Positions 1 to 64,000 of a stretch of 64,000 nt of DNA are shown piece by piece. How positions within the stretch are numbered: position 1 is the first letter of the stretch; each line of letters starts with the position of its first letter. The DNA is taken from assembly GCF_004319545.1 (NCBI RefSeq), contig NZ_CP036313.1, positions 2,420,501 to 2,484,500 of the forward strand, in the 5' to 3' direction. The notes under the pieces are model-generated. The model had not been told where the DNA came from. It searched no databases and saw only the letters and a list, made by a program, of their open reading frames with translations. Both the position numbers and the translations under genes were made by a program. Origin of the DNA: Desulfobacter hydrogenophilus (lineage in GTDB: Bacteria > Desulfobacterota > Desulfobacteria > Desulfobacterales > Desulfobacteraceae).

Positions 1-348
1 CAATGTTCTGGCAACGCCTTTGCCATCCTTGGCAGATCAGATACGGTTGTAAAAATTGCCGGTATTCGGGTGGATCTGGATCAGGTCGGGGCGGTTTTGA
101 AGACAATGGACGGTATCAGGGATGCCCTGGTTCTGGCACGGTCCGTTCCCCGGGGCAGGGCCTTTGATATCTGTGCCCTTGTCGAAGGGAACTGCACCCA
201 TGCGGATATTCGACAATTTCTTTCCGGCAGGCTTGAGGCCGTGGCCCATCCCCGGAGGATCAAGGTTGTCGATCACATGCCCATGACCCGTTCCGGGAAG
301 TATGACAGGGCTGCGGTTACAGCCTTGTTTGAAATGGACGAAGGCTGA
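1..348 (+). CDS. AMP-forming acyl-CoA/acyl-ACP ligase, C-terminal part (5' end outside window)
   Basis: The frame is open from base 1, so only the last 115 residues are present. They match the C-terminal lid domain of the ANL (AMP-binding) superfamily: the hinge stretch GRSDTVVKIAGIRV near the start, and PMTRSGKYDR near the end, whose lysine is the usual catalytic lysine of adenylation. Such ligases activate an aryl or fatty acid starter as acyl-AMP and load it on CoA or an acyl carrier protein. It ends 6 bases before the first ketosynthase, so the two are probably co-transcribed and the ligase likely supplies the starter unit of the cluster. The substrate cannot be read from this fragment. 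Confidence 0.85.
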   Translation, partial: QCSGNAFAILGRSDTVVKIAGIRVDLDQVGAVLKTMDGIRDALVLARSVPRGRAFDICALVEGNCTHADIRQFLSGRLEAVAHPRRIKVVDHMPMTRSGKYDRAAVTALFEMDEG

Positions 349-354
349 GGAAAA

Positions 355-1590
355 ATGAATCGCAGAGTTGTGATAACAGGGTATGGCGTCATCTCCCCCA
401 TCGGGGATACGGACGATGAGATCATCCGGCATCTGACCCAGGGTATTTCCGGGGTTAAAGAACTTGAAGATGACGGTTTTTTGTCCGGGTTTATTCGGTC
501 CGGTGTCTATGGCAGGATTGATTATCCCAAGACATACCCCTTTGAACGAAATCATCGAAAAACCATGGGGCCGGTGGCTTTTGTTGCCTGCGAGTCCGCC
601 CGGCGGGCCATTGAACAATCCGGCCTGGACAAAGAATTTTTGACCTCGGGACGGGTCGGGGTGGCTTTTGGCTCCATCCATGGCAGCCCCTTGGTCCAGC
701 GCGAGATCATGAGAGCCTATTTTAAGGGCGGCAAAGACGGCGGTCCGGGCATCAATGCCGCCGATTTTTTAAAATCCATGGCCCACACCACGGCCGTTAA
801 TATCACAAAGATGTTCGGCATATGCGGCCGGGTCATCAGTCCGTGTACGGCATGCACCACCAGCAGCCAGTCCATTGGTTTCGGATACGAAACCATCCGG
901 TTCGGCATGCAGGATGCCATGGTATGCGGCGGTGCCGACGAGTACGACACCTCAACCGTGGCCGTATTTGACAATCTTCGGGCCTGCTCCGTCCGGTTTA
1001 ATGACACCCCGCATCTTACCCCGCGCCCCTTTGACAGCCGGCGGGACGGTCTGGTGGTGGGCGAAGGCGCCGGTGCCCTTGTGCTGGAGTCCCTGGAACA
1101 TGCCAAACATCGTGGTGCAAATATTCTGGGCGAGGTTGTGGGATTTGCCTCCAATAATAACGGCGGGGACATGATTCTGCCCAACCTGGCGGGAATTACC
1201 CAGACCTTGTCCCTGGCCCTGGCCGATGCGGGAATCGCCAGCCAGGATGTCGATTTCATCAGCGCCCATGCCACAGCCACCCGCCAGGGAGACACCATTG
1301 AGGCAAAAGCCATCTATGATGTGTATGGCGATAAGCCCCGGGTGACGGCCCTGAAAAGCTACATGGGCCATACCATTGCCGCTTGCGGCGCCATTGAGAC
1401 CATCATCACTCTGATGATGATGAAGCACGGGTTTATCCCGGCCACCCTTAACCTTGATACCGTGGATGAATCCTGTGCCATGATCAATCATACAAGGCAG
1501 TTGCTGGATGAGAAGATCAACACGGCATCGGTCCAAAATTTTGCCTTTGGCGGGGTGAATACCGCTCTTGTATTAAAGAAATTTAATTGA
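355..1590 (+). CDS. beta-ketoacyl-ACP synthase, FabF type (KS-A)
   Basis: This 411-aa condensing enzyme has the complete Cys-His-His triad of KAS II enzymes. Cys167 lies in TACTTSSQS, the first His in SAHATATRQGD and the second in YMGHTIAACGAIE. The enzyme performs decarboxylative Claisen condensation on ACP-bound chains. It lacks the cysteine replacement expected of a chain-length factor. Its closest relative in the window is the KS at 14984-16231; both have Cys at residue 167 and share long identical stretches, so they are probably duplicates. The stop TGA overlaps the ATG of the downstream acyltransferase, which indicates translational coupling. Confidence 0.93.
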   Translation: MNRRVVITGYGVISPIGDTDDEIIRHLTQGISGVKELEDDGFLSGFIRSGVYGRIDYPKTYPFERNHRKTMGPVAFVACESARRAIEQSGLDKEFLTSGRVGVAFGSIHGSPLVQREIMRAYFKGGKDGGPGINAADFLKSMAHTTAVNITKMFGICGRVISPCTACTTSSQSIGFGYETIRFGMQDAMVCGGADEYDTSTVAVFDNLRACSVRFNDTPHLTPRPFDSRRDGLVVGEGAGALVLESLEHAKHRGANILGEVVGFASNNNGGDMILPNLAGITQTLSLALADAGIASQDVDFISAHATATRQGDTIEAKAIYDVYGDKPRVTALKSYMGHTIAACGAIETIITLMMMKHGFIPATLNLDTVDESCAMINHTRQLLDEKINTASVQNFAFGGVNTALVLKKFN

Positions 1591-2432
1591 TGGAAACACA
1601 ATTTTCAAACGCCGGGAACGAAACAAAACCCAAGGGGTTCGCTTTTCTCTCTTTTCTCCGGGATCTGGTCATTACACTGCTGCTCTGGGGCTATTTTATT
1701 TTTGGATTTATTCTGTTTTTTTCCCCGTTTTACCTGATCGCCTTTGTTTGTGCGCCCATACGCGAAGCGGCCATCCAATGTCTTAATTCTTTGTTTTACA
1801 ACGGGTTTTTTATCCTGGTTCGTTTGCTGATGCCGGGCGTTGGCCTGCACATTGATCCCAAAGTCAAAGGCCTTGAAAACTGCATCATTGTCTGCAACCA
1901 TGTCTCCTATCTGGATCCTTTGATGATGATCGCGTTGTTCCGGCGCCATAAAACCATTGTGAAAGCCACCTTTTTCAAGGTACCGGTGTTCGGCTGGGTG
2001 TTAAGGGCGGCAGGCTATATTCCGTCCATGCCCAAGGGGCGGATGGCCGGCCTGATGGTAAAACAGATCAAGACCCTTGCATCCTTTCTTGAAACGGGCG
2101 GTGTCCTTTTTGTGTTTCCCGAAGGTACCCGGAACCGCAATGCCGGAAAGGGTGTTCTGGCATTGCACAGTGGTGTGTTTAAGATTGCAAGGCTTTGCAG
2201 ATCCCCCATAAATGTACTGGTGATTCGTAATACCGACAAATTGTTTACACCCGGCCGGTTTTTATTTCATACCGATTTTTCCGGCACCATCAGCGTTGAA
2301 CTTGCCGGTACGATCCAGCCGGATTATGATAAAGAAAACGTGTCTACGGCAGGGCTCATGGAACAGGCCGGAACAATTTTAAACAAAAAACAAAGGATAT
2401 CTCCTTGGGCGCATCAAACAGACAGGCCGTAA
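1590..2432 (+). CDS. PlsC-type 1-acyl-glycerol-3-phosphate acyltransferase family protein
   Basis: This 280-aa LPLAT-family membrane enzyme has one hydrophobic N-terminal region (about residues 18-60), then the catalytic HX4D motif in NHVSYLDP and the glycerophosphate-binding motif FPEGTRNR. The ATG at 1590 overlaps the stop of the preceding KS as TGATG; a TTG at 1587 is a less likely start. The family moves acyl chains from ACP or CoA onto a lysophospholipid or similar acceptor. In this cluster it may attach the finished polyene or fatty chain to a lipid anchor rather than make bulk phospholipid. That role is inferred from context. The 3' end overlaps the next KS by 28 bases. Confidence 0.88.
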   Translation: METQFSNAGNETKPKGFAFLSFLRDLVITLLLWGYFIFGFILFFSPFYLIAFVCAPIREAAIQCLNSLFYNGFFILVRLLMPGVGLHIDPKVKGLENCIIVCNHVSYLDPLMMIALFRRHKTIVKATFFKVPVFGWVLRAAGYIPSMPKGRMAGLMVKQIKTLASFLETGGVLFVFPEGTRNRNAGKGVLALHSGVFKIARLCRSPINVLVIRNTDKLFTPGRFLFHTDFSGTISVELAGTIQPDYDKENVSTAGLMEQAGTILNKKQRISPWAHQTDRP

Positions 2433-3655
2433 TTCTGGGGTATGACGCGGTTTCTGCCCTGGGAACCCGGTTTCCTGATGCCTGGGAAAAGGCGCTGAGA
2501 GGAGACAGCGGTATTGGTCCGCTGACCCGGTTTCCCATGGATGATAACTTTCCCGTGCGTATTGCAGGCGAAGTGGAAAGCATTGATGATCTGGACTATC
2601 CCTTTCTTAAACCCCGGGAACAGGCCAAGTGGACCTCGCCTATTTTCAAGCATGCCATGCTGACCACATCCCGGGCCATTGAGCGAAGCGGGATTGAGAT
2701 TACCCCTGACATTGCTCCCAGAATCGCCATTACTTACAGTTCCGCCCTGGGTGGGGTGGATGCCGTATTGGCTGCGGATCGCAGGCTGGTGCGAGAGAAT
2801 CGCTTGCCCAAGCCCTTTACCAACCCCAACGCCTGCATCAACATGGTGGGGGGAAAGGTTTCCATCCTCACCGGTGCCACAGGCCCCATCACCGCCACCA
2901 TTTCAGCCTGTGCCACAGGGGCCACATCCATGATCATCGGCGCCATATTTATTGAACAGGGCCTTTGCGATGTGGTCATCTGCGGTGCCGTGGATTTTGC
3001 CCTGGTGCCTGCCATCATTGCCGGGTTTTCCACCATGAACGGTACTTTTTATCCAAAGCCCGGGGAAAATGTCCCGGCCCGGGCGGCAAGTCGTCCCTTT
3101 TCCAGGAACCGGCGGGGATTCGTGGTCTCCGAAGGGGCCGGGGCTGTGATCCTGGCGGCCCGGGAGTTTGCCCAGACCTGGGGCTTGGCCTATCAGGTGG
3201 CCCTTGCCGGGTGGGGCATGACCTCGGATGCCCACCATGTGGTGGCGCCCCATTTGCCTACGGTAACCCGGTGCATGGAGTTAAGCCTTGGGCATGCCGG
3301 CATTGATCCGCAAGCGGTTTCCAGTGTCAATGCCCATGCCACCGCCACCCAGGTGGGGGATAAGGTGGAGTATGATGCGCTGTCGGCGGTGTTTGGTAAA
3401 AATATTCCGCCGGTGACCGCCAATAAATCCATGATCGGCCACGCCATGGGCGCATCCAGCGCCATTGAGACCATTTTTGCCGTCCAGGGGATGATTGACG
3501 GGCAGATTCCCCCCACCATTAACTATGACCCGGATCCTGACATGGCGTTTGACTGCGTGGCGGACAATGCAAGACGCCTGGACCAGTCGTATGTGTTGAA
3601 AAATGCATTTGGATTTGGCGGATGCAATGCCTGCATTGTACTGCAACATTGTTGA
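2405..3655 (+). CDS. beta-ketoacyl-ACP synthase (KS-B)
   Basis: This 416-aa thiolase-fold condensing enzyme has active-site Cys169 in TISACATGATS and histidines in NAHATATQVGD and MIGHAMGASSAIE. It starts at TTG 2405 inside the end of the acyltransferase gene; the overlap suggests coupled translation. It differs clearly from KS-A, as in the YSSALGGVD loop and the region around AVLAADRR, so it likely has another chain-length or partner preference. In characterised aryl polyene clusters several KS proteins act together, one as elongation KS, one as chain-length partner and one as a priming or secondary KS. Which role applies here cannot be read from motifs, because all catalytic residues are present. 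Confidence 0.92.
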   Translation: MGASNRQAVILGYDAVSALGTRFPDAWEKALRGDSGIGPLTRFPMDDNFPVRIAGEVESIDDLDYPFLKPREQAKWTSPIFKHAMLTTSRAIERSGIEITPDIAPRIAITYSSALGGVDAVLAADRRLVRENRLPKPFTNPNACINMVGGKVSILTGATGPITATISACATGATSMIIGAIFIEQGLCDVVICGAVDFALVPAIIAGFSTMNGTFYPKPGENVPARAASRPFSRNRRGFVVSEGAGAVILAAREFAQTWGLAYQVALAGWGMTSDAHHVVAPHLPTVTRCMELSLGHAGIDPQAVSSVNAHATATQVGDKVEYDALSAVFGKNIPPVTANKSMIGHAMGASSAIETIFAVQGMIDGQIPPTINYDPDPDMAFDCVADNARRLDQSYVLKNAFGFGGCNACIVLQHC

Positions 3656-3673
3656 AACAATTGAGATAAGATC

Positions 3674-4939
3674 ATGAAAGCACCAATGAACAGGCGGGTT
3701 TTTGTTTTGGGGTACGGGGCGGCCACTCCGTTGGGGGCCACATTTGACCGGACCTTTGAAAATGCCGTGGCCGGCAAATCAGGCTTCAGAAAGATCACCC
3801 GGTGTGAGGTGAAATGCTTAAGCAATGTGGTGGGAGAGATCCCGAACTGGGATCCCGTGGCAAGCGGGATGTTTGAAAAAAAAGAGGCCCATAACTGGAA
3901 TGCGGCGTTTGTGCTGTTGACCGTGGCTGTGTGCCGGGAGGCCTTGGCCAATGCAGGCATTGTCATGGAACCCGGTCTCGGTCGGCGGACCGCCTGCCTG
4001 ATCGGCTCGGCGTTGAACGGTATGGATGCTTTCAGGATTGCTTCGGAGAAATATGCCAATGCAGGCCCTTTACGGGTCAGTCCATATCTTTTGCCCAACC
4101 TGTGCGGCAACATGCCGGCCAGCAAGGCCGGTATTGACCTGGGATTTACGGGTCCTTTGTTTTCCCCCCAGGGGGCGTGTGCGTCGGGCAATCATGCCAT
4201 CGGCATGGGGGCCAGGATGATCCGGGACGGTGATGCGGATGTTGTGCTGGCCGGCGGTGTGGATACGCCCCTGGTGCCGGAGATTGTCCAGGGGTTTGCC
4301 AATATGGGGGCCACCATAAAAATCACTCCCGAAGACCGGGCCTATGCGGATCCGGGTCAGGCCAGCCGCCCGTTCAGTTGCGACCGCAAGGGCATGGTAC
4401 TCTCCGAAGGGTGTGGCGTGGTTGTGCTGGCCGCAGAAGAGGTGGCAAAGGCCCATGGTCTTAAACCCCGGGCCGAAGTGGCCGGTGTGGGATGGACTTC
4501 GGATGCTTTGCATTTTACCAGCCCCAATCTTGAGACCATTGTCCGGGCCATGCACCAGGCCATTGATGATGCGCAAATTGACCCCCGGGATATCCAGTAC
4601 ATTAATGCCCACGGCACCTCCACCTTCAAGGGAGACCTGTCAGAGGCCGACTGTTTAAGGCAGGTGTTCGGCCACCATTTAGGACAGATTCCCGTCTCAT
4701 CCAACAAATCCCAGATCGGCCATACCCTGGGGGCGGCAGCCGCCATTGAGGCCGCATTAAGCATTGAGGCTATGCAAATGGGTATGGTGCTTCCCACCAT
4801 TAACCATTGCCCGGCCCCTGATTTTGACGATCTGGATGTTGTGCCGGATACCTTCAGAGCTCACCCGCACTCGTTTCTTTTGTCCAATGCCTACGGGTTT
4901 GGCGGAACCAACTGCTGTATCGTCTTTAAAGGGGTGTAA
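3674..4939 (+). CDS. beta-ketoacyl-ACP synthase (KS-C)
   Basis: This is the third consecutive ketosynthase, 421 aa, beginning 18 bases after KS-B. The active-site Cys169 lies in PQGACASGNHAIG, and the histidines in NAHGTSTFKGD and IGHTLGAAAAIE. An in-frame ATG at 3686 (MNRRVF) is an alternative start; that N-terminus resembles the start of KS-A. Three catalytically intact KS genes in tandem with a ligase and thioesterase point to a dedicated polyene or unusual fatty-acid assembly line rather than housekeeping fatty acid synthesis. KS-C and KS-B share the general layout but not close sequence, so they are not a recent duplication. Confidence 0.92.
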   Translation: MKAPMNRRVFVLGYGAATPLGATFDRTFENAVAGKSGFRKITRCEVKCLSNVVGEIPNWDPVASGMFEKKEAHNWNAAFVLLTVAVCREALANAGIVMEPGLGRRTACLIGSALNGMDAFRIASEKYANAGPLRVSPYLLPNLCGNMPASKAGIDLGFTGPLFSPQGACASGNHAIGMGARMIRDGDADVVLAGGVDTPLVPEIVQGFANMGATIKITPEDRAYADPGQASRPFSCDRKGMVLSEGCGVVVLAAEEVAKAHGLKPRAEVAGVGWTSDALHFTSPNLETIVRAMHQAIDDAQIDPRDIQYINAHGTSTFKGDLSEADCLRQVFGHHLGQIPVSSNKSQIGHTLGAAAAIEAALSIEAMQMGMVLPTINHCPAPDFDDLDVVPDTFRAHPHSFLLSNAYGFGGTNCCIVFKGV

Positions 4940-4943
4940 GATT

Positions 4944-5441
4944 ATGAAACCAAAACCGTTTAAACCCGAAATTACAGATGAAAAAGCCTCTTATGTAAAG
5001 GATCAAACCACAGGACTCTTCTGGCACAGAACCAGCCATAGAACCCTTTATGCGGACACGGATCGTTCCCAGGTGGTCTACCATGCCAATTATTTAAGAT
5101 TTTTTGAACAAGGCCGGGCCGCTTTGATGCGGGATATTGCCTACGCCTACCGGGAAATTGAAAAAAGTGGGTTTATCTATCCCATCATTGAGACCAAGTT
5201 GAACTATTTTGCGCCTTTGTTTTATGATGACCTTATGTGGATTCATACCCGGCCCGCCGCCCTGGAACGGGTTAAGCTTCAGTTTGATTATGTGATTACG
5301 AGCCATACCTATGACCAGATAATCTGCAAGGGCTATACCCGCCATTGTGCCACCAATGCCCAGGGTATCCCCGTTGGCGTGGATGAGAAAACCGTCCGGG
5401 TCTGGACACAGTTTCCCGGTAAAAAAGAGGCAGAACAGTAA
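4944..5441 (+). CDS. hotdog-fold acyl-CoA/acyl-ACP thioesterase (4HBT/YbgC type)
   Basis: This 165-aa protein starts at ATG 4944, four bases after the KS-C stop. The frame is open further upstream inside KS-C, but that part has no family similarity. The hotdog signature YADTDRSQVVYHANYL contains the acidic residue (Asp of the DTD triplet) used for thioester hydrolysis in the 4-hydroxybenzoyl-CoA thioesterase/YbgC family, followed by the helix FFEQGRAALMRDI. Aryl polyene clusters carry such a thioesterase, which is thought to release or edit ACP-bound chains. The gene closes the first tight run of six genes. Confidence 0.9.
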   Translation: MKPKPFKPEITDEKASYVKDQTTGLFWHRTSHRTLYADTDRSQVVYHANYLRFFEQGRAALMRDIAYAYREIEKSGFIYPIIETKLNYFAPLFYDDLMWIHTRPAALERVKLQFDYVITSHTYDQIICKGYTRHCATNAQGIPVGVDEKTVRVWTQFPGKKEAEQ

Positions 5442-5464
5442 AATACAATGGTTCGACAGTGTTA

Positions 5465-5600
5465 AGGAACGGGTCTTAAATAACTTGCCCATTTTGCTAT
5501 ATCCGGGAGCGCGGGCGTCTCGCCTGCATGTCCTAAAGTATTGTAAAAATGCGGGCGGGACGCCCGCGCTCCCAGGTTGAATTATTGGGGACGCATTCCT
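5465..5600. repeat. MITE-like dispersed palindromic repeat, copy R1
   Basis: The left end AGGAACGGGTCTTAAATAAC is related to the inverted right end, read on the other strand as AGGAATGCGTC. The centre forms a strong GC-rich hairpin between about 5505 and 5577 (GGGAGCGCGGGCG against CGCCCGCGCTCCC). The left end is preceded by TTA and the right end followed by AA. A second copy with the same layout is at 54071-54166. The hairpin may also act as a transcription terminator between the converging genes that flank it. Confidence 0.7.
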
Positions 5601-5952
5601 AAGTCCCGAACTTTTGCATCAGGGATTCCATGGAGACCCTTGTCAGCCAGCGAAGGAAAATCATGGAATATTCGGCCCCGGAAAGGACCATGCCGGCCAT
5701 GAACACCAGGTGGGAAAGACCATAAAATCCAGGACCGCCGATGACGGTGAACCAGGGATTGCCCGTTTTAAGGGAGATAATGCCCATCAGACCCACCATG
5801 GGCCATCCTAAAACATAACTGAAGGCAATGGCAAACACACCGGCCAGTACCCTGAAGGACGGCTTTTCACGAAAAGCACTTAAATCGGCTTTGTCTTCAA
5901 TGGCAGTGCGGACAAACGGAGTTTGACAAATTTTATTGAGCAGGGTTACCAT
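5599..5952 (-). CDS. small membrane protein of unknown function
   Basis: I do not recognise the family. The 117-aa product from ATG 5952 begins MVTLLNKICQTPFVRTA and has hydrophobic stretches at about residues 30-60 (VLAGVFAIAFSYVLGW, then a second segment after a short loop) and 75-100 (FYGLSHLVFMAGMVLSGAEY), so two or three membrane spans are likely. It is transcribed against the surrounding plus-strand cluster. Longer upstream starts (to 6057) would run into the ribosome binding site of the divergent glycosyltransferase and are less likely. Its TAG stop is formed by the end of repeat R1. Confidence 0.6.
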   Translation of the reverse strand: MVTLLNKICQTPFVRTAIEDKADLSAFREKPSFRVLAGVFAIAFSYVLGWPMVGLMGIISLKTGNPWFTVIGGPGFYGLSHLVFMAGMVLSGAEYSMIFLRWLTRVSMESLMQKFGT

Positions 5953-6035
5953 CGTTGATGTATACCGGATAATGGGGGGCACAGTAAAATTAATTTTTAC
6001 TTTGATCCAATTATCCCAAACCAAGGAGGATATAC

Positions 6036-6767
6036 GTGGGGGCAGAAGCCAAGCCAAATGAGTGCGGAAAAAATTCAGGGCATCGCTTTGCCGTGGTGAT
6101 CCCTGTGTATAACCACGGTATTACGGTCAAGGCTGTGGTGCTTGGGGCGGTGAAGCTTGGATTTCCGGTCATTGTTGTGGATGACGGCTCCACGGATATC
6201 ACCCCCCAACGTCTTCAAGGAATCCCGGGTATCCGGGTGATGACCCATGAACAGAACCTTGGTAAGGGTGCTGCCCTGATGACCGGATTCAGGGTCGCAG
6301 CTGAAATGGCTGATTTTGCCATCACCATGGATGCTGACGGCCAGCATTTTCCCACGGATGCCCTTGCCATGATTGCTGCTGTCCCCAAAGGGAAAAAAGC
6401 ATTGGTAATTGGGTATCGAAAACAGATGGAAAATGCGTCTGTCCCATGGACCAGCCGCATGGGCCGACGGTTTTCAAACCTGTGGATCACGGCATCGGGC
6501 GGGCCCGGCATCCGGGATTCCCAGAGTGGATTTCGCATCTACCCGCTGCCCGAAACCCTGAACCTGAGAACCCGGGCCAGGCGGTATCAATTTGAGGTGG
6601 AGGTGCTTGTTAAAGCCCACAGGAATAAACTTGCCGTCATTGAGGTGCCCATCCGTGTTGCGTATCCGGTGGACAGGGTTTCCCATTTTCATCCCTTTAT
6701 TGATTTTTTACGCAACAGCGCCACATTCAGCCGCTTGATCTTCCGGCGTATCGTTGGTCTGGTTTAA
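6036..6767 (+). CDS. family 2 glycosyltransferase (dolichyl-phosphate mannose synthase-like)
   Basis: This 243-aa GT-A fold enzyme starts at GTG 6036 behind a strong AAGGAGG site. Motifs in order are VVIPVYNHG (N-terminal strand), VVDDGSTD, and the metal-binding MDADGQHFP. The tail lacks long transmembrane helices, so it is probably a peripheral membrane enzyme acting on a lipid-linked acceptor. Twelve bases later comes an LpxL-type acyltransferase. In many aryl polyene clusters these two activities are fused in one protein; here they are separate genes, which supports a shared role in decorating the lipid product. The sugar donor is unknown. Confidence 0.88.
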   Translation: MGAEAKPNECGKNSGHRFAVVIPVYNHGITVKAVVLGAVKLGFPVIVVDDGSTDITPQRLQGIPGIRVMTHEQNLGKGAALMTGFRVAAEMADFAITMDADGQHFPTDALAMIAAVPKGKKALVIGYRKQMENASVPWTSRMGRRFSNLWITASGGPGIRDSQSGFRIYPLPETLNLRTRARRYQFEVEVLVKAHRNKLAVIEVPIRVAYPVDRVSHFHPFIDFLRNSATFSRLIFRRIVGLV

Positions 6768-6779
6768 AGAGACTTTTTT

Positions 6780-7691
6780 GTGAAGGCATTGACCTATCAA
6801 GTGCTCATTGTACTGTCCCGCTGGTTTGGCCTCTGGATTTTTACTCTGGTCTCCCGGATCATTGCGGCGGGGTATTTTTTCATGTTTCCGCGCCAGGCGG
6901 CAGTGAGCGCCAAGTTTTACAGCTCTCTTTTTCCCGGCAAAGGCCGTCTGTTTCACTGGCAGTGCGCCTGGCGCCAATACCAGAATTTTACCACTGTGTT
7001 CATGGACCGTCTCAGGACCCCTGGGCAGGACAATATCCGTTCCACCTCCGCTGGCTGGCAGGGGTTTGAAGACGCGCTGGATAAGGGGCGCGGCGCCATC
7101 GTCCTCATGTCCCATATGGGCAATTGGGATGTGGCCGCAAGCCTTATGGCAAAAAAGCGAAAGAATCTCAAACTGCTCCTTTATATGGGGGCCAAGGCCA
7201 AAGAACAGATAGAATCGGTCCAGAAACAGGAACTCAATGACAAAGGCATCCGCATTGTCGCGGTTGAACCGTCCGGAGGATCTCCCCTTGACGTTGTGGA
7301 AGGTATTCGCTTTCTGAAATCCGGCGGGGTGGTCTCTTTGACCGGGGATAAACTGTGGCATCCGGACCAACGATCGGTCAGTGTGCCATTTTTAGGCAAA
7401 ACCGCACGGATTCCTGAGTTCCCCCATGTCTTTGCTCTGGTCTCCAAAGCCCCTTTGTTTGTTTTTTTTACCTTTCGCACCGGTCCCGGCACCTATCGGT
7501 TTATGTTGTCCGATCCCATCCGTATCAATTGCCCGTCACGGGCGGAGCGCAATCGTGCCGTTGCCGAATCGGCCCGGGCCTACGCTGGCATGCTGGAGAA
7601 GACCCTGCGTGAACATCCCTATGAATGGTACCATTTTGAACCCTTTCTTGTGGATCATCCCGGGCGGCACCATCATCGCAATCGCATCTAA
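6780..7691 (+). CDS. LpxL/HtrB-like lysophospholipid acyltransferase
   Basis: This 303-aa protein starts at GTG 6780. It has an N-terminal membrane anchor (about residues 8-35) and the HX4D catalytic motif in SHMGNWDVAA, as in late lipid A acyltransferases. The C-terminus, including HPYEWYHFEPF, matches that family. These enzymes move an acyl chain from ACP onto a lipid or sugar acceptor at the inner membrane. Since it directly follows the glycosyltransferase, it likely acylates that glycosylated product or transfers the polyene, rather than standard lipid A. It ends the first arm of the cluster; mobile DNA follows at once. Confidence 0.85.
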   Translation: MKALTYQVLIVLSRWFGLWIFTLVSRIIAAGYFFMFPRQAAVSAKFYSSLFPGKGRLFHWQCAWRQYQNFTTVFMDRLRTPGQDNIRSTSAGWQGFEDALDKGRGAIVLMSHMGNWDVAASLMAKKRKNLKLLLYMGAKAKEQIESVQKQELNDKGIRIVAVEPSGGSPLDVVEGIRFLKSGGVVSLTGDKLWHPDQRSVSVPFLGKTARIPEFPHVFALVSKAPLFVFFTFRTGPGTYRFMLSDPIRINCPSRAERNRAVAESARAYAGMLEKTLREHPYEWYHFEPFLVDHPGRHHHRNRI

Positions 7692-7786
7692 GAATCAAAA
7701 TCCAGAGGTTGAGATTCGGAGTTGCCCTTCATAAACGCGTCGCTTCTCATTGCTTGTAGTAGTCTTGCCCTTTTTGAAATAGTGGA

Positions 7787-8056
7787 TTGAATTTCATTGA
7801 TCGTATTAATAAATGGCGGGAAGTTGGTTATGAAGTTATATTATATTTTTTATATCTGCCCAATGCCGAACTGGCTGTGAGGCGTGTGAAACTCCGGGTT
7901 GCCCAGGGCGGACACAATGTCCCGGAAAATGTTATTAGCAGGAGGTATCGTAGAGGCTGGGACAATTTCCAAAAGCATTATAAACAAATCGTCGATGACT
8001 GGATTATCTTCGATAATTCCGGAGATCAGCCTTTGATCATGGAGGAAAAACGATGA
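7787..8056 (+). pseudogene. zeta-toxin-like ATPase (COG4185 type), C-terminal remnant
   Basis: Only about 89 residues remain. They match the second half of zeta-toxin/AAA proteins: a KWREVGYEVILYFLYLPN strand, AVRRVKLRVAQGGHNVP, then ISRRYRRGWDNF and IFDNSG near the end. The N-terminal P-loop half (normally about 100 residues with GxNGAGKT) is missing and is not visible upstream, so no kinase activity is expected. The first codon of the remaining frame is a TTG without a ribosome binding site. The partner antitoxin-like gene overlaps its stop codon. Confidence 0.7.
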
Positions 8057-8220
8057 GAAATGAATCTAATTCAAAACCGGCACTTGACGCAATGCGCAGG
8101 GCAGCAATCAAAGCAATTGAAAAAGCGGCAGATCTGGACTTGGAAATACCGGAGTGGAGAGATGGAAAAATAGTTTATGTGAATGCAAAGAAAAAACTCA
8201 AAAGGCTTCGTTGTTCTTAA
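8053..8220 (+). CDS. small antitoxin-like protein paired with the zeta-toxin remnant
   Basis: This 55-aa protein (MRNESNSKPALDAMRRA...) starts with an ATG that overlaps the toxin TGA as ATGA, behind GGAGG at 8041-8045. It has an amphipathic helix (LDAMRRAAIKAIEKAA) followed by a WRDGKIVYVNA strand, typical of short proteins encoded beside COG4185 toxins. I infer it is the surviving antitoxin of a toxin-antitoxin pair whose toxin has been truncated. It appears intact, but its retention may be accidental. Confidence 0.55.
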   Translation: MRNESNSKPALDAMRRAAIKAIEKAADLDLEIPEWRDGKIVYVNAKKKLKRLRCS

Positions 8221-8233
8221 TGAAAAAAAGTAA

Positions 8234-8497
8234 AAAACAATATTACGCGCAATAATTACGTATCGTGTCACCAGAATTGAAAATAAAGATCTCCGAAGTA
8301 AACTTAAAAACTACTCCAGCAGCCAAGTCTCAAGAATTTTAAAAAGATTGCATACCCATGGTATGATCAAAAAAGTTGCCCACACTTATAAATACTATTT
8401 GACTCGTTTGGGAAGTCAAGTAATCACTATGGGGATGAAAGTTAAAACCATGGTGATTATTCCTGAATTGGCAAAGGCTTATGAACCGTTTGCATAA
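8234..8497 (+). pseudogene. winged-helix DNA-binding protein, C-terminal remnant
   Basis: An open frame without a proper start encodes ENKDLRSKLKNYSSSQVSRI, then LKRLHTHGMIKKVAHTYKYY and LTRLGSQVIT. This is the C-terminal winged-helix segment of a protein often found next to mobile elements. The N-terminal part is missing and the frame begins right after the stop codon of an unrelated frame. It lies between a broken toxin and a broken transposase, so I read it as a decayed fragment. Confidence 0.5.
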
Positions 8498-8502
8498 TTC
8501 TT

Positions 8503-9171
8503 TTGCCAAAAAAACAAGAAAATAAGAGTTTAGAAACTAAAGCCGTTCAATTGACAGCCGGTCGTATTGCACAAGAATACAATCAAAGAAAAAACCGAAA
8601 AGGAGCATATTGGGAAGATCGATATCATGCAGTCGCCATTGAAAGAGGCAGGCACCTATTACGTTGTCTTGTATCTATTGATTTAAACATGGTACGCGCT
8701 GGCGTAATATCTCATCCAACGGAATGGTCATTTGGCGGATATAATGAAATCCAGTCTCCACGCCGTAAGTTCATCCTTATCAATTACGAAGAACTTGCAG
8801 ACCTGTCAGGTTGTGACTCCTATACTTCATTTCAGAACTTGCATAGAAATTTAGTAAATGATGCTTTGGAAACAGATAAAATTAAACGGGAAGCCCGTTG
8901 GAGCCAGAGCATTGCTGTAGGTGAAAAGCAGTTCGTTGCTGATATAAAAACGAGGCTTGCTTCAAAAGCATTGGGAAGACAAACTCAATCTTTGGATGGT
9001 GGATTCCAGCTTCGGGAAGAGGCAATGCCCTATATCGTTGATTTTGACACTAAAAACAGTGATATAGCACCGAAAAAGGCCTATAAATGGGGGCATTCCC
9101 CGAAATTTCAGGGTGTTAATGGCCCGACCCCACCCACCACCCCAACCCCACCCACCCCCAATATGGCCTGA
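8503..9171 (+). pseudogene. REP-associated tyrosine transposase (RAYT), N-terminally truncated
   Basis: The 222 remaining residues contain the family's C-terminal half: GRIAQEYNQRKNRKGAYWED, RYHAVAIERGRHLLRCLVSI, then DLNMVRAGVISHPTEWSFGG. The upstream HUH motif that binds metal and the start of the Y1 domain are absent, so this copy should be inactive. The frame begins at a TTG directly after the winged-helix remnant. The last 20 residues are a low-complexity Pro/Thr tail encoded by CCCACC repeats, probably read-through into the repeat end of the element. Confidence 0.75.
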
Positions 9172-9773
9172 CCCCACCCAACCGCCGATTATTCACAAGC
9201 TGTCTATAATTTTATTTGGAGATTTTTAGACAATTTCAATACCCAACTATTGAAACGTATAAAAAACAGATTCGATGGTCAGGGTGGCATATCCCGCTTT
9301 ATTTTTTTTATAGGTTGTTGTGGGATCATATTAGCGATATTAGATGGGAGTTAACTTCGGACGGATAAAAAAAATAGCACAGAACCAAACGCTGGAGAGG
9401 GACCAGACTTACCGCGCGGCCTTTTCAGAAGTTCCTGGTTCAGGAAAGTTTATCTTTTTATCGGAGTTTTGGGGTTTAAAAAGCCTGGCCCCTCAGCTCA
9501 AACGCTGTACGAATGATGACTACATCATCAGGAAGATAATTTTAATGGTTTACAAACTTTTATACGCCTGGTTTCAAAGCACCAATTTTAAATTGCCTTT
9601 GGGGAATTTTTTTAGAAATTCCCATATATAGGGCATAACTCATCCACCGCATCGTCCAACACAGTAGGATGCTACGGTCAATATTTAAGTTGAATTAATT
9701 TTTTTTGGCATATTTAAGCCGGAAATCATAAATATTTTTTTACAACAACGCTTCATTAACTAAGGAGAAACAA
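9172..9773. other. intergenic remnant zone without a supportable gene
   Basis: The stretch opens with more of the CCCACC/GACCCCA repeat of the RAYT tail. A 95-codon frame at 9344-9631 has no ribosome binding site, no family features and irregular composition, so I do not call it. No hairpin or operator stands out. The last 30 bases carry the AAGGAG site of the next, truncated gene. Confidence 0.5.
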
Positions 9774-9935
9774 ATGGCAAGTTATGTAGAGAGTGCCCTT
9801 ACAAAGGGTGAGCAGATAGTGTATCAAGGAAAAGTAAGTCTCTGGTCTATGACACCTCTTTTCATTCTCGGAGTATTATTTATTGCGTTTTATGGAATAG
9901 GGCTTCTTATTTCAATAAAAAAATGCACCGGGTAA
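9774..9935 (+). pseudogene. PH-domain (bPH2/YdbT-like) membrane protein, 5' fragment
   Basis: The start ATG sits behind a good AAGGAG site. The first 48 residues (MASYVESALTKGEQIVYQGK, LWSMTPLFILGVLFIAF) match the beginning of small bacterial PH-domain proteins: the short GE-x-[IV]-Y-x-G strand followed by a membrane hairpin. The frame then ends at a TAA, about 100 residues short of the family. The PH core is missing. The following bases encode an unrelated C-terminal-like peptide (APGKTGDLHVMVRNYKQR), so a deletion joined two broken genes here. Confidence 0.55.
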
Positions 9936-10075
9936 AACCGGTGATCTTCATGTTATGGTTCGCAACTATAAACAAAGATGAACTAACAGGTGGCAGCATG
10001 CTTACCAGAATCCTTTATGAGTTCTTTGGAATAGTGTAAGCGCTTAATGAACCGCACCTTGTCTGGGTCGGCTCG

Positions 10076-11674
10076 TTATGAGATAGAAGGAGGACCGGCA
10101 AGTTTGGTTTTGTCGAGGTATTGAGGTAACAAGGCTTTGTAATCATCCTCGGTCATAGCATCAGGGAGTTTTTCCAGGAGGTAACGAAAATACCAGTATG
10201 GTTCAAGACCATTTGCTTTGGCGGTTTCAATCAGGCTGTAAAGGGCTGCACTGGCAGCGGCACCTTCAGGGGTTACAGAAAAAAGCCAGTTCTTCCGTCC
10301 GATCACGAAGGGGCGGATAGTATTCTCAGCCATATTGTTGTCCAAAGTGACATAGGCCAGATCCACATAGACGACCAACCGGTGCCATTGATTCAAGGCA
10401 TAGTTGACGGCTTTACCAAGCAGGCTTTGGGGAGGCGTTATCTCGACAGTGACATCCAGCCATTTTTTGAACTCATCAAGCACAGGCTTAGCCTTTTCCT
10501 GACGTTCCTGAAGCAGGGCATCTCCGGTAAGCCCGATCGATTTGGCATCTTTTTCAATCTTGTAAAGCTTTCGGATGTATGACAGCGCCTTGCCGGCTTT
10601 ACCGGTTTTCTTTTTACCCTTTGGTTTACCGGCAGCTTTCACCACGTCCATGAACTTACGACGTGCGTGGGTCCAGCATGCCATATGCAAAATACCCTGC
10701 ACAGCATCAAGAAATGAATAGGCGCTATAGCCGTCCGTTTGGACCACCCCTTGATAGCCATTCAGAAAAGCGGCTGGCACATCTCTATACCTGGACGGAT
10801 GATACTCAAACAGTATACCGGAATGCTCCGGGATTCCGCCCCGGAATACCCACATGTAGGACTTGGTGGTGTTACTTTTATTCGGTTTATTAAAAACCTG
10901 GGTTGGTGTTTCATCTATATTGATTAGCGGCCCTGATAGAATCTCATTTTTGAGCATCATGAGGAGGATCTCACAGCTTTCGGCCACTTTCCGGGCCCAG
11001 TTACACATGCTTGCCCGGCTGATTTCCACGCCGATCCTGAGGAACTGCTTTTCCTGCCGGTAAAAAGGAAGGGCATCTACAAACTTGGCCACCAGAACGT
11101 AGGCGATGAGACCGGAAGTTCCTATGCATTTTGGAATAACCTGCTCAGGCATGGGAGCGATGGTCACAGTAGGGCCTTCACTTTCAACACCTTCACAATG
11201 CTTGCAGGCGTATTTAGGGCGGATGTGCTTAATGACTTGGATTTTTGCAGGGATGATGTCAAGTTGTTTCGAGGTCTCTTCGCCGATACGTTCTTTGAGA
11301 CATCCACATTCACACACCTTCTCTGCTTCATCAATGTCGTGGACGACGTCGATTACAGGAAGGTTGTCTGGGATAGGACGTCGGCCCCTTTTTTTCCTTT
11401 TATGGGCCGGAATATCAATCTCCTCATCCTTTTCAAGCTGATCGCCGATGGGAAATTCTTCTTCCGGCATTTCAAAAAGGGAAAGCTGAACCTGGTTTGA
11501 TTCGACCGGTTTCTTTTCGCTTTTACGTCCAAAAAGTTGATCCTGGAGGTACTTTATCTGTTCATTGAGGATTTTTATTTCTGATTTATAGCTTTTCTCT
11601 TTTTGAAGAAGATCATCAACCATTTTTTGTAAATTAATGACATTCTCAATCGTATTTTCAGCCTCTAAAACCAT
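10076..11674 (-). CDS. tnpC: IS66 transposase TnpC
   Basis: This 532-aa DDE transposase has an N-terminal leucine-rich coiled coil (about residues 5-50), a zinc-finger-like segment (CECGCLKE, then YACKHC around residues 120-160), and the central catalytic domain with LINIDETPTQVF, VVQTDGYSAY and, later, the acidic region LDNNMAENTIRPF. The short C-terminal IS66_C domain follows after KNWLFSVTPEGAAAS. Length and domain order match full-size members. It is the last gene of the element and ends 40 bases from the left terminus. Confidence 0.95.
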   Translation of the reverse strand: MVLEAENTIENVINLQKMVDDLLQKEKSYKSEIKILNEQIKYLQDQLFGRKSEKKPVESNQVQLSLFEMPEEEFPIGDQLEKDEEIDIPAHKRKKRGRRPIPDNLPVIDVVHDIDEAEKVCECGCLKERIGEETSKQLDIIPAKIQVIKHIRPKYACKHCEGVESEGPTVTIAPMPEQVIPKCIGTSGLIAYVLVAKFVDALPFYRQEKQFLRIGVEISRASMCNWARKVAESCEILLMMLKNEILSGPLINIDETPTQVFNKPNKSNTTKSYMWVFRGGIPEHSGILFEYHPSRYRDVPAAFLNGYQGVVQTDGYSAYSFLDAVQGILHMACWTHARRKFMDVVKAAGKPKGKKKTGKAGKALSYIRKLYKIEKDAKSIGLTGDALLQERQEKAKPVLDEFKKWLDVTVEITPPQSLLGKAVNYALNQWHRLVVYVDLAYVTLDNNMAENTIRPFVIGRKNWLFSVTPEGAAASAALYSLIETAKANGLEPYWYFRYLLEKLPDAMTEDDYKALLPQYLDKTKLAGPPSIS

Positions 11675-11716
11675 GACTGGAATATAGCATAACTTACTGA
11701 AAATTTAACTAAAATT

Positions 11717-12070
11717 TTAATAAAGTGCGGAGTATTGCAGCGATTTATGAGCCTCGACCTGGTGGATGGAAAGTCCGTCCATCAACCAGGAAAGTTCCCG
11801 TTTTTCAATTACCATAATTTCCCTTTGTGAGGTCGGCCATTTGAAGGAATGCTTCTCCAGTCTCTTATGCCATAAGCAAAAGCCATTTCTGTCCCAATAC
11901 AGCACCTTGATCATATTCTGTCTGCGATTGCAAAAGACGAACAGGTTGCCGGAGAAAGGGTTCAACTCCATATGCTCGCTGACCAAAATGGACAATCCGT
12001 TAATGGATTTGTGCATGTCCGTATACCCCAGTGCCAGGTAAACCTTTATGTTGTCCGAAGGCAAAAACAT
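11717..12070 (-). CDS. tnpB: IS66 accessory protein TnpB
   Basis: This 117-aa Orf2-family protein begins MFLPSDNIKVYLALGYTDMH and contains KSINGLSILV, NPFSGNLFVFCNRR and MIKVLYWDRNGFCLWHKRLE, the conserved core of IS66 TnpB. It is needed for transposition in characterised members, although its exact biochemical role is unsettled. The start codon shares a base with the end of tnpA, so the genes are translationally coupled. The length is normal for the family. Confidence 0.95.
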   Translation of the reverse strand: MFLPSDNIKVYLALGYTDMHKSINGLSILVSEHMELNPFSGNLFVFCNRRQNMIKVLYWDRNGFCLWHKRLEKHSFKWPTSQREIMVIEKRELSWLMDGLSIHQVEAHKSLQYSALY

Positions 12071-12438
12071 TACAGCATCTGTAGAACCTGCAGGACTTTT
12101 GTCAGGGTGTCCTGGGAAAACTGATCCGGAATCTCCAGACTGAACCTGGAGTCCACCATGAGGCGAAGGGTGGAAAATACATTGTCTCGGATAAAAGGGA
12201 CACTTTGTTCCGAGAGGCTCACAGGGAGCTCGGCAAATTTTATTTGCCCTTCCTCTTTAAAAAGCTTCCTTTTCCAGTACCCGAAACGGTGGCGGACCAA
12301 GCTGTTCCGCCTACAGTACTCGGCTTGACTTAGGCCGGTACCCTTCCAGTTAGTCAGATGTTTCTGGTAAAATTGGCGAGGGGGATCCCCTGATGCTGGT
12401 GATTCCTGCCTGTTTGCGATGGTGATAATTTTCTCCAT
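12070..12438 (-). CDS. tnpA: IS66 accessory protein TnpA (HTH)
   Basis: From ATG 12438, behind GGAGG, the product is 122 aa. The helix-turn-helix-like segment HLTNWKGTGLSQAEYCRRNS is followed by RHRFGYWKRKLF, the usual TnpA signature. An in-frame upstream start at 12486 would add a basic stretch (RRRRRLTTG) and has a poorer ribosome binding site. It probably binds the element ends. Its stop overlaps the start of tnpB. Confidence 0.9.
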   Translation of the reverse strand: MEKIITIANRQESPASGDPPRQFYQKHLTNWKGTGLSQAEYCRRNSLVRHRFGYWKRKLFKEEGQIKFAELPVSLSEQSVPFIRDNVFSTLRLMVDSRFSLEIPDQFSQDTLTKVLQVLQML

Positions 12439-12872
12439 GCCTGTAGTAAGCCTCCTTCTTCGTCTGTTTGTTGAAAGATGGCCCACTATCGCACGGCTTG
12501 CGAACCGATGGAAGATGGGGGTTATAGAGCGCTTACGGAATAGTTTCTGATCTTAATAAAAGCAGAAAAATTTAGTTTTGGGAGGTCAAATAGTTATGAA
12601 AAAGATGAAACGGACATTTGTATTCCAGGGACATGATACCGGTTTTCAAGAATAAACATGCACCATCTTTTGATAGCGATGTCCATAGACTGTCGTGAAA
12701 ATCGGGGTTGATTATAAGATAGGCCAGACATGAGCAAACCCGATTTATGGCACTATCAACCGATTGTAATTCCAGCGTTATTTTCCATGTTCTGAAAAGA
12801 TGAACACAAAGTGGCCGAAGTAATGATCAATCTCTGAAAATCAAAGAAGGATAAAAATTCCTCCCTTGACTT

Positions 12873-12969
12873 TGAGTCCAATAGTCTCAATAATCAACTC
12901 AATATGTGAGTCGAAAAATTTAATTAAATGACTCAAGATGTAATTTAATCAATGGGTGTATTTGACTCA
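12873..12969. promoter_or_regulatory. four-half-site operator region upstream of fic
   Basis: The hexamer TGAGTC occurs at 12873 and 12907, and its inverse GACTCA at 12930 and 12964. The outer and inner pairs share one exact centre near 12921, with spacings 34, 23 and 34. The wider consensus is about TTGAGTCAAATA. The last site ends 5 bases before the fic start codon, so a bound protein would block transcription or translation initiation. The Fic protein itself ends in a winged-helix-like domain and could be the binder. Confidence 0.65.
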
Positions 12970-12973
12970 ATTT

Positions 12974-14104
12974 ATGAAATATATCTGGAAATATAAAGCC
13001 TGGCCGAACTTTACATGGGAGAGTGATGCATTGCTCAAACCACTGGGTGATGTCCGGTTCAACCAAGGATCATTAATCGCTCAGATCAGGGAATTGGGTT
13101 TTGATATCCAGCAAACCGCCAGGGTTGATGTACTTGTGGAAGAAGCCTTGAAAACGTCAGCCATTGAAGGCGAAATATTAGATCCTGATGCTGTCCGATC
13201 TTCTGTGGGGCGCCAGCTTGGCCTTCCAGATGCCGGGTTGAAATATGTACAGGATCAAAAAGCTGATGGACTTGTACAAATCCTGATGGATGCAACCAAT
13301 AACTATCACCAGGAATTGACGTCGAAAAGGCTCTTTGCCTGGCACGCCGCCCTTTTTCCTACTGGATATTCAGGCATGATTCAAATCAATGTGGCCCAAT
13401 GGCGGGATGACAAAGATGGGCCCATGCAAGTTGTTTCAGGCCCCATCGGTAATCAAACGGTTCATTTCGAAGCCCCCCCCGCCCATTTGATTGAAAACGA
13501 AATGAAAAGTTTTTTTTCCTGGATAAATGAAAAAACAAGAACAGATGGGATACTTAAAGCAGCTCTCGCGCATTTATGGTTTATCAGTATTCATCCGTTT
13601 GATGACGGGAACGGCAGAATCGCAAGAACGTTAACTGATATGCTGCTGGCTCGTGACGAAAATAGCCCAAAACGTTTTTACAGTCTTTCATCACAGATTA
13701 TGGCAGAAAGAAATGAGTATTACGACATCCTGAATTCTACTCAGATTGAGAATCTGGAAATAACAAACTGGTTGATATGGTTTCTTGAATGCATGAATCG
13801 GGCAATTTTAAATTCAAATTCACTCTTGGAAAGAATAATGATTAAAGCACGATTTTGGAAAACTTTTGCCCAGACGCTACTAAATAACAGGCAGACAAAA
13901 GTTATCAACAGACTGCTTGATGCCGGCCCAAATGGTTTTGACGGTGGATTGAAAAACAAAAAATATATGGGTATCTCTCATACCAGTCGTGCTACTGCCC
14001 AAAGAGAATTGGCTGACCTCGTTCAAAAAAAGGTTTTGGTTCGATTGCCTGGTGGGGGGAGAAGCGCAAGCTATGATCTCAATTGGAGTATATTCGAAAA
14101 ATAA
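12974..14104 (+). CDS. Fic family protein (DUF4172-Fic-winged helix), class II with inhibitory helix
   Basis: The 376-aa product from ATG 12974 starts MKYIWKYKAWPNF, the normal beginning of the DUF4172 N-terminal domain; an upstream GTG at 12956 would add only six residues. The inhibitory motif [ST]xxxE[GN] is TSAIEG (residues 61-66). The catalytic Fic motif HPFDDGNGR spans 207-215 and is complete, so AMP transfer from ATP to a target hydroxyl is expected once inhibition is relieved. The C-terminal 70 residues (TSRATAQRELADLVQKK) look like a winged helix. It stands alone between an IS66 element and a hairpin pair, behind a symmetrical operator. The target protein is unknown. Confidence 0.92.
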   Translation: MKYIWKYKAWPNFTWESDALLKPLGDVRFNQGSLIAQIRELGFDIQQTARVDVLVEEALKTSAIEGEILDPDAVRSSVGRQLGLPDAGLKYVQDQKADGLVQILMDATNNYHQELTSKRLFAWHAALFPTGYSGMIQINVAQWRDDKDGPMQVVSGPIGNQTVHFEAPPAHLIENEMKSFFSWINEKTRTDGILKAALAHLWFISIHPFDDGNGRIARTLTDMLLARDENSPKRFYSLSSQIMAERNEYYDILNSTQIENLEITNWLIWFLECMNRAILNSNSLLERIMIKARFWKTFAQTLLNNRQTKVINRLLDAGPNGFDGGLKNKKYMGISHTSRATAQRELADLVQKKVLVRLPGGGRSASYDLNWSIFEK

Positions 14105-14163
14105 TCCTTTTCTTGTATCCTTCAACAATTCAAATGCTGCGGACAAGCCTCAGATTTAAGTCG

Positions 14164-14220
14164 TTCACGGCGGCTCCGCCGCCGTGAATCGCGGTGCTGA
14201 CTTCGGTCAGCACCGCGATT
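14164..14220. terminator. double GC-rich hairpin downstream of fic (REP-like or terminator)
   Basis: Two adjacent perfect or near-perfect stems are visible: TTCACGGCGG-CTC-CGCCGCCGTGAA at 14164-14188 and an 14-bp stem ATCGCGGTGCTGAC with a TTCG loop at about 14188-14220. No poly-T run follows directly, so simple intrinsic termination is not certain. The twin-hairpin layout resembles REP/BIME units of the kind mobilised by RAYT enzymes. Confidence 0.55.
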
Positions 14221-14500
14221 GGACGAAGCCCTGGCGGGCATACTACGAACCTTTTTCGCAAGCCTGTGGTTTAGGAAACTAAAAATTTTTATCTATAACC
14301 CGTATGAGCCCTTCGAGATTGATATTAAACTGCAGGCAAGTTACATGATATTACCCTGGCAGCACCATGGATACTGTTTTCATTCACAATGAATTGTGGT
14401 AATGACTATATGCTTTGGGGGACAAGCGTCGGGCGCAGACAGGGCACAGGATTCGGCAGAAGCGTTCGAAGAATTAGCAGAAGGATAAAGGATACGGTGA
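14221..14500. other. intergenic DNA before the acyl carrier protein
   Basis: The 280 bases between the double hairpin and the ACP gene have no convincing coding frame. The region may hold the promoter for the ACP-KS pair, but no clear -35/-10 or sigma-54 element was found. It marks where accessory DNA stops and the polyene-like cluster resumes. Confidence 0.4.
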
Positions 14501-14755
14501 ATGGATCGAGAAGAAATACAGACCACCATTATTGATTTTATTGAAACCAGTTTTGAAATGTCCGATGTCGGGCTTGACGATGACCTTAATGCGGTCCACG
14601 GCTTTGACAGTATTGATGCCATAGAGTTACTCCGGGAAATTGAGACATTGATGAAAACCAAACTGACCCGGGATGAGGAAGAGGCAGCCATGACCATACG
14701 CACCGTCAGACAGATCGTTGATTTTATTGAAAAGGCCATGGCGGACAGGGCTTAG
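14501..14755 (+). CDS. acyl carrier protein
   Basis: This 84-aa acidic four-helix carrier has the phosphopantetheine attachment site Ser37 in HGFDSIDAIELL. Helix II is followed by the usual IETLMKTKLTRDEEEAAM stretch and the final helix IRQIVDFIEKA-like region. It would carry the growing chain for the ketosynthases, ketoreductase and dehydratase elsewhere in the window. The TAG stop codon is formed by the TTAGG end of the MITE that follows, so the original 3' end may have been altered by that insertion. It precedes KS-D by 228 bases. Confidence 0.93.
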   Translation: MDREEIQTTIIDFIETSFEMSDVGLDDDLNAVHGFDSIDAIELLREIETLMKTKLTRDEEEAAMTIRTVRQIVDFIEKAMADRA

Positions 14756-14915
14756 GACCGCAGATTAAATAACTTGAACGAAATAGCTTGCCTTTTGGCC
14801 CATCTACTTCGTTGCATCAAAGGTCCAATAGGCCTGCTATTCAACCTTTAATGCGCCTTGTAGATGAACCAAAATTCGGCGTTATTTCTGCCCAACTTAT
14901 TTAATCTGCGGTCCT
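14754..14915. repeat. MITE, complete copy R3 (162 bp)
   Basis: The terminal inverted repeats AGGACCGCAGATTAAATAA (14754-14772) and its complement at 14897-14915 are perfect over 19 bases. The interior is an imperfect palindrome, so the whole element can fold into one long hairpin. It is flanked by TTA on the left and TTA on the right side, suggesting a TTA duplication. It encodes nothing and separates the acyl carrier protein from KS-D. Confidence 0.85.
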
Positions 14916-14983
14916 TAAGATCCCCTGGATGTCGGACGTTATATCCTGACGCATTAAAATTTTGAAACGGTGATTTAATACTC

Positions 14984-16231
14984 ATGGAAAGACGCGTTGT
15001 CATAACCGGATGTTCAGCCATAACACCCATTGGCTGCAGCAAGGCGGATATTCTTAAAAAGCTTGAGTGCGGCATATCCGGTGTTGGCCGCATCAGGGAT
15101 GATGAACTTCTGGTTGAGCAGCTGAATACCAGCGTGTTTGGCACGGTGGACGAGGATCTGGCCTACGACTTTCCAAGAAAATTTCGTAAAACCATGGGGC
15201 CGGTCTCTTTTGCGGCCTGCCGGGTTGTGGATGACGTCATTCAACAGTCCGGGCTTGACAGCTCATTTCTTTCTTCGGGAAGAACCGGGGTTGCCTTTGG
15301 GTCTTCCCACGGTTCCACCGCTGTGCTTAAAAAAGTGTACCAGGCCTGCTTTAATGCACAATCCACTGACATGTTCTCCCTTTCGGCTGCCGATTATCTC
15401 AAATCAATGGTCCATACCACCGCCGTCAACATTACCCGGATGTTTGGCATAACAGGGCGGGTCATCAGTTCCCCATCCGCCTGCACCACCAGCAGTCAGT
15501 CCATCGGGTTCGGTTATGAAATGATTAAATTCGGCGTTCAGGACGCCATGATCTGTGGTGGTTCCGAAGAGTACGATACCACCACAGTGGCTGTCTTTGA
15601 TAATCTGCTGGCCTGTTCCACCCATTATAATGACACCCCGCATAAAACGCCCCGGCCCTTTGATGCGGAACGTGACGGGCTGGTGGTGGGCGAGGGGGCC
15701 GGCGCGGTCATGCTGGAGGACTTTGAATCCGCCAGAAAACGGGGTGCGATAATTCTTGGGGAGGTGATCGGGTTCGCCACCAATAATAACGGCGGCAACC
15801 TCATTATGCCTGATCTTGCCGGGGTCACCCAGGTGCTTAAGATGGGCCTTGAAAATGCGCAGATCCCTGCGGAGCAGATTGATTTTATCAGTGCCCACGC
15901 CACGGCTACCCGTATCGGGGACGTGATTGAGGCCCGGGCCATTAATAATGTCTATGGAAACAAACCATGGGTCAGCGGATTGAAAAGTTACATGGGACAC
16001 ACCATTGCAGCCTGCGGTGTCATCGAAACCATTCTCACACTGTATATGATGGAAAAAGGCTTTATTGTCCCCACACTCAACCTGGATCAAGTGGATGACC
16101 GCTGCGCCATGATCCACCATACCCCCCGTCTGATGGAAACAGAAATCCAGTGTGCCGCTGTCCAGAATTTTGCCTTTGGCGGCATTAACACCAGCCTGAT
16201 TCTTAAGAAATTTCCCCGCAACGGGGCTTAA
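14984..16231 (+). CDS. beta-ketoacyl-ACP synthase (KS-D), close paralogue of KS-A
   Basis: This 415-aa KAS II-type enzyme has Cys167 in SACTTSSQSIGFG and histidines in SAHATATRIGD and YMGHTIAACGVIE. The layout is nearly residue-for-residue that of KS-A at 355-1590, including RKTMGPV, HTTAVNIT and ENPF-free loops of equal length, so one arose by duplication of the other. It follows the acyl carrier protein and belongs with it functionally. All catalytic residues are present, so both copies should be active. Whether they act on different chain lengths or are redundant is not visible. Confidence 0.92.
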   Translation: MERRVVITGCSAITPIGCSKADILKKLECGISGVGRIRDDELLVEQLNTSVFGTVDEDLAYDFPRKFRKTMGPVSFAACRVVDDVIQQSGLDSSFLSSGRTGVAFGSSHGSTAVLKKVYQACFNAQSTDMFSLSAADYLKSMVHTTAVNITRMFGITGRVISSPSACTTSSQSIGFGYEMIKFGVQDAMICGGSEEYDTTTVAVFDNLLACSTHYNDTPHKTPRPFDAERDGLVVGEGAGAVMLEDFESARKRGAIILGEVIGFATNNNGGNLIMPDLAGVTQVLKMGLENAQIPAEQIDFISAHATATRIGDVIEARAINNVYGNKPWVSGLKSYMGHTIAACGVIETILTLYMMEKGFIVPTLNLDQVDDRCAMIHHTPRLMETEIQCAAVQNFAFGGINTSLILKKFPRNGA

Positions 16232-16234
16232 GAT

Positions 16235-17305
16235 CTATCTATTTAATCTGCGGTCCTTCGTGCTTGTGGCCCTTGTGGCCGGGTGGGATGGCGTTTTTTT
16301 CATGGCTTTAGCCTGATACATGCGCTTGTCCGCGATTTTAAGCATGTCACGGGTATCTTTGATACCGGCATCCAGGATATTTGAAATACCGTGGCTGAGC
16401 CGGATGACATGATCCTTTTTCCCGTCGTTCAGCGGGGTTGTATCCAGGTAATGTTTGACCCGGTGGAGATAGTACTCTGCCTGTGAGGTATTGGTTGATG
16501 GCAGGATGACGATGAATTCATCTCCGGCAAACCGTGCCACGATATCGGACTGCCGCTGGTGGACGGTCAGCGCTTCGGCCACCGCACACAGGACCCGGTC
16601 GCCAATATCGTGGCCTGCCGTATCGTTGATAGCTTTAAAATCGTCCAGATCCAGAAAGATGAGGGATAGATCAGTTCCGTAGCGTTTTGCCCTTGAAAAT
16701 TCCCGTTCCAGAACCCGTTTCATCACTCCCCGGTTCAGCAAACCGGTCAGGGGGTCGTGAAAGGCTAAATATTTAAGTTGTTCATGGGCCGTGACATTGG
16801 ACAGGCACAGGGATACCTTGAGGGCAAGCTGTTCCAAAAGGGAAGTGTCGATACCGGGTTCAAAACGTTTGGGATCCGGATCTGCCTGATTGATACTGCC
16901 CACAATCTCGCCGTCCAGGGAAATGGGGGCAATGGAGATGGAACCGATATCCTGGTCCAGGGTTTGTGGAATAATCTTTTTATAAGCTGAAAGACCGGTG
17001 TTGGCCAGCAGGGGCTTTGATGTTTTCACGATGGATGAAAATACCTGCTGGGACACATTGACCATGGATGAGGCAAGTTCCCGGGAATCGTGGTTGGCTT
17101 CCAACTGCCGGGCCAGCCGTCCTTCTGAAATCATAGCCACCCAGATATGGGGGATGAAAAATTTATCCGATATTTCAGTGAGGAGCCTGTCAAAGAAATT
17201 ATGGAAATCAAGGATAGAGAGGATGCTGACTTCAATCTCGTTGAATTTTCGGGCTATTTCTTCGTTTTTCTTTAACCGGTCTAAAAGGGCCTTAGGTATT
17301 TCCAT
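16235..17305 (-). CDS. diguanylate cyclase with GAF-like sensor domain
   Basis: This 356-aa cytosolic protein has a GAF-like region at about residues 30-170 (including SSMVNVSQQVFSSIVKTSKP and ISIAPISLDGEIVGSINQ) and a GGDEF domain at about 175-340. The active-site loop is RFAGDEF, an accepted AGDEF variant, with metal-binding LDLDDFKAIND upstream. The product-inhibition RxxD site is present as RQSD five residues before the signature. It should make cyclic di-GMP under control of the GAF ligand. The last seven residues (KDRRLNR) come from a MITE end, so the original C-terminus was probably different. It converges on KS-D. Confidence 0.9.
   Translation of the reverse strand: MEIPKALLDRLKKNEEIARKFNEIEVSILSILDFHNFFDRLLTEISDKFFIPHIWVAMISEGRLARQLEANHDSRELASSMVNVSQQVFSSIVKTSKPLLANTGLSAYKKIIPQTLDQDIGSISIAPISLDGEIVGSINQADPDPKRFEPGIDTSLLEQLALKVSLCLSNVTAHEQLKYLAFHDPLTGLLNRGVMKRVLEREFSRAKRYGTDLSLIFLDLDDFKAINDTAGHDIGDRVLCAVAEALTVHQRQSDIVARFAGDEFIVILPSTNTSQAEYYLHRVKHYLDTTPLNDGKKDHVIRLSHGISNILDAGIKDTRDMLKIADKRMYQAKAMKKTPSHPATRATSTKDRRLNR
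16239..16257. repeat. solo MITE terminus R4
   Basis: The sequence ATTTAATCTGCGGTCCTT is the inner-to-outer end of the MITE seen at 14897-14917. No matching opposite end is visible nearby, so this is a remnant. It lies inside the last codons of the GGDEF gene and encodes that protein's final residues (KDRRLNR). Confidence 0.7.
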
Positions 17306-17576
17306 TTTTCTGTCCTGTGTCCGTCGGCTTAGCAGCTCTGCCTAATTTTACCACCCTTCCCTTTAAATGGCATGGGCCATAAAGTCAACACATTAGATTT
17401 GCAAATTTTCCCCCCTTTGTTGACAGGCCGTGGTAGGTCCGGTAAGCGTGGTCAATAGGCTTTACCGCTGTATTCGAGGACGAACGCTGCTATTCGGTTC
17501 GTGCTATGTACAACCAGTTGCATGCCCGGAGCTTTGCATATTCGGCTGAAGGACGCTTGCAAGGCTGGGAGGCAGT

Positions 17577-17957
17577 TTATTTTTCTTTTTGTCTGAGGAT
17601 ATCGTAATACGTTAGGATTCTTTCTACATAACGAACCGGCTCCTGTCCCCGGGCATATCCGTACCGTGTTTTTTTATAGTATTTGCGTTTGCTTAAAAGT
17701 GGCAGGGTTGTTTTCAGGGATGCCCATTTATTGATATCCATGCCCTGTTGCCGGGCAATTATCTGGGCATCTCTGACATGGCCGTATCCCACGTTATAAG
17801 CGGCGAGGGCAAAACGCTTTTTTTGTCGCGGGTTTGGAATATCATCAAACCGTTTGTGCATCAGGTTGAAAAATTTGACTCCGGCTTTCACGCTCTGTTT
17901 CGGATCCAGGCGGTTTTTGATCCCCATCTGTTTGGCCGTGGCCAGCGTCACCTGCAT
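17577..17957 (-). pseudogene. mltF: mltF membrane-bound lytic transglycosylase, 3' half (split by transposon)
   Basis: The 126 residues from MQVTLATAKQMGI to the stop are the end of the SLT transglycosylase domain, with ALAAYNVGYGHVRDA, the usual AYNAG-like motif, and a basic C-terminal stretch. The first half is at 22309-23312 on the same strand. Removing the transposon and one copy of the 6-bp duplication joins GVRGL to MQVTLATA in frame, as in intact MltF proteins. This half has no own start signals and lacks the catalytic glutamate, so it is not functional. Confidence 0.9.
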
Positions 17958-17961
17958 CAGC

Positions 17962-18089
17962 TGATGAGATTCAAATAATGTAACGGTATTATGGATTTAA
18001 GATTCTAACAAAAATGTCAAATTTGTTTTTGATTTAAACTTGTTGTAGCGAAACACCAATAAAAGCAGAGTTACAAAATAATGTAACGG
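17962..18089. repeat. transposon left end with two transposase-binding-type repeats
   Basis: The 14-mer AAATAATGTAACGG occurs at 17973-17986, inside the terminal repeat, and again at 18076-18089, 103 bases further in. Paired subterminal repeats of this kind are the transposase-binding sites in Mu, Tn7 and Tn5053-type elements. The stretch from 18090 to 18244 holds no gene. Confidence 0.75.
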
Positions 18090-18244
18090 CGTAAGAAAAA
18101 TTCAATAATGATCTGTGGTTTGGCGTTTTTCAAAAATGAATCAAACAGAAATCGGCGTCAAAACATATGAGGATAAAATACAGGCAGGCCAACCTCGGAT
18201 TATACCAAGGATGGCCTGTTAATGCAGATAAGTTGTGGTAAGGA

Positions 18245-18907
18245 TTATTGAGGAGGGAGATCTGATATAAATTCCAGGGCAAGATTAATATCAACAAATT
18301 GGTGGTTTAACTCCTTTGCCCTGTCCCGGCAGTCTGTACAGATTTCTTTAAATTTGCGCATATCGCCCTTAACGGACATATAAATCTGTTCAACGGCTTC
18401 CTGCTGGATATCTTTGTATTTTTCAATGAAGTCCTCGACCTCTATGGGATACAAAATCAGGGTTTTCAACCGGCTGAGTATATCAGGATGGTTCCGGCTC
18501 AAATAAGTTCTCACATTCGGAAGTCCTGCAAATACGATGGGAACCCCGGCATCAATAATCCGTTTAAGATATGGCCAAACCCGGGTGTCCAAGTCATTGG
18601 CCTCATCTATAATGATAAAACAATTGGAGAGATTACAGATCATTTTCAGGTACTGGGGAGTTCGGCGGTAGGTGGCGGTGGCCTCATAATTTAATTCCTT
18701 AAGTATCGCGGCCAGGGTTTCATGTATGTTGAACAGAGACTCAACCCATACAGCATGGAGCTTTTTGGGATGCAGCAATTTTAAAAACCGAGTTTTTCCT
18801 GCACCAAAATCACCCTCCATGAGCACGCTTTGGCCTCTGTAGATCCGGTTATAAGTGGCAGCCAAGTATGAGACCCTTCGTTTATCACTGATAAAATCCT
18901 CTTTCAT
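18245..18907 (-). CDS. AAA+ ATPase of transposition (TnsC/TniB/MuB-like)
   Basis: This 220-aa protein starts at ATG 18907, which overlaps the transposase stop as ATGA. Walker A is EGDFGAGKT near residue 33 and Walker B FIIIDEAND near residue 95; a sensor-type region VPIVFAGLPNVRTYL follows. Such ATPases bind target DNA and activate the DDE transposase, and give target immunity in related elements. It is shorter than TnsC and close in size to TniB/MuB-type partners. The overlap and order (transposase then ATPase) match the tniA-tniB arrangement. Confidence 0.88.
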   Translation of the reverse strand: MKEDFISDKRRVSYLAATYNRIYRGQSVLMEGDFGAGKTRFLKLLHPKKLHAVWVESLFNIHETLAAILKELNYEATATYRRTPQYLKMICNLSNCFIIIDEANDLDTRVWPYLKRIIDAGVPIVFAGLPNVRTYLSRNHPDILSRLKTLILYPIEVEDFIEKYKDIQQEAVEQIYMSVKGDMRKFKEICTDCRDRAKELNHQFVDINLALEFISDLPPQ

Positions 18908-20571
18908 GTTATGTCTCCATGGGATGCATAAATGGCTACATGGTTCGTATTTAACGATTTTTGGCAATCAAGCATAAATGCATTGAACAGGGCCTGATTT
19001 TTACGGTCATCCGGCTGGTTTATCTTTTTTGTGTAATCCGCGTACCTTGATTGATTATGATCAAGCACTTGTTCCGCCCGGGCCAGGGTGAGGCCCTTAT
19101 GAAAAACGTCGACTAAAACAGGCCGGTCAACGGCCATATTGTGCTTTTCTAAAAGAGCGATAATGGTGTCAAGTTCATCAGGCGGCACAGGCGAAGGTTC
19201 TGGTGCCGGCGGTCTGTCAAACGGCTTTTTTGCAATGGCTTCGCCCAACAGTATACCGTCTTCACCCTGCTCAAAAATAAAAAGCTTGTCCTTGTATTTG
19301 GATATTTTCACCGGTGTGCTTTTATGTTTGCTGAACTTATCTGCACCACGGGTCACATAATAATCGCGCTTGTCATGGCGGATGGTCCTGGTTTTGGATA
19401 CGGTGGCTTTGATTTTCCTGTAGCCGTATTTCATATATTCCTGAACCTGGTCCGGGGTAAAATTCAGGGTATCTGCCTGGTTTGATAAAAAATCATCAAA
19501 TTTCTGTGCCGGCACCCAGGCACTGACCACCCCGTCTTCGGTAAAATAATGTTGTGTATGATTATGTTCGTTACGATATTCGCTGAGCATAGTGCTGCTC
19601 CTTAGTTCCTGAAGGCTTATATCAAGAAGGGTTACAGTAATTTTTTCCTTTCTTCCCCGCTTGAAGTCATATTCGGTAACGGTTTTCACAATCCTGTCCT
19701 CAAAGGCTTTGATAATACGTATTTCAAAATTGTGCAGGCTCCGGTGTGAAGATTCTAGATGTGCCTTATCTTTGGGTGAATACGCCTTTGAAAAATCCGG
19801 TGCCAAATAGAAGCCTTGCGGTGTAGAATGCTTCAGGTTAATGGCATTGATGGGGCGTTTTAGATTTAAAAATCCTTTTGCCTGGTCAGGTCTGATACCA
19901 ATTTTTTGCAAAGGCAAAGGGGTACTCAACAAAAAACGGGTAAAAAGATCCACAGAGTTCAGGCTGCTTTCGGTAAAATAAAAGTCCAGAATAAACATTT
20001 TCCTGGAAGCGGTATCAAATATTTCAATTACCTGTGGTTTTTGCCAGTTACCGTGTTCATCTCTGATCCTTAAATATTGAAATTTACAGCCGTCAACCTG
20101 GATCAAAGCAAATACCGGCACCGACTTGAAGGCATGCATTACCGGGACCTGATCCTGCTTATCCTCTTTTTCCAGGTAAAATTTGAGATTTTCCCTTTTG
20201 ACACATCGCCGAAGTGCCGGAAGACTGATGGTTCTGCCCAGCTCTTGTTCAAGCCAGTGATGATAATTTTTAATGGTTCTGGCTTTCCGGGTGATAAAAA
20301 TGAATCCCTGGGATGAGGGGTCGCATGACGCCTTGACCATCTCAATAAACCGTCTTTTGGTTTGCTCATCTATTGCTCTGGGCCGTCCGCTGCACTTACG
20401 GCCTTCCATAATTCCTTTTTCAACCAGTAAAAGGGGCGCCGGGATAATTCCGGTTTTCTTGTACTGGTCCTTGTAATATTTTTTGGACCGTCTCTTGGTA
20501 GATCCGGTTTTATTCATGATTTTTTTGTGCAGCAGTAAATGAAAGCGGTCATCAATAGTCAGGTCATCCAT
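18904..20571 (-). CDS. DDE (rve) transposase, TnsB/TniA/MuA-like
   Basis: From ATG 20571 the product is 555 aa; the frame is open to 20682, but that part overlaps the upstream gene deeply. An N-terminal HTH-like region (residues about 20-130, KCSGRPRAIDEQTKRRFIEM) precedes the integrase core. Candidate catalytic residues are Asp160 in LIQVDGCKF, Asp229 in IGIRPDQAKGF and Glu273 in KAHLESSHRS. A C-terminal beta-barrel-like Mu-transposase region follows (YYVTRGADKFSKHKS). It would cut and join both ends of the element using the ATPase as partner. The second Asp motif is unusual, RPDQ instead of the common SDNG. Confidence 0.88.
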   Translation of the reverse strand: MDDLTIDDRFHLLLHKKIMNKTGSTKRRSKKYYKDQYKKTGIIPAPLLLVEKGIMEGRKCSGRPRAIDEQTKRRFIEMVKASCDPSSQGFIFITRKARTIKNYHHWLEQELGRTISLPALRRCVKRENLKFYLEKEDKQDQVPVMHAFKSVPVFALIQVDGCKFQYLRIRDEHGNWQKPQVIEIFDTASRKMFILDFYFTESSLNSVDLFTRFLLSTPLPLQKIGIRPDQAKGFLNLKRPINAINLKHSTPQGFYLAPDFSKAYSPKDKAHLESSHRSLHNFEIRIIKAFEDRIVKTVTEYDFKRGRKEKITVTLLDISLQELRSSTMLSEYRNEHNHTQHYFTEDGVVSAWVPAQKFDDFLSNQADTLNFTPDQVQEYMKYGYRKIKATVSKTRTIRHDKRDYYVTRGADKFSKHKSTPVKISKYKDKLFIFEQGEDGILLGEAIAKKPFDRPPAPEPSPVPPDELDTIIALLEKHNMAVDRPVLVDVFHKGLTLARAEQVLDHNQSRYADYTKKINQPDDRKNQALFNAFMLDCQKSLNTNHVAIYASHGDIT

Positions 20572-21127
20572 TATCTGCCCCCTTTGATACAATCTTTTCG
20601 TATATGACCCGATGCCACAACAATGCTGCCTGGCGGGAGGTCTTCTGCCAATGATCATGCTGAGCCACACGGACCTGTTCAAGCATTGCCTTTACAACAG
20701 CCATGTATTCATGGGTAATTCGATCTGTCAGATCCGGTTTACTTACCGGAGCCGTTTTCTGGTCCTCAATAAATTTTTTGATATTTCGTGCGGTCAGTTC
20801 CATGCCACTGTTTATAATCGCCCTCCAGATACGGCGTTGTTCTATGGAATCCATTTGAGTAAGGGGGCGGATCTGGGATTCGTTGGCCGGCAGTTTGTCT
20901 CCAATTGGAGACAGGTTGTAAATTACTTCATAGGCTCGAATCAGCCGGTAAGCATGGGCTTTGCCCATATCCCACCGTGCCCTGGTATATGCCTCAAATG
21001 ACTCAAACAGAGCCTGCTTGTACAAACGATTCTCACGAATTTCTTTCAAGGCTTGGCCGATTTTGTAAAAACATTCTTGATTTCGACCAATCAGGGTTTC
21101 AAGCTCAAGCAGCCGTTCCATACTCAC
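20564..21127 (-). CDS. ParB/DUF3102-like accessory protein of the transposon
   Basis: This 187-aa protein resembles small plasmid, phage and transposon proteins with a KIGQALKEIRENRLYKQALF helix followed by FEAYTRARWDMGKAHAYRLI, a helix-turn-helix-like region. No catalytic motif is visible. It overlaps the CHC2-type gene by ATGA upstream and the transposase by 8 bases downstream, so the three are translated as a unit. A role in DNA binding at the ends or in regulation is likely but inferred. Confidence 0.6.
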   Translation of the reverse strand: MSMERLLELETLIGRNQECFYKIGQALKEIRENRLYKQALFESFEAYTRARWDMGKAHAYRLIRAYEVIYNLSPIGDKLPANESQIRPLTQMDSIEQRRIWRAIINSGMELTARNIKKFIEDQKTAPVSKPDLTDRITHEYMAVVKAMLEQVRVAQHDHWQKTSRQAALLWHRVIYEKIVSKGADNG

Positions 21128-21480
21128 TGCCCTCCCGGCATAGGCCTGCCGACCATAGCGGCAAGGGCCGTCAATTTTGCGGCCTGAACCTGGGGTACAG
21201 TATTTATTTGTTTCAAAAACAAGACACTATCCCTAAATCCATAGCCCTTGATTTTCATGACAAGGTCAATGGTATTAAAATTTTTTTCGCATCTGAAGCA
21301 CCTGGCCAGGTTCGTGGCTGGATTTACAGCGGTTTGAAATTCATTGCACAAAGGGCATAGAAAACGAAAATAACCATCTCTAATCTTGGATAGAATCTGT
21401 AAATGGTCCCTGATCAACACATCTACAGGGATATTGTTTCTCAGTTCAAATAATTGCCGGGATGAAAATCTGTTTTTCAC
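21124..21480 (-). CDS. CHC2-type zinc-ribbon protein (DnaG primase zinc domain-like)
   Basis: This 118-aa protein has two CxxC pairs, FLCPLCNEF and ARCFRCEKNF, then the helix IDLVMKIKGYGFRDSVLFLK, the arrangement of the zinc-binding domain of DnaG-type primases. No TOPRIM or polymerase domain is present, so it cannot prime DNA by itself. It may help the transposase bind single-stranded or end DNA, or be a primase fragment recruited to a new role. The start ATG at 21480 is behind AGGAGG at 21484-21489. Confidence 0.7.
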   Translation of the reverse strand: MKNRFSSRQLFELRNNIPVDVLIRDHLQILSKIRDGYFRFLCPLCNEFQTAVNPATNLARCFRCEKNFNTIDLVMKIKGYGFRDSVLFLKQINTVPQVQAAKLTALAAMVGRPMPGGQ

Positions 21481-21550
21481 AAGACACCTCCTTATTTTTA
21501 AAATTTCAGGTGCTTTTTTATATCACCGGTTAGAGTCGCCTGTCAGTTGC

Positions 21551-21722
21551 CTCTTAAACTGAGATAGAGATTATTCTGTTGATATCTACTTGTATTATCA
21601 GTTGGTTATCCTCATGATGTCTCTTAGAATCAAAACTCGATTAGTCTGTTAATATCCCTTTATATTACAATGAGTTATTCCAATCATGTATCTTAAAATC
21701 TATACTCGATTAGTCGTTTATG
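21551..21722. repeat. degenerate tandem repeat, about 70 bp unit, 2.4 copies
   Basis: Units beginning CTCTTAAACTGAGAT, CTCTTAGAATCAAAAC and TCTTAAAATCTATAC each contain a version of CTCGATTAGTCTGTTAATATC and end with a TTATCCTCATGATGT-like segment. The array lies between the first two genes of the transposon. It could be an internal binding array, a regulatory leader or the origin of an antisense RNA. No hairpin dominates. Confidence 0.6.
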
Positions 21723-21734
21723 CCAGAGGGTCTT

Positions 21735-22112
21735 TTATGGGAATCCCTGTATTTTTTCATTGTTATGGCTGATAACCTGGGTAACCAGATATTGAATGAT
21801 AATTGCCGGCTTGATCCCGTATTCTGCTATAATGACTTCCATTGGCAAAACAGGTTTTGTCTGTTTTTGATATGAAAGCGAAGGAAGGTTCCCAGATGTT
21901 TGTTGCTCCTCAGCTTCTTCAAGTTTTTTTGCCAGATAATTGTTTTTGCAAACAGCTTTGTTTTTCCTGTTCCACTTTTCACATTGCCTTCGATGAAGCT
22001 CTTTTTGGCAAGCCGAACGACATGTTTTCTGCCGCCCTTTTTGTCTTACATCAGGGGTGAACCATTTCCGGCAAATAGAGCAAGGTCGTCTTCCACGTGA
22101 ATTCTTTGCCAT
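21735..22112 (-). CDS. zinc-finger protein of the transposon (function unknown)
   Basis: This 125-aa basic protein has an N-terminal zinc-finger-like cluster: PCSICRKWFTPD, then QKTCRSACQKELHRRQCEKW, giving a CxxC...CxxxC pattern. The middle is lysine-rich and the C-terminus (VIIAEYGIKPAIIIQYLV) is hydrophobic. Similar short proteins occur in other mobile elements, and I know no defined function. It is the first gene of the transposon operon, about 137 bases from the right-end repeats. Confidence 0.6.
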   Translation of the reverse strand: MAKNSRGRRPCSICRKWFTPDVRQKGRQKTCRSACQKELHRRQCEKWNRKNKAVCKNNYLAKKLEEAEEQQTSGNLPSLSYQKQTKPVLPMEVIIAEYGIKPAIIIQYLVTQVISHNNEKIQGFP

Positions 22113-22140
22113 TATTTCTTCTCCAAAATTTGAATCAGGG

Positions 22141-22308
22141 AGATTATATGTACCAAATTTTGAAAGAAGCAGCGGCGAGGTCTATCGGCGGGATAGGCGG
22201 GGTATGATTTTTTATTTGATTGGCGGGATATAGCGGCGGGATATCTGCCCGTTACATTATTTCGTCATGAAACTGCGGGGTACGCGTTACACTTTTTGAA
22301 TCTTACCA
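22141..22308. repeat. transposon right end with binding-type repeats
   Basis: The inverse of AAATAATGTAACGG lies at 22249-22262 and a variant GTGTAACGCG reaches the terminus (22284-22308), mirroring the two copies at the left end. Further in, GGCGGGATA recurs three times between about 22178 and 22245, a repeat not present at the left end. The latter may be promoter or extra binding sites that distinguish the two ends. Confidence 0.65.
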
Positions 22309-23312
22309 ATCAGCCCCCGGACACCGGTATGGCTTTTGGCCCTGGCATTGAAATGGGATTCCTGGTAGACCATTGCTGCAATGAGCCGCCAGTCAAATCC
22401 GTATTCTTTAGATTCTGCTTTAATAATTTTTTTATATTGGGGTAGCCGTGTTTTAATCCGTTCATGAAATTTTTTTAAATCAAAATAGTCAAAAATCTCC
22501 AAGTTGCCATAATATTTCTCATATATTTTACCCAGGGTGCCGGTTTCTTCGGCCATCTCAAGAAACTCATTGATCTGGTCCCGCAACACTTTATTTGTTT
22601 TTTTTACAGCCCAGCCCAGGTACTCTTCTTCCTGTATGGGCATCCCGATTTTAATGTCCGGGTAGTATCTGCGGTTTAAAAGTGCAATGTTTGAATCCGC
22701 GATGGTGAATGTGATTTTTTTTTCAGAAACCATTCTGATAATTTCCTCGGTGGCCATATCTTCAAGCAGCTGAATATCCAGATCAATTCCGGATGCTTTG
22801 AGTTCCTCTAAGCGTTCCTGATAGGAGGTGCCTTTTCGGATATGAATGGTTTTACCTGCCAGCTGCTCAGTATCTTTTATGCCGAATTTTAGTTTGTGGT
22901 GAATAAATTTTTGTTGCACAGACATGTAGGGATCGGAGAATAAAGCGATCTGTTCCCTTGGTTCTGTTCTGGTGATGCCCGCGGCGATGAAATCTCCCTG
23001 TCCTGAATTAAGCACTTCAAACATTGTGTCCCACTCCGGTACGATAACTTCAAGCGCCACCCCCAGATGATCTGCAAACGCCTTTGCAAGATCATACTCA
23101 AATCCCATGGGAGAATCCCGGTAGGTGTAATAGGATGTGGCATTATTGGCCGTGATCATCCGGATCGCACCGCGTTTTTGGATTTGTTTCATGGGGGCTT
23201 TGAATCTGATCCCCATTTGATCCAACAAGAGGTATATGCCGATTCCTGCAGCAGCAACCATCACCACGAGGATGGCTGGATATAACTTGTTTTTGTGATT
23301 GAAAATAATCAC
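22309..23312 (-). pseudogene. mltF: mltF membrane-bound lytic transglycosylase, 5' half (split by transposon)
   Basis: The preserved 330 residues comprise an N-terminal membrane anchor (YPAILVVMVAAAGIGIYLLL), a family-3 solute-binding-like domain (RGAIRMITANNATSYYTYRD through WAVKKTNKVLRDQINEFLE), and the start of the SLT domain with the catalytic glutamate in MVYQESHFNARAKSH. After GVRGL the frame runs into the transposon and stops after eight foreign residues. Intact MltF cleaves peptidoglycan at the outer membrane and is regulated by its binding domain. The remaining protein could still bind ligand but not cleave. Confidence 0.9.
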
Positions 23313-23742
23313 CTCCTGTTAATGTTGTGTTTACGCCGTCCCGATTAATAAAGAGGTCATTCTCTCTTCCAATTGCATATTTCATGATCCACAAGAATCG
23401 TTCAAAAGCTGCCTTTCAGAAACTATAATTCAGCAGGACTGGCAGGGCATCTTTGTCAGCGACAATTATGGGTTTTATGCAAAATGGGTCAATCTCAGGT
23501 TTAGTTTTATCCTATTTTACCTATTTTACATAACCTTAATTAAACCAAGAGTTCAAGAATAGAAGCAATGTGTTGATGGAAACACTCTGGCTAAAAGGAA
23601 CTTGACCTGAATAATTTTACAGAAAAGAATTTGCATTATCACGGTGACGTCTGTACTTTGTGAATTCAAAAAATCGTATTTATTTTTTGTCCATTCAGGC
23701 TTTCCTTTATTCAGGAAACTCTGTTCCCTGTTCTTAAGGAGC

Positions 23743-24039
23743 ATGTTTATGATTTTGTGTTTGAAAAGAGTGCTTTTTCGATTTTGTCTGGCTGCCTGCT
23801 GTTTACGGCCGCAGGTTCTGACCGGCTGTGCAGGGACAATGGCGGTCGTCCCTCCTGTGAATGTTGAAACCCTGCAAACATACCATATTGGTAAATTTGT
23901 CTGGTTTGATCTTTTCACAACAGAGATAAAACAGGCAGCCTCTTTTTATGAACACCTGTTTGGATGGACGCTGACACCGGTTTCAACCCTTGGACAACGT
24001 GATTTGCTGACAATTTATTCCAAATTTTCCTTCCCATAG
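23743..24039 (+). pseudogene. VOC/glyoxalase-family lipoprotein, 5' fragment
   Basis: From ATG 23743, behind AAGGA, the product has a basic N-terminus, a hydrophobic run and a lipobox-like LTGC. Then comes HIGKFVWFDLFTTEIKQAAS and FYEHLFGWTL, the first strand-helix unit of VOC-fold proteins. The frame ends after about 98 residues, while this type usually exceeds 250 with two VOC modules. No continuation is visible downstream, so the gene is truncated. Confidence 0.55.
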
Positions 24040-24418
24040 CGTTCCCGTTTTTCTATACGTTCGGTTGATATATTGAACATACCGTTGCCCCAGGTGTTTT
24101 ACAAATCGCCTACACTGCTGCTACTTTTAGGGGGCAGCAACAGATGGACATGATTTGTCATCTAAACGTAAGTGTGGACTATATAATTTGAGGTTAACGC
24201 ATACGCCTCAAGCCATTGAAGGTAAAACAAGTAGTCGTCATCGGCAAATAAACAAGCTTGCTTGTTATTCCTCCTTTGAATAATGTGAAGAAGGCTGTTG
24301 ATTAACAGCGAAACATAGCCTAAAGAATATCCAGCCTACTGGAAATGGTTCGGGTATCATATATTTTATTTTCAGGATATGTTTACATAAGATTGCGTTG
24401 GTTTCCCTGTAACAGATA
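24040..24418. other. non-coding stretch between truncated VOC gene and radical SAM gene
   Basis: I see no gene with a start signal or family features here. The sequence changes character at about 24040, consistent with a deletion or insertion scar that removed the rest of the VOC gene. No terminator hairpin for the radical SAM operon was identified with confidence. Confidence 0.4.
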
Positions 24419-25690
24419 TCAGCTTTGTTGACCTGCGGGCCGCCCAAACGCGGAGCCCACAAGGTTCCGGTTCCTGGGACGATAGGTGTTGTCCGCTTTT
24501 TCTTTCTGGATAACCGTTTTTAGCAGCTTGTACATTTTGATATTCTGGGGTTCATCCTGGTAAAAGGAATCCCAGGCATACTGGAGCAGATTCTGGAGGC
24601 GTTCCGGGGCCATGTTTTTGGGCTGATACACCACTTTGTCCGCCGAATACTCATCCCAGTCATAGGATAGAATCCTATTTTGACGGTTCAGCTCGTCCCA
24701 TGCCCGGGTATGGGGGAAGGGCGTCAGAACCGTAAATTCCGCCAGATCCAGATCAATTTCCAAAAGAAAATCAATCAGTTTTTTGATGGAGTCTTCGGTG
24801 TGGTGGTCAAGGCCTAGAAGGATGGTGCCTTCTACACCGATGCCGTGGTCATGGTAGCGCTTGATTCTGTCCCGGATTAAATCCGAAGTGTCGAACACGG
24901 CCTGGTAAACATACCAGGCGCCTGCCTGGGCTGCCAGGTCCAGCACCTTGGGGTCGTTTTCAATGGGGTGACAGCACCATTTTTTCTTTAATGGGATCAT
25001 CTCCCGGAAAAGGTCCAGTTCCCACTGCTTGTCCTGGGCCAGGGAATTGTCCACGATGAATAGACGGTTGTTGTCAATGCCGGCCAGCTCTTCAATGGTT
25101 TTGTCAATGGGTCTGGGTCTGAACTTGCGTCCCCCAAGGTAAGCCACGGCGCAGGGGTAGCAGTTAAACCGGCATCCCCGGGAGGCATGGACCAGATCCA
25201 CCATCTGCACCCCTTTGTAGTTGTACAGGTCCCGTTCAAGAATATCCCGTCTGGCCGGCCCCACCATTTCAATGGGCGGCTGTGATGACAGATAATCGTA
25301 CACGGGTGCCAGGCGGTTTTTTGCAAGGTCGTCAAAAAGTTTTTCCATGCGGCCTTCTGCTTCTCCAAGAAATACGGAATCCACCTGGCCGGTCATCTGT
25401 TCTGCATGGAGCATAGTGGCAATGCCCCCGGCAATGACCGGAATACCTTTGGCCCGAAATTTTTCTGCAATGGCAATGCCGCGATTGATCTGGATGGTCA
25501 GCATCATGGAGAGCGCAACCACGTCCACCTGTTCGTCATAGTCAATGGTCTGGACATTCTCATCGATAAACTCGACATCAATATAATCGGGCAGGGCTGC
25601 TGCAAACACAACAGGTCCATGGGGGGGCAGATGAAATTCGGTCTGCCGGTCAAGTTTTGTCCATTTGGGATAAATTAGTTTCAGCTTCAT
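24419..25690 (-). CDS. B12-binding domain radical SAM protein
   Basis: This 423-aa protein has an N-terminal cobalamin-binding Rossmann-like domain (residues about 1-140, with VVALSMMLTIQINRG and GIPVIAGGIATML) and a radical SAM barrel with the 4Fe-4S ligand motif CRFNCYPC at about residue 172. A C-terminal DUF4070-like region follows. Relatives methylate unactivated carbons or rearrange ring systems. It is the last gene of the run dehydratase, ketoreductase, LolA-like, DUF3261, radical SAM, 6 bases after the lipoprotein gene, so it may modify the polyene or its aryl head. The substrate is unknown. Confidence 0.88.
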   Translation of the reverse strand: MKLKLIYPKWTKLDRQTEFHLPPHGPVVFAAALPDYIDVEFIDENVQTIDYDEQVDVVALSMMLTIQINRGIAIAEKFRAKGIPVIAGGIATMLHAEQMTGQVDSVFLGEAEGRMEKLFDDLAKNRLAPVYDYLSSQPPIEMVGPARRDILERDLYNYKGVQMVDLVHASRGCRFNCYPCAVAYLGGRKFRPRPIDKTIEELAGIDNNRLFIVDNSLAQDKQWELDLFREMIPLKKKWCCHPIENDPKVLDLAAQAGAWYVYQAVFDTSDLIRDRIKRYHDHGIGVEGTILLGLDHHTEDSIKKLIDFLLEIDLDLAEFTVLTPFPHTRAWDELNRQNRILSYDWDEYSADKVVYQPKNMAPERLQNLLQYAWDSFYQDEPQNIKMYKLLKTVIQKEKADNTYRPRNRNLVGSAFGRPAGQQS

Positions 25691-25696
25691 TTATTG

Positions 25697-26419
25697 TCAC
25701 CGCAGGGGTTGGGTATCAGGGATTAAATTTGCGTCTGTCAGGGTCATGGTTAAAGTGTATCGTGATGGAAATGCCGCCGTCAAGGTTATAGACTTTGGGA
25801 AAACAGAGATCTGGTTGTTTGTGGCTGTTGGGGGGTGAGGAAATACATACTTAATACTGCGTTTGATCCGATAGTTGTGGGTTCTTAAGTTCTGGGTCCA
25901 AATACTCCTGTCCGGGGAAATAATAATATCTATTGTTTTACTGTCAGCTTCTGAAAATCTCAAAATTGTATTTTTATTTTTCAGCTTACCCCAGGCGTCA
26001 AGCCTGCCCCGGGGGCTGAAAAAAATAAGCTCAATATCCGAGATCAGACCCCGGGCAAGGGATTGGCTGTCAAAGGGGGGGATGCCCCGGTGAATTGTGA
26101 ACGCTTTACTGGTATGATTGGCTTCAAAGAGAACCAGTCCTTCCAGGGTCATGATCACACAATGGATGGCGCGGTGCCGGGGATGGATATTTACAACGCC
26201 CATGAGCATGGCCGAATGGCTGCCCGGCATGGCCAACTCTATGGCGTGGACAAACTGGAACGGCTCGGTTGGGAACAGCACGTTCAACTCGCGGGAAAGG
26301 CTTTGCTCATCCGGGGCAGGGGAATGGTCCAGGGGTACAATAGGCGGTAGACCCGCGCACCCTGCGCTAATCAAAAAAATAAATACGAAGAGATATTCCC
26401 GTGTAGTTTTTTGTTTCAT
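25697..26419 (-). CDS. DUF3261-type outer-membrane lipoprotein
   Basis: This 240-aa protein has a lipoprotein signal peptide (YLFVFIFLISAGCAG, with cysteine at about residue 21), then the DUF3261 region with a conserved GLVLFEANH and a late RSIKYVF strand. DUF3261 lipoproteins are regular members of aryl polyene clusters, where they are thought to help place the polyene in the outer membrane. It overlaps the LolA-like gene by 4 bases (ATGA). The final residues are rich in beta-structure and there is no catalytic motif. Confidence 0.8.
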   Translation of the reverse strand: MKQKTTREYLFVFIFLISAGCAGLPPIVPLDHSPAPDEQSLSRELNVLFPTEPFQFVHAIELAMPGSHSAMLMGVVNIHPRHRAIHCVIMTLEGLVLFEANHTSKAFTIHRGIPPFDSQSLARGLISDIELIFFSPRGRLDAWGKLKNKNTILRFSEADSKTIDIIISPDRSIWTQNLRTHNYRIKRSIKYVFPHPPTATNNQISVFPKSITLTAAFPSRYTLTMTLTDANLIPDTQPLR

Positions 26420-27045
26420 TTAGGGGCTGCAAACACGTCTGGGTTAATATCTTTATTGAGCTGCACCTTATCAAACCGAAGACGGGTGTAAGAGTCCTGG
26501 CTTTCGCGGATAATGACCTCTTTAAAAACGCCCGGCTGTTCGGACAGCATCAAAATGATGTCCTGGATAAAATTGGTCATGGCCTTGTCCTTTGGCACCA
26601 GGATGATTCTGCCGGGCTCCGGCGCATTTTCAATGGTCGCATCAAAAACGCTGGTGTTGAAATTTCCTTTCAGCCATTGGCTGATTTCATCCATGACAAC
26701 CGTCATGGCACCCATGGCCGCCGCATTGTCCCGGACAAAGGTGTTGTCCTTGTGTATATAGCGCGAAACGCTTTTCCCCTGCATGATGAGGATGTTTTTA
26801 ATGGGTTCCTGGTATTCAAATCTTAATGCGTCCGGGCTTTGAAAACGGATAATCCCTTTGGAAACCAGCGGTTTTACCAGGATTTTCATATGCTTTTCCT
26901 GGATAAAATCGGCATTGATTGACCGGATGCTGCCGGCCGACTTCTGGATATCCGCCAGGGACGTCGCGTTTGCGCCGACTGAAACCATGGCCGCCATGAG
27001 GACGGTGGCAGCAGCTCCCAGGAAAATTTTTTTTACCATGAACAT
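26416..27045 (-). CDS. LolA-like periplasmic lipid/lipoprotein carrier
   Basis: This 209-aa protein has a cleavable signal peptide (MVKKIFLGAAATVLMAAMVS, ending near ANA). The mature part has the half-barrel features of LolA-type carriers: SIRSINADFIQEKHMK, LVSKGIIRFQSPDALRFEYQ and later LRFDKVQLNKDI. Carriers of this type ferry hydrophobic cargo across the periplasm. Next to DUF3261 and polyene synthesis genes it probably carries the polyene lipid instead of general lipoproteins. ATG 27045 overlaps the ketoreductase stop as TAATG; ATG 27039 is equally possible. Confidence 0.85.
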   Translation of the reverse strand: MFMVKKIFLGAAATVLMAAMVSVGANATSLADIQKSAGSIRSINADFIQEKHMKILVKPLVSKGIIRFQSPDALRFEYQEPIKNILIMQGKSVSRYIHKDNTFVRDNAAAMGAMTVVMDEISQWLKGNFNTSVFDATIENAPEPGRIILVPKDKAMTNFIQDIILMLSEQPGVFKEVIIRESQDSYTRLRFDKVQLNKDINPDVFAAPK

Positions 27046-27782
27046 TAGAACATGCCGCCGTTGACTGAGATCACTTGGCCGGTGACGTAGGATGCGTCAT
27101 CGGAACACAGAAATTTTACCACCCGCGCCACCTCTTCGGGTCGGCCCACCCGCGCCATGGGAATCATGGTTTTGATATTGGTCATGGGCAAATCCTTGGT
27201 CATATCGGTTTCAATGAGCCCTGGTGCCACAACATTGATTCGGATGCCAAGCCGTGCCACTTCGGATGCTATGCTGCGGCTGGCACCGATGAGTCCTGCT
27301 TTGGCCGCACTGTAATTGGCCTGTCCCCGGTTGCCAGTCAGGCCGGACAACGATGCGATGGAGACAACAGCACCACGCTTCTGGCGAACCATTCTTTTCA
27401 GGATCGGTTTTGTCATATTGTAAAAGCCGTCAAGGCTGGTTCGGATCACCTTGTCCCAGCTGTCTTCCTTCATCATGATGAACAGGCCGTCATCAACAAT
27501 CCCTGCATTGTTTACCAGTACATCAATGGTCTCGCTTCGACCCACGATATTGTCAATTGCAGCTTTGGACTGTTTCCTGTCCGTCACATCGAACTGCATG
27601 ATCTCCCCTTGGGAACCGGCAGCCTGGACCTGTTCAAGGGTCTGGGCTGCACCGTCTTTGTCCGAGTGGTAATTTATAAAGATATAATACCCTTGTCCTG
27701 CAAGTTCAATGGCTATGGCCCGGCCGATTCCCCGGCTTGCACCTGTAATGACGGCGGTTTTTGTATCTATTTTTTGGGACAT
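27045..27782 (-). CDS. 3-oxoacyl-ACP reductase, FabG type
   Basis: This 245-aa short-chain dehydrogenase has the NAD(P)-binding TGASRGIGRAIA motif at the N-terminus, the NNAG motif (VNNAGIVDDG) and the Ser-Tyr-Lys catalytic set in VVSIASLSGL and ANYSAAKAGL. The C-terminus ends YVTGQVISVNGGMF. It reduces the beta-keto group after each condensation; with the dehydratase it would generate the conjugated double bonds of a polyene. It is coupled to the LolA-like gene by overlap. Separate housekeeping fabG would be elsewhere. Confidence 0.93.
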   Translation of the reverse strand: MSQKIDTKTAVITGASRGIGRAIAIELAGQGYYIFINYHSDKDGAAQTLEQVQAAGSQGEIMQFDVTDRKQSKAAIDNIVGRSETIDVLVNNAGIVDDGLFIMMKEDSWDKVIRTSLDGFYNMTKPILKRMVRQKRGAVVSIASLSGLTGNRGQANYSAAKAGLIGASRSIASEVARLGIRINVVAPGLIETDMTKDLPMTNIKTMIPMARVGRPEEVARVVKFLCSDDASYVTGQVISVNGGMF

Positions 27783-27852
27783 GGAAATACTATCCTAACG
27801 TATGATTTATTATTATTTCATCGTTTTATGATTCTTCTAAGCGGTTCGGCCT

Positions 27853-28278
27853 TTATGCCGACACGAGTTGTAACGTGATTTCTGCGGCAACGGTTTTATC
27901 CAATGTTATAGTTCCGGTAACTTCCCTGAAATCTCCAAAGGAGAAGCTGTTTTGGGTCCGGGTGATAAGGGTTGTCCCTACGGGAAGACTGTCCATATGG
28001 AAAACAGCGGATTTAACACCGGCAATCCATCCCATGGTGCCGTCTTCTTTCCCCCGGGTCTGCAAGCGGTTTATACTGTTGTTGATCCCGGCGGTCTGGG
28101 CAGCCAGTTCCACCATGACAATGGGGCTTGCTGATCCCGCGCAGACAAGGGGCCAGTGATCCGCTACCACGGCACTGGAAACGGTTAAAGACTCGTTCAC
28201 CTCAAGAATCTGTTCAATAAGAAGCATTCGGTCCCTGTGGGGAAGAAGATCTTTAATGGGAATTTCCTTGGGATTCAT
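27853..28278 (-). CDS. hotdog-fold 3-hydroxyacyl-ACP dehydratase (FabZ/ApeP-like)
   Basis: The 141-aa protein begins with IKDLLPHRDRMLLIEQIL, the N-terminal signature of FabZ-like dehydratases, and has ADHWPLVCAGSASPIVMVEL in place of the canonical GHFPxxPxxPG loop; the catalytic region includes VELAAQTAG. The altered loop is typical of the divergent dehydratases in aryl polyene and flexirubin clusters. It removes water to give a 2-enoyl chain. It is the first gene of the minus-strand arm (dehydratase to radical SAM). A gap of 70 bases separates it from fabG. Confidence 0.82.
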   Translation of the reverse strand: MNPKEIPIKDLLPHRDRMLLIEQILEVNESLTVSSAVVADHWPLVCAGSASPIVMVELAAQTAGINNSINRLQTRGKEDGTMGWIAGVKSAVFHMDSLPVGTTLITRTQNSFSFGDFREVTGTITLDKTVAAEITLQLVSA

Positions 28279-28508
28279 CCTGTGTCCTGTATGTTAATTA
28301 GCTGCAGTTCTAAACCGCTTTTGTTAGCCTGAAAAAGGAGAAAACTATACCGACTTTTTATGTTGGTGTAAAGTTTCAAAAATGGTCCTAATCCATAATC
28401 AACGCGCCTTTCTTCGTTTTTGGTTGTTTTTCTTAATTTGATTTTGTAGGATAGCTAATTATCAATTGATTGTAATTTTCGTCCAACAAAACAATTCAAG
28501 GGGTCCTC

Positions 28509-28949
28509 ATGTATAGAAAATCAATTTTTATTTTGACGCTGGCACTTACTTTTTGTTTAAACTGCGCTATGTTTTCGCCTAAAAATTTTTATTACGTTGT
28601 ATTTGAAGATAATCCCAATGTTGAAAATACTAAAATTTATTCAAAAGGCATAGAAATCGGAAAGATTTTGGATCAAGACCTTAGCAAAGAGAATAAGCTG
28701 ATTTTAACAATAGCCATAAACAGCGATTATAAAGAGTTAATTAAATCCGACACTGTTTTTTATGCGGATGAAAATTCTCTTTTACTTCAAGTGTCAGATA
28801 CTGATACCCAAGTTTTACCCGAAAAATCATTTATTCTCGGATTTGCTTCGCAAACAAAACTGGTTTGGTTTAAAGCAAAAAATACGATGAAAGATTTTTC
28901 AACGGCAGCGCAAAAAGAGATTCAAAAGATAGTAGAATCGTTTAAATAA
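28509..28949 (+). CDS. MCE-domain (MlaD-like) lipoprotein
   Basis: This 146-aa protein has a signal peptide with a lipobox (FCLNCAMF), then a short MCE-like segment: VENTKIYSKGIEIGKILDQD, LILTIAINSDYKELIKSD and DENSLLLQVS. MCE proteins bind lipids and shuttle them between membranes, but this one has only a single minimal domain. The gene is strongly AT-rich with a preference for AAA, ATT and TTA, unlike the GC-rich genes before it, so it likely came by transfer. It stands 230 bases from the dehydratase and diverges from it. Confidence 0.6.
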   Translation: MYRKSIFILTLALTFCLNCAMFSPKNFYYVVFEDNPNVENTKIYSKGIEIGKILDQDLSKENKLILTIAINSDYKELIKSDTVFYADENSLLLQVSDTDTQVLPEKSFILGFASQTKLVWFKAKNTMKDFSTAAQKEIQKIVESFK

Positions 28950-29084
28950 ATAGGCACCTTTCTTTTACCATAGATCCAATTCCCTTTGCGTTTTTAGCAT
29001 TGATATTTTGTAGTGACGACGGGTTCAGCCCAGCCTCGCAGAACAAGGTCGAAAGAGACCTGAGCCCTTGAACCGGAGAACTTT

Positions 29085-31130
29085 TTAATATTTCAGTTTT
29101 GAGTATAAAGTATTTTTAGAGGCTTTAACCGCGTCATTTAAAGTGTGAATCCCTTTTTTAGCAAGAAGCGGAATAAGTTTAAGAAAAATTTCGGCCGTTG
29201 CCGAGGCATCCCCCATGGCCGTGTGGCGCCCCACAATATTCACTCCGGCAAAGCTAGCGATAGCTGCCATATCATGTCTCTTGTGCATGGGATAAACTAT
29301 TAAGGCCAGCAGGAGGGTATCTAAAAGAGGGCTGTCAAATTTTATTCCGGTTTCGGCCTCTTTCATAGAAAACATCTTCATGTCGAATGCCGCATTATGC
29401 GCCACCAAAACCGTATTTTTGGAAAATTGATAAAAAAGCGGCAGAACTTCTTTTATATTCGGCTTTCCTTTAACCATCTCATTATTTATGCCGTGAATTT
29501 TTTCAGATTCCAGCGGAATATTCATTTTCGGGTCTATAAGCTGGTTGAATTTTTCTCCGGTTAAAATTCTGCCGTTTACGATTCTGACCGCGCCTATCGA
29601 AATTATCTCGTCATTTTGGGTATCTAAGCCGGTTGTTTCTGTATCTAAAACCGTATAAACTATATCTTTTAAACGCATCTCATTTAATTTAGAATCGGAT
29701 TTGCGCTTTGTAAAAAGATCGAAATCGAAAAAATTCGGCCTCTCGTAGGCCTCTCGTCCAATCACTATGTTGCGCAAGCCTTCCGCCTCTTTCATCTCTG
29801 CAAGCGGCATCAAAATTTTTATTCCTTTTTCGCTTTTTTCATTAAAACTTAAACTGATTTGCGCCGCATGATAATTCAAAAAATCTTTCAGCTTTAAAAA
29901 TTTTTTTTCATCTTTAAAAATATCTAAATTTTTTTCAGCATCCGGAATATGAAAAAAAATCGCCAGAAAATTTTCTTCTTTAGAAAGGGTACAGTTAAAC
30001 GTTCTTTTTAACGTCTTATTTTTTAGAATAGTCAAGATGGATAAGAAAGCATCAATAAAAGAGTAAGTTTCGATTCTTATCCAGTTTATATGAGATGGAA
30101 ACTCAGGCTTTAACGATATGTTAAGCTTTTCTCCGGCTTTTTTTTGAACCGTTGTTATTATGTCTCTGTCTGAAACCACCAAAAACGGCAGGCGCTCTTT
30201 TATTTTTTCGATATAGTCTTGTTCGGCTTTTTTCAAATTTTCTTCTATGGAGGTAATCTCCGGCGTTACCATGTTCGTTTTTTTGATCTTATCAAGATAA
30301 GAAAGAATCTGGTTTGCGGTGCATTTGAAGATATTGTCGATTTTTGCGTAAAGCTCAAAGTCTTTTCCTATGTTATAAAAAACGACTATAAAACCGGCAA
30401 AATTGTCACGCAGATCCGTTATCGGCGAGATGTCCGCCTTTATCAAAACATTGCCGGGGCTTAGGGTTATGAAAGAAGAAGATGCCGCTTCATGTATTTT
30501 AGGCTTTTTTACGTTTATTTCATAAAGCGCATTCGTTATTATATCTTTATCGATAATATCGAAAATAGATCTGCCGATTCCGATCGTATGGTTTTGAGCC
30601 TCTATGATTTTGGCTTTTTTGTTGAAAAGATTTATCTCTCCTTCTGTGTTGCACGCGATTATCCCTTGGGGAAGCTCGTCGAAAAATGATGCGAGCATAT
30701 TTTTTTCTATTTCGAGTCCGGCTCTTTTTCTGTTTATCTCTTCTTTTATATTTTTCTGCAGCGTTTCGTAATGATCTGCAAAAAGGTTGATGGCTTTTGA
30801 TATAGCTATAATCTCTTTTCCGCCTTCGATATTTATTCGGTGGGAAGAATTAACTGTCGACATTACGGATATTTCATCAGGCAGTTTTGTCAAAGGAATA
30901 AAAAAAAGATTCAACACGGTATAGATCGTGAACCCAACGACCTCAAAAAAGATAAGGAAACTGATAAAAAAGTAAATCGCGTCTTCCTTTATTATTTCCG
31001 ATAAAAAATTCTGGTTTATGGGGGTGAGCCTGATCCAGAAAATCGCCATAATAGAGAATAAGAAAATAAATATGAGCAGAGCAAAGAATCCAGTAAACCA
31101 TAAAAATTTATTTTTTTTGTTTAACGGCAT
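29085..31130 (-). CDS. membrane PAS sensor fused to DnaQ-like 3'-5' exonuclease
   Basis: The 681-aa protein has two transmembrane helices (about residues 10-32 and 50-75), a HAMP-like linker (VNSSHRINIEGGKEIIAIS), a PAS domain at about 145-260 (LPQGIIACNTEGEINLFNKK), a degenerate histidine-kinase-like region, and a C-terminal DEDDh exonuclease. The exonuclease core motifs are VLDTETTGLD, HNAAFDMKMF and HTAMGDASATA. Such fusions are rare, and signal-regulated exonuclease activity is suggested. The gene is AT-rich, like its neighbour at 28509-28949. It is flanked by insertion-sequence genes on one side. Confidence 0.85.
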   Translation of the reverse strand: MPLNKKNKFLWFTGFFALLIFIFLFSIMAIFWIRLTPINQNFLSEIIKEDAIYFFISFLIFFEVVGFTIYTVLNLFFIPLTKLPDEISVMSTVNSSHRINIEGGKEIIAISKAINLFADHYETLQKNIKEEINRKRAGLEIEKNMLASFFDELPQGIIACNTEGEINLFNKKAKIIEAQNHTIGIGRSIFDIIDKDIITNALYEINVKKPKIHEAASSSFITLSPGNVLIKADISPITDLRDNFAGFIVVFYNIGKDFELYAKIDNIFKCTANQILSYLDKIKKTNMVTPEITSIEENLKKAEQDYIEKIKERLPFLVVSDRDIITTVQKKAGEKLNISLKPEFPSHINWIRIETYSFIDAFLSILTILKNKTLKRTFNCTLSKEENFLAIFFHIPDAEKNLDIFKDEKKFLKLKDFLNYHAAQISLSFNEKSEKGIKILMPLAEMKEAEGLRNIVIGREAYERPNFFDFDLFTKRKSDSKLNEMRLKDIVYTVLDTETTGLDTQNDEIISIGAVRIVNGRILTGEKFNQLIDPKMNIPLESEKIHGINNEMVKGKPNIKEVLPLFYQFSKNTVLVAHNAAFDMKMFSMKEAETGIKFDSPLLDTLLLALIVYPMHKRHDMAAIASFAGVNIVGRHTAMGDASATAEIFLKLIPLLAKKGIHTLNDAVKASKNTLYSKLKY

Positions 31131-31450
31131 TTTTTATTTTTACATTTTTATGACGTTTAAGAAAGCGATGTTCCCTTTAATGGTTGAAATTGTTCTAACG
31201 AACAACCCTGGGCTGAGTCGGTCTATTGACACCTATATTCAACCCACAATAAATAATTGAGGTAATTCAATTGCTTATTGTCATATGAAATACTTAGAAA
31301 AGATTCTGGTAATATGTCTGGGTGCTGTCCACGTGAATGCCGCTGTCCAAGATCATTTTGTAAAGATTTTGTAGCAACACCGTTGAATCGGTGCAACCCG
31401 CCTTTAAACCTGCTGTGATAGGTAAGTACATGGACAAAAATAAATCTATG

Positions 31451-31972
31451 TTAAGAAAACGAAATTGTAAATTCCTTACCGACACTTGCCAATATATTAT
31501 CCAACTCAGCTTTCAAAAATTTAAATCCTTTATAAGCAGATGTTGATAACCAAAAGTATTTGATATGTTTCCATAAAATTTCAATCAGATTCAACTCCGG
31601 TGAATATTTGGGGATAAAGTATAGAAAAAGTCCTCTTTCTTCCCATGTCCCAACTTGAGCTTTAAAAATGGCGCTGTGATGTATTGGAGCATTGTCCAGA
31701 ACAACGATGGTTCTTTTTGTTATGGAACGTGAAAAAACATCAAAGCAGGCCACGACAATATCTGAAGTAACCGAGCAATTAAAAACGCAAGGGAAAAAGT
31801 CATTTTGCTTATTCAAAAAACCCAACACATTGATTCTTGAGGTTTTTCCGCTCGGAAGTAAAAGCTGCTCATCCGCCTCTTGCCAGGCATATGGAATCTC
31901 AGGCACGCCGGTAAAGCCAGATTCATCAAAATAATACAAGTCAATGATATTTGCCTTATCTTCATCTTTCAA
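31451..31972 (-). CDS. IS630-type transposase, DDE part (orfB)
   Basis: This 173-aa frame contains the complete DDE core: LYYFDESGFTGVPEIPYAWQ, VVLDNAPIHHS and FIPKYSPELNLIEILWKHIK. It overlaps the upstream HTH frame by ATGA, but it lacks an own DNA-binding domain. Reading the preceding gene with one -1 frameshift at a run of nine A (minus strand, positions 32057-32065) fuses both frames into one transposase of normal IS630 length. I see no stop mutations, so the element may still make the fusion. Confidence 0.85.
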   Translation of the reverse strand: MKDEDKANIIDLYYFDESGFTGVPEIPYAWQEADEQLLLPSGKTSRINVLGFLNKQNDFFPCVFNCSVTSDIVVACFDVFSRSITKRTIVVLDNAPIHHSAIFKAQVGTWEERGLFLYFIPKYSPELNLIEILWKHIKYFWLSTSAYKGFKFLKAELDNILASVGKEFTISFS

Positions 31973-32472
31973 GATTTCAATTTCCTTTTGCGCGTCCCTG
32001 AACTCGTTCTCATTGCGTTTGCTTTTGAGAGATTTCCGTCCTCGACACCAACGCAGTTTTTTTTTATAATTCGTTTCAGGGTTTTTACGCTGATTTTTTT
32101 ACCAAACGTTCCCTCTATTTCAGTAATGGCACTTTTAAGTTGTCTTGGATTTTTCTTTACAATATCAATGACTTCATCATGTTTATCACCAGGGATCAGT
32201 GGTGTCCTTCCAGGACGTGGTTTATCAATTAAAGAGTCAAATTGATATTTTCCCCATCCATCGATCCACTTCGAAACTGTTTCCTGAGTAGTCAAACATA
32301 TTTGTGAACTCTGATTGATACTATACCCAGAGTTGCTCAATCGAATTGCTTGAGCCCTAAGTTTAGTACGGTTTGACTCTTCATCCGAAAATTCAATAAC
32401 TGAAGTTTCCTGAAAATTAGAATCGGTTTGAGAAAGCCTCAAGATGCAGTTGGCATGGAAATTGAGTTTCAT
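31969..32472 (-). CDS. IS630-type transposase, helix-turn-helix part (orfA)
   Basis: The 167-aa frame has the paired HTH region of IS630 proteins: RAQAIRLSNSGYSINQSSQI, LTTQETVSKWIDGWGKYQFD, then LIDKPRPGRTPLIP and KTLKRIIKKN. After the AAA AAA AAC stretch the zero-frame tail (CVGVEDGNLSKANAMRTSSG) has no similarity, whereas the -1 frame continues LRWCRGRKSLKSKRNENEFR, as expected of the family. Thus the natural product is a frameshift fusion with the frame at 31451-31972. The terminal inverted repeats could not be fixed with certainty. Confidence 0.85.
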   Translation of the reverse strand: MKLNFHANCILRLSQTDSNFQETSVIEFSDEESNRTKLRAQAIRLSNSGYSINQSSQICLTTQETVSKWIDGWGKYQFDSLIDKPRPGRTPLIPGDKHDEVIDIVKKNPRQLKSAITEIEGTFGKKISVKTLKRIIKKNCVGVEDGNLSKANAMRTSSGTRKRKLKS

Positions 32473-32550
32473 TTTTCATGCCAAACTTAAACGGTTTGTT
32501 GAAATAACATACTGAATTTATTTAAAATAAGCGATAAATAGATCTTGGAA

Positions 32551-32621
32551 GGTAGGCGCTCCTATGGTATATTTTAATTGGCTAATTAATTGAAATTATA
32601 CCAAAAAAGGAGCGACCTACC
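32551..32621. promoter_or_regulatory. long hairpin covering the ribosome binding site of the IS4-type transposase
   Basis: GGTAGGCGCTCC at 32551 pairs with GGAGCGACCTACC ending at 32621, with one bulged A, and the inner part GGTATA-TTT pairs with AAATTATACC. The right arm contains AAAAAAGGAG, the only ribosome binding site for the ATG at 32622. Transcripts entering from outside would fold this arm and hide the site, as known for IS10 and IS50. Confidence 0.7.
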
Positions 32622-33959
32622 ATGTTTATATTACGTGATTTGCTATTACCTCTGCAAGCTGTATTTTCTAATACTGTTCAGGGACAGAAACGGAAGGTCT
32701 GGTTTGTATACACGCTATTGGCTGTGTTGGTTCCATTTACATCATCAATCACCTCTAACCTGTTACGTGCCCTGCAAACTCTATTTGGTTTAAAGCTGAA
32801 AAGTCAGCGCTTTTATGCCTTCATGGCAAGCCCAACATTACCATGGAAAGGACTATGGCATACGATGTGGGGAATGATTCCGTCACCAGCTGTAAAAGAA
32901 CGAATTCTGCTAGTACTGGATGATTCCATAAACCCAAAGAGTGGAAAAAAAATTTTTGGTTGCGCATATTTTCACAACCATGCCTCAAAGTCTAACCAAA
33001 GTTCGTATCCATGGTCACAGTGTATTCTGGCAGTAGGATTATTGAAAAAAATAAAATCCAGATGGGCCTGCCTGCCTCTTGATTTTCGATTTTATATGAT
33101 GAAAAAGGACATTGAGGCAGAATCTGCGACTGCCACACGGAAAGGAGAGGTTCTTCATTTTGAAGACAAAATGGCACAGGCGGCCACAATGATAACGGAT
33201 ATTCGAAATTACTATAAGCAACCGGTGTTGATTGTGACAGATAGCTGGTTTGGCAACAATGGCCTCTGGTCCAGGTTGGATCGTAGAAATGAAGGCTCTT
33301 TCCACCTGCTTTCTCGTATGCGAACAAATATTATTCTGTATGATTTTGCACCTGTCGCTACAGGAACACCTAAGGCTGGCCGTCCACGAAAGTATGGCCT
33401 ACGTTTGGGTTCTGTGGATGATTGTGCAGGGAGGTTGAAGGAGAACTCCCAGAGTTATAGGGTTTTTCTCTACGGCAAAAAAAGGGAAGTGCTGGCGTAT
33501 TCACAAACCGTTATGCTGAAGACGATGAAGTGTAGGGTGCGGGTTGTCTGGGTTTATCGAAAAACACGGTACGTTGCCCTCATGACCACAGATATGAGGC
33601 TTTCGGTTGAGCAAATTATAGAATATTATGGCGCGCGCTGGAAAATTGAATCAGGATTTAAAGAAATTAAGCAGGAGATTGGCAGTTCAAAATCACAAGT
33701 TCGGAATTCGGAAGCCGTACTGAATCACCTTAACTTCTGCATGATGTCCACAACGCTGACATGGATCTATGCTGACCGGTTGGAAAATGCACCCGATCGA
33801 AGATATAAAATTCGGGGACGAGCCGGATTTGCATTTTCTGATGTGCGGCGGATAATTGCGGAGGCGGCATTGAGTTCTGATTTTTATAGTGTTTGCCCTG
33901 TGCCAGCGCAAACCCCACAAAAATCTTTCGTCAAAATCCTGCTACGCATGGTTGCATAG
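32622..33959 (+). CDS. IS4-family transposase
   Basis: The 445-aa DDE transposase has the first aspartate in LLVLDDSINPKSGKK, a second in LIVTDSWFGN, and the YREK-type signature IIEYYGARWKIESGFKEIKQ at about residue 340. The N-terminal 90 residues (including LLRALQTLFGLKLKSQRFYA) resemble the DNA-binding part of this group. The frame is intact. It starts right after a hairpin that probably limits expression. A direct repeat CGATAAAT at 32532 and 33970 might be the target duplication, but the ends do not match convincingly. Confidence 0.88.
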   Translation: MFILRDLLLPLQAVFSNTVQGQKRKVWFVYTLLAVLVPFTSSITSNLLRALQTLFGLKLKSQRFYAFMASPTLPWKGLWHTMWGMIPSPAVKERILLVLDDSINPKSGKKIFGCAYFHNHASKSNQSSYPWSQCILAVGLLKKIKSRWACLPLDFRFYMMKKDIEAESATATRKGEVLHFEDKMAQAATMITDIRNYYKQPVLIVTDSWFGNNGLWSRLDRRNEGSFHLLSRMRTNIILYDFAPVATGTPKAGRPRKYGLRLGSVDDCAGRLKENSQSYRVFLYGKKREVLAYSQTVMLKTMKCRVRVVWVYRKTRYVALMTTDMRLSVEQIIEYYGARWKIESGFKEIKQEIGSSKSQVRNSEAVLNHLNFCMMSTTLTWIYADRLENAPDRRYKIRGRAGFAFSDVRRIIAEAALSSDFYSVCPVPAQTPQKSFVKILLRMVA

Positions 33960-34334
33960 CAAAAAACTCGATAAATTTACAGGAAACTTTAGTTCAATAA
34001 GTGACAGCCATTTTAATGCCAATGGCTCAATTGGAGAAACAAATTTTCTACCCGTACGTTTCATCTGATATCCTTGCTATGCAAATTAAAATAACAACAA
34101 TGATTTATTGCAAAGCAATAATAAAACAAGAATTATTTTTGTCCACCTACTTATTGACGTTTTGGCGTTGGAAAGCGCTTTTTACTCTGATTAATAACTT
34201 CCCATTCGATGATCTGACTATCATCTGTGAAATGGGTCAGGCATTCCGCAAGCTACTCTGTTGAGGATGATCTATTTCGGTTGTCATTGTGTTGGGGCCG
34301 GACCTGAAATAAAAGATCCGGCCGGCTCGGGCCA
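33960..34334. other. remnant DNA between transposase and SufB gene
   Basis: An 87-codon frame (34001-34264) has no ribosome binding site and no similarity that I can see, so I do not call it. The AT-rich part up to about 34265 is likely IS or island DNA; base composition changes towards the host type before the SufB stop codon. A GC-rich hairpin (GATCCGGCCGGCTC) sits at about 34315-34330 and may be the terminator of the suf operon. Confidence 0.4.
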
Positions 34335-35255
34335 TTACTTTAGAAAACCCCGGATGATTCTATCCACGGCTTCATCGTAAGTGAGCCCTAAACTCATCAG
34401 TTTGATCAGTTGATCGTTGGCGATTTTTCCGATGGACGCTTCATGGGTCAACTGTGCGTCCGGATGCAGGGCGCGCAGGGCCGGTACGGTTTCATTCACG
34501 CCGTTGTCCATAATGATGGCGTCACATTCAATATGGCCAAAGCTTTTGGCCCTTGCTTCCACGTTGGCGTAGAAATCCTGTTTGGAGTTCTCTTTGATTA
34601 CGGACCGGGATACCAGGTTTGTCTTGCTGTCATGACCTTTGAGAATAATATTGTTTTCCGAGATGGCTATCTGGTGTCCTTCCGTCAAAATACGTTCGGT
34701 TACAAAAAGGGAACTGCCTGGGCCCAGTTCTGCTTCATTCACCCGCCTTGCCTCGTCTACGCCGCCTATTTGGGTCAGTTCCATCTCCACCACGGCATTT
34801 TCGTCCAAATATACCTTGGTGGTGGGATTCAGGCTGCGTTTGCCTTTTCCATCACCGGTGGCAACGTGTTTTTCCTGGTAGCGGATCGTGGCGTTTTTAC
34901 CCACCCGGAATTCATGGATGCCTTCGTGGCCTTCATTCCCACTGCCTGCGCAATGGATGCCGCATCCGGCAACGATGGTGACATCGGCGCCTTCCCCAAT
35001 AATAAAGGTGTTGTACACCACGTCATGGAGGCCAGCCTGGCTGAGTATCACCGGAATGTGTACCGATTCATTGATTACGCCCGGTTTGACGGTTACCACA
35101 ATCCCGGTACCATCTTCATTGGGTTCAATATTGATATTGCCTGACACCTCACGTGATAAAAGTTTTCCGTTTTTTCGGATATTGAATGCGCCTTTGGGGA
35201 TGCCATCCAGATCCGCTACAGCCTTTAACAAATTTTTATCTATAGCATTTAGCAT
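34335..35255 (-). CDS. sufB: SufB/SufD-family Fe-S assembly scaffold (short, SmsB-like)
   Basis: From ATG 35255 the protein is 306 aa, much shorter than SufB of the full suf operon and closer to the minimal two-gene systems. It has the right-handed beta-helix core region with EGADVTIVAGCGIHCAGSGN and the C-terminal IGKIANDQLIKLMSLGLTYD EA region typical of SufB/D. The upstream frame to 35294 overlaps sufC more deeply and has no family features. It forms a scaffold with the SufC ATPase for Fe-S cluster assembly. SufS, SufU and SufE are absent nearby, so sulfur must come from elsewhere or from sulfide directly. Confidence 0.85.
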   Translation of the reverse strand: MLNAIDKNLLKAVADLDGIPKGAFNIRKNGKLLSREVSGNINIEPNEDGTGIVVTVKPGVINESVHIPVILSQAGLHDVVYNTFIIGEGADVTIVAGCGIHCAGSGNEGHEGIHEFRVGKNATIRYQEKHVATGDGKGKRSLNPTTKVYLDENAVVEMELTQIGGVDEARRVNEAELGPGSSLFVTERILTEGHQIAISENNIILKGHDSKTNLVSRSVIKENSKQDFYANVEARAKSFGHIECDAIIMDNGVNETVPALRALHPDAQLTHEASIGKIANDQLIKLMSLGLTYDEAVDRIIRGFLK

Positions 35256-35997
35256 CAATTTCTCCTTCACATAGATCTGTGTATCCGCAAACACTTAAAT
35301 CGTCTAGCAGCGGCATGGCGCCTTTCAGATCACCGGTATAGGCAATCTGACCTTCTTTTATAAGCAGAAGGCAGTCTGCTGCTTCAAGAAACGCCTTGTT
35401 ATGACTGACAACAATGGTTGTTGTCTCATAGTCCGTGATCTGCCGTTTTATCAGATCAACCATGGGAGCTATGGTCCAAAGATCTATGCCCGTGTCCGGC
35501 TCATCATAAATGGCCAGACCGGGATTCCGGGCAATGGTGGTGGCAAGTTCGATCTTTTTTATCTCGCCACCGGAAAGTTTGGAATCCACAGGCTTGTCAA
35601 GAAAATCCAGGGAGCAGAACCCCACCCGGGCCATGATATCCATCAGTTTTCCTTCGTCATCGGTGCCGGCGGCAATGGCCAGAAGATCCCTGAACGTCAC
35701 CCCCTTGAACCGGGCGGATTGCTGAAATCCATAAGCGATCCCCTGTCTGGCCCGATCGGTGATGGTCATGTCCGTGATCTCTTTGCCATTGTATATGATC
35801 TTGCCACGGGTGTTTTTGTTAATCCCCATGATAGTTTTGGCCAAAGTGGTCTTTCCGCTGCCGTTGGGGCCGGTAATGGCGTAAAACTTACCTTTTTCAA
35901 AGGTAAAGCTGATACCGTTAAGAATGGTTTTTTCGGCGTGTCCATTTTCCGCCTCTTCATCGGGTACCGTAAAATATATATTTTTAAGTTCCAGCAT
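35236..35997 (-). CDS. sufC: SufC-like Fe-S assembly ATPase
   Basis: This 253-aa ABC-type ATPase has Walker A GPNGSGKTTLAKT, the signature KLSGGEIKKIELA, Walker B LAIYDEPDTGID and a switch histidine in VVSHNKAFL. The D-loop with EPDTGID is typical of SufC rather than of transporters, and no membrane partner is present. The end overlaps the SufB start by 20 bases. Together they are the minimal Fe-S assembly pair widespread in strict anaerobes. A dyad operator lies just upstream (36033-36069). Confidence 0.88.
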   Translation of the reverse strand: MLELKNIYFTVPDEEAENGHAEKTILNGISFTFEKGKFYAITGPNGSGKTTLAKTIMGINKNTRGKIIYNGKEITDMTITDRARQGIAYGFQQSARFKGVTFRDLLAIAAGTDDEGKLMDIMARVGFCSLDFLDKPVDSKLSGGEIKKIELATTIARNPGLAIYDEPDTGIDLWTIAPMVDLIKRQITDYETTTIVVSHNKAFLEAADCLLLIKEGQIAYTGDLKGAMPLLDDLSVCGYTDLCEGEIDAKCYR

Positions 35998-36032
35998 CCT
36001 TTTCCTTTCTTGCTGATAATTGATTAAAAGCG

Positions 36033-36069
36033 AATGCGTGATTAACTTTGTTAATCTGTTTTACGCATT
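36033..36069. promoter_or_regulatory. dyad operator upstream of sufC
   Basis: GATTAAC-TTT-GTTAATC is a perfect inverted repeat (36040-36056), with an outer matching pair AATGCGT / ACGCATT around it. It is centred about 50 bases upstream of the sufC start codon, a usual place for a repressor such as an Rrf2-type regulator. No regulator gene is near. Confidence 0.55.
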
Positions 36070-36334
36070 GGATACATCAAGAATAATGCCAAAATTATAA
36101 AAAATAAGGGTTAAAATGATTATTTGATTATAACTAATTTAAATTAAAAATAAAATATTATTTATTGTTTGAGTTAACAGGGCTTGGAACGGTGGCACAT
36201 CTGTGTCAAAAAAATATTTTGAGGCAACTTTGTGTCATGATGGTGGATCAGGGATGATTTTCTGATGTTGTTTTTTAAGACGGTGTCTTCCTATTAAGCC
36301 ATACCATGGACATCGCAACACAATCACATAAAAT
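36070..36334. other. AT-rich spacer between suf operon and FmdE-type gene
   Basis: No coding frame with a start signal was found. The left part is very AT-rich and probably holds the suf promoter. A TGGCAC motif at about 36194 lacks the matching -12 TTGC, so I do not call a sigma-54 promoter. Confidence 0.4.
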
Positions 36335-37336
36335 TCAAGGCGTCGTCAGGCCTGCCACCTCCCACGGGTTGCTGCCGGCTTCGCATATGGCATTGAACAT
36401 GGTTTCATCCAGATTAAATTCTTTTGACGCAGACACAAATTTGTCCGGTGATGACAGATATGGGGCGGTATACAGAATAGACGCAGCCTTGGGCGTATCC
36501 TCTGGATAGAGCCCTTTGAGCGTGTTAAAATCAAAGCTGAGTGCAACCCCTTTGCCTGTTTTCTGCTTTTTATCCCAGATCAGGACCATTCCTGCCGGAT
36601 TGGGGATTGATATTTTTTCTTTCTGTTCTTTGGACAAGGGTTTTACCACCAGACCTCTTTTGCCCGGGGTCTGGTCCATGACCACCTGGAGGGCGTCTTC
36701 TTTGCACCAGACCGGACTGCTGATGATTGTGTACCTCTGGCCTTTTTCCAGGGGATAGTGTTCCAGGATAAAATGGGCCATAAGATATCCCGAGGTCAGG
36801 CCGGGGCAGATGTGGTTGTGAAGTTCAGCGGATTTCAGAAAATCGTAGGGTGCGCCTTCAGCCCAGGCATTTCCCAGAGTGGCCAGGGTGAAAAGATCTT
36901 TTCCAGCGGCGTATTTATCCTTGGCATCCTTCCAGAAATTGGGGTCTGAAACAGTTTTGAGAGCAAAATCAAGGGTGTCGACGGCCCATTTTGATTGGTC
37001 TGCGCTGATGATCACGGCATTTCTGTCTGATCTTTTGAAGAGCATGATGCGCAAAGGCGCATTCTGGACCCGCTGGAAAAAGAGTAGATTGCCCTTTCCC
37101 ACCATGGCCCCGGTGGTCTCCTGAACCTGTTCCAGAATGGGCAGGCTTGATTTTCCGTCCGTCATGACAGCAGTTGCGTTGGTCAGTATCAGAAAATTCG
37201 GATCTGCTTTGGTGACCTTTAGGGAGGTCATGGCCTTTTGGATCACAGGGGTAATGGACGGCATTGCTGCAAAGCCCTGGGCTGCAGTAAAAACAAAGAT
37301 CAGAACTGTACCGAAGATGACAAAAGAACGTTTCAT
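36335..37336 (-). CDS. secreted FmdE-domain protein
   Basis: The 333-aa product from ATG 37336, behind AGGAAA, has a clear signal peptide (FVIFGTVLIFVFTAAQGFAA). The frame is open to 37537, but that part has no signal or family features. The FmdE-like domain in the middle includes ELHNHICPGLTSGYLMA, with the conserved His-Cys metal-site pattern, and VWCKEDALQVV. FmdE domains occur with metal-related proteins; here export suggests that it binds a metal or cofactor in the periplasm. It is the last gene of the uptake operon. The region upstream of its start is also read by the ABC ATPase gene in another frame. Confidence 0.8.
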   Translation of the reverse strand: MKRSFVIFGTVLIFVFTAAQGFAAMPSITPVIQKAMTSLKVTKADPNFLILTNATAVMTDGKSSLPILEQVQETTGAMVGKGNLLFFQRVQNAPLRIMLFKRSDRNAVIISADQSKWAVDTLDFALKTVSDPNFWKDAKDKYAAGKDLFTLATLGNAWAEGAPYDFLKSAELHNHICPGLTSGYLMAHFILEHYPLEKGQRYTIISSPVWCKEDALQVVMDQTPGKRGLVVKPLSKEQKEKISIPNPAGMVLIWDKKQKTGKGVALSFDFNTLKGLYPEDTPKAASILYTAPYLSSPDKFVSASKEFNLDETMFNAICEAGSNPWEVAGLTTP

Positions 37337-39122
37337 GCGAATGTTTCCTTTCCTGTAAATGGGGGGTGAGTCCCCCGGGAGTTCCGGGGGTGTATGTTTC
37401 AATGGATTGGCCGGAATCATGTAAATGATCCCGGATTTTAAATGTAACTTTAGATGGATCTGCTGATTCAAACACCTCATATCCGGCACCTTTGGCCACA
37501 ATTTTTCCCTGGTTAAGCACATAGGCCCGGTCGGCAATTTTTCGCGTCAGGTGAATATTGTGGGAAATAAACAGCATGGAAAAGCCTTTTTTATGCTGAA
37601 GGCCCTTAAGCATGCGCAGCAGATGGGCTTGAGCAGACGGATCCAGCATGGCGGTAATTTCATCGGCGATGAGAAGCACAGGATCGGTCACCAGGGCTCT
37701 TGCCACACTGACACGCTGGCGCTGACCCCCGCTTAACGCATGGCAGGGCTGATTTACAAACCCCGTATCCCGGGACAGGTGTACAAGGGGCAGGGTGCCA
37801 AGGGCCTTTTCATCCCTGTCCTGTTGGGTTTTCCATCCCATGATGTCCAAAGGTTCTCGGACAGCCTCCAGGACCGTCAGCCTGGGGCTCACTGCCTGGG
37901 CCGGGTCCTGGAATACCAGCTGCATGCCGTGCATGCACGAGGTGGCACGGTTGTCCGTCAGGGGTGTTCCCTGGAAGATCACCCGGCCTTTATCCGGTAT
38001 TTCCAGGGCCACCAGCAGATGAGCCAGGGTGGATTTTCCCGAGCCCGAAGGACCCACAAGCGCCACGACCTCTCCGAATTTAATCGTGATATCCGCCTGC
38101 TGAACCGCCCTGACGGCAGTGCCGTTCAGGTCAAAGGTTTTTTCAAGTCCCCGGGCCTCCAGCACCGTGGTGATACCGCCTTTATGGCAGGCTACCAGCC
38201 TGTTTTCTCCAGCCTCAATAAGGGCCGGCCGGCGGGAGCTGCAGTCCGGGCCGTGCTGGACACAGCGCGGACAAAAGGGGCAGCCGGAAACGCTGCCGGG
38301 GGATGGCGGGGTGCCGGCAATTCCCCAAAGATCCTTGTAGCCGTAAAATTCAGGACAGGCATTAATCAGTCCCCGGGTATAAGGGTGGCAAGGGTCGGCC
38401 AGCACTGCCTGGGTCGGGCCGGTCTCAATAACCTGGCCTGCGTACAGGGTAACAATATTTTTGGTCATCCGGGCAATGGCCGGCATGGCGTGGGAGATCA
38501 AAATCATGGCAAACCCCAGGTGCTGCTGGAGTGTAAGAATCAGATCCGTCATGGCAGATGCGGCTGCTGCATCCAGGGCCGTGAAGGGCTCGTCCACGAT
38601 GAGCAAATCCGGACTGCAGGCAACGGCCATGGCAATAAGTACCCGCTGGCGCATGCCGCCGGAGAGCTGGTGGGCATAAGCACTTTGCCAGACCGGGTCC
38701 AGACCGGTCTGTTCAAAGAGTCTGGCGGTTTGCTGAATGGCTGCACCCCGGCCAAGGCCCAAATGCCGAATCAGGGTTTCGGCCACCTGTTCACCCACCG
38801 TAATGACCGGGTTAAACACCTCCTGGCTGTTCTGGAAAACCAGAGCAATGCGGTTCCAGCGGAATTTCGTAAGCGCTTTTTCTTTCAGCCCGGTCAGATT
38901 AACGCCGTTGAAGCGGATATCTCCTGTGATTCGGGCTGATTTGGCAAGGCCCATGACTGCCATGGCAAGGCTGGTCTTGCCGCACCCGGATTCCCCGATC
39001 AGGCCCAGGGTGCCACCCGGGGCCAAGGAGAGGCTGACCCGGTCCAGGACCGGGATTGCCATGCTGTTCTGCCTGTATTCCAGGCACAGGTCATTGATTT
39101 CCAGAATTGGTTCAGTGGTCAA
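36969..39122 (-). CDS. fused double ABC ATPase of peptide/nickel (Opp/Dpp/Nik-type) transporter, with 3' extension
   Basis: This 717-aa protein joins two ATPase modules. The first has GLIGESGCGKTSLAM, HQLSGGMRQRVLIAMA and LLIVDEPFTALD; the second has ALVGPSGSGKSTLAHLL, HALSGGQRQRVSVARAL and VLLIADEITAMLD. A cysteine-rich CPFCPRCVQHGPDC segment between them is the usual oligopeptide-ATPase C-terminal region. The frame should end near residue 580, but runs on for over 120 residues of low-complexity sequence inside the downstream gene in another frame. A stop was probably lost by a small indel. The two modules themselves look intact. Confidence 0.88.
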   Translation of the reverse strand: MTTEPILEINDLCLEYRQNSMAIPVLDRVSLSLAPGGTLGLIGESGCGKTSLAMAVMGLAKSARITGDIRFNGVNLTGLKEKALTKFRWNRIALVFQNSQEVFNPVITVGEQVAETLIRHLGLGRGAAIQQTARLFEQTGLDPVWQSAYAHQLSGGMRQRVLIAMAVACSPDLLIVDEPFTALDAAAASAMTDLILTLQQHLGFAMILISHAMPAIARMTKNIVTLYAGQVIETGPTQAVLADPCHPYTRGLINACPEFYGYKDLWGIAGTPPSPGSVSGCPFCPRCVQHGPDCSSRRPALIEAGENRLVACHKGGITTVLEARGLEKTFDLNGTAVRAVQQADITIKFGEVVALVGPSGSGKSTLAHLLVALEIPDKGRVIFQGTPLTDNRATSCMHGMQLVFQDPAQAVSPRLTVLEAVREPLDIMGWKTQQDRDEKALGTLPLVHLSRDTGFVNQPCHALSGGQRQRVSVARALVTDPVLLIADEITAMLDPSAQAHLLRMLKGLQHKKGFSMLFISHNIHLTRKIADRAYVLNQGKIVAKGAGYEVFESADPSKVTFKIRDHLHDSGQSIETYTPGTPGGLTPHLQERKHSHETFFCHLRYSSDLCFYCSPGLCSNAVHYPCDPKGHDLPKGHQSRSEFSDTDQRNCCHDGRKIKPAHSGTGSGDHRGHGGKGQSTLFPAGPECAFAHHALQKIRQKCRDHQRRPIKMGRRHP

Positions 39123-39125
39123 TGC

Positions 39126-39980
39126 TCAACTCCTTTTTCCCAGCCGGGGATCTGCAATTTTTTCCATGTCCCGGGAGACCAGGGCCAGACTGACCACCAT
39201 CAGGGTCAGGGAAAGCCAGGGGAATACCAGCCACCACTGCCAGAACCGGGTGTAATAGATGCCTGGAAAAGAGGTGGCATGGTGAAGCATCAGGCCCCAG
39301 GATCCGGAGGTGGGATCCCCTAATCCTAAAAAGGAGAGCCCTGCCTCGGCCACAATGGCCCGGCCGGTGAGCCGGATCATGCTCACGGCGGCAAGCGGAA
39401 ACACCTCGGGCAGAAAATGGCGGCGGATCAGGTAAAACGCAGATGCGCCGTTCAACTCGGCGGCCCGGATGTACTGCCGCTGTTTCAAGGCCAGCACCCT
39501 GGACCGGACAATTCTTGCCGTGTGAACCCAGGAGAAACAGGACAGCACCAGGACAATGGAAAGCAGACTGGGCCCGAAAAAGGCGGCCAGCACAATCATT
39601 ACCGGCAGGTCCGGCAGCACCAGCAAAACATCCACCATGCGCATGATGATTATGTCGGTAAGCCCGCCGGCATATCCGGACACAATCCCCGCAATGCCGC
39701 CGCCCAGCCCTGCGGCCACTGCTGTGCCAAGCCCGACAATCAGGCTGATTCTGGCCCCGTGGCAGATCTGAGCCCACAGGTCCACCCCCAGTTCATCCGT
39801 ACCCATAATGTGTTCCGGGCCTGGAGGGATCAGGGCCGGGCCTGACATCTGCTGATGGGAATGGGAACAGACCAGGGGAGCGGCCAGGGCCAGGAAGATG
39901 ATGGCACCCAGAATAAATGCGCCGGCCCGGCCCGAAGGCGTCATTCGGGAAAAAAGCGCTGACAGGGAAGTAAAACTCAT
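39126..39980 (-). CDS. ABC transporter permease (DppC/NikC type)
   Basis: The 284-aa inner-membrane protein has an N-terminal transmembrane helix (AFILGAIIFLALAAPLV), a conserved HIMGTDELGVDLWAQICHGA region and at least five further helices, with the cytoplasmic EAA-like loop AELNGASAFYLIRRHFLPEV that contacts the ATPase. It starts just before the preceding permease stop (overlap 4 bases) and ends 4 bases before the ATPase gene. It forms the channel with the DppB-type permease. Confidence 0.92.
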   Translation of the reverse strand: MSFTSLSALFSRMTPSGRAGAFILGAIIFLALAAPLVCSHSHQQMSGPALIPPGPEHIMGTDELGVDLWAQICHGARISLIVGLGTAVAAGLGGGIAGIVSGYAGGLTDIIIMRMVDVLLVLPDLPVMIVLAAFFGPSLLSIVLVLSCFSWVHTARIVRSRVLALKQRQYIRAAELNGASAFYLIRRHFLPEVFPLAAVSMIRLTGRAIVAEAGLSFLGLGDPTSGSWGLMLHHATSFPGIYYTRFWQWWLVFPWLSLTLMVVSLALVSRDMEKIADPRLGKRS

Positions 39981-41023
39981 GCCTTCACCAGCCTTTGCCT
40001 CTTGACAGAGGCTTTTTTACCTACCCTGGGATCCAGCCGCCGGTAAACAAGGTCTGCCATAAAATTGGCGGACAGGACCGCCAGGGTCACCAGAAGGAAT
40101 ATTCCCTGGATCAAAGGATAGTCCTGGACCATGACCGATTCACGCAGCAGCTTGCCAAGTCCTGGATAGTTGAACACGTTTTCCACCAGGATGGCCCCGC
40201 CCACAAGCGCCCCAAGGCTCATAAACACCCGGGTGACAATGGGCAGCAGGGCGTTGCGCAGGGCATGGCGCCAGAATATCCTGATTTTTGTCAGCCCCTT
40301 GGCTCGGGCCGTGACCATGAAATCCTTTTCCAGCACTGTCAGAAGGCTGTTTCTGGCCAGAAGGTAAATGCCGCCCAGGCGGACCAGGGTCAGCGTTGCC
40401 ACGGGCAGGGCCGCATGTTTTGCAATGTCGCCCGTTTTTTCCATGACCGTCATCTGGCCAGTGAAATGGGACATGGCCCCGGACAGGGGAAAAAGGTCCA
40501 GGGCTGCGGCAAAGATAAAAAGGATCACCAGCCCCATAAGAAAGGCCGGAATTTCGGAAATAAGGATCAGGCCGACAAATAAAAGCCGGTCGGTCCACTG
40601 GTGGCGAAATGCTGCCGACACCACGCCCAGGAATGTGCCGATGATCGTGGAAAGTGCTACGGCTGCGGTCACAAGGCCCAGGGTCCAGGGCAGCCTCCGG
40701 GCCAAAATCCCTACCACGGAACTGTTGAAATAAACCGACGCCCCAAGGTCCCCGTGGGCAAGCTTTATCAGATACCGGGCATATTGGACAGGCAGGGGAT
40801 CGTCAAACCCGTACTGTTCCATATAATATGCCTTCTGGGTCTCGGTGAATTCTGGCAAATCCTCACCTTCATCCCCGGACACATGAACAAAAGGGTCCCC
40901 AGGCATCATCCGCGGCAAAAGAAAATTCAGGGTAATGATCACCCACACCGTCACCAGGTATGAAACCACCCGGCCGGATGCCGCTCCGGCGGTTTTATCT
41001 CTTTTCATATCAGCGTTGTTCAT
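39977..41023 (-). CDS. ABC transporter permease (DppB/NikB type)
   Basis: The 348-aa permease has the family start YLVTVWVIITLNFLLPRMMP, a long periplasmic segment, and the EAA-like loop VTARAKGLTKIRIFWRHALR. About six transmembrane helices are predicted from hydrophobicity. It overlaps the binding-protein gene by 14 bases and the second permease by 4 bases. The substrate, peptide or nickel-type chelate, is not decided by the sequence. Confidence 0.92.
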   Translation of the reverse strand: MNNADMKRDKTAGAASGRVVSYLVTVWVIITLNFLLPRMMPGDPFVHVSGDEGEDLPEFTETQKAYYMEQYGFDDPLPVQYARYLIKLAHGDLGASVYFNSSVVGILARRLPWTLGLVTAAVALSTIIGTFLGVVSAAFRHQWTDRLLFVGLILISEIPAFLMGLVILFIFAAALDLFPLSGAMSHFTGQMTVMEKTGDIAKHAALPVATLTLVRLGGIYLLARNSLLTVLEKDFMVTARAKGLTKIRIFWRHALRNALLPIVTRVFMSLGALVGGAILVENVFNYPGLGKLLRESVMVQDYPLIQGIFLLVTLAVLSANFMADLVYRRLDPRVGKKASVKRQRLVKA

Positions 41024-42641
41024 TCCAATTTAGGTAAGAAAGCTTGCCGTGCACCAAACTGTGATGGTCAAACATGAACATCCATCCGTCGTACTTGGTC
41101 GGCCGGAACACGGTGTACCCCGTGGTATAAAACAGTGGAATTTCAGGCACCTCTTCTGCGGCCATCTGCTGGATTTTTACAACCAGTTCCCGCCGTTTTT
41201 CAGGATCGGTTTGAGAACGCTGGGCTTTCAGCAACTGTGTCAGGGGCGGTGAGGCCAAGCCTGAACCGCCGGACGCCGAGGGCGAGCTGGATTGCTTAAT
41301 ATCCCCCGTACAATGGGCAATCAGATAATCCGGATCATTTCCCCATCCGCCGTGGCCAATGATGGCCAGGTCGTACTTCTGATTTCTGACCTGGCTGTCC
41401 CGGGTTTTCCCGTTACAGCTCTTGATACGGATCTCCACGCCCACGGCAGCCAGACGCTGTTTTAAAATTTCAGCCATCCGGACTTCGCCGCCGGCACATA
41501 AAAGATCAAAGGCAAGGGGCTTGCCGTCAGGTCCTGTCCGGATAGTGCCCCGGGTCAGGGTAAACCCAGTCTGGTCCAAAAGCTTGCCGGCCTTTTCGGG
41601 ATTGAAACCATAGGATCTTACGTTTTGGGCTGCCATGACATGGTCCGGCGGCAGAATTCCGGCCCGTCCGGGCAGGGCCGCACCCCTGGCCACCTTGGCC
41701 ACGAGCTCGTCAAGGTCAATGGCATAGGCAAAGGCCTGGCGGACCTGAACCATGCGAGCCGGCCCCGGCAGGTTCCGGTTAAACAGCAGCCGGTATCCCC
41801 AGAATCCCGGACTTTTCATGATCTTATGTTCGGGATTGTTTTGAAATCTGGGCAAAAGGTCCGGGGCGAGGTGGATTATGTCTATCTCGTGCTTCTGGTA
41901 GGCCAGGATGGGCTCGCTCATCGGGATAAACTCCAGCCGTTTGACCCGGACAACCGGTCCCCAGAAATCCTTAAACGCTTCAAAACGATAGGTGCCGTGT
42001 TCCCGGCCGTAGTCGGTGAGCCGGTATGGGCCTGTGCCGATAACCGCTTCGGGTTTGGTAAACGTTTTGGGGTTGTTCACCTTTTCCCATATGTGTTTGG
42101 GAATGATACGGCTGATGCCGAGGCTGTAAAGCATTGATGCGGTCGGCATCTTTAAGGTCACCTTGATCCGGCCGTCTTCAAGTATCTCAACCTGCTTGAT
42201 CCGGTCAAACACATAGGACCAGGTCATGGGGAAGCGGGTGGCGTAATCCAGGGAAAAGGCCACATCTTCAGGCGTCATGGGGGTTCCGTCATGCCACTTG
42301 ACCCCCTGGCGAAGTGTGAATATATAGGCCTTTCCCTGCTCTTCAACCTGCCAGGATGTGGCCAGCCAGGGGATAATCCCTTGATCGCCACGTTCCAGCA
42401 AACTGTCAAAGATCAGGCACATTTTAAATCCCCCAGGGCCCCTGGGATAATGGGCGTAGGGCGTGGGGTATCCCCAGTCGCCGCCGCCCAGGTGGATGAC
42501 CTCCACCTGGGCGGACCGGAAACCGGTCGAGGTGTCGGCCTTGGGTGCCGGAACCAGAAAAAACAGGCAGAAAACCAGAGTAACCAGGCACTGGAGCCGT
42601 TTATACGTCAGCAATTTATACCTTGCCGGTTTATATGCCAT
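41010..42641 (-). CDS. periplasmic substrate-binding protein, family 5 (peptide/nickel type)
   Basis: The 543-aa protein has a signal peptide (LVTLVFCLFFLVPAPKAD) and the SBP family 5 layout: SWQVEEQGKAYIFTLRQGVK, WHDGTPMTPEDVAFSLDY, and the late IPLFYTTGYTVFRPTKYDGW. Binding proteins of this family catch peptides, nickel chelates or opine-type metallophores. The neighbours (TonB receptor, methyltransferase, FmdE-domain protein) make a metal chelate more likely than plain peptides. It overlaps the methyltransferase gene by 11 bases. Confidence 0.9.
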   Translation of the reverse strand: MAYKPARYKLLTYKRLQCLVTLVFCLFFLVPAPKADTSTGFRSAQVEVIHLGGGDWGYPTPYAHYPRGPGGFKMCLIFDSLLERGDQGIIPWLATSWQVEEQGKAYIFTLRQGVKWHDGTPMTPEDVAFSLDYATRFPMTWSYVFDRIKQVEILEDGRIKVTLKMPTASMLYSLGISRIIPKHIWEKVNNPKTFTKPEAVIGTGPYRLTDYGREHGTYRFEAFKDFWGPVVRVKRLEFIPMSEPILAYQKHEIDIIHLAPDLLPRFQNNPEHKIMKSPGFWGYRLLFNRNLPGPARMVQVRQAFAYAIDLDELVAKVARGAALPGRAGILPPDHVMAAQNVRSYGFNPEKAGKLLDQTGFTLTRGTIRTGPDGKPLAFDLLCAGGEVRMAEILKQRLAAVGVEIRIKSCNGKTRDSQVRNQKYDLAIIGHGGWGNDPDYLIAHCTGDIKQSSSPSASGGSGLASPPLTQLLKAQRSQTDPEKRRELVVKIQQMAAEEVPEIPLFYTTGYTVFRPTKYDGWMFMFDHHSLVHGKLSYLNWNEQR

Positions 42642-43545
42642 CGGGCCATCCCTGGGTGGTTCTGCGGTCTTCGTGAACAGACCAGGTCATGACACCCCGG
42701 CAGACCGGGGCGGCCGGCACATATTCGCCGTTAACACACCGGGTGTCCACGTAGTCGGAAATGATCTGTTCCGCCTCCTGGGTGATCTCCATATGGGGCT
42801 GGAAAAACCGGGTGATGTGGCGAATGGTATGATCCCTGTCCCAGTTGATCTCTTTGTCCCACCAGGAAAAGGTGATGTCCGGGCGAAATCCCATGGCATA
42901 GACCAGGTTAAACGGATAAATGATATCCATGTGTCTCTGGGGCATGGGCCGGTCGAAAAATGTCTCCCACAAGGGTGTAAACTGCTGGTTCATGCCGGGA
43001 CCGGAAAAGGCACTCATATAACAGTCATGGCAGGAGGCTGTCATCAGCTTCATAACGGCGTCAGGCCCGTCAATGCCCGGCGTCATGGAGGCAAAAACCA
43101 GATCAAATGCCTTTTCCCATCCCTGTTCGGCTAAATTTGTTTCCTGCCAGGTTTTCTGAACAATGGTGATGTTGTTGACCTTTTCTTGTTCAATCCTTTC
43201 AGACATGATGTCGATCATGCCGCCCGAAGGTTCAAGGGCTGTGACATGGGCACAGATTCTGGATATGGGCAGGGCCCAGGAACCCGGGCCTGCGCCAATG
43301 TCCAGGACCCGGGTTTCCGGGGTTACAATCCCTTTGTCCACAAGCTGTTTAAGGGCGGCATCCCGCCTGGCAGACGCTTTTTCCCCGCTGGTTCTCTGGG
43401 CAAAATCCTTTGCCATGTTATCCCATCTGTCCATGGCGGAGGCGCCGGGCGTCTCTGCTTTTGGCGGCTGTTCAGACCTGGACCGTCCAATGATATCCAG
43501 CCACTGGTCTTCCCAGAATGTCCGGGAATTTGCTTGTATTGCCAT
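42631..43545 (-). CDS. class I SAM-dependent methyltransferase
   Basis: The 304-aa protein has motif I VLDIGAGPGSWALPI (residues about 70-85), a following acidic residue in VTALEPSGGM, and LVFASMTPGI as the motif III-like strand. A Trp- and His-rich C-terminal half is unlike housekeeping methyltransferases. Relatives sit in ABC/TonB metal-uptake operons of sulfate reducers. It could modify the transported chelator or strip it after uptake. The start at 43545 lies behind AAAGGAG, 15 bases from the receptor stop. Confidence 0.85.
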   Translation of the reverse strand: MAIQANSRTFWEDQWLDIIGRSRSEQPPKAETPGASAMDRWDNMAKDFAQRTSGEKASARRDAALKQLVDKGIVTPETRVLDIGAGPGSWALPISRICAHVTALEPSGGMIDIMSERIEQEKVNNITIVQKTWQETNLAEQGWEKAFDLVFASMTPGIDGPDAVMKLMTASCHDCYMSAFSGPGMNQQFTPLWETFFDRPMPQRHMDIIYPFNLVYAMGFRPDITFSWWDKEINWDRDHTIRHITRFFQPHMEITQEAEQIISDYVDTRCVNGEYVPAAPVCRGVMTWSVHEDRRTTQGWPDGI

Positions 43546-43560
43546 AACAGGTCTCCTTTT

Positions 43561-45720
43561 TTAAATTTTGATGCTGAATGTAATACCAAACGTCCGGTCT
43601 GTGGCGGGATAACCTGTGCTGTCATAATAGTCTTCGTCCAGCAGGTTTTTGACGTAGACATTTAGTGTGCCGTTTTTCAGCCAGCCAAGCTGTTCAAAAC
43701 ATTTGTACTCAACACCGATGTCCACCACACTGTGGGCGGGGATATCCACCTGGCGGAAATTCCAGACATCATCGGCAATCTCTTCGGAGATCTCGGTAGT
43801 TTCATCGCTCTGGTAGGTGTAATCCAGCATCAGGGTTGCTTTCTCGTTAAAGGCATAGCGCAATCCAATTCCGACCTGGTGCTCGGCCCGTTGGTCCAGT
43901 TCGGTTTCCCCGGCCGGTTCATCTCCCTGGTTTTCGAATTTTTGCCAGGCCCAGCTCAGATAAAAAGAGAGTTCCGGTGTAACATTGCCTGACAGCTCAA
44001 GCGTGGTGCCATGACGGTAGACTTCATCCAGGTTGATTTTATAGTCGCTGTACCGCAGCGCCCCGGCATCGGCGCTTGAATACTTGGCATAGCTGCTGTT
44101 GGTGGCGATGAAATCCTTGATGTCGTAAAACGCATATCCGGCTTTCAGGTTAATATTGCCCCAGAGCCTGCGGTTTAAAATCAGGTCATATCCCACCCCG
44201 TGTTCCGGTTCCAGGGTAATACCGGCAGGCCGTCCCTGGGGATTGTAGTCACCGTGGTAGTCCGGGGCGTGCCAGATTTTACTGATACCGGCAGATAGGG
44301 TGGTGTCCCGGAAGCAGGCGCCTAAATGGTCCATATGCCAGGTTGTCATGGATTTTGGGATGATCTGGTCAAAGTCCCGCTTCACATATTTGTCGTAATA
44401 TGCATTGTGTGGCTTGCCGTTGGACCAGTTGCTGACCCAGGTATTGACATCCTCGTACCGCAGCCCCAAGGTCATGTCCACATGGGGAATAATGCCGAAT
44501 TTATGCTGGACAAAAGCGCCTTTTTTGCGGACTCTTTCTGTTTTACTGTCGTCCACACCCTCGTCAAAAAGCTGGGTAAAGTCAACACCAACGGTGGTTT
44601 CACCCCCGGCCCATTTGATTTCGTCTGTGATTTTACCGCCCTGCTGCCACCAGTCCGTTTCCATGGAACTTAGTACGGTCCCTTTGGATTTATCTTTGTT
44701 GTCCACCCAGTCTAAATAGGCCCGGTCACGGGTCTCTTCCCCGTAATAAGCACCGGCGCTGAGCCGATTGATGCCCAGGGTCTGGGCGTAGTTGAAACGG
44801 TACGTCTCGGCAGTGCTGTCCCAGGTCGGGTTCTGCCAGGGATCCCAGACACTGCCCGTTACCTCGGGGTAGCTGGAATCGAAGTCTATTGCATCGTCTT
44901 TTGTCGTACCGGGATTGTTGACCGGTGAATTCCGGTCAATATCTGATAATGAGGCCGAAAAGGTGATATATCCATCTCCCGGCAGTATAAATCCCAGGCG
45001 GCCGAATCCGATGTTGGTTTCGGTTTCATTGTTGCGCAAATACCCATCCGTCATATAATTCTGGTATGCAATATCGTAAATAAATTTTTCCACCCCACCC
45101 TGGATTACGGCTGTATTGGAAAAGGTATCATATGACCGGTATCCTGTTGTATACGTCAACTCCGGCACCCGGGTATCGTATGCCTTGGGGGTCTTTGTTT
45201 TCATGTTAATGACCCCGCCGATGCTTTTGGCATCGAACAAGGCGGAATGTGGGCCGGGGAGAATTTCAACGGATTCCAGCAAAAATCCGGGCAGTTGGGC
45301 CCAATCCACAATGTTACTTGACTTCCGGCCGCCGGTTTTCTGAATGGTCACGTCGTCCATGGCCGTAACAAACCGTTTGGCGCTGAACCCGTTCAGATAA
45401 ACGCTGTCCACCCCGGGGTCCAGGTCTGATGCCCCTCTGAAATCCACCATGGCATTGATTTTGATCGCATCTAAAATATAGGTGGGCTCTCCGATGAATG
45501 TGATATCTTCCAGTTCAATGGTGGTCTGGGACGGTGTTGTTTTGTACCCCTGGGCCCGGGCCTCGTCTTCCACAACCATCTCTTCTATTTCTTGAACTTT
45601 TGAGTTGGCCGTGTCTTTCTCGGCTTTTTTTTCATCTGCCTGCAACGGGCTTATACAAATGAGGATCAACATCAGGGATGCTGCAAACGTGCAGCCTTTC
45701 AGTAAGTGATTTTTCAACAC
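43561..45720 (-). CDS. TonB-dependent outer-membrane receptor
   Basis: The 719-aa protein has a signal peptide (GCTFAASLMLILICISPLQA), a plug domain (residues about 60-200, including VYLNGFSAKRFVTAMDDVTI and GPHSALFDAKSIGGVINMKT), and a 22-strand barrel ending in FGITFSIKI. A TonB-box-like segment before the plug (EEMVVEDEA) is visible. The barrel imports a ligand, passed to the periplasmic binding protein encoded downstream. No close ligand-specific motif was recognised. It lies between the TPR gene and the methyltransferase gene. Confidence 0.93.
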   Translation of the reverse strand: MLKNHLLKGCTFAASLMLILICISPLQADEKKAEKDTANSKVQEIEEMVVEDEARAQGYKTTPSQTTIELEDITFIGEPTYILDAIKINAMVDFRGASDLDPGVDSVYLNGFSAKRFVTAMDDVTIQKTGGRKSSNIVDWAQLPGFLLESVEILPGPHSALFDAKSIGGVINMKTKTPKAYDTRVPELTYTTGYRSYDTFSNTAVIQGGVEKFIYDIAYQNYMTDGYLRNNETETNIGFGRLGFILPGDGYITFSASLSDIDRNSPVNNPGTTKDDAIDFDSSYPEVTGSVWDPWQNPTWDSTAETYRFNYAQTLGINRLSAGAYYGEETRDRAYLDWVDNKDKSKGTVLSSMETDWWQQGGKITDEIKWAGGETTVGVDFTQLFDEGVDDSKTERVRKKGAFVQHKFGIIPHVDMTLGLRYEDVNTWVSNWSNGKPHNAYYDKYVKRDFDQIIPKSMTTWHMDHLGACFRDTTLSAGISKIWHAPDYHGDYNPQGRPAGITLEPEHGVGYDLILNRRLWGNINLKAGYAFYDIKDFIATNSSYAKYSSADAGALRYSDYKINLDEVYRHGTTLELSGNVTPELSFYLSWAWQKFENQGDEPAGETELDQRAEHQVGIGLRYAFNEKATLMLDYTYQSDETTEISEEIADDVWNFRQVDIPAHSVVDIGVEYKCFEQLGWLKNGTLNVYVKNLLDEDYYDSTGYPATDRTFGITFSIKI

Positions 45721-45776
45721 TGCCTCCTTGGTTGTTTGTTGTCCGGCACATTGCTGGTCAATTGATTAGGTTAACG

Positions 45777-47108
45777 TTACATCCGGCTGTTTCTCTTGAG
45801 TTGTGCAATGGCAGCCAGGGCATCCTTGCGCTGGCGTTTAAATTGCGCTGCCTGTTCAAACGCGCTGCGGCTGGCAGTAAGATCGTTATACTGCCAGGCC
45901 GCATACCCGGCCATCAGCCATGCCTGTCCTTTTTGGGAACAATTTTTTAGGGCTGCGGTCCTGAACGCCTTGTCTGCAGCCTTATAATTTTTTGTTTCGT
46001 ACAGGACATCTCCTTTGAGCAGCAAAAGCTCCGGATTGCCCGCCTGGGGATCAAGGCGGTTGAGCACTGCCAGGGCCTTGTCTCCCCGGCCCATCTGCCG
46101 GTAGGCACACACCAGGCGGTTTATCATCTGCCTGTTGTGATTTGGGGATACCTTTTTTCCAGCCGATTCGGTAATCAGGGTTTCATACATGCGGGCGGCC
46201 CGGGCAGGGATATTCAACTGTAAACTTAGATCTGCAAACAGTTTTTTTTCCTGCCGTGTCAGCGGGGTGACAAAGCTGTAGATAATCAGATCCTCAAAGG
46301 CGTTGGCATACTCCCCCCTGGTCAGACGGATGTGGACCAGGGCCTTCCACCACCTGGCTTCGGACGGGGCCTGCCGGCTCAGGGTACCGGCAAGGTCCAG
46401 GGCTTTGCCGGTTTCGTTAATGGTCAGGTAAACCTGAAGCAGGGCCTCCTGCCATTTGATCCGGGATTCTCCCTTTGATTGGGCAATCAGATCCCTGATC
46501 ACAGGCGCGGCTTTTTTCCATTGCCGGGCCGTTACCAAGGCATTGGCATAGTTTTCCCGCCATTGCCGGGTGACCTGGTCCGGATGGGTGGAAAATAAAG
46601 ACTCAAATCTGCAAATTGCGGTCTGGGTCTTTCCGTCGGTAAGCGCCATAACTGCACTGTAGTACAGGTATTTGGGATTTTGGGGGTCAGATAGTTGATA
46701 GGCGGCCCAAAATGCCTCGCCGGCCTTGGCGGTCCGGTTGGTGTCCGTATACACCTTGGCCAGGTTGACCTGGGCATCCAGGTAATTTTTGTCCAGGGAT
46801 AAGGCCGTCAGATATGCCGACTCGGCATAGGTCATCTTTTTTTGCATCAAAAAGCAATTGCCCAGGGCCAGGCAGACAGTGGGATGGCTGCACGGAGCAT
46901 TGCTTTCGGATTTGGTCTGGTCCGCCTGGATGAGCTTGACAGCGGCGGCATAATCATCTTTATCCATGGCTGCCCTGACCTTAATGAGCAGACGCTGAAT
47001 AGACACGGGCATTTTTTGATCATCTTGGGCCAGCGTTGTTTCCAGCGGGGTGAGGCTGCCGGCTGTAAAAATCAGAATGACGATGACGGTTTTTAAAATC
47101 GGATTCAT
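45777..47108 (-). CDS. exported TPR protein of the TonB operon
   Basis: The 443-aa protein has a signal peptide (TVIVILIFTAGSLTPLETTL) and at least six TPR-like helix pairs, for example CLALGNCFLMQKKMTYAESA, NLAKVYTDTNRTAKAGEAFW and AWLMAGYAAWQYNDLTASRS. TPR proteins of this kind are found with alternative TonB-ExbB-ExbD-DUF3450 systems and may scaffold the energising complex in the periplasm. It lies 9 bases after the tonB gene. No catalytic motifs are visible. Confidence 0.85.
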   Translation of the reverse strand: MNPILKTVIVILIFTAGSLTPLETTLAQDDQKMPVSIQRLLIKVRAAMDKDDYAAAVKLIQADQTKSESNAPCSHPTVCLALGNCFLMQKKMTYAESAYLTALSLDKNYLDAQVNLAKVYTDTNRTAKAGEAFWAAYQLSDPQNPKYLYYSAVMALTDGKTQTAICRFESLFSTHPDQVTRQWRENYANALVTARQWKKAAPVIRDLIAQSKGESRIKWQEALLQVYLTINETGKALDLAGTLSRQAPSEARWWKALVHIRLTRGEYANAFEDLIIYSFVTPLTRQEKKLFADLSLQLNIPARAARMYETLITESAGKKVSPNHNRQMINRLVCAYRQMGRGDKALAVLNRLDPQAGNPELLLLKGDVLYETKNYKAADKAFRTAALKNCSQKGQAWLMAGYAAWQYNDLTASRSAFEQAAQFKRQRKDALAAIAQLKRNSRM

Positions 47109-47116
47109 GAAACACC

Positions 47117-47800
47117 TTAATTCAATTTAAAACGGATGCGTGTTCTGGCCCGGGTCTTTACAAGCTCCCGGTTGACCCGGCCGGGTTTGAATCGCCAGGC
47201 AGCAACGCAATGCATCACGCTGTCATCAAATATTTTTTCAGGTTCTGCATCCAGGATTTTTATGTCCTCCACACGGCCCTGTTCATTCACCGTGAATTCC
47301 ACAGATACCCAGCCTTCAATGGCCTTGGCCTTGGCCCGGAAGGGGTAAACCGGCGGAACCCTGGAAATCACCGTCAGGGGTTGATCCAGGTCTCCCGTGT
47401 CAAAAAGCGTGTCAAGAGACAGGGTGTCCAGGGATGTTGACATCACTTCGGGCACGGCAATAGTAGTCGGTCCCTGGGGCAACCGGGGATTGATTTCAAA
47501 AGGCATGGAAAGAGATCTGGTGATTTGCCGGTTCATCCTGGGTTTGACCGATTGCTTTTTGGGTTGAGCCTTGGGCGGAGGCGTCTTTTTTTTCTTTTCC
47601 GGTTCAATGATTGAGCGCCGTAGCCGGGTGAGCTGGACCTGCTGAATCATCGGGCCCACCAGCGGGACAGCCTCCTGGGGTTTCATCAGATTGGGAATAA
47701 CGGAAAAAAGCAACAGATTCAGAGCCAGGGTGCCGGCCAATGCCACGGCCCAGGGCTGCCATCCACCGGCCGGCCCAAGAGGCTTCTTCATGGTTTTCAT
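47117..47800 (-). CDS. tonB: TonB energy transducer
   Basis: The 227-aa protein has one N-terminal transmembrane helix (WAVALAGTLALNLLLFSVI), a Lys/Pro-rich linker (EKKKKTPPPKAQPKKQSVKP) and a C-terminal TonB domain with PPVYPFRAKAKAIEGWVSVE and AAWRFKPGRVN. It couples the proton-driven ExbB/ExbD motor to the TonB receptor encoded downstream. The start overlaps the exbD stop by 4 bases. The linker is short compared with enteric TonB. Confidence 0.93.
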   Translation of the reverse strand: MKTMKKPLGPAGGWQPWAVALAGTLALNLLLFSVIPNLMKPQEAVPLVGPMIQQVQLTRLRRSIIEPEKKKKTPPPKAQPKKQSVKPRMNRQITRSLSMPFEINPRLPQGPTTIAVPEVMSTSLDTLSLDTLFDTGDLDQPLTVISRVPPVYPFRAKAKAIEGWVSVEFTVNEQGRVEDIKILDAEPEKIFDDSVMHCVAAWRFKPGRVNRELVKTRARTRIRFKLN

Positions 47801-48216
47801 TGCCCCTCCGGAAGTGCTGCAGCCAAAGATACATTAGATGCCCCGGCCAGACGGCAGCCGTCCATGACCTGGATGGCCACGCCGGTGTCTGATTGCCGGT
47901 CCGCCACCACCACCACGGCCCCGTCGGGATTTTCGGCCAGGGCCCGTTCAGTATTGGCCCTGACCGCCCGGATATCGATCCCCCGGTGATCCATGAAGAC
48001 CCGGTTCTGGCTGTCCACGGCAATGAGGATGGTGGCTTTGGATTGAGTTGTTGCTGTTGATGCTGTAGGCCGGGTGACATCAATGCCGGTTTCCTTGACA
48101 AAACTTGTGGTGACAAGGAAAAAAATCAACAGGATAAATACCATATCAATAAGCGGGGCAATGTTCAGCTCCACCGCACTTTTTTTATGTTTTCTGCTTG
48201 ATGAAACGTTTAACAT
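47797..48216 (-). CDS. exbD: ExbD/TolR-family motor protein
   Basis: The 139-aa protein has one transmembrane helix with the functional aspartate in NIAPLIDMVFILLIFFLVTT and a small periplasmic domain (RVFMDHRGIDIRAVRANTER). It forms the proton channel together with the ExbB-type protein. It overlaps tonB downstream and follows the short ExbB by 12 bases. The length is standard. Confidence 0.93.
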   Translation of the reverse strand: MLNVSSSRKHKKSAVELNIAPLIDMVFILLIFFLVTTSFVKETGIDVTRPTASTATTQSKATILIAVDSQNRVFMDHRGIDIRAVRANTERALAENPDGAVVVVADRQSDTGVAIQVMDGCRLAGASNVSLAAALPEGQ

Positions 48217-48228
48217 GGATTTGATTTC

Positions 48229-48840
48229 CTATAGATTCCTTTTCAGGTATAAGCCCATCCGCTGGATGCGTTGGCTTAAATGTTCGGCTCGCCGGTCCAA
48301 AAAACCTTTCATGTAAAGTCCTGGAATGGCCACAATAAGACCTGTTTGGGTGGTGATGAGGGATTCTGAGATACCGCCGGCCATGGCTTTGGCATTGCCT
48401 GTGCCGAATATGGCCAGAACGTCAAAGGTGGTGATCATACCGGTGACGGTGCCAAGCAGTCCCATAAGCGGTGCCATGGCTGCCAGCACCCCGATCAACG
48501 CCAGGGATCGGGTCATCCGTCGGTTGATCCGGGCAACTGCGGCATCCAGAAGGTGGCGGTCCAGTTGGGGGGAACCCGAGCGGTTTCCAATGAACTCCGT
48601 GACCAAAAGACTGACGGCTCCGCAGTACATTTTGGGGTCAGGCAGGGTGTTCTCACGAACCAGGGAGAGGGCGGTGCTGCTGTTCATGTTTTTTTTGTAA
48701 AGCCGCCTGAAAAAAAAGGCCCGTTCGATAATCAACAGCCACATGACAAGACTTAAGATGACCAGGGGGACCATGACCACGCCGCCGGCCCGGATCAGAT
48801 CCGTCATGAGTTCAAGGTTCTCCCGAAGAAATTCCAGCAT
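48229..48840 (-). CDS. exbB: ExbB/TolQ-type motor protein, short form
   Basis: The 203-aa membrane protein has three transmembrane helices and the MotA/TolQ/ExbB signature GLLGTVTGMITTFDVLAIFG, with ISESLITTQTGLIVAIPGLY lining the channel. It lacks the long periplasmic N-terminus of its neighbour. Two ExbB-like proteins in one operon are typical of the ExbB/ExbB2 TonB systems of marine and sulfate-reducing bacteria. Its start overlaps the stop of the long form. Confidence 0.92.
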   Translation of the reverse strand: MLEFLRENLELMTDLIRAGGVVMVPLVILSLVMWLLIIERAFFFRRLYKKNMNSSTALSLVRENTLPDPKMYCGAVSLLVTEFIGNRSGSPQLDRHLLDAAVARINRRMTRSLALIGVLAAMAPLMGLLGTVTGMITTFDVLAIFGTGNAKAMAGGISESLITTQTGLIVAIPGLYMKGFLDRRAEHLSQRIQRMGLYLKRNL

Positions 48841-50279
48841 CAGGACACCTTGAATTTTTGGACAATATTGATCAGTGCCATGGCCTTTTCCTCCATCATC
48901 CCCACACAGTTTTCCACGGCCCGGCTTAAAAGGGTGTGTGAGAGCATAATTGGAATGGCGACGGACAGGCCCAGCATGGTGGTCACCAAGGCCTCGGAAA
49001 TGCCGCCGGACATCATTCGTGGATCGCCTGTGCCGTGCATGGTGATGACATGAAAGGTATCGATCATGCCGGTAACGGTTCCCAACAGACCCAACAGAGG
49101 CGCAATGGCTGCCAGCATACCCATGGTGGATAGAAACCGTTCCATAGGCGGTATCTCTTTGAGAATGGCTTCCTGGACTGCATTTTCCATGTCTTCCCTG
49201 GGAAGGTTTCGGCTGTCAACCCCCGAGCGGATGACCCGGACAACCGGATTTTTACGATACTGGTCGCAGGTTTCGGTACATGCCTCCCAGTTGCGGTTTT
49301 CGGCCTGGGTCTCGATCTTGCTGCACACGGTGTCAAGGCTGATTTTTCGGCGTAAAAGGAAAAAAATCCGTTCCAGGGTGATCAACACGCCCAATACAAG
49401 AATGGCCAGAATGGGCCAGACAATGGGACCACCTTTGGGAATCTGGTCCATCAGGCTCAAGTCGTGAACAAGCTGGTTCAATGCCCCGCCCCTGGAAATG
49501 TCCATGGGCACGGCATCACTTTTACCGGCCATGTACCGGGTAAGTTGTTTTTGCATGGCCGAGGGCGGCCGTTTGGACAGGGCATACAGTTTTTTCTCTC
49601 CATGGCCGTAGTTAAGAAATCCGGATTCCCCGTCCGTCTGGTATGCCGCCGTGAATGCGCCGATAATCAGGATTTGGCTTTCATGGCTTTTTCCTTCGCG
49701 GTTGACGATTGTGCCGGTTTCCAGGCAGACAGACCCGCCCTGCTCAATCCGGCCAAAAAGCAAATCGGCCATGGTTTTGATTTGGTCCATCCCGGGAATA
49801 ACGGAATTATTCGTCATGGTAGATAAAAACTGGGTATCGGGGCGGTACACCCCGGTTAGAAAGCCGTCATCCAAGAGGGAACGGATGTCTTTGGCATTCA
49901 TGCGGATGACACCGGACAATTCCTGAATCGTACCCTGGGCTTCATCCAGTTTCGCCGTCAATTCGTTGTCTTGTGCAGTCAGGTTTTCATTTTCAGATTT
50001 AAGGGCTTTGAGTTCAACATCAACGACTGTAATCCGTTGCTTTAAATCCGCAATGGCCCGGTCCAGACGGGACCTGTCCGCCAAAATCTGCCGACGGCTT
50101 TCACTTACTGCCTTTTGGGCGGCAGATAGTTCAGCCGCTGCCTTTTGTTTCATGGATTCTTCAATTTTCCGGGTTTCGATGCGAATTTCCCGCATATCCT
50201 TTGCCCATGCCGGCCGGCTAAAAAGCATCATGACACCCAGTACGGCAGCTATCATTGCATATTTGGAGTTGCTTTTCAT
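48840..50279 (-). CDS. long ExbB-type motor protein with periplasmic coiled coil
   Basis: The 479-aa protein starts with a signal-like helix (MIAAVLGVMMLFSRPAWAKD), then a coiled coil at about residues 35-115 rich in Lys, Glu and Ala, a soluble domain, and a C-terminal MotA/TolQ/ExbB module with GLLGTVTGMIDTFHVITMHG and ISEALVTTMLGLSVAIP. This two-part layout is found beside DUF3450 proteins in TonB2-type systems. The coiled coil probably contacts the DUF3450 protein encoded just upstream. The genes overlap by 4 bases. Confidence 0.88.
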   Translation of the reverse strand: MKSNSKYAMIAAVLGVMMLFSRPAWAKDMREIRIETRKIEESMKQKAAAELSAAQKAVSESRRQILADRSRLDRAIADLKQRITVVDVELKALKSENENLTAQDNELTAKLDEAQGTIQELSGVIRMNAKDIRSLLDDGFLTGVYRPDTQFLSTMTNNSVIPGMDQIKTMADLLFGRIEQGGSVCLETGTIVNREGKSHESQILIIGAFTAAYQTDGESGFLNYGHGEKKLYALSKRPPSAMQKQLTRYMAGKSDAVPMDISRGGALNQLVHDLSLMDQIPKGGPIVWPILAILVLGVLITLERIFFLLRRKISLDTVCSKIETQAENRNWEACTETCDQYRKNPVVRVIRSGVDSRNLPREDMENAVQEAILKEIPPMERFLSTMGMLAAIAPLLGLLGTVTGMIDTFHVITMHGTGDPRMMSGGISEALVTTMLGLSVAIPIMLSHTLLSRAVENCVGMMEEKAMALINIVQKFKVS

Positions 50280-51046
50280 TGGACCACGATCCTTCCTAAA
50301 GGCAGGCTTAATATCTCAACGGGTTTGCGCTTTAAGCCCATGTCTATGGCAGCCTGAATGGTTTTAATATGGATGTTTTCCAGGGGTTCCCATACCTTTT
50401 GTGCAGGGTTGAAGAATCCGCATTGCTGTTTGTCCAGGGTCTGATAAAAAAGGCGCAGCCGGCCCAGTCTGAAGATGTTGACCAAGGTCTCTTCCCCTGA
50501 AAGGGAAACCGTTTGCTGGTAGACTTCAATAGTTGTTCCGTATTCGGTTTCCACCAAAAGGGCCTCCATTAACTTTCTGAACTTTTCGCTCACCGGGACT
50601 TGTGGATTGGCGTTTAATTCTTCAAGGGCCTGAATCCTTTTTCGCCGCTCCTCCTGTAAAAAAGGCAGATCACGGGCGTTTAACTTTTTAATTTTGTCTA
50701 ATAAATCGCAAAGAAATGGAGAGATTTGCCCTTCGATTTCGGCAATGTCCTCTATCTGTTCTGTTTTCCGGCTTACGTTTGAGATTAGGGCCGTTCTTCG
50801 GTCGGCCTCAGTGTTCCGTTCTTTTTCGACCATGGCCATTTCTTTTTCCATGGCTTCGAATTCCAATGTCTTTTTTTCTTTTTCAGTGCGCCAGTTGACT
50901 TCCCGGGCTTGGGTTGTCTGCTCAATTCCAACAGCCTCATGAACAGGGGCCTCGATATCTTTTTTTACATTGCCCGCCAAGGCATCATAAGACCATGACA
51001 TTGTCAGTACGAGGAAGACCTGTATGGCTATTTTGCCTTTGTTCAT
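50276..51046 (-). CDS. DUF3450-type periplasmic coiled-coil protein
   Basis: The 256-aa protein has a signal peptide (IAIQVFLVLTMSWSYDALAG) and a long coiled coil (about residues 45-150, with EKEKKTLEFEAMEKEMAMVE), then the DUF3450 region (VEYGTTIEVYQQTVSLSGEE-like) and LFYQTLDKQQCGFFNPAQ. It is the first gene of the uptake operon, which suggests the energising complex and transporter are made together. Its exact function is not known in characterised systems beyond support of TonB2-type motors. Confidence 0.85.
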   Translation of the reverse strand: MNKGKIAIQVFLVLTMSWSYDALAGNVKKDIEAPVHEAVGIEQTTQAREVNWRTEKEKKTLEFEAMEKEMAMVEKERNTEADRRTALISNVSRKTEQIEDIAEIEGQISPFLCDLLDKIKKLNARDLPFLQEERRKRIQALEELNANPQVPVSEKFRKLMEALLVETEYGTTIEVYQQTVSLSGEETLVNIFRLGRLRLFYQTLDKQQCGFFNPAQKVWEPLENIHIKTIQAAIDMGLKRKPVEILSLPLGRIVVQ

Positions 51047-51110
51047 AGACTTCTCCTGTTTTTATATTAAATTAATATCTTCAGTAAAAATGGCTTCGAT
51101 AGAAAATAAA

Positions 51111-51166
51111 AAAGCCAAAAAGGGTGGTTGCATCGAAAATTTCGATACGTTTACCTTCTTGGCTTT
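51111..51166 (-). terminator. intrinsic terminator or attenuator with nested palindrome
   Basis: AAAGCCAA at 51111 pairs with TTGGCTTT at 51159, and inside it ATCGAAAATTTCGAT (51132-51146) is a perfect inverted repeat. On the minus strand the stem is followed by a T-rich tract, fitting termination after the antiporter gene or attenuation before the TonB operon (start 51046). GTTTAC is repeated three times at 51149, 51168 and 51179. Confidence 0.6.
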
Positions 51167-51275
51167 AGTTTACTTTATGTTTACTAAATAGCGATTTGTC
51201 GTATGCGCCTTCTTGACGCATTCAACCCTTTAAATCATATCGATTTTTTGTTGTCAAGAGCTGATACTTAAATTT

Positions 51276-53144
51276 TCAGACATTGTATCCCTTCTTTAAA
51301 CGGACAGGATCGATATTGTGTTTATCTTCCCCAGTCCCTAAATGATTGTTCTCACCATTTTTTAGCATATACACCAGGGACCAGCCTGGCTCGGGAACAA
51401 TCTGGCTGTCATGGGCATACACGTGAAGTCGGTTGGTTTTATCCACGGCAAATAATAGCAGAGCCTTTTGGCCATGTTTCTGTGTGAATTGCGCCAGTGT
51501 GAATTTTTCCGTCAGTTTTGTGGTGATAATATGCCCCCCACGGGCCATATCGGTCGCCATAGCAGGGTATGAGGCTGTTTGGCCAAACAGGATTTTTCCA
51601 TGGGTCTGGATGGACATCCGGTCTGCAGTCGACCTGTTCTCTTCCGGCCTGGAAGGCAGAATATAAATTTCATCAGCCCCGAATTCCAGACGATAGTGAA
51701 TGGCTACCGCCACGTTGGCCGCTTCATGGGGAAACAGGGCAAGCACCCCCCGGATGCCCACCAGCTGAATATGCCGGTCCGCATGTTCTGACACGGGATT
51801 GCCAAAATATGTGGGCAGCCCCTCGTTTTTGGCCTTCATCACCTGATCCCACCCGGTATCGGCCAGCTGAACCTGAAATCCAAGATCCATCAAGGCCTTG
51901 CCAATGGCACGCGCTAGTTGATTGGCCCCAAAAATGACAAAGCCGTTGGGAGTGGGCTCGGCCACCTTAAGCCACAGGGCAATGGGACGTGCTGTAACAC
52001 TTTGCACGATGACCGTGGAAATAATAATAAAAAAGGTCAGGGGTACCAGTACACCGGCATCCGGGTAGCCTGCCTTCTGGAGCTGTGTGGCGAACAAGGC
52101 TGAAATGGCTGCTGCCACGATTCCCCGGGGGGCAATCCAGGCCAGCATGTGCCGTTCCGGCCAGGTAAGGCGGGAACCGATACTGGACACCATGATGTTC
52201 ATGGGGCGGGCCAGAAACTGAATGGCGATGAATAAAAAACTCATTTCCCAGCCCAGGGCAATCAGCTCATCAATATTCAGCCGGGCGGCCAGCATAATAA
52301 AAAGGACAGAGATCAGCAGAATACTGATGTGTTCCTTGAAATCAAGAATGTCACCGATGGGTACATCCTTCATGTTGGCCAGCCAGATACCCATGACGGT
52401 GACCGTTACCAGACCCGCCTCATGCTGCAGATGATTGGAAAACACAAACGCACCCAGAACCAGGGAGATGGCAAACAGGTTGTGCATGAATTCTGGAATC
52501 CAGTGTTTGCGTATGGCCAGACCAAACCCATAGCCGCAGACCACACCAATGGCTGTACCCGTGGCCACCAGCCGTACAAAGACCAGGACGGTATGGCCCA
52601 TGGCCTGCTGGGCCGATCCAGATATGATGAATTCATAGGCCAGAACCGCCATGGCCGCACCGATGGGATCCACAATGATGCCTTCCCACCTGAGAATATT
52701 TGCGATGTTATGGTTGGGCCGGATCGTGCGCAGCATGGGTACAATAACGGTGGGGCCGCTCACGGATGTGATGGCACCCAGAAGCACGCTGATATGCCAG
52801 GACAACCCCAAACCCAACCGGGCGGCCAGGGCTGTGATGATCCAGGTGATCAGCATACCGAAGGACACCATGTTCCGGACCACCATGTGAAGACCCCGGA
52901 TCTGGGCAAAATCCAGGGTCAGGCTACCCTCAAACAGAATCAGGGCCACGGACATGGACACAAAGGGGAAAAAAAGATCCCCCATCATCTTTTCGGGGTT
53001 CAAAAGTCCCATTACGGGACCGGCCAGGATGCCGGTGATCAAAAGAAAAACAATTCCCGGAATCTTCACCCGCCAGGCCAGCCATTGACAGGCGGTGGCT
53101 GCGATCAGTATCCCCGAAATCTGTATGAGCGTGTATTCATTCAT
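51276..53144 (-). CDS. CPA-type Na+(K+)/H+ antiporter with TrkA-N-like domain
   Basis: The 622-aa protein has about twelve transmembrane helices in the first 395 residues, including VALILFEGSLTLDFAQIRGL, LLGAITSVSGPTVIVPMLRT, and ERHMLAWIAPRGIVAAAISA, typical for NhaP-like exchangers. A cytoplasmic nucleotide-binding-like domain follows (VIFGANQLARAIGKALMDLG), as in KefB/C and TrkA. It exchanges protons for Na+ or K+. It is transcribed alone towards the TonB operon and probably has no functional link. Confidence 0.9.
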   Translation of the reverse strand: MNEYTLIQISGILIAATACQWLAWRVKIPGIVFLLITGILAGPVMGLLNPEKMMGDLFFPFVSMSVALILFEGSLTLDFAQIRGLHMVVRNMVSFGMLITWIITALAARLGLGLSWHISVLLGAITSVSGPTVIVPMLRTIRPNHNIANILRWEGIIVDPIGAAMAVLAYEFIISGSAQQAMGHTVLVFVRLVATGTAIGVVCGYGFGLAIRKHWIPEFMHNLFAISLVLGAFVFSNHLQHEAGLVTVTVMGIWLANMKDVPIGDILDFKEHISILLISVLFIMLAARLNIDELIALGWEMSFLFIAIQFLARPMNIMVSSIGSRLTWPERHMLAWIAPRGIVAAAISALFATQLQKAGYPDAGVLVPLTFFIIISTVIVQSVTARPIALWLKVAEPTPNGFVIFGANQLARAIGKALMDLGFQVQLADTGWDQVMKAKNEGLPTYFGNPVSEHADRHIQLVGIRGVLALFPHEAANVAVAIHYRLEFGADEIYILPSRPEENRSTADRMSIQTHGKILFGQTASYPAMATDMARGGHIITTKLTEKFTLAQFTQKHGQKALLLFAVDKTNRLHVYAHDSQIVPEPGWSLVYMLKNGENNHLGTGEDKHNIDPVRLKKGYNV

Positions 53145-53370
53145 CGATTTTCAGTTATTCTCCCAAATTGCTCCTATACCCATCTTGAAATCCATATTGT
53201 TCGAAGCCCAATGTTAACCCAGCAGGTTTTCATTGACAAGGCCAAAGCCGAGAGCCTAAACTGACTGCGTTGTGCAGAATCACTGCGCAGCATTCCCGGA
53301 AAGTACACCTGAAAAGACAGCACAAAAAGAGTTGGAATACCAGTTTCAAAACTTAAAAAAGGAGGGTGAA

Positions 53371-54060
53371 ATGGACAGAAGAAAATTTTTAAAACTTTCA
53401 GCCGGTGCGGGTGCTCTTGCACTGTTTCAGATGACCGGTGTCAGCTGTAAAGGCCTTGGGGGGGGCATGATAATCCAAGCGTCTCTACCCTACAAAGCCG
53501 ATGCCCTGGAACCGTATCTTTCTGAAAAAACAATTCGCGTTCACTACGGGAAGCACCATGCCGGTTATGTAAAAAAATTGAACGGGATGATTAAAGGATC
53601 CGCCTACGCAGATATGACCATCGAGGCAATTATTCAGAAAACCTACGGCAGCACCGATGAGACCGGTATTTTTAATAATGCTGCCCAGGTCTTTAACCAT
53701 ACGTTCTACTGGAACAGCATGAAACCGGGTGGCGGCGGTGAGCCTACCGGTATCATTGCCGAAAAAATTCAAGCGGACTTCGGAAGTTTCTATGAATTCA
53801 AAAAAGCCTTTGCATCTGCAGCGCTTTCCCAGTTCGGCAGCGGATGGGCATGGCTGGTCAAAGACGGAGATGCGCTGAAAATAATTAAAACGGCAAACGC
53901 CGATACACCCATTGCCCAAGGGCTGACTCCGCTTCTTACCGTTGATGTATGGGAGCATGCATATTATCTGGATTATCAGAACCGGAGAGCAGACTATGTC
54001 GACACATATCTGGAACATCTGGTCAACTGGGAGTTTGCAGAAACCAATCTGGCCGGATAG
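53371..54060 (+). CDS. Tat-exported Fe/Mn superoxide dismutase
   Basis: From ATG 53371, behind AAAGGAGGG, the protein is 229 aa. The N-terminus MDRRKFLKL is a Tat motif, followed by a hydrophobic run and a Cys (VSCKG), which may be lipidated. Metal ligands of Fe/Mn SOD are seen in VHYGKHHAGYVKKLN, AQVFNHTFYWN, and VDVWEHAYYLDY. The enzyme removes superoxide in the periplasm, a typical defence of anaerobes. The longer reading frame from 53272 lacks a start signal. It stands alone between the antiporter gene and a MITE. Confidence 0.92.
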   Translation: MDRRKFLKLSAGAGALALFQMTGVSCKGLGGGMIIQASLPYKADALEPYLSEKTIRVHYGKHHAGYVKKLNGMIKGSAYADMTIEAIIQKTYGSTDETGIFNNAAQVFNHTFYWNSMKPGGGGEPTGIIAEKIQADFGSFYEFKKAFASAALSQFGSGWAWLVKDGDALKIIKTANADTPIAQGLTPLLTVDVWEHAYYLDYQNRRADYVDTYLEHLVNWEFAETNLAG

Positions 54061-54070
54061 AAAATAAATT

Positions 54071-54166
54071 AGGAACGGGGCTTAAATAACTTGTTCCTTT
54101 TACCATATTCGGGAGAGCGGGCGGGGACGTCCGCTCTCCCATATTAAGTTATTTTGAACTTGGGCC
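54071..54166. repeat. MITE-like repeat, copy R2
   Basis: The left end AGGAACGGGGCTTAAATAAC matches R1 almost exactly, and the right end read on the other strand is AGGCCCAAGTTCAAAATAAC. The centre is a GGGAGAGCGG/CCGCTCTCCC hairpin. TTA flanks both ends. The TAA stop codon of the minus-strand universal stress gene coincides with the right flank. Confidence 0.7.
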
Positions 54167-54637
54167 TTAGTCAACAATGACCACTGGGATGTTCAAGGTA
54201 TGCATTACCCGTGAAGCGTTGCTGCCAATAAAAAATTCTTTTAGACCTGAAGTCGAACTTCGTCCCATGGCAACAGTATTGTATTTTCCTTTTTGTGCCT
54301 CGTGTATAATGTCATCGGAAATCTTTTTGCCTTGGGGCTGCGTTTTTATATAAACTTTATCTTTGGCAAATCCGGCATTGATTAATTTATTCCTTGCGGC
54401 TTCAAGGGTGTCCCGAATTACTTTCTCGCGCTTTTCCTCCATCCGGCAGAAAGAATTGCGTTCTTTTTCAAAATAGGGCGTGAGACTGGGGCTGTTGAGC
54501 CCACAGGCTGCCGCAGTATTCGGCACTACATGAAACAGTGTGACCTCATCGTCCTTGTTCAGGTTTTCCCCAACATAGGTAACGGTATTTTGGGCGCATT
54601 CAGTTTCGTCAAAGGGAATCAGTATTTTGGCAGTCAT
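54167..54637 (-). CDS. universal stress protein (UspA family)
   Basis: The 156-aa single-domain protein begins MTAKILIPFDETECA and ends with the nucleotide-binding loop GRSSTSGLKEFFIGSNASRV followed by IPVVIVD, the G2xG9xG[ST] pattern of ATP-binding Usp proteins. The insert around residues 45-75 is longer than average. It is likely a stress-response factor with ATP-dependent oligomerisation. The start is behind AAAGGAG at 54651. Confidence 0.9.
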   Translation of the reverse strand: MTAKILIPFDETECAQNTVTYVGENLNKDDEVTLFHVVPNTAAACGLNSPSLTPYFEKERNSFCRMEEKREKVIRDTLEAARNKLINAGFAKDKVYIKTQPQGKKISDDIIHEAQKGKYNTVAMGRSSTSGLKEFFIGSNASRVMHTLNIPVVIVD

Positions 54638-54714
54638 GATCTTTTCTCCTTTTTGGAATTACTCAAAAGTCATAAGTTTTAAAAAAAATGTGCCATTTGA
54701 AATGTGATGGGAGC

Positions 54715-54764
54715 ATTTTGGGCTTTTTGATATTTTGAATGATTTAACCCAAAAGACCCAAAAT
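54715..54764. terminator. terminator-like hairpin downstream of the sigma-54 operon
   Basis: ATTTTGGGCTTTT pairs with AAAAGACCCAAAAT across a 22-base loop. It lies 100 bases after the decarboxylase stop codon on the minus strand and upstream of the stress gene. With A/T-rich arms it could terminate in either direction. Confidence 0.5.
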
Positions 54765-54863
54765 ATTTAATGATATTATCAGATCCTGCTGTTTTTCCGC
54801 AATGCTTTTTTAAGAAATACTACCTGGCTTATGCTTTGGCCGTGTTTTATATCAGATTAGCGA

Positions 54864-56138
54864 CTATCTATCACATTCGGGAAGAAGAAAATACTGGTTG
54901 CTACTTTCCTTGACCGCTACCCGGGGAATGGGTTTGATGAATTGCTGGCGAAGGCTATAGGTGTAGGCCCCCTGGGCCGGAATCATGAGGATATCATTTT
55001 CTTTAATGGCCGAACCGAAATAGGCATATCCCCAGACATCATGAGGGGTGCAAAGGGAACCCAGAATATGGCACTTTTTTTCGGACAGGCTGGGCCGGGT
55101 TAAATTGAGCACCGGACAGTAATCGGTTTCATACCGTTCCCAACCCACCGCGTTGCCGCCGGCATCGGTGATGACCAGATTTTTTTCCTTGCAGTCCACC
55201 ACTTGGATGAGGATGTGCATGGCGTCATTGCAGATCCAGCGGCCCGGCTCAAAACAGATCCGGCATTGGGTCAAAGGCAGGATGTGCTCTTTAATGGCAC
55301 TTGACAGCTCTTTTGCAAACAGATTAATGGGGACCCCCGGGTCAATAATATAGTCCTGGGGCACATTCGATAAAAGCCACTCCCCTTGGGCTGGCCAGTA
55401 GCCGCCGCCAATATCAATGAATTGGATCGCATCCAGGAACTGTTTTGGCATGACGGAAAGAATTTCTCCCAGTGTTTTAATAAACGCTGTCTGTCTGTCC
55501 GGGTTAAGATTCCAGGACGAGTGAAACTGCAGTCCCTGGAAATCCAGCAGGTCAAGGGCCTGGATCTCTTTGAATGCAGACAACAGGTTTTCCGGCAGCA
55601 CACCGAATTTGCGCCACAAGCCTTCGGGATTGTTATTTAGCCGCAGTCCAACGGGCATGCGGGTTTGCTTTTCTTCAAGCACGGATGCCAGCCGTTTTGC
55701 CTCTCCGATGCTGTCCAGAAGAATCACCACCCGGTCCGGGTATCGGGCCGCAAGTTCTAATTCTGGGATGGTTTTGCCCGGTCCGCTGAACATAATGGAT
55801 GACGCGCCCAGTTCCAGGGCTACGGACAGTTCTATTCCGCTGGACACATCCAGCCCGAATCCGTGTTTGAGCAGATGCCCGGAAAGATGGGGCAGGTTGT
55901 TGCTTTTCATGGCGTAAAAAAAGGCTGTTTCCGGCAGACGATGGCTGAATGCCGCCCTGAACTGGGCTGCTTTTCTTGCCAGGATATCGGTTTCCAGAAC
56001 ATATAGAGGAGACCCGAACGCCTTGGCCATATCCAGGTACACCCCCTTGTTTTTTAAGTACGGGGTTATAAACTCAATTAGTTTTTCCCTGGGCAGAAGG
56101 GGAGTTGTGCTTGTTATCTGTGTATTGGCTGTGAGCAT
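54864..56138 (-). CDS. PLP-dependent decarboxylase, group III/IV (ODC/DAPDC type)
   Basis: The 424-aa product from ATG 56138 has PLP-lysine Lys78 in FFYAMKSNNLPHL, a GLDVSSGIEL strand, the EPGR phosphate-binding motif (CFEPGRWICND), and a cysteine in GSLCTPHDVWG that contributes to the other subunit's active site. It decarboxylates a diamino acid or amino-acid conjugate; the usual HVGS loop is replaced by LQFHSSWN, so the substrate is not predicted. A similar decarboxylase plus ATP-grasp pairing is found in siderophore clusters such as vibrioferrin. It is the last gene of the operon, overlapped by an alternative start at 56177. Confidence 0.85.
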   Translation of the reverse strand: MLTANTQITSTTPLLPREKLIEFITPYLKNKGVYLDMAKAFGSPLYVLETDILARKAAQFRAAFSHRLPETAFFYAMKSNNLPHLSGHLLKHGFGLDVSSGIELSVALELGASSIMFSGPGKTIPELELAARYPDRVVILLDSIGEAKRLASVLEEKQTRMPVGLRLNNNPEGLWRKFGVLPENLLSAFKEIQALDLLDFQGLQFHSSWNLNPDRQTAFIKTLGEILSVMPKQFLDAIQFIDIGGGYWPAQGEWLLSNVPQDYIIDPGVPINLFAKELSSAIKEHILPLTQCRICFEPGRWICNDAMHILIQVVDCKEKNLVITDAGGNAVGWERYETDYCPVLNLTRPSLSEKKCHILGSLCTPHDVWGYAYFGSAIKENDILMIPAQGAYTYSLRQQFIKPIPRVAVKESSNQYFLLPECDR

Positions 56139-56145
56139 TCTAAGT

Positions 56146-57438
56146 CTAATCCATTTCAATGTCGATACGTTTGGCAAGCAAAAGACACTCTGTTTCGAAA
56201 AATCTGTGCCTGTGCGGTTCTATAATCATGTGCCCTAAAAGCCATGAATCATAGTCCTGAGGCGGCATGGTCACCCTGTGCCCCGGGGGATGAATCAGGT
56301 GTATTTTTTTTATCCGTTTGTCGTTTTCCACGGCAGCGGTGTTGATGCGTTTTAATACGCCATTTCTGCGGGCATGAATACGAAACGCCACCAGGGGGCT
56401 ATAGTGACCAGTTTTTTCATTTTTCCAGGCAATGCCTTGTGCCGCATCCAGGGTCAACCCAATTATATCGATGTTGCCTGCCTCCTTGAGCAAAAAGGGC
56501 AGGCAGTCTCCACCGGGTCGCGGGGTCATCTCTATGAGCACAGGGTTTTTGTGTCGCAGGATAAAATCCACCATGCAGACGCCGGTCTTAATGCCCAATG
56601 TCCTGGCTGCCCTGTGGAACAGGTTTGAAAGTTTTTCATTTGAAGGCATTTTTTCATCATCATCGGTTTCCGGGCAGATCGCATACCCGGAAATGGTACC
56701 GAAGGGCCGGCTATCCACTTTTATTTTCTGGGTTTTGCGCAGGATAACAGCCCGGTCTTTTTCCATGAGAAAGTCACAGGAAAATTCAGGGCCTGCGACC
56801 CATTCCTCGGCCAGCATCTGGAATGAGCCGGCATCCGTGGGTTTAAACAATGGATTGCCGGTTCGTGCCGCAAGCCCGTCTGTTACCGCATTGAATGCGG
56901 TATCACACTGCCTTCGGGTGACGCATTTGAATACAAGTTCGCTGCCGGAACCGCAGAAGGGTTTGAGTACAATACCCGCCGGTACCTGGTCCAGAAAGTT
57001 TAATACCTCTATTTCGGTGTTGACCGGGCAGGTTTGGGGACAAGGGATTTGACATTGCCGCCACAATTGTTTTGAGATATATTTATCTCTGCTGTTCCTG
57101 ATTGTCTCAATATCGGGATAGGGCAGGCCCATCTTTTCTGCGAGAATGGATGTGGTCTCCATGGATTCGCAGTCAAAGCAGGCAATGCCGGAAAGGGTAA
57201 CCCCGAAGATTTTTTTGTGGTGGTTTAATGCCTGAACTGCGGCGTCAATATCGCAGATGGGGCATAAAATTTCTTCTCCATTGTCCGGACAGGGCTCGGT
57301 AGCTTTTTCACGAACCTTGGGTTCTGTCAGAAAAAGTGCCTGTCCGGGACGGATTTTTCTGATCCATTCAATGTAGTCAGATGTGGTACCCACCACCAGT
57401 ACCTGATTTTTGTCAGGCTCAGACTGCTTTTCGCCCAT
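56146..57438 (-). CDS. ATP-grasp ligase
   Basis: The 430-aa product from ATG 57438 has an N-terminal Rossmann-like region, the ATP-grasp ATP-binding stretch GIVLKPFCGSGSELVFKCV at about residues 160-180 and the metal-binding motif VDFILRHKNPVLIEMTPRPG at about residue 290. It would form an amide bond by way of an acyl phosphate. It overlaps the acyltransferase gene by 20 bases and is followed by the decarboxylase after 7 bases. Substrates are unknown; an amino acid or polyamine acceptor would fit the neighbours. Confidence 0.85.
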   Translation of the reverse strand: MGEKQSEPDKNQVLVVGTTSDYIEWIRKIRPGQALFLTEPKVREKATEPCPDNGEEILCPICDIDAAVQALNHHKKIFGVTLSGIACFDCESMETTSILAEKMGLPYPDIETIRNSRDKYISKQLWRQCQIPCPQTCPVNTEIEVLNFLDQVPAGIVLKPFCGSGSELVFKCVTRRQCDTAFNAVTDGLAARTGNPLFKPTDAGSFQMLAEEWVAGPEFSCDFLMEKDRAVILRKTQKIKVDSRPFGTISGYAICPETDDDEKMPSNEKLSNLFHRAARTLGIKTGVCMVDFILRHKNPVLIEMTPRPGGDCLPFLLKEAGNIDIIGLTLDAAQGIAWKNEKTGHYSPLVAFRIHARRNGVLKRINTAAVENDKRIKKIHLIHPPGHRVTMPPQDYDSWLLGHMIIEPHRHRFFETECLLLAKRIDIEMD

Positions 57439-58375
57439 AATGGCTCCCATGGAAAACCTCCGTGTCCGGCTGGGTGTGAATCTCATATGACGGTCTGGGG
57501 CTTAGGCGAAACCGCTCTTTCCAGTTGAAACTGCCACACAGAAAATCCACGGCTTCCATGCGGTTGTGGCAGGCCCATTCCAGGTGGTGCAGGTTAATCA
57601 CCTTGGCAATACCGGCAAACTCCGAGTGGGTTCCCCCGGCCACAACCGTGTAGGTATTATTGAAAACGGCACCCATATCCACGGCCGCAATTTTTCCTTC
57701 CACAATGGCTGTGGTGACCCTGAGCATGCCCATATCCTTCAGATACGCTGCAAACCGTTCAAAGGACCGGTAAAACCGTGCATCGCTGAAGTAGGAATCC
57801 GATGTAAATGCTGCCATGTTCAAACGGAACATCTCAGATAGATCCGGCAGATGATTGTATCGCCAGGTGAGTTGCCGCGCCTCAATTTTTTTTACATCTG
57901 CCTTGAGTTTTTTTCTGGTTTTCCCCGGGAATGTCAGCCAGAAATTATCCATGGAAAAATCATAAATCCGGGGGTAAAACAGGTATCCGGTTTCATCCGG
58001 CCGGGCCTGGGTCAGGCCGTCCATGAATGGGTGCCGGCGCAGGTATCTTAAGTTTAAAGGACCTGGTACCGAGTCGCACAATGCGTTGAACACTTCCGGG
58101 GATTGGGCTATGATCCGGTTTTGCTCCAGCCAGGTTTTACCTCTCCAGGTTTCCCCGGGAAAAAATACATATTCCCCGGTTTCTTCGACTATACTTAAGG
58201 GAAGAAATCCCACAACCCGGCCCTTGTCTTCGATAAGATGGAAGCTTAAAGGTCTTTTGAATGCGGTGTTAAAACATTGTCTGACGGCCCATAGATCAAA
58301 TATGTCCTGGACTGGCCAGTATTTTTCCCAGGCCTGCCGGCAACGTTCCGGATCTGTAATGATAATGGTTTTCAT
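57419..58375 (-). CDS. GNAT/FemAB-like acyltransferase (Acetyltransf_6)
   Basis: The 318-aa protein shows the double-GNAT architecture of the Acetyltransf_6 family: FPGKTRKKLKADVKKIEARQ, FRLNMAAFTSDSYFSDARFY, and VTTAIVEGKIAAVDMGAVFN. It ends RLSPRPSYEIHTQ. Relatives transfer aminoacyl or acyl groups, often to cell-wall or polyamine-type acceptors. It starts 11 bases after the AdoMetDC-like gene. The natural donor is unknown. Confidence 0.8.
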   Translation of the reverse strand: MKTIIITDPERCRQAWEKYWPVQDIFDLWAVRQCFNTAFKRPLSFHLIEDKGRVVGFLPLSIVEETGEYVFFPGETWRGKTWLEQNRIIAQSPEVFNALCDSVPGPLNLRYLRRHPFMDGLTQARPDETGYLFYPRIYDFSMDNFWLTFPGKTRKKLKADVKKIEARQLTWRYNHLPDLSEMFRLNMAAFTSDSYFSDARFYRSFERFAAYLKDMGMLRVTTAIVEGKIAAVDMGAVFNNTYTVVAGGTHSEFAGIAKVINLHHLEWACHNRMEAVDFLCGSFNWKERFRLSPRPSYEIHTQPDTEVFHGSHYGRKAV

Positions 58376-58386
58376 TGTTCTCCCAC

Positions 58387-58776
58387 CTAATGCCGGTAAG
58401 TCACGTTAAGCCGGGATGTTTTCCCACCGAAATAGTTTTGGGAAAATTCTCGGACCACTTCAGGGTCGTAGACCTTGCATGAAAACACATCCAGATAGGT
58501 GACATTGCTCTGGTTGGCAAAGTGTGCGGATATCAACGAGGTTTCAATGAGCTGGACCATTGAAAATCCGGCAACTTTTTCATCTTCTCCAAAATGGACC
58601 ACCTGGGTTTCGCCGAAGCGCTTCATTTCAATCAGGTCACACAGCTCAACAACAAAGCGTTTGATCAGTTCTGCGTCTCTGATTTTTTCAGGATCGCAGT
58701 CGTAGATGTCGATTGCGGAGGCAATGCCCCATACATCAGGGGCGGTTTCAAGTTTGATTACTTTTGCAGCGGTCAT
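58387..58776 (-). CDS. S-adenosylmethionine decarboxylase-like (SpeD/SpeH) pyruvoyl protein
   Basis: The 129-aa protein matches the short bacterial AdoMetDC proenzyme layout: VVHFGEDEKVAGFSMVQLIE, SLISAHFANQ and VTYLDVFSCKVYDPEVV. Self-cleavage normally occurs at an ES pair in ESHISIH; here the pair is TS in IETSLISAH, so the residue before the pyruvoyl-forming Ser differs. The Cys in FSCK is conserved. Some divergent SpeD homologues decarboxylate other amino acids, so the substrate may not be SAM. It precedes the acyltransferase by 11 bases. Confidence 0.75.
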   Translation of the reverse strand: MTAAKVIKLETAPDVWGIASAIDIYDCDPEKIRDAELIKRFVVELCDLIEMKRFGETQVVHFGEDEKVAGFSMVQLIETSLISAHFANQSNVTYLDVFSCKVYDPEVVREFSQNYFGGKTSRLNVTYRH

Positions 58777-58798
58777 TGTTTTTTCCTTTAAATGTAGT

Positions 58799-58960
58799 CT
58801 ACCATTTGTCTCTGGTTTCAGTCGGGCGTTTTGATTGTTTGTTCATTTTTTTTCGGCGTTTCTGATCTTCCTGCTTATCTTCCCAGCCATAATCTTCGTC
58901 GTAGCTCTCTTTGAATTTTGGGCTCTTGCCTTTGTTCCGGCTGATCTTTTCCTTGGTCAT
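58799..58960 (-). CDS. 53-aa highly charged protein, first gene of sigma-54 operon
   Basis: The sequence MTKEKISRNKGKSPKFKESY then DEDYGWEDKQEDQ and a basic tail has a GAGG ribosome binding site 8 bases upstream of ATG 58960. It is full of Lys, Glu and Asp, with no hydrophobic core, so it is probably disordered. It lies 22 bases before the AdoMetDC-like gene and about 50 bases after the predicted sigma-54 transcription start. I do not know its function; it may be a leader or accessory peptide. Confidence 0.65.
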   Translation of the reverse strand: MTKEKISRNKGKSPKFKESYDEDYGWEDKQEDQKRRKKMNKQSKRPTETRDKW

Positions 58961-59023
58961 GACTTTTTTCCTCTTTGGTTTTGGACCGGCTGTTTTGGCC
59001 GGGTGGAATTTTATGTTTGTATA

Positions 59024-59038
59024 GCAACCTGTGTGCCA
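59024..59038 (-). promoter_or_regulatory. sigma-54 (-24/-12) promoter of the decarboxylase/ATP-grasp operon
   Basis: Read on the minus strand, TGGCACACAGGTTGC fits the consensus TGGCAC-N5-TTGC exactly. Transcription would begin near 59010, about 50 bases before the 53-aa gene. The divergent gene at 59318 encodes a sigma-54 activator, which fits this promoter. The stretch 59040-59317 has AT-rich inverted repeats such as TATCTATTAATTCAGATA that may be its enhancer sites. Confidence 0.8.
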
Positions 59039-59317
59039 GTGTTATTATAAAAAAATAATATCTATTAATTCAGATAGTTATCGTGTGTGATGTAGTTCTT
59101 ATACTGGGTTTTTCGGAAAATTTTTGCTGAAATATAAAAATGGTGGCATTTTATGGTTAAATTGGTAATTTTTAGCCGATTTGTAATGTGGATGATTATG
59201 GTGTGCCAAGATTTTACATCGGTTATAAAAGTATGTTGCTTGTTTTTTAGAATTTATATATACTTCAGCATCTTATGAAAAATAGTAATATTTTACCGGA
59301 AATAAAACGAGCTTTTT

Positions 59318-60739
59318 ATGTTGATTCGCCTGGCATGTGCCATTAAAGAGACAAAGATACGCACCGAGCTTGCGAACAGACTGGCGGAACAGGATGTTCA
59401 GCTTCAGTTTTTTAAGCCCAGTACCCTCTTCTGGCAGGCCCTTGCCAGAAGCTGCGCCGACGTGTTTATTGTCAGCAGCTCCACAATTCCCAAGCCTGTT
59501 GAATCAAGTATTTCCCTGCTCAATGAATTGCCTGAAGCGCCCATGACCGTCGTGCTGCATAATCGGGAGTCCTCGGAAGAACATGCCAATCTTCTGGCCG
59601 CCGGTGTTGATGTAGTGCTTTATTCGGGTATCCCAATAGACAGTCTTTTTGAAGCCCTTGAAACCACACTGGAATCCCGCCGTCAGTTCTATTATGCGGA
59701 ACGGTTTGACCGGCGGGGGCGCTTTCTGCCCCGGCTTAACGATTTTACCTCCAACAGCCGGGATATGCAGGCGTTTCTGGATGAAACCCGGCAGGTGGTG
59801 TCCAGTGACGCCACCATACTGCTGCTTGGTGAGACAGGTGTGGGCAAGGAACATCTGTCCAAGGCCATCCATGCAGACAGCCATAGATCCACAGGTCCTT
59901 TCATTGCCATAAATATGGCAGCCATTCCGGAACAGCTGATGGAAAGCGAACTGTTCGGACATGAGCAGGGGGCCTTTACCGGGGCCGTGCGCTCCCGGCG
60001 GGGGGCATTTGAACTTGCCCATGGCGGCACTATTTTTCTAGACGAAATTGGGGAGATGCCCCTGCAGATGCAGACCAAGCTGCTTCGGGTGCTGCAGGAA
60101 CTTGAATTTACGCCGGTGGGTGGTGAAAAACCGGTATGGGTGGATGTCCGGGTGATTGCGGCCACCAATAAAGACCTCGAAGAGGAGGTTGAAAAGGGAA
60201 CCTTCCGAAAAGATCTTTATTACCGGCTTGGGGTTATTTCATTAACGCTTCCCCCCTTGAGAAAGCGTAAAGAGGATATCCCCTCACTGACCAACCATTT
60301 TTTGACCATGAACCAGCAGAAATTCGGCAGAAACCTCAAACGATTTTCCCAGCCGGCCATGGAGGCTTTGTGCAATTACCACTGGCCGGGCAATATCCGT
60401 GAATTGATGAACGTTATTGAGCGGGCTGTTCTGCTGTGCAAGTCAGATATGATGACTCTGGAAGAGCTGCCGTCGGTTTTCCATAATGCCAAACCCGTCC
60501 GGGTGGGCGATGGTGACTCGACGCTTTCGTTGCCCCGGGAATGGGAATCCATGGCCCTGCCCCAGATCCGGGACGCCGTTTATGATCAGGTGGAAGCGTT
60601 GTATCTATCCATGGTGCTCAAGAAAACCCGAGGTAAAATCGGAGAAACCGCTAAAATTGCAGGCATTCATCCCAGGGGCCTGTATGCCAAAATGAAAAAA
60701 CTGGGACTGGATAAAGCTGAGTTTAAAGCCAAAGGATAA
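59318..60739 (+). CDS. sigma-54-dependent transcriptional activator with degenerate receiver domain
   Basis: The 473-aa protein has a receiver-like domain (residues 1-125), an AAA+ domain (about 145-385) and a C-terminal Fis-type HTH (GKIGETAKIAGIHPRGLYAK). The Walker A is LLLGETGVGKEHL, the GAFTGA loop that contacts sigma-54 is complete (EQGAFTGAVRS), and Walker B is GGTIFLDEIGEMP. In the receiver, the phosphoacceptor aspartate is replaced by serine (FIVSSSTIPK), so phosphorylation is unlikely. It probably activates the promoter at 59024-59038, and its signal may be a small molecule. ATG 59318 is chosen for the intact receiver start. Confidence 0.92.
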   Translation: MLIRLACAIKETKIRTELANRLAEQDVQLQFFKPSTLFWQALARSCADVFIVSSSTIPKPVESSISLLNELPEAPMTVVLHNRESSEEHANLLAAGVDVVLYSGIPIDSLFEALETTLESRRQFYYAERFDRRGRFLPRLNDFTSNSRDMQAFLDETRQVVSSDATILLLGETGVGKEHLSKAIHADSHRSTGPFIAINMAAIPEQLMESELFGHEQGAFTGAVRSRRGAFELAHGGTIFLDEIGEMPLQMQTKLLRVLQELEFTPVGGEKPVWVDVRVIAATNKDLEEEVEKGTFRKDLYYRLGVISLTLPPLRKRKEDIPSLTNHFLTMNQQKFGRNLKRFSQPAMEALCNYHWPGNIRELMNVIERAVLLCKSDMMTLEELPSVFHNAKPVRVGDGDSTLSLPREWESMALPQIRDAVYDQVEALYLSMVLKKTRGKIGETAKIAGIHPRGLYAKMKKLGLDKAEFKAKG

Positions 60740-61336
60740 GTGTTCATGTATTCGCCCTTTCATTACCAGATTTCTGAGTATGACTGTGTGCCCACAGCCA
60801 TTACCAATGCCATTTCCTTTTTGTTTCACCGTAAAGAAATCCCCCCTATGGTTCTTCGGCATCTTTATCTTTATTGCCTTGATACGGTGGGACAAGACTC
60901 CCGATTCGGTCTTGGCGGTACCAGTAAATATGCCGTACGTATGGTGGGCAACTGGCTTAATTCTTACCGTAGGAAGTCTTTTTCCGTTGCCACACAGTTC
61001 CTGGAAAAAGAACAGGTCTCCCTGGAATCGGGTGGGCAGATCGAATCCTGTCTGTCAGAGGGCGGGGTGGTGCTGTGTAATATCCTTTTGACCCCCCGTG
61101 ATGAACATTATCTTATGGTCATGGACATGGATGACGAGTGGATATACTGCTTTGATTCATACCGCAGGCAATCCATCCGTGGCATGAAGGGAATGGCCCG
61201 GGTGATCAATGACGGTGACGGCCGGTCACCCAATCTGAAAATAAAGCGGGACTGGGTCGGGCAGGGCCAGGTGAAACGGTTTTGTTTGGGACCCATACCG
61301 ATGCGTGAAAGTCTTTTAATCTGGCGGACATCCTAG
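60740..61336 (+). CDS. C39-like cysteine peptidase/papain-fold protein
   Basis: The 198-aa protein starts right after the activator stop (TAA then GTG; ATG 60746 is an alternative). It has the Cys motif SEYDCVPTAITNAI and later histidine and aspartate in RDEHYLMVMDMDDEWIYCFD, the C39-like catalytic order. The middle carries RFGLGGTSKYAVRMVGNWLN. No signal peptide or transmembrane part is present. It may process or transfer the product of the divergent operon rather than a bacteriocin leader, since no leader peptide gene is visible. Confidence 0.7.
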   Translation: MFMYSPFHYQISEYDCVPTAITNAISFLFHRKEIPPMVLRHLYLYCLDTVGQDSRFGLGGTSKYAVRMVGNWLNSYRRKSFSVATQFLEKEQVSLESGGQIESCLSEGGVVLCNILLTPRDEHYLMVMDMDDEWIYCFDSYRRQSIRGMKGMARVINDGDGRSPNLKIKRDWVGQGQVKRFCLGPIPMRESLLIWRTS

Positions 61337-61964
61337 TAGAGACATTGATTTTTAATGATATAAAAATATCAAAAAGTAAGGATTTTTCCGATAGATACCT
61401 GTCCCAATTGTTGCTATGGATTTGAACAAAAGTTAAGCTCTAAATAAATAACAAAAACAGCAGGGTATCGTTTTGGCTGTATAGAGGATCTGAGTTTCAG
61501 TGATGTGACAATAATCACAAAACACCGTTGCACTACCGATATAGCCTTTGCCTCCATCCGACCGAGCCTAAGACTTGCCAAATGTTTGCAAATCCATTAG
61601 ATTTTACTCATTTTATATAAAAGTTTCAATTGGTTAGTGACTTACTTTCATGTTTCGTTGTGGGTTGAGCTTTGGTATTGATAGATCAAGTCAGCCCATG
61701 GCTGTTATTAAGAATACATGCCGTGTCCGGCTCACACAAAACGCTCCAACCGAGGGTGTTTCCGCACGGGAAACGCCACCGCAATACTGGGGTGATATCA
61801 CGCTTTGGGAGCAAATCAATGCATTGGCAGATAGAGAACCACCGCTGGTCAAAATTGAAGGGCCAAGCCCAAGATTGCCCCAATGGGAAGGTCTTGCAGA
61901 TTTAAAGCTGTTTCGAGTGCACTCAATGTAACAAAGATAATAGATGAATTGAGTGCACTCATAC
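61337..61964. other. intergenic region without a supportable gene
   Basis: A 93-codon frame at 61650-61931 has an ATG but no ribosome binding site and no family features; both strands carry similarly long open frames there, so chance is likely. A conspicuous repeat is AATTGAGTGCACTC around 61912-61968 with two GAGTGCACTCA palindromes, possibly an operator or the terminator area of the TPR gene. Confidence 0.4.
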
Positions 61965-64000
61965 TCAAATTTGTTTAAGAATTTTTTTTGCCTCATCCGC
62001 CCCTTTAAAGTCTTCCTTTAGCTCAAGCGCCTTTTTCAGGTATCGTTTAGCATTTATGTAATCCCACTTTTTGTTGTAGGCCAGGCCTATATGAAAGTTG
62101 AAAATCGGGTTTTCAGGTTCTTTTTCAATGCAGTTGGAGAACTCTTGAATGGCAGAATCATAGAGTTCTTTTTTGTAGTAGATCCAGCCCAGGGTATCCA
62201 TGATGGCCGGGACTTCCCCGCTGAGTTCCTTGGCCTTTCTGGCCAGATCCAGGGCTTTGTTCATTTCTATGTTTTGCTCGGCATAGAAAAAAGCCAGGTT
62301 GTTCAAGGCGGGAATGTATTCCGGATTTAGTTCAAGTACTTTTTCGTAATGGGCCTTTGCCTGTTCATTTTTGTTCCTTTTTTCGTAGAAAAGGCCAAGC
62401 TGGAAATGGGGTTCGATCTGTTCCGGGCGCTGGGCCAGCAGGCTTTGATAAATCTCAAGCTCTTTCTTATTATTTTCTTCCCGGTGGTATATCCTGGCCA
62501 GGGCAAGGTAGGGTTGAGTATATTTGGGATTCGACTGGATGGACAGTTCAAAGGCTTGCTTTGCAGCATCCGAATTCCCAAGGGCCATGAAAAGGTTACC
62601 CCTGATGCCCTGGATAATGGAGACCACAACAGGCGAGGGGTCCTGAAGGGCTTCAAGATGGGCATCACACCTGTCAAGGGCAGTCTGATACTCTTTCTCG
62701 GCGCTGTACAGCCGGATTATGTTGATGAAAACATCCATAAGGTTTGGGTTAATGGCCAGGGCTTTGTCATAGACCGCCAATGCCTGGTTCGGTTTTTTGT
62801 CCATCATAAAAAGATTGCCCAGCCTGAACAGTGCCGCCGGATTTTTGGGATGGTCCTGGATTAAAGCCTCATAAACAGCCTGGGCTTGTTGTGTTTTCTG
62901 CTGGGCTGCGTAAATGTTTGCCTTCAGCAAAAGGGCCTCATAGTTTTCAGGTCTCAGGTTTAATGCCTTGTTAATTTCAGACTCGGCCAGAAAATAGTCG
63001 GCCTGTTTGAAATAGATATCCGCCATGATGATTCTTGCTTTGAGATGAGAGGGGTTCTTTTCCAGGGTTTTGGCAATATAGGCCATGGCCTGATCTGTTT
63101 TTTTGTCTTCCAGGAGCACAGATCCCATCAAAAAATTGTATCGGGCTGAGTCCGGCTCCTCTTCCAGCAGGGACAAGAGAACTTGCTTGGCCTGGGTCAA
63201 TTTTTTTCGGGAGGTCAAAAGCTTTGCCTTGAGGACTTTTGCCTGGGGAAAGTCGGGCCGGGTTGCCAATACCTCATCAATCATTTCTTCAGATTTTTGA
63301 TATTCCTGGTGACGGAAATAAAAGTCGGCATAGGCGGTTTTCAAGCCCGCATGTTCCGGATGGATGGCCAGGGCTTTTTTGATAAACTCTTCTGCCTTGT
63401 CCGGCTGTTCATTGGCATTGTAGAACCGGGCAATGAGCATGTAGGGCAAAGGATTGTCCGGGGCCAGTTCAATCGCTTTTAAAAAGGATTGCTCTGCCTG
63501 ACTGTTTTCATCTAGGCCGGCCTGGAAGTTGGCCAGCATGATTCTGGGTTCAACCGCCTTCGGTTTTTGGTCCACCAGATCGTCAAGAACAGCCCGAGCT
63601 TTGTCATCGGCCTTTTGGGACAGGTAATACCTGAAGACAACTTGGTTGATGTTTAAGTCATCTGGCGCCGTTGCCAGGGCTTTTTTCAGCATGGCTTCGG
63701 CTTTGTCAGAATCCTTTTGGGTCTGGTAGATCCTTGCAAGGACCAGCATGGCTCTGGTCTGTTCGGAATCCAGCGCAAGAATTCGTTCATAAATACCCGC
63801 CAGGGTCTCCAATGTTTCTTTTTTGCTGCCCAGGATTCCGGCTTTCAGATAGAGTCCTTTGATGTTGTCCGGGTCAGCAGTAAGGACCTGTGCCACTTTC
63901 TTTTCCGCGTCAGACCATTTTTTGGCCAGAAAATAGAACGAGGCCAGTTGGAGTTTGGTATCAAGATTGTCCGGCTCCAGTTCCTCCAGCCGTAAAAATG
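61965..64000 (-). CDS. large TPR-repeat protein, C-terminal part (5' end outside window)
   Basis: The frame is open to the window end, giving more than 675 visible residues. They form about eighteen consecutive TPR units of 34 residues, for example PHFQLGLFYEKRNKNEQAKA, IPALNNLAFFYAEQNIEMNK and FNFHIGLAYNKKWDYINAKR. The repeat density and lack of other domains resemble the exported PEP-CTERM-associated (PrsT-like) TPR proteins or generic protein scaffolds. The start, and any signal peptide, lies outside. It is transcribed towards the C39-like gene with a 600-base gap. Confidence 0.85.
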   Translation of the reverse strand, partial: FLRLEELEPDNLDTKLQLASFYFLAKKWSDAEKKVAQVLTADPDNIKGLYLKAGILGSKKETLETLAGIYERILALDSEQTRAMLVLARIYQTQKDSDKAEAMLKKALATAPDDLNINQVVFRYYLSQKADDKARAVLDDLVDQKPKAVEPRIMLANFQAGLDENSQAEQSFLKAIELAPDNPLPYMLIARFYNANEQPDKAEEFIKKALAIHPEHAGLKTAYADFYFRHQEYQKSEEMIDEVLATRPDFPQAKVLKAKLLTSRKKLTQAKQVLLSLLEEEPDSARYNFLMGSVLLEDKKTDQAMAYIAKTLEKNPSHLKARIIMADIYFKQADYFLAESEINKALNLRPENYEALLLKANIYAAQQKTQQAQAVYEALIQDHPKNPAALFRLGNLFMMDKKPNQALAVYDKALAINPNLMDVFINIIRLYSAEKEYQTALDRCDAHLEALQDPSPVVVSIIQGIRGNLFMALGNSDAAKQAFELSIQSNPKYTQPYLALARIYHREENNKKELEIYQSLLAQRPEQIEPHFQLGLFYEKRNKNEQAKAHYEKVLELNPEYIPALNNLAFFYAEQNIEMNKALDLARKAKELSGEVPAIMDTLGWIYYKKELYDSAIQEFSNCIEKEPENPIFNFHIGLAYNKKWDYINAKRYLKKALELKEDFKGADEAKKILKQI

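Follow-up and report, generated by a model that had tools for sequence, protein, structure and literature searches.

A conserved operon of a predicted SpeDC-type decarboxylase, an ATP-grasp ligase, a PLP decarboxylase and a FemX-like transferase: a candidate biosynthetic system under predicted sigma-54 control

What might a short operon make that joins two decarboxylases, a ligase and a transferase behind a sigma-54-type promoter? A preliminary description of the window (the whole 64-kb stretch of DNA analyzed here, from a sulfate-reducing bacterium) had proposed a compact operon of four enzymes, complemented by a divergent activator and a C39-like peptidase, as a biosynthetic set. The genes were all found in the window: PLP decarboxylase, ATP-grasp, GNAT, AdoMet_dc-family protein, 53-aa ORF, activator and trailing ORF. 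The features are as follows.

54864..56144, minus strand: alanine-racemase-fold PLP decarboxylase (PF02784/PF00278; best solved relatives FigC and BtrK)
56146..57486, minus strand: ATP-grasp carboxylate-amine ligase (PF13535, PF02655)
57419..58375, minus strand: FemX-like double-GNAT transferase, probably aminoacyl-tRNA-dependent (PF13480)
58387..58776, minus strand: predicted SpeDC-type pyruvoyl L-ornithine decarboxylase of the AdoMet_dc family (PF02675, 2.2e-23; diagnostic residues)
58799..58960, minus strand: 53-aa highly charged, Lys/Asp-rich protein, the operon's first gene (ORF)
59024..59038, minus strand: sigma-54 -24/-12 promoter site TGGCACACAGGTTGC, 63 nt upstream of the small ORF
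59318..60739, plus strand: divergent sigma-54 activator with a degenerate receiver-like domain (PF00158, 6.6e-71)
60740..61336, plus strand: papain-like cysteine enzyme with a predicted C39 fold (C16, H123, D139), directly behind the activator gene

Conservation of the operon

Eighty loci were taken from named genomes by their ATP-grasp protein, 66 of them with flanking sequence sufficient to judge gene order. The order GNAT, ATP-grasp, PLP was that of the window in 64 of the 66 judgeable loci, and the pyruvoyl gene was also present in 55. Co-occurrence in relatives had been proposed as the test of this set, and the genes are indeed kept together. By database names the hosts are Desulfobacter relatives, Planctomycetota, Zixibacteria and others; the operon is compact and widely conserved in distantly related bacteria. 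The constant core of the system is the ATP-grasp, PLP and GNAT enzymes, and SpeDC is an accessory lost from several lineages.

No transport gene was found as a member of the conserved set. Polyamine genes occur in four loci in one common arrangement, and these loci are probably close relatives of each other. In three loci (L079, L084 and L093) a set of RLAN, RimK and GNAT-DUF3335 genes lies directly downstream of the operon, as seen by clustering and, in L093, by a Pfam check.

Promoter, activator and two regulatory versions

The perfect TGGCAC-N5-TTGC promoter previously noted ahead of the operon is the single match to this motif in the 64 kb (59024-59038, minus strand). Taken alone, the site is weak evidence, since 0.21 matches are expected by chance in 64 kb and at least one appeared in 16 of 100 shuffles. 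When conservation across loci is included the evidence is strong: a -24/-12 site with at least 9 of 10 bases was present at 41 of 49 loci with a divergent activator, compared to 3 of 21 without. The activator itself, also named in the preliminary description, carries the AAA+ domain (PF00158) with the GAFTGA motif, which was found in 37 of 38 aligned activator sequences, and an RpoN family match was found in the host genome; together with the -24/-12 promoter, these are the elements of a bEBP regulon. Sigma-54 control of the operon is well supported as a prediction from these features. The presumed phosphoacceptor position of the activator is Ser in 34 of 38 sequences and Asp in none (0/38), and the activator appears to have no phosphorylatable receiver.

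At 12 loci a TetR gene stands in place of the activator. Of 49 activator loci, 26 (12 of them profile seeds) have an ORF related to the 53-aa protein in the corresponding position, but of 26 loci without a visible activator only 1 does (L054, on a cut contig); a relative is absent from all 12 TetR-gene loci, though the enzymes there are the same. The protein has nine database relatives (best E = 6.1e-23); it matched no NCBIfam family and, above cut-off, no Pfam family. The system has two regulatory versions, one with the sigma-54 activator and charged protein and the other with the TetR gene. Of the set as first drawn up, the charged protein and the activator represent one of these versions.

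Predicted activities of the enzymes

The pyruvoyl protein had been called AdoMetDC-like. The family assignment (PF02675) holds, yet every SpeDC-diagnostic residue is present: Q, T, F and Y, the criteria given in section 7 of PMC10407285, occur together with Ser/His/Cys in 62 of 63 orthologues, and the remaining one is cut by a contig end. The Ser/His/Cys for self-processing and catalysis were kept in 55 of 55 sequences in a stricter alignment. The positions of the diagnostic residues were assigned from the surrounding motifs and from comparison with D. phosphitoxidans-type fusions. From these residues the protein is predicted to be a SpeDC L-ornithine decarboxylase rather than an AdoMetDC. SpeDC is missing from 12 of the 72 loci that could be judged for it, and among 14 genomes of the same genus that carry the ligase, 5 have an internal deletion in SpeDC; therefore, putrescine is possibly not a building block.

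Assignment of the ligase to the ATP-grasp family was borne out (PF13535, 44.2 bits against a cut-off of 27; PF02655), and its charged residues K175, R250, E319 and R323 are kept in 81 of 81 sequences. The best PDB matches (profile A1) were the L-amino acid ligase BL00235 (1.3e-21), tied with 4dim (1.4e-21), which is named as phosphoribosylglycinamide synthetase. The listed ORF, with its start at 57486, overlaps the GNAT by 68 bases. Because alignment to this protein begins only at residue 20 or later in 60 of 80 loci, translation probably starts at an internal ATG near 57438-57450 instead.

For the PLP enzyme, the longest ORF begins at TTG 56177; scans used 54864-56144. In phmmer it ranked 7kh2 (FigC) first (2.3e-25), ahead of BtrK (1.2e-18), DAPDC (8.7e-17), lysine/ornithine decarboxylase (4e-15) and ornithine decarboxylases (from 3.3e-8). 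This ranking would fit a place in AR-fold decarboxylase clade 2 (FigC, BtrK, SbnH and MccE with DAPDC) rather than among ornithine or arginine decarboxylases. Against it, the NCBIfam bit scores put lysA (130.1) and TIGR03099 (107.9) ahead of FslC (99.4), all far under cut-offs. According to the available text of PMC7857480, BtrK acts on a carrier protein and FigC is part of rhizoferrin biosynthesis. Decarboxylation had been placed ahead of ligation in the earlier proposal; because these best solved relatives decarboxylate conjugated amino acids, the order for the PLP enzyme is, by analogy, probably reversed, with ligation preceding decarboxylation.

The protein described as a GNAT/FemAB-like acyltransferase does belong to the GNAT family (PF13480), and its AlphaFold model (pLDDT 90.8) has a FemX-like double-GNAT fold; the proposed acylation is recast as a probable aminoacyl-tRNA-type transfer. 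The model's best matches in Foldseek and VIA were FemX and Sba18/Sbb17, which are aminoacyl-tRNA-dependent transferases; Orf11/BD-12 and DhpH-C are natural-product GNATs of this type in the available text of PMC12945691. K286, which lies within the motif W-K-x-x-F, is kept in 72 of 73 sequences and is a candidate equivalent of the catalytic lysine of FemX, Lys305. On the model, the window GNAT is probably an aminoacyl-tRNA-dependent transferase, bearing in mind that fold matches are no proof of aminoacyl-tRNA use.

The last ORF starts at 60740, immediately after the activator stop at 60739, and its gene is present in only part of the loci. The earlier label of C39-like peptidase agrees with its predicted structure, a low-confidence model with a papain-like fold and Cys/His/Asp, but the protein had no NCBIfam match, no Pfam match at E<=1 (including PF03412/PF13529) and no Foldseek match at E<=0.001. 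As PF03412/PF13529 were unmatched, it is named C39-fold by its modeled structure and is no member of the C39 sequence family.

Proposed pathway, alternatives and known systems

The analysis shows how the genes are ordered and conserved, which residues and predicted folds their proteins have, and that the promoter is conserved; the whole of the chemistry that follows is inferred. Our tentative reading, plausible though short of probable, is that these enzymes work without NRPS to make a small molecule that is amide-linked and decarboxylated (a pseudopeptide-like amine), with putrescine from SpeDC where this is present. Transcription would begin at the sigma-54 promoter once the divergent activator responds to some signal. 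Judging by its residues, SpeDC would decarboxylate L-ornithine to putrescine, and the ATP-grasp enzyme, as its family suggests, would activate a carboxylate as an acyl phosphate and form an amide. The PLP enzyme would then strip the alpha-carboxylate from an amino acid within the conjugate, as do its nearest solved relatives FigC and BtrK, and the GNAT, given its fold, would aminoacylate a free amine of the product, with aminoacyl-tRNA as the most likely donor. The C39-fold enzyme might conceivably hydrolyze or transfer one of the product's amide bonds. Several observations count against this reading: the losses of SpeDC, the NCBIfam ranking of the PLP enzyme, the probable close kinship of the four loci with polyamine genes, the lack of a transport gene in the set, and the patchy occurrence and poor model of the C39-fold protein. 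It is doubtful, though possible, that the loci define an undescribed metabolite class found across several phyla. Its members would be pseudopeptides derived from putrescine or ornithine, assembled independently of NRPS by the ATP-grasp ligase, a transferase that uses aminoacyl-tRNA and a decarboxylase acting on the ligated intermediate. Their synthesis would be sigma-54-switched in one lineage (where the 53-aa protein may be their scaffold or their means of delivery) and probably TetR-repressed in another.

The first-gene position of the 53-aa protein and its recurrence at activator-type loci suggest that the ligase, GNAT and decarboxylase might build an amine or aminoacyl group on this protein, either as a target or as a carrier like BtrI or LysW. 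BtrK, which has an ATP-grasp partner, is a precedent for action on a carrier. We consider such protein modification decidedly unlikely, as the same enzymes occur without the small protein at the TetR loci, its one relative among loci without a visible activator is that of L054, and no carrier motif was recognized in it by reading. An unlikely but somewhat better prospect is a siderophore- or E-64-like product, i.e., an exported inhibitor or metal chelator that combines a carboxylic acid with an amino acid and putrescine, in which case the C39-fold protein would protect the producer. E-64 and its analogues offer an assembly precedent in which, in the available text of PMC12568646, an ATP-grasp enzyme works with another ligase to link an acid and an amino acid to agmatine, putrescine or cadaverine; the rhizoferrin origin of FigC and the papain-fold protein at the locus point the same way. 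However, the eight window proteins scanned include no NIS (IucA/IucC) synthetase, which a rhizoferrin-type route requires, and no transporter, TonB receptor or oxygenase families. Sigma-54 control is also unusual for iron uptake.

Modification of an envelope amine (lipid, peptidoglycan or polysaccharide), as is thought for XrtA/PEP-CTERM FemAB and decarboxylase genes, is very unlikely. FemX and the lysyl-PG synthases among the fold matches do use envelope precursors, glycosyltransferase genes (cluster 47) lie less than 10 kb from the operon in L098, L104 and L108 (Pfam check in L104), and the GNAT and PLP enzymes match the exosortase-associated TIGR03019 and TIGR03099. These matches are weak, at 23.5 against a curated cut-off of 260.35 and 107.9 against 478.45, and beyond those three loci no recurrent envelope gene was recognized by reading the 40 largest neighbor clusters. 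It is highly improbable that the operon serves chiefly for the regulated supply of putrescine/spermidine, even though SpeDC is predicted from its residues to make putrescine and the host genome has neither an OKR_DC_1 nor a PvlArgDC match. Pfam and NCBIfam scans of the operon found no spermidine synthase or other aminopropyltransferase and no carboxyspermidine enzymes, as a spermidine operon would require; a strong spermidine-synthase match lies about 1 Mb away (C1:3434194), beside another SpeD-SpeDC fusion, and SpeDC is the gene most frequently lost while the other three persist.

The spread of the gene set across bacteria named as several phyla and its two regulatory versions suggest that the product matters to its hosts. 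It may be a case of translation's charged tRNAs feeding a small-molecule pathway in sulfate reducers, and it offers a testable role for SpeDC beyond plain polyamine synthesis. The enzymes, being short and apparently soluble, lend themselves to direct tests of the chemistry. As the preliminary description had supposed, no description of the gene set was found in the literature searched, with most subscription journals lying outside the search.

Amidoligase systems combining ATP-grasp, GNAT and C39 peptidase (RLAN/RimK, GNAT-DUF3335) were reportedly described by Iyer et al. in 2009. Like them, the present locus combines a ligase with a GNAT and a C39-fold enzyme; its ligase is from another family, and two decarboxylases are extra. 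The ligase shares its ATP-grasp family with the L-amino acid ligases BL00235 and BacD, but has nearly constant cysteines that the family does not explain. FemX and the natural-product GNATs (Sba18, Sbb17; Orf11/BD-12, DhpH-C) are the counterparts of the transferase, which differs in having no sequence-level PDB match. The PLP enzyme's best solved relatives come from rhizoferrin (FigC/FslC N-citrylornithine decarboxylase) and butirosin (BtrK) biosynthesis, although FslC ranked below lysA in NCBIfam; its LCTPHD motif is shared with BtrK (LCTP-D) and differs from that of FigC (SCMQHD). FigC has an NIS synthetase as partner and BtrK an acyl carrier protein, and the operon encodes neither. The E-64 pathway (PMC12568646, in its available text) is a precedent for joining acid, amino acid and polyamine, but the window operon has no second adenylating ligase. 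The window protein has all four diagnostic residues and the self-processing Ser/His/Cys of SpeDC (Li et al. 2023, PMC10407285), and the text of that article contains neither "ATP-grasp" nor "GNAT". There, SpeDC is known from polyamine clusters (SpeD/SpeE, CASDH/CASDC, HSS), whereas here its predicted counterpart stands with ATP-grasp, GNAT and PLP genes.

The operon and its conservation

In the window, the genes are arranged as follows.

Minus strand, in gene order: small ORF (53-aa charged protein); SPED (pyruvoyl AdoMet_dc-family gene, predicted SpeDC-type L-ornithine decarboxylase); GNAT; ATP-grasp ligase (56146-57486); PLP decarboxylase
59024..59038, minus strand: -24/-12 site, TGGCAC-N5-TTGC, upstream of the small ORF
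59318..60739, plus strand: divergent sigma-54 activator
60740..61336, plus strand: one further divergent gene, with a predicted C39 fold and no Pfam match to its protein

An alignment of 22 ATP-grasp sequences led to 129 encoding loci in genome contigs (L-numbers), 80 of which were kept for analysis and compared with seven window proteins by tblastn, counts being restricted to loci with enough flank. GNAT lay upstream of ATP-grasp in 73 of 75 loci (exceptions L051 and L055) and PLP downstream in 72 of 73 (exception L105), while SPED was present in 60 of 72 and the activator in 43 of 61. The core three genes (GNAT, ATP-grasp and PLP) occurred together in 64 of 66 loci and all four enzyme genes in 55 of 66. 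With the three closest loci excluded, median identities to the window were 76% (SPED, 60 loci), 51% (PLP), 46% (GNAT) and 40% (ligase). The source genomes bear names that include Desulfobacter, other Desulfobacterales, Planctomycetota, Zixibacteria, Hydrogenedentota, Sumerlaeota, Armatimonadetes, Lentisphaerae, Krumholzibacteriia and Nitrospirae; MAGs, in which mis-binning is possible, are numerous among them. Within the phylum the ligase was patchy, with 14 of 395 genomes (E<=1e-60) and 13 of 246 genera; at E<=1e-50 it was found in 20 of 40 chosen relatives, the window's own genome (5.16 Mb, 3 contigs) being counted among the genomes in both searches. Judged by the ATP-grasp protein, this genome's nearest named relatives are Desulfobacter. 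The operon is real and widely kept, and no description of it was found in the literature searched.

Several neighbouring genes were also recorded. The stretch 51276-54637 of the window contains:

Na+/H+ exchanger with TrkA_N (PF00999), beside the operon
Fe/Mn superoxide dismutase that also matches a TAT signal (PF02777/PF00081/PF10518), beside the operon
universal stress protein (PF00582), beside the operon

On the other side, a long TPR protein (61965-63896) matched PrsT of the XrtA/PEP-CTERM system at 299.1 bits, against a curated cut-off of 312.2. Downstream of the operon in L079, L084 and L093, RLAN, RimK ATP-grasp and GNAT-DUF3335 (C39-like) genes (by clustering, and by Pfam in L093) form a second amide-ligase system. 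Divergently beside the operon in L049, L051, L052 and L055 lie genes for a SpeD-SpeDC fusion, spermidine synthase, a RimI-like GNAT, LPG_synthase_C and a metallo-beta-lactamase fold, one member of each having been checked by Pfam. Near the Lentisphaerae copy that has neither PLP nor SPED, a saccharopine-dehydrogenase-fold protein (L105 15431-16897; PF03435/PF16653) is possibly a polyamine enzyme.

Regulatory genes and small proteins

The operon occurs in two regulatory forms. The divergent activator adjoined it in 49 of the 75 loci having SPED or GNAT, those of L049 and L052 being only 39-43% identical to the window's. In 12 loci, clustering placed a TetR-family gene upstream of the operon, and Pfam confirmed TetR_N in both TetR-type loci tested. 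The best match to TGGCA(C/T)-N5-TTGC, with GG and GC obligatory, was sought in 70 of the 80 loci. Sites with at least 9 of 10 bases preceded the operon in 41 of 49 activator loci versus 3 of 21 others, the regions scanned being unequal (the intergenic stretch in the former, a fixed 600 bases in the latter); on the opposite strand of the activator loci there was 1 in 49. For two of the three site-bearing loci in the latter group, L054 and L066, the contig ends before an activator could be seen. Within the activator group, L048 and L062 had no site, their best matches reaching 6 and 5 of 10 bases. RpoN is encoded in the window's own genome.

For the activator itself, 38 sequences picked by length and position (the window's own plus 37 out of the cluster's 51) were aligned, and 37 kept the GAFTGA motif. 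Because the presumed phosphoacceptor was Ser in 34 of the 38 and Asp in none, control by phosphorylation is probably not to be expected.

A profile of the small charged protein, built from the window and 13 loci and liable to miss divergent members, was used to look for relatives upstream of SPED or GNAT. It detected one in 26 of the 49 loci with an activator, 12 of which had supplied profile seeds, and in 1 of the 26 remaining loci, namely L054, itself a seed on a cut contig. This count covered the 75 loci with SPED or GNAT; of the five that have neither gene, L051 and L055 showed a comparable ORF on visual inspection, and no activator adjoins it there.

The C39-fold gene was on the activator's side in seven loci: in L032-L034 the two genes are direct neighbours, and in L035, L036, L041 and L046 they are 1.3-1.6 kb apart. 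It adjoined the activator in six of seven same-genus stretches (L136, L137, L139, L140, L142 and L143) and was not found within 2.1 kb in L138. A different C39-type gene lay near the operon in nine loci; in six of these (L061, L062, L076, L088, L104 and L108) it follows PLP closely and shares its strand; PF13529 was confirmed in all three copies tested.

Predicted chemistry of the core enzymes

The best solved relatives of PLP were FigC and BtrK, but its best NCBIfam profile was lysA, with a score under the cut-off. Of 73 aligned sequences, 72 keep the CTP-D motif and the last has a gap at that place. According to PMC7857480, FigC, SbnH, AcsE, MccE and BtrK group with DAPDC and serve specialised metabolism, where their substrates are larger conjugates; from this we infer that ligation precedes decarboxylation.

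The GNAT model (pLDDT 90.8) best matched FemX, FemA and Sba18/Sbb17 by VIA, and FemX and Sba18/Sbb17 by Foldseek. A conserved W-K-x-x-F may correspond to FemX Lys305, which is named where PMC12945691 reviews aminoacyl-tRNA-dependent GNAT-fold enzymes. In L108 (Desulfobacterales), another member of the GNAT cluster is encoded at 14102-15061, about 1.5 kb past the PLP gene. In the ATP-grasp protein, cysteines were nearly constant (C328 in 81/81, C106 in 79, C304 in 78, C188 in 77 and C149 in 62) and could form a metal or redox site. Substrates and product aside, the predicted class of chemistry, comprising amide ligation, decarboxylation of the conjugate and aminoacyl transfer, is reasonably supported.

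Retention and loss of SPED

Four residues diagnostic of AdoMetDC-derived ornithine decarboxylases are named in section 7 of PMC10407285. These, together with the processing Ser/His/Cys, were present in 62 of 63 SPED orthologues, the other being cut by a contig end. Of the 14 same-genus genomes having the ligase, 5 (L136-L140; genomes G005, G006, G013, G015 and G016) carried a SPED with large internal deletions. At least four deletion patterns were distinct, those of G006 and G016 being alike and perhaps one event, and the other operon enzymes in these genomes were intact at 81-90% identity. All five shortened ORFs remained in frame from their own start through the usual stop codon. This points either to dependence of the next gene's translation on the SPED frame or to a short product that matters. 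Other loci count against a general in-frame rule: the SPED remnant of L037 (44 aa) had lost its normal C-terminus, seven further SPED-less loci (L049, L057, L061, L062, L076, L105 and L141) showed no clear remnant on inspection, and in L104 and L108 no more than a short SPED-like start, joined to GNAT, could be seen. The core three genes can thus persist without SPED; this is the strongest point against putrescine as an obligatory part.

A search of the window's own genome gave no match to OKR_DC_1 or PvlArgDC and only two to PF02784, one being the PLP gene. Elsewhere in this genome, a SPED paralogue is a SpeD-SpeDC fusion adjoining a spermidine-synthase match. Section 6 of PMC10407285 calls the second domain of the Desulfobacter latus fusion degraded, whereas the fusion found here still retains Ser, His and Cys.
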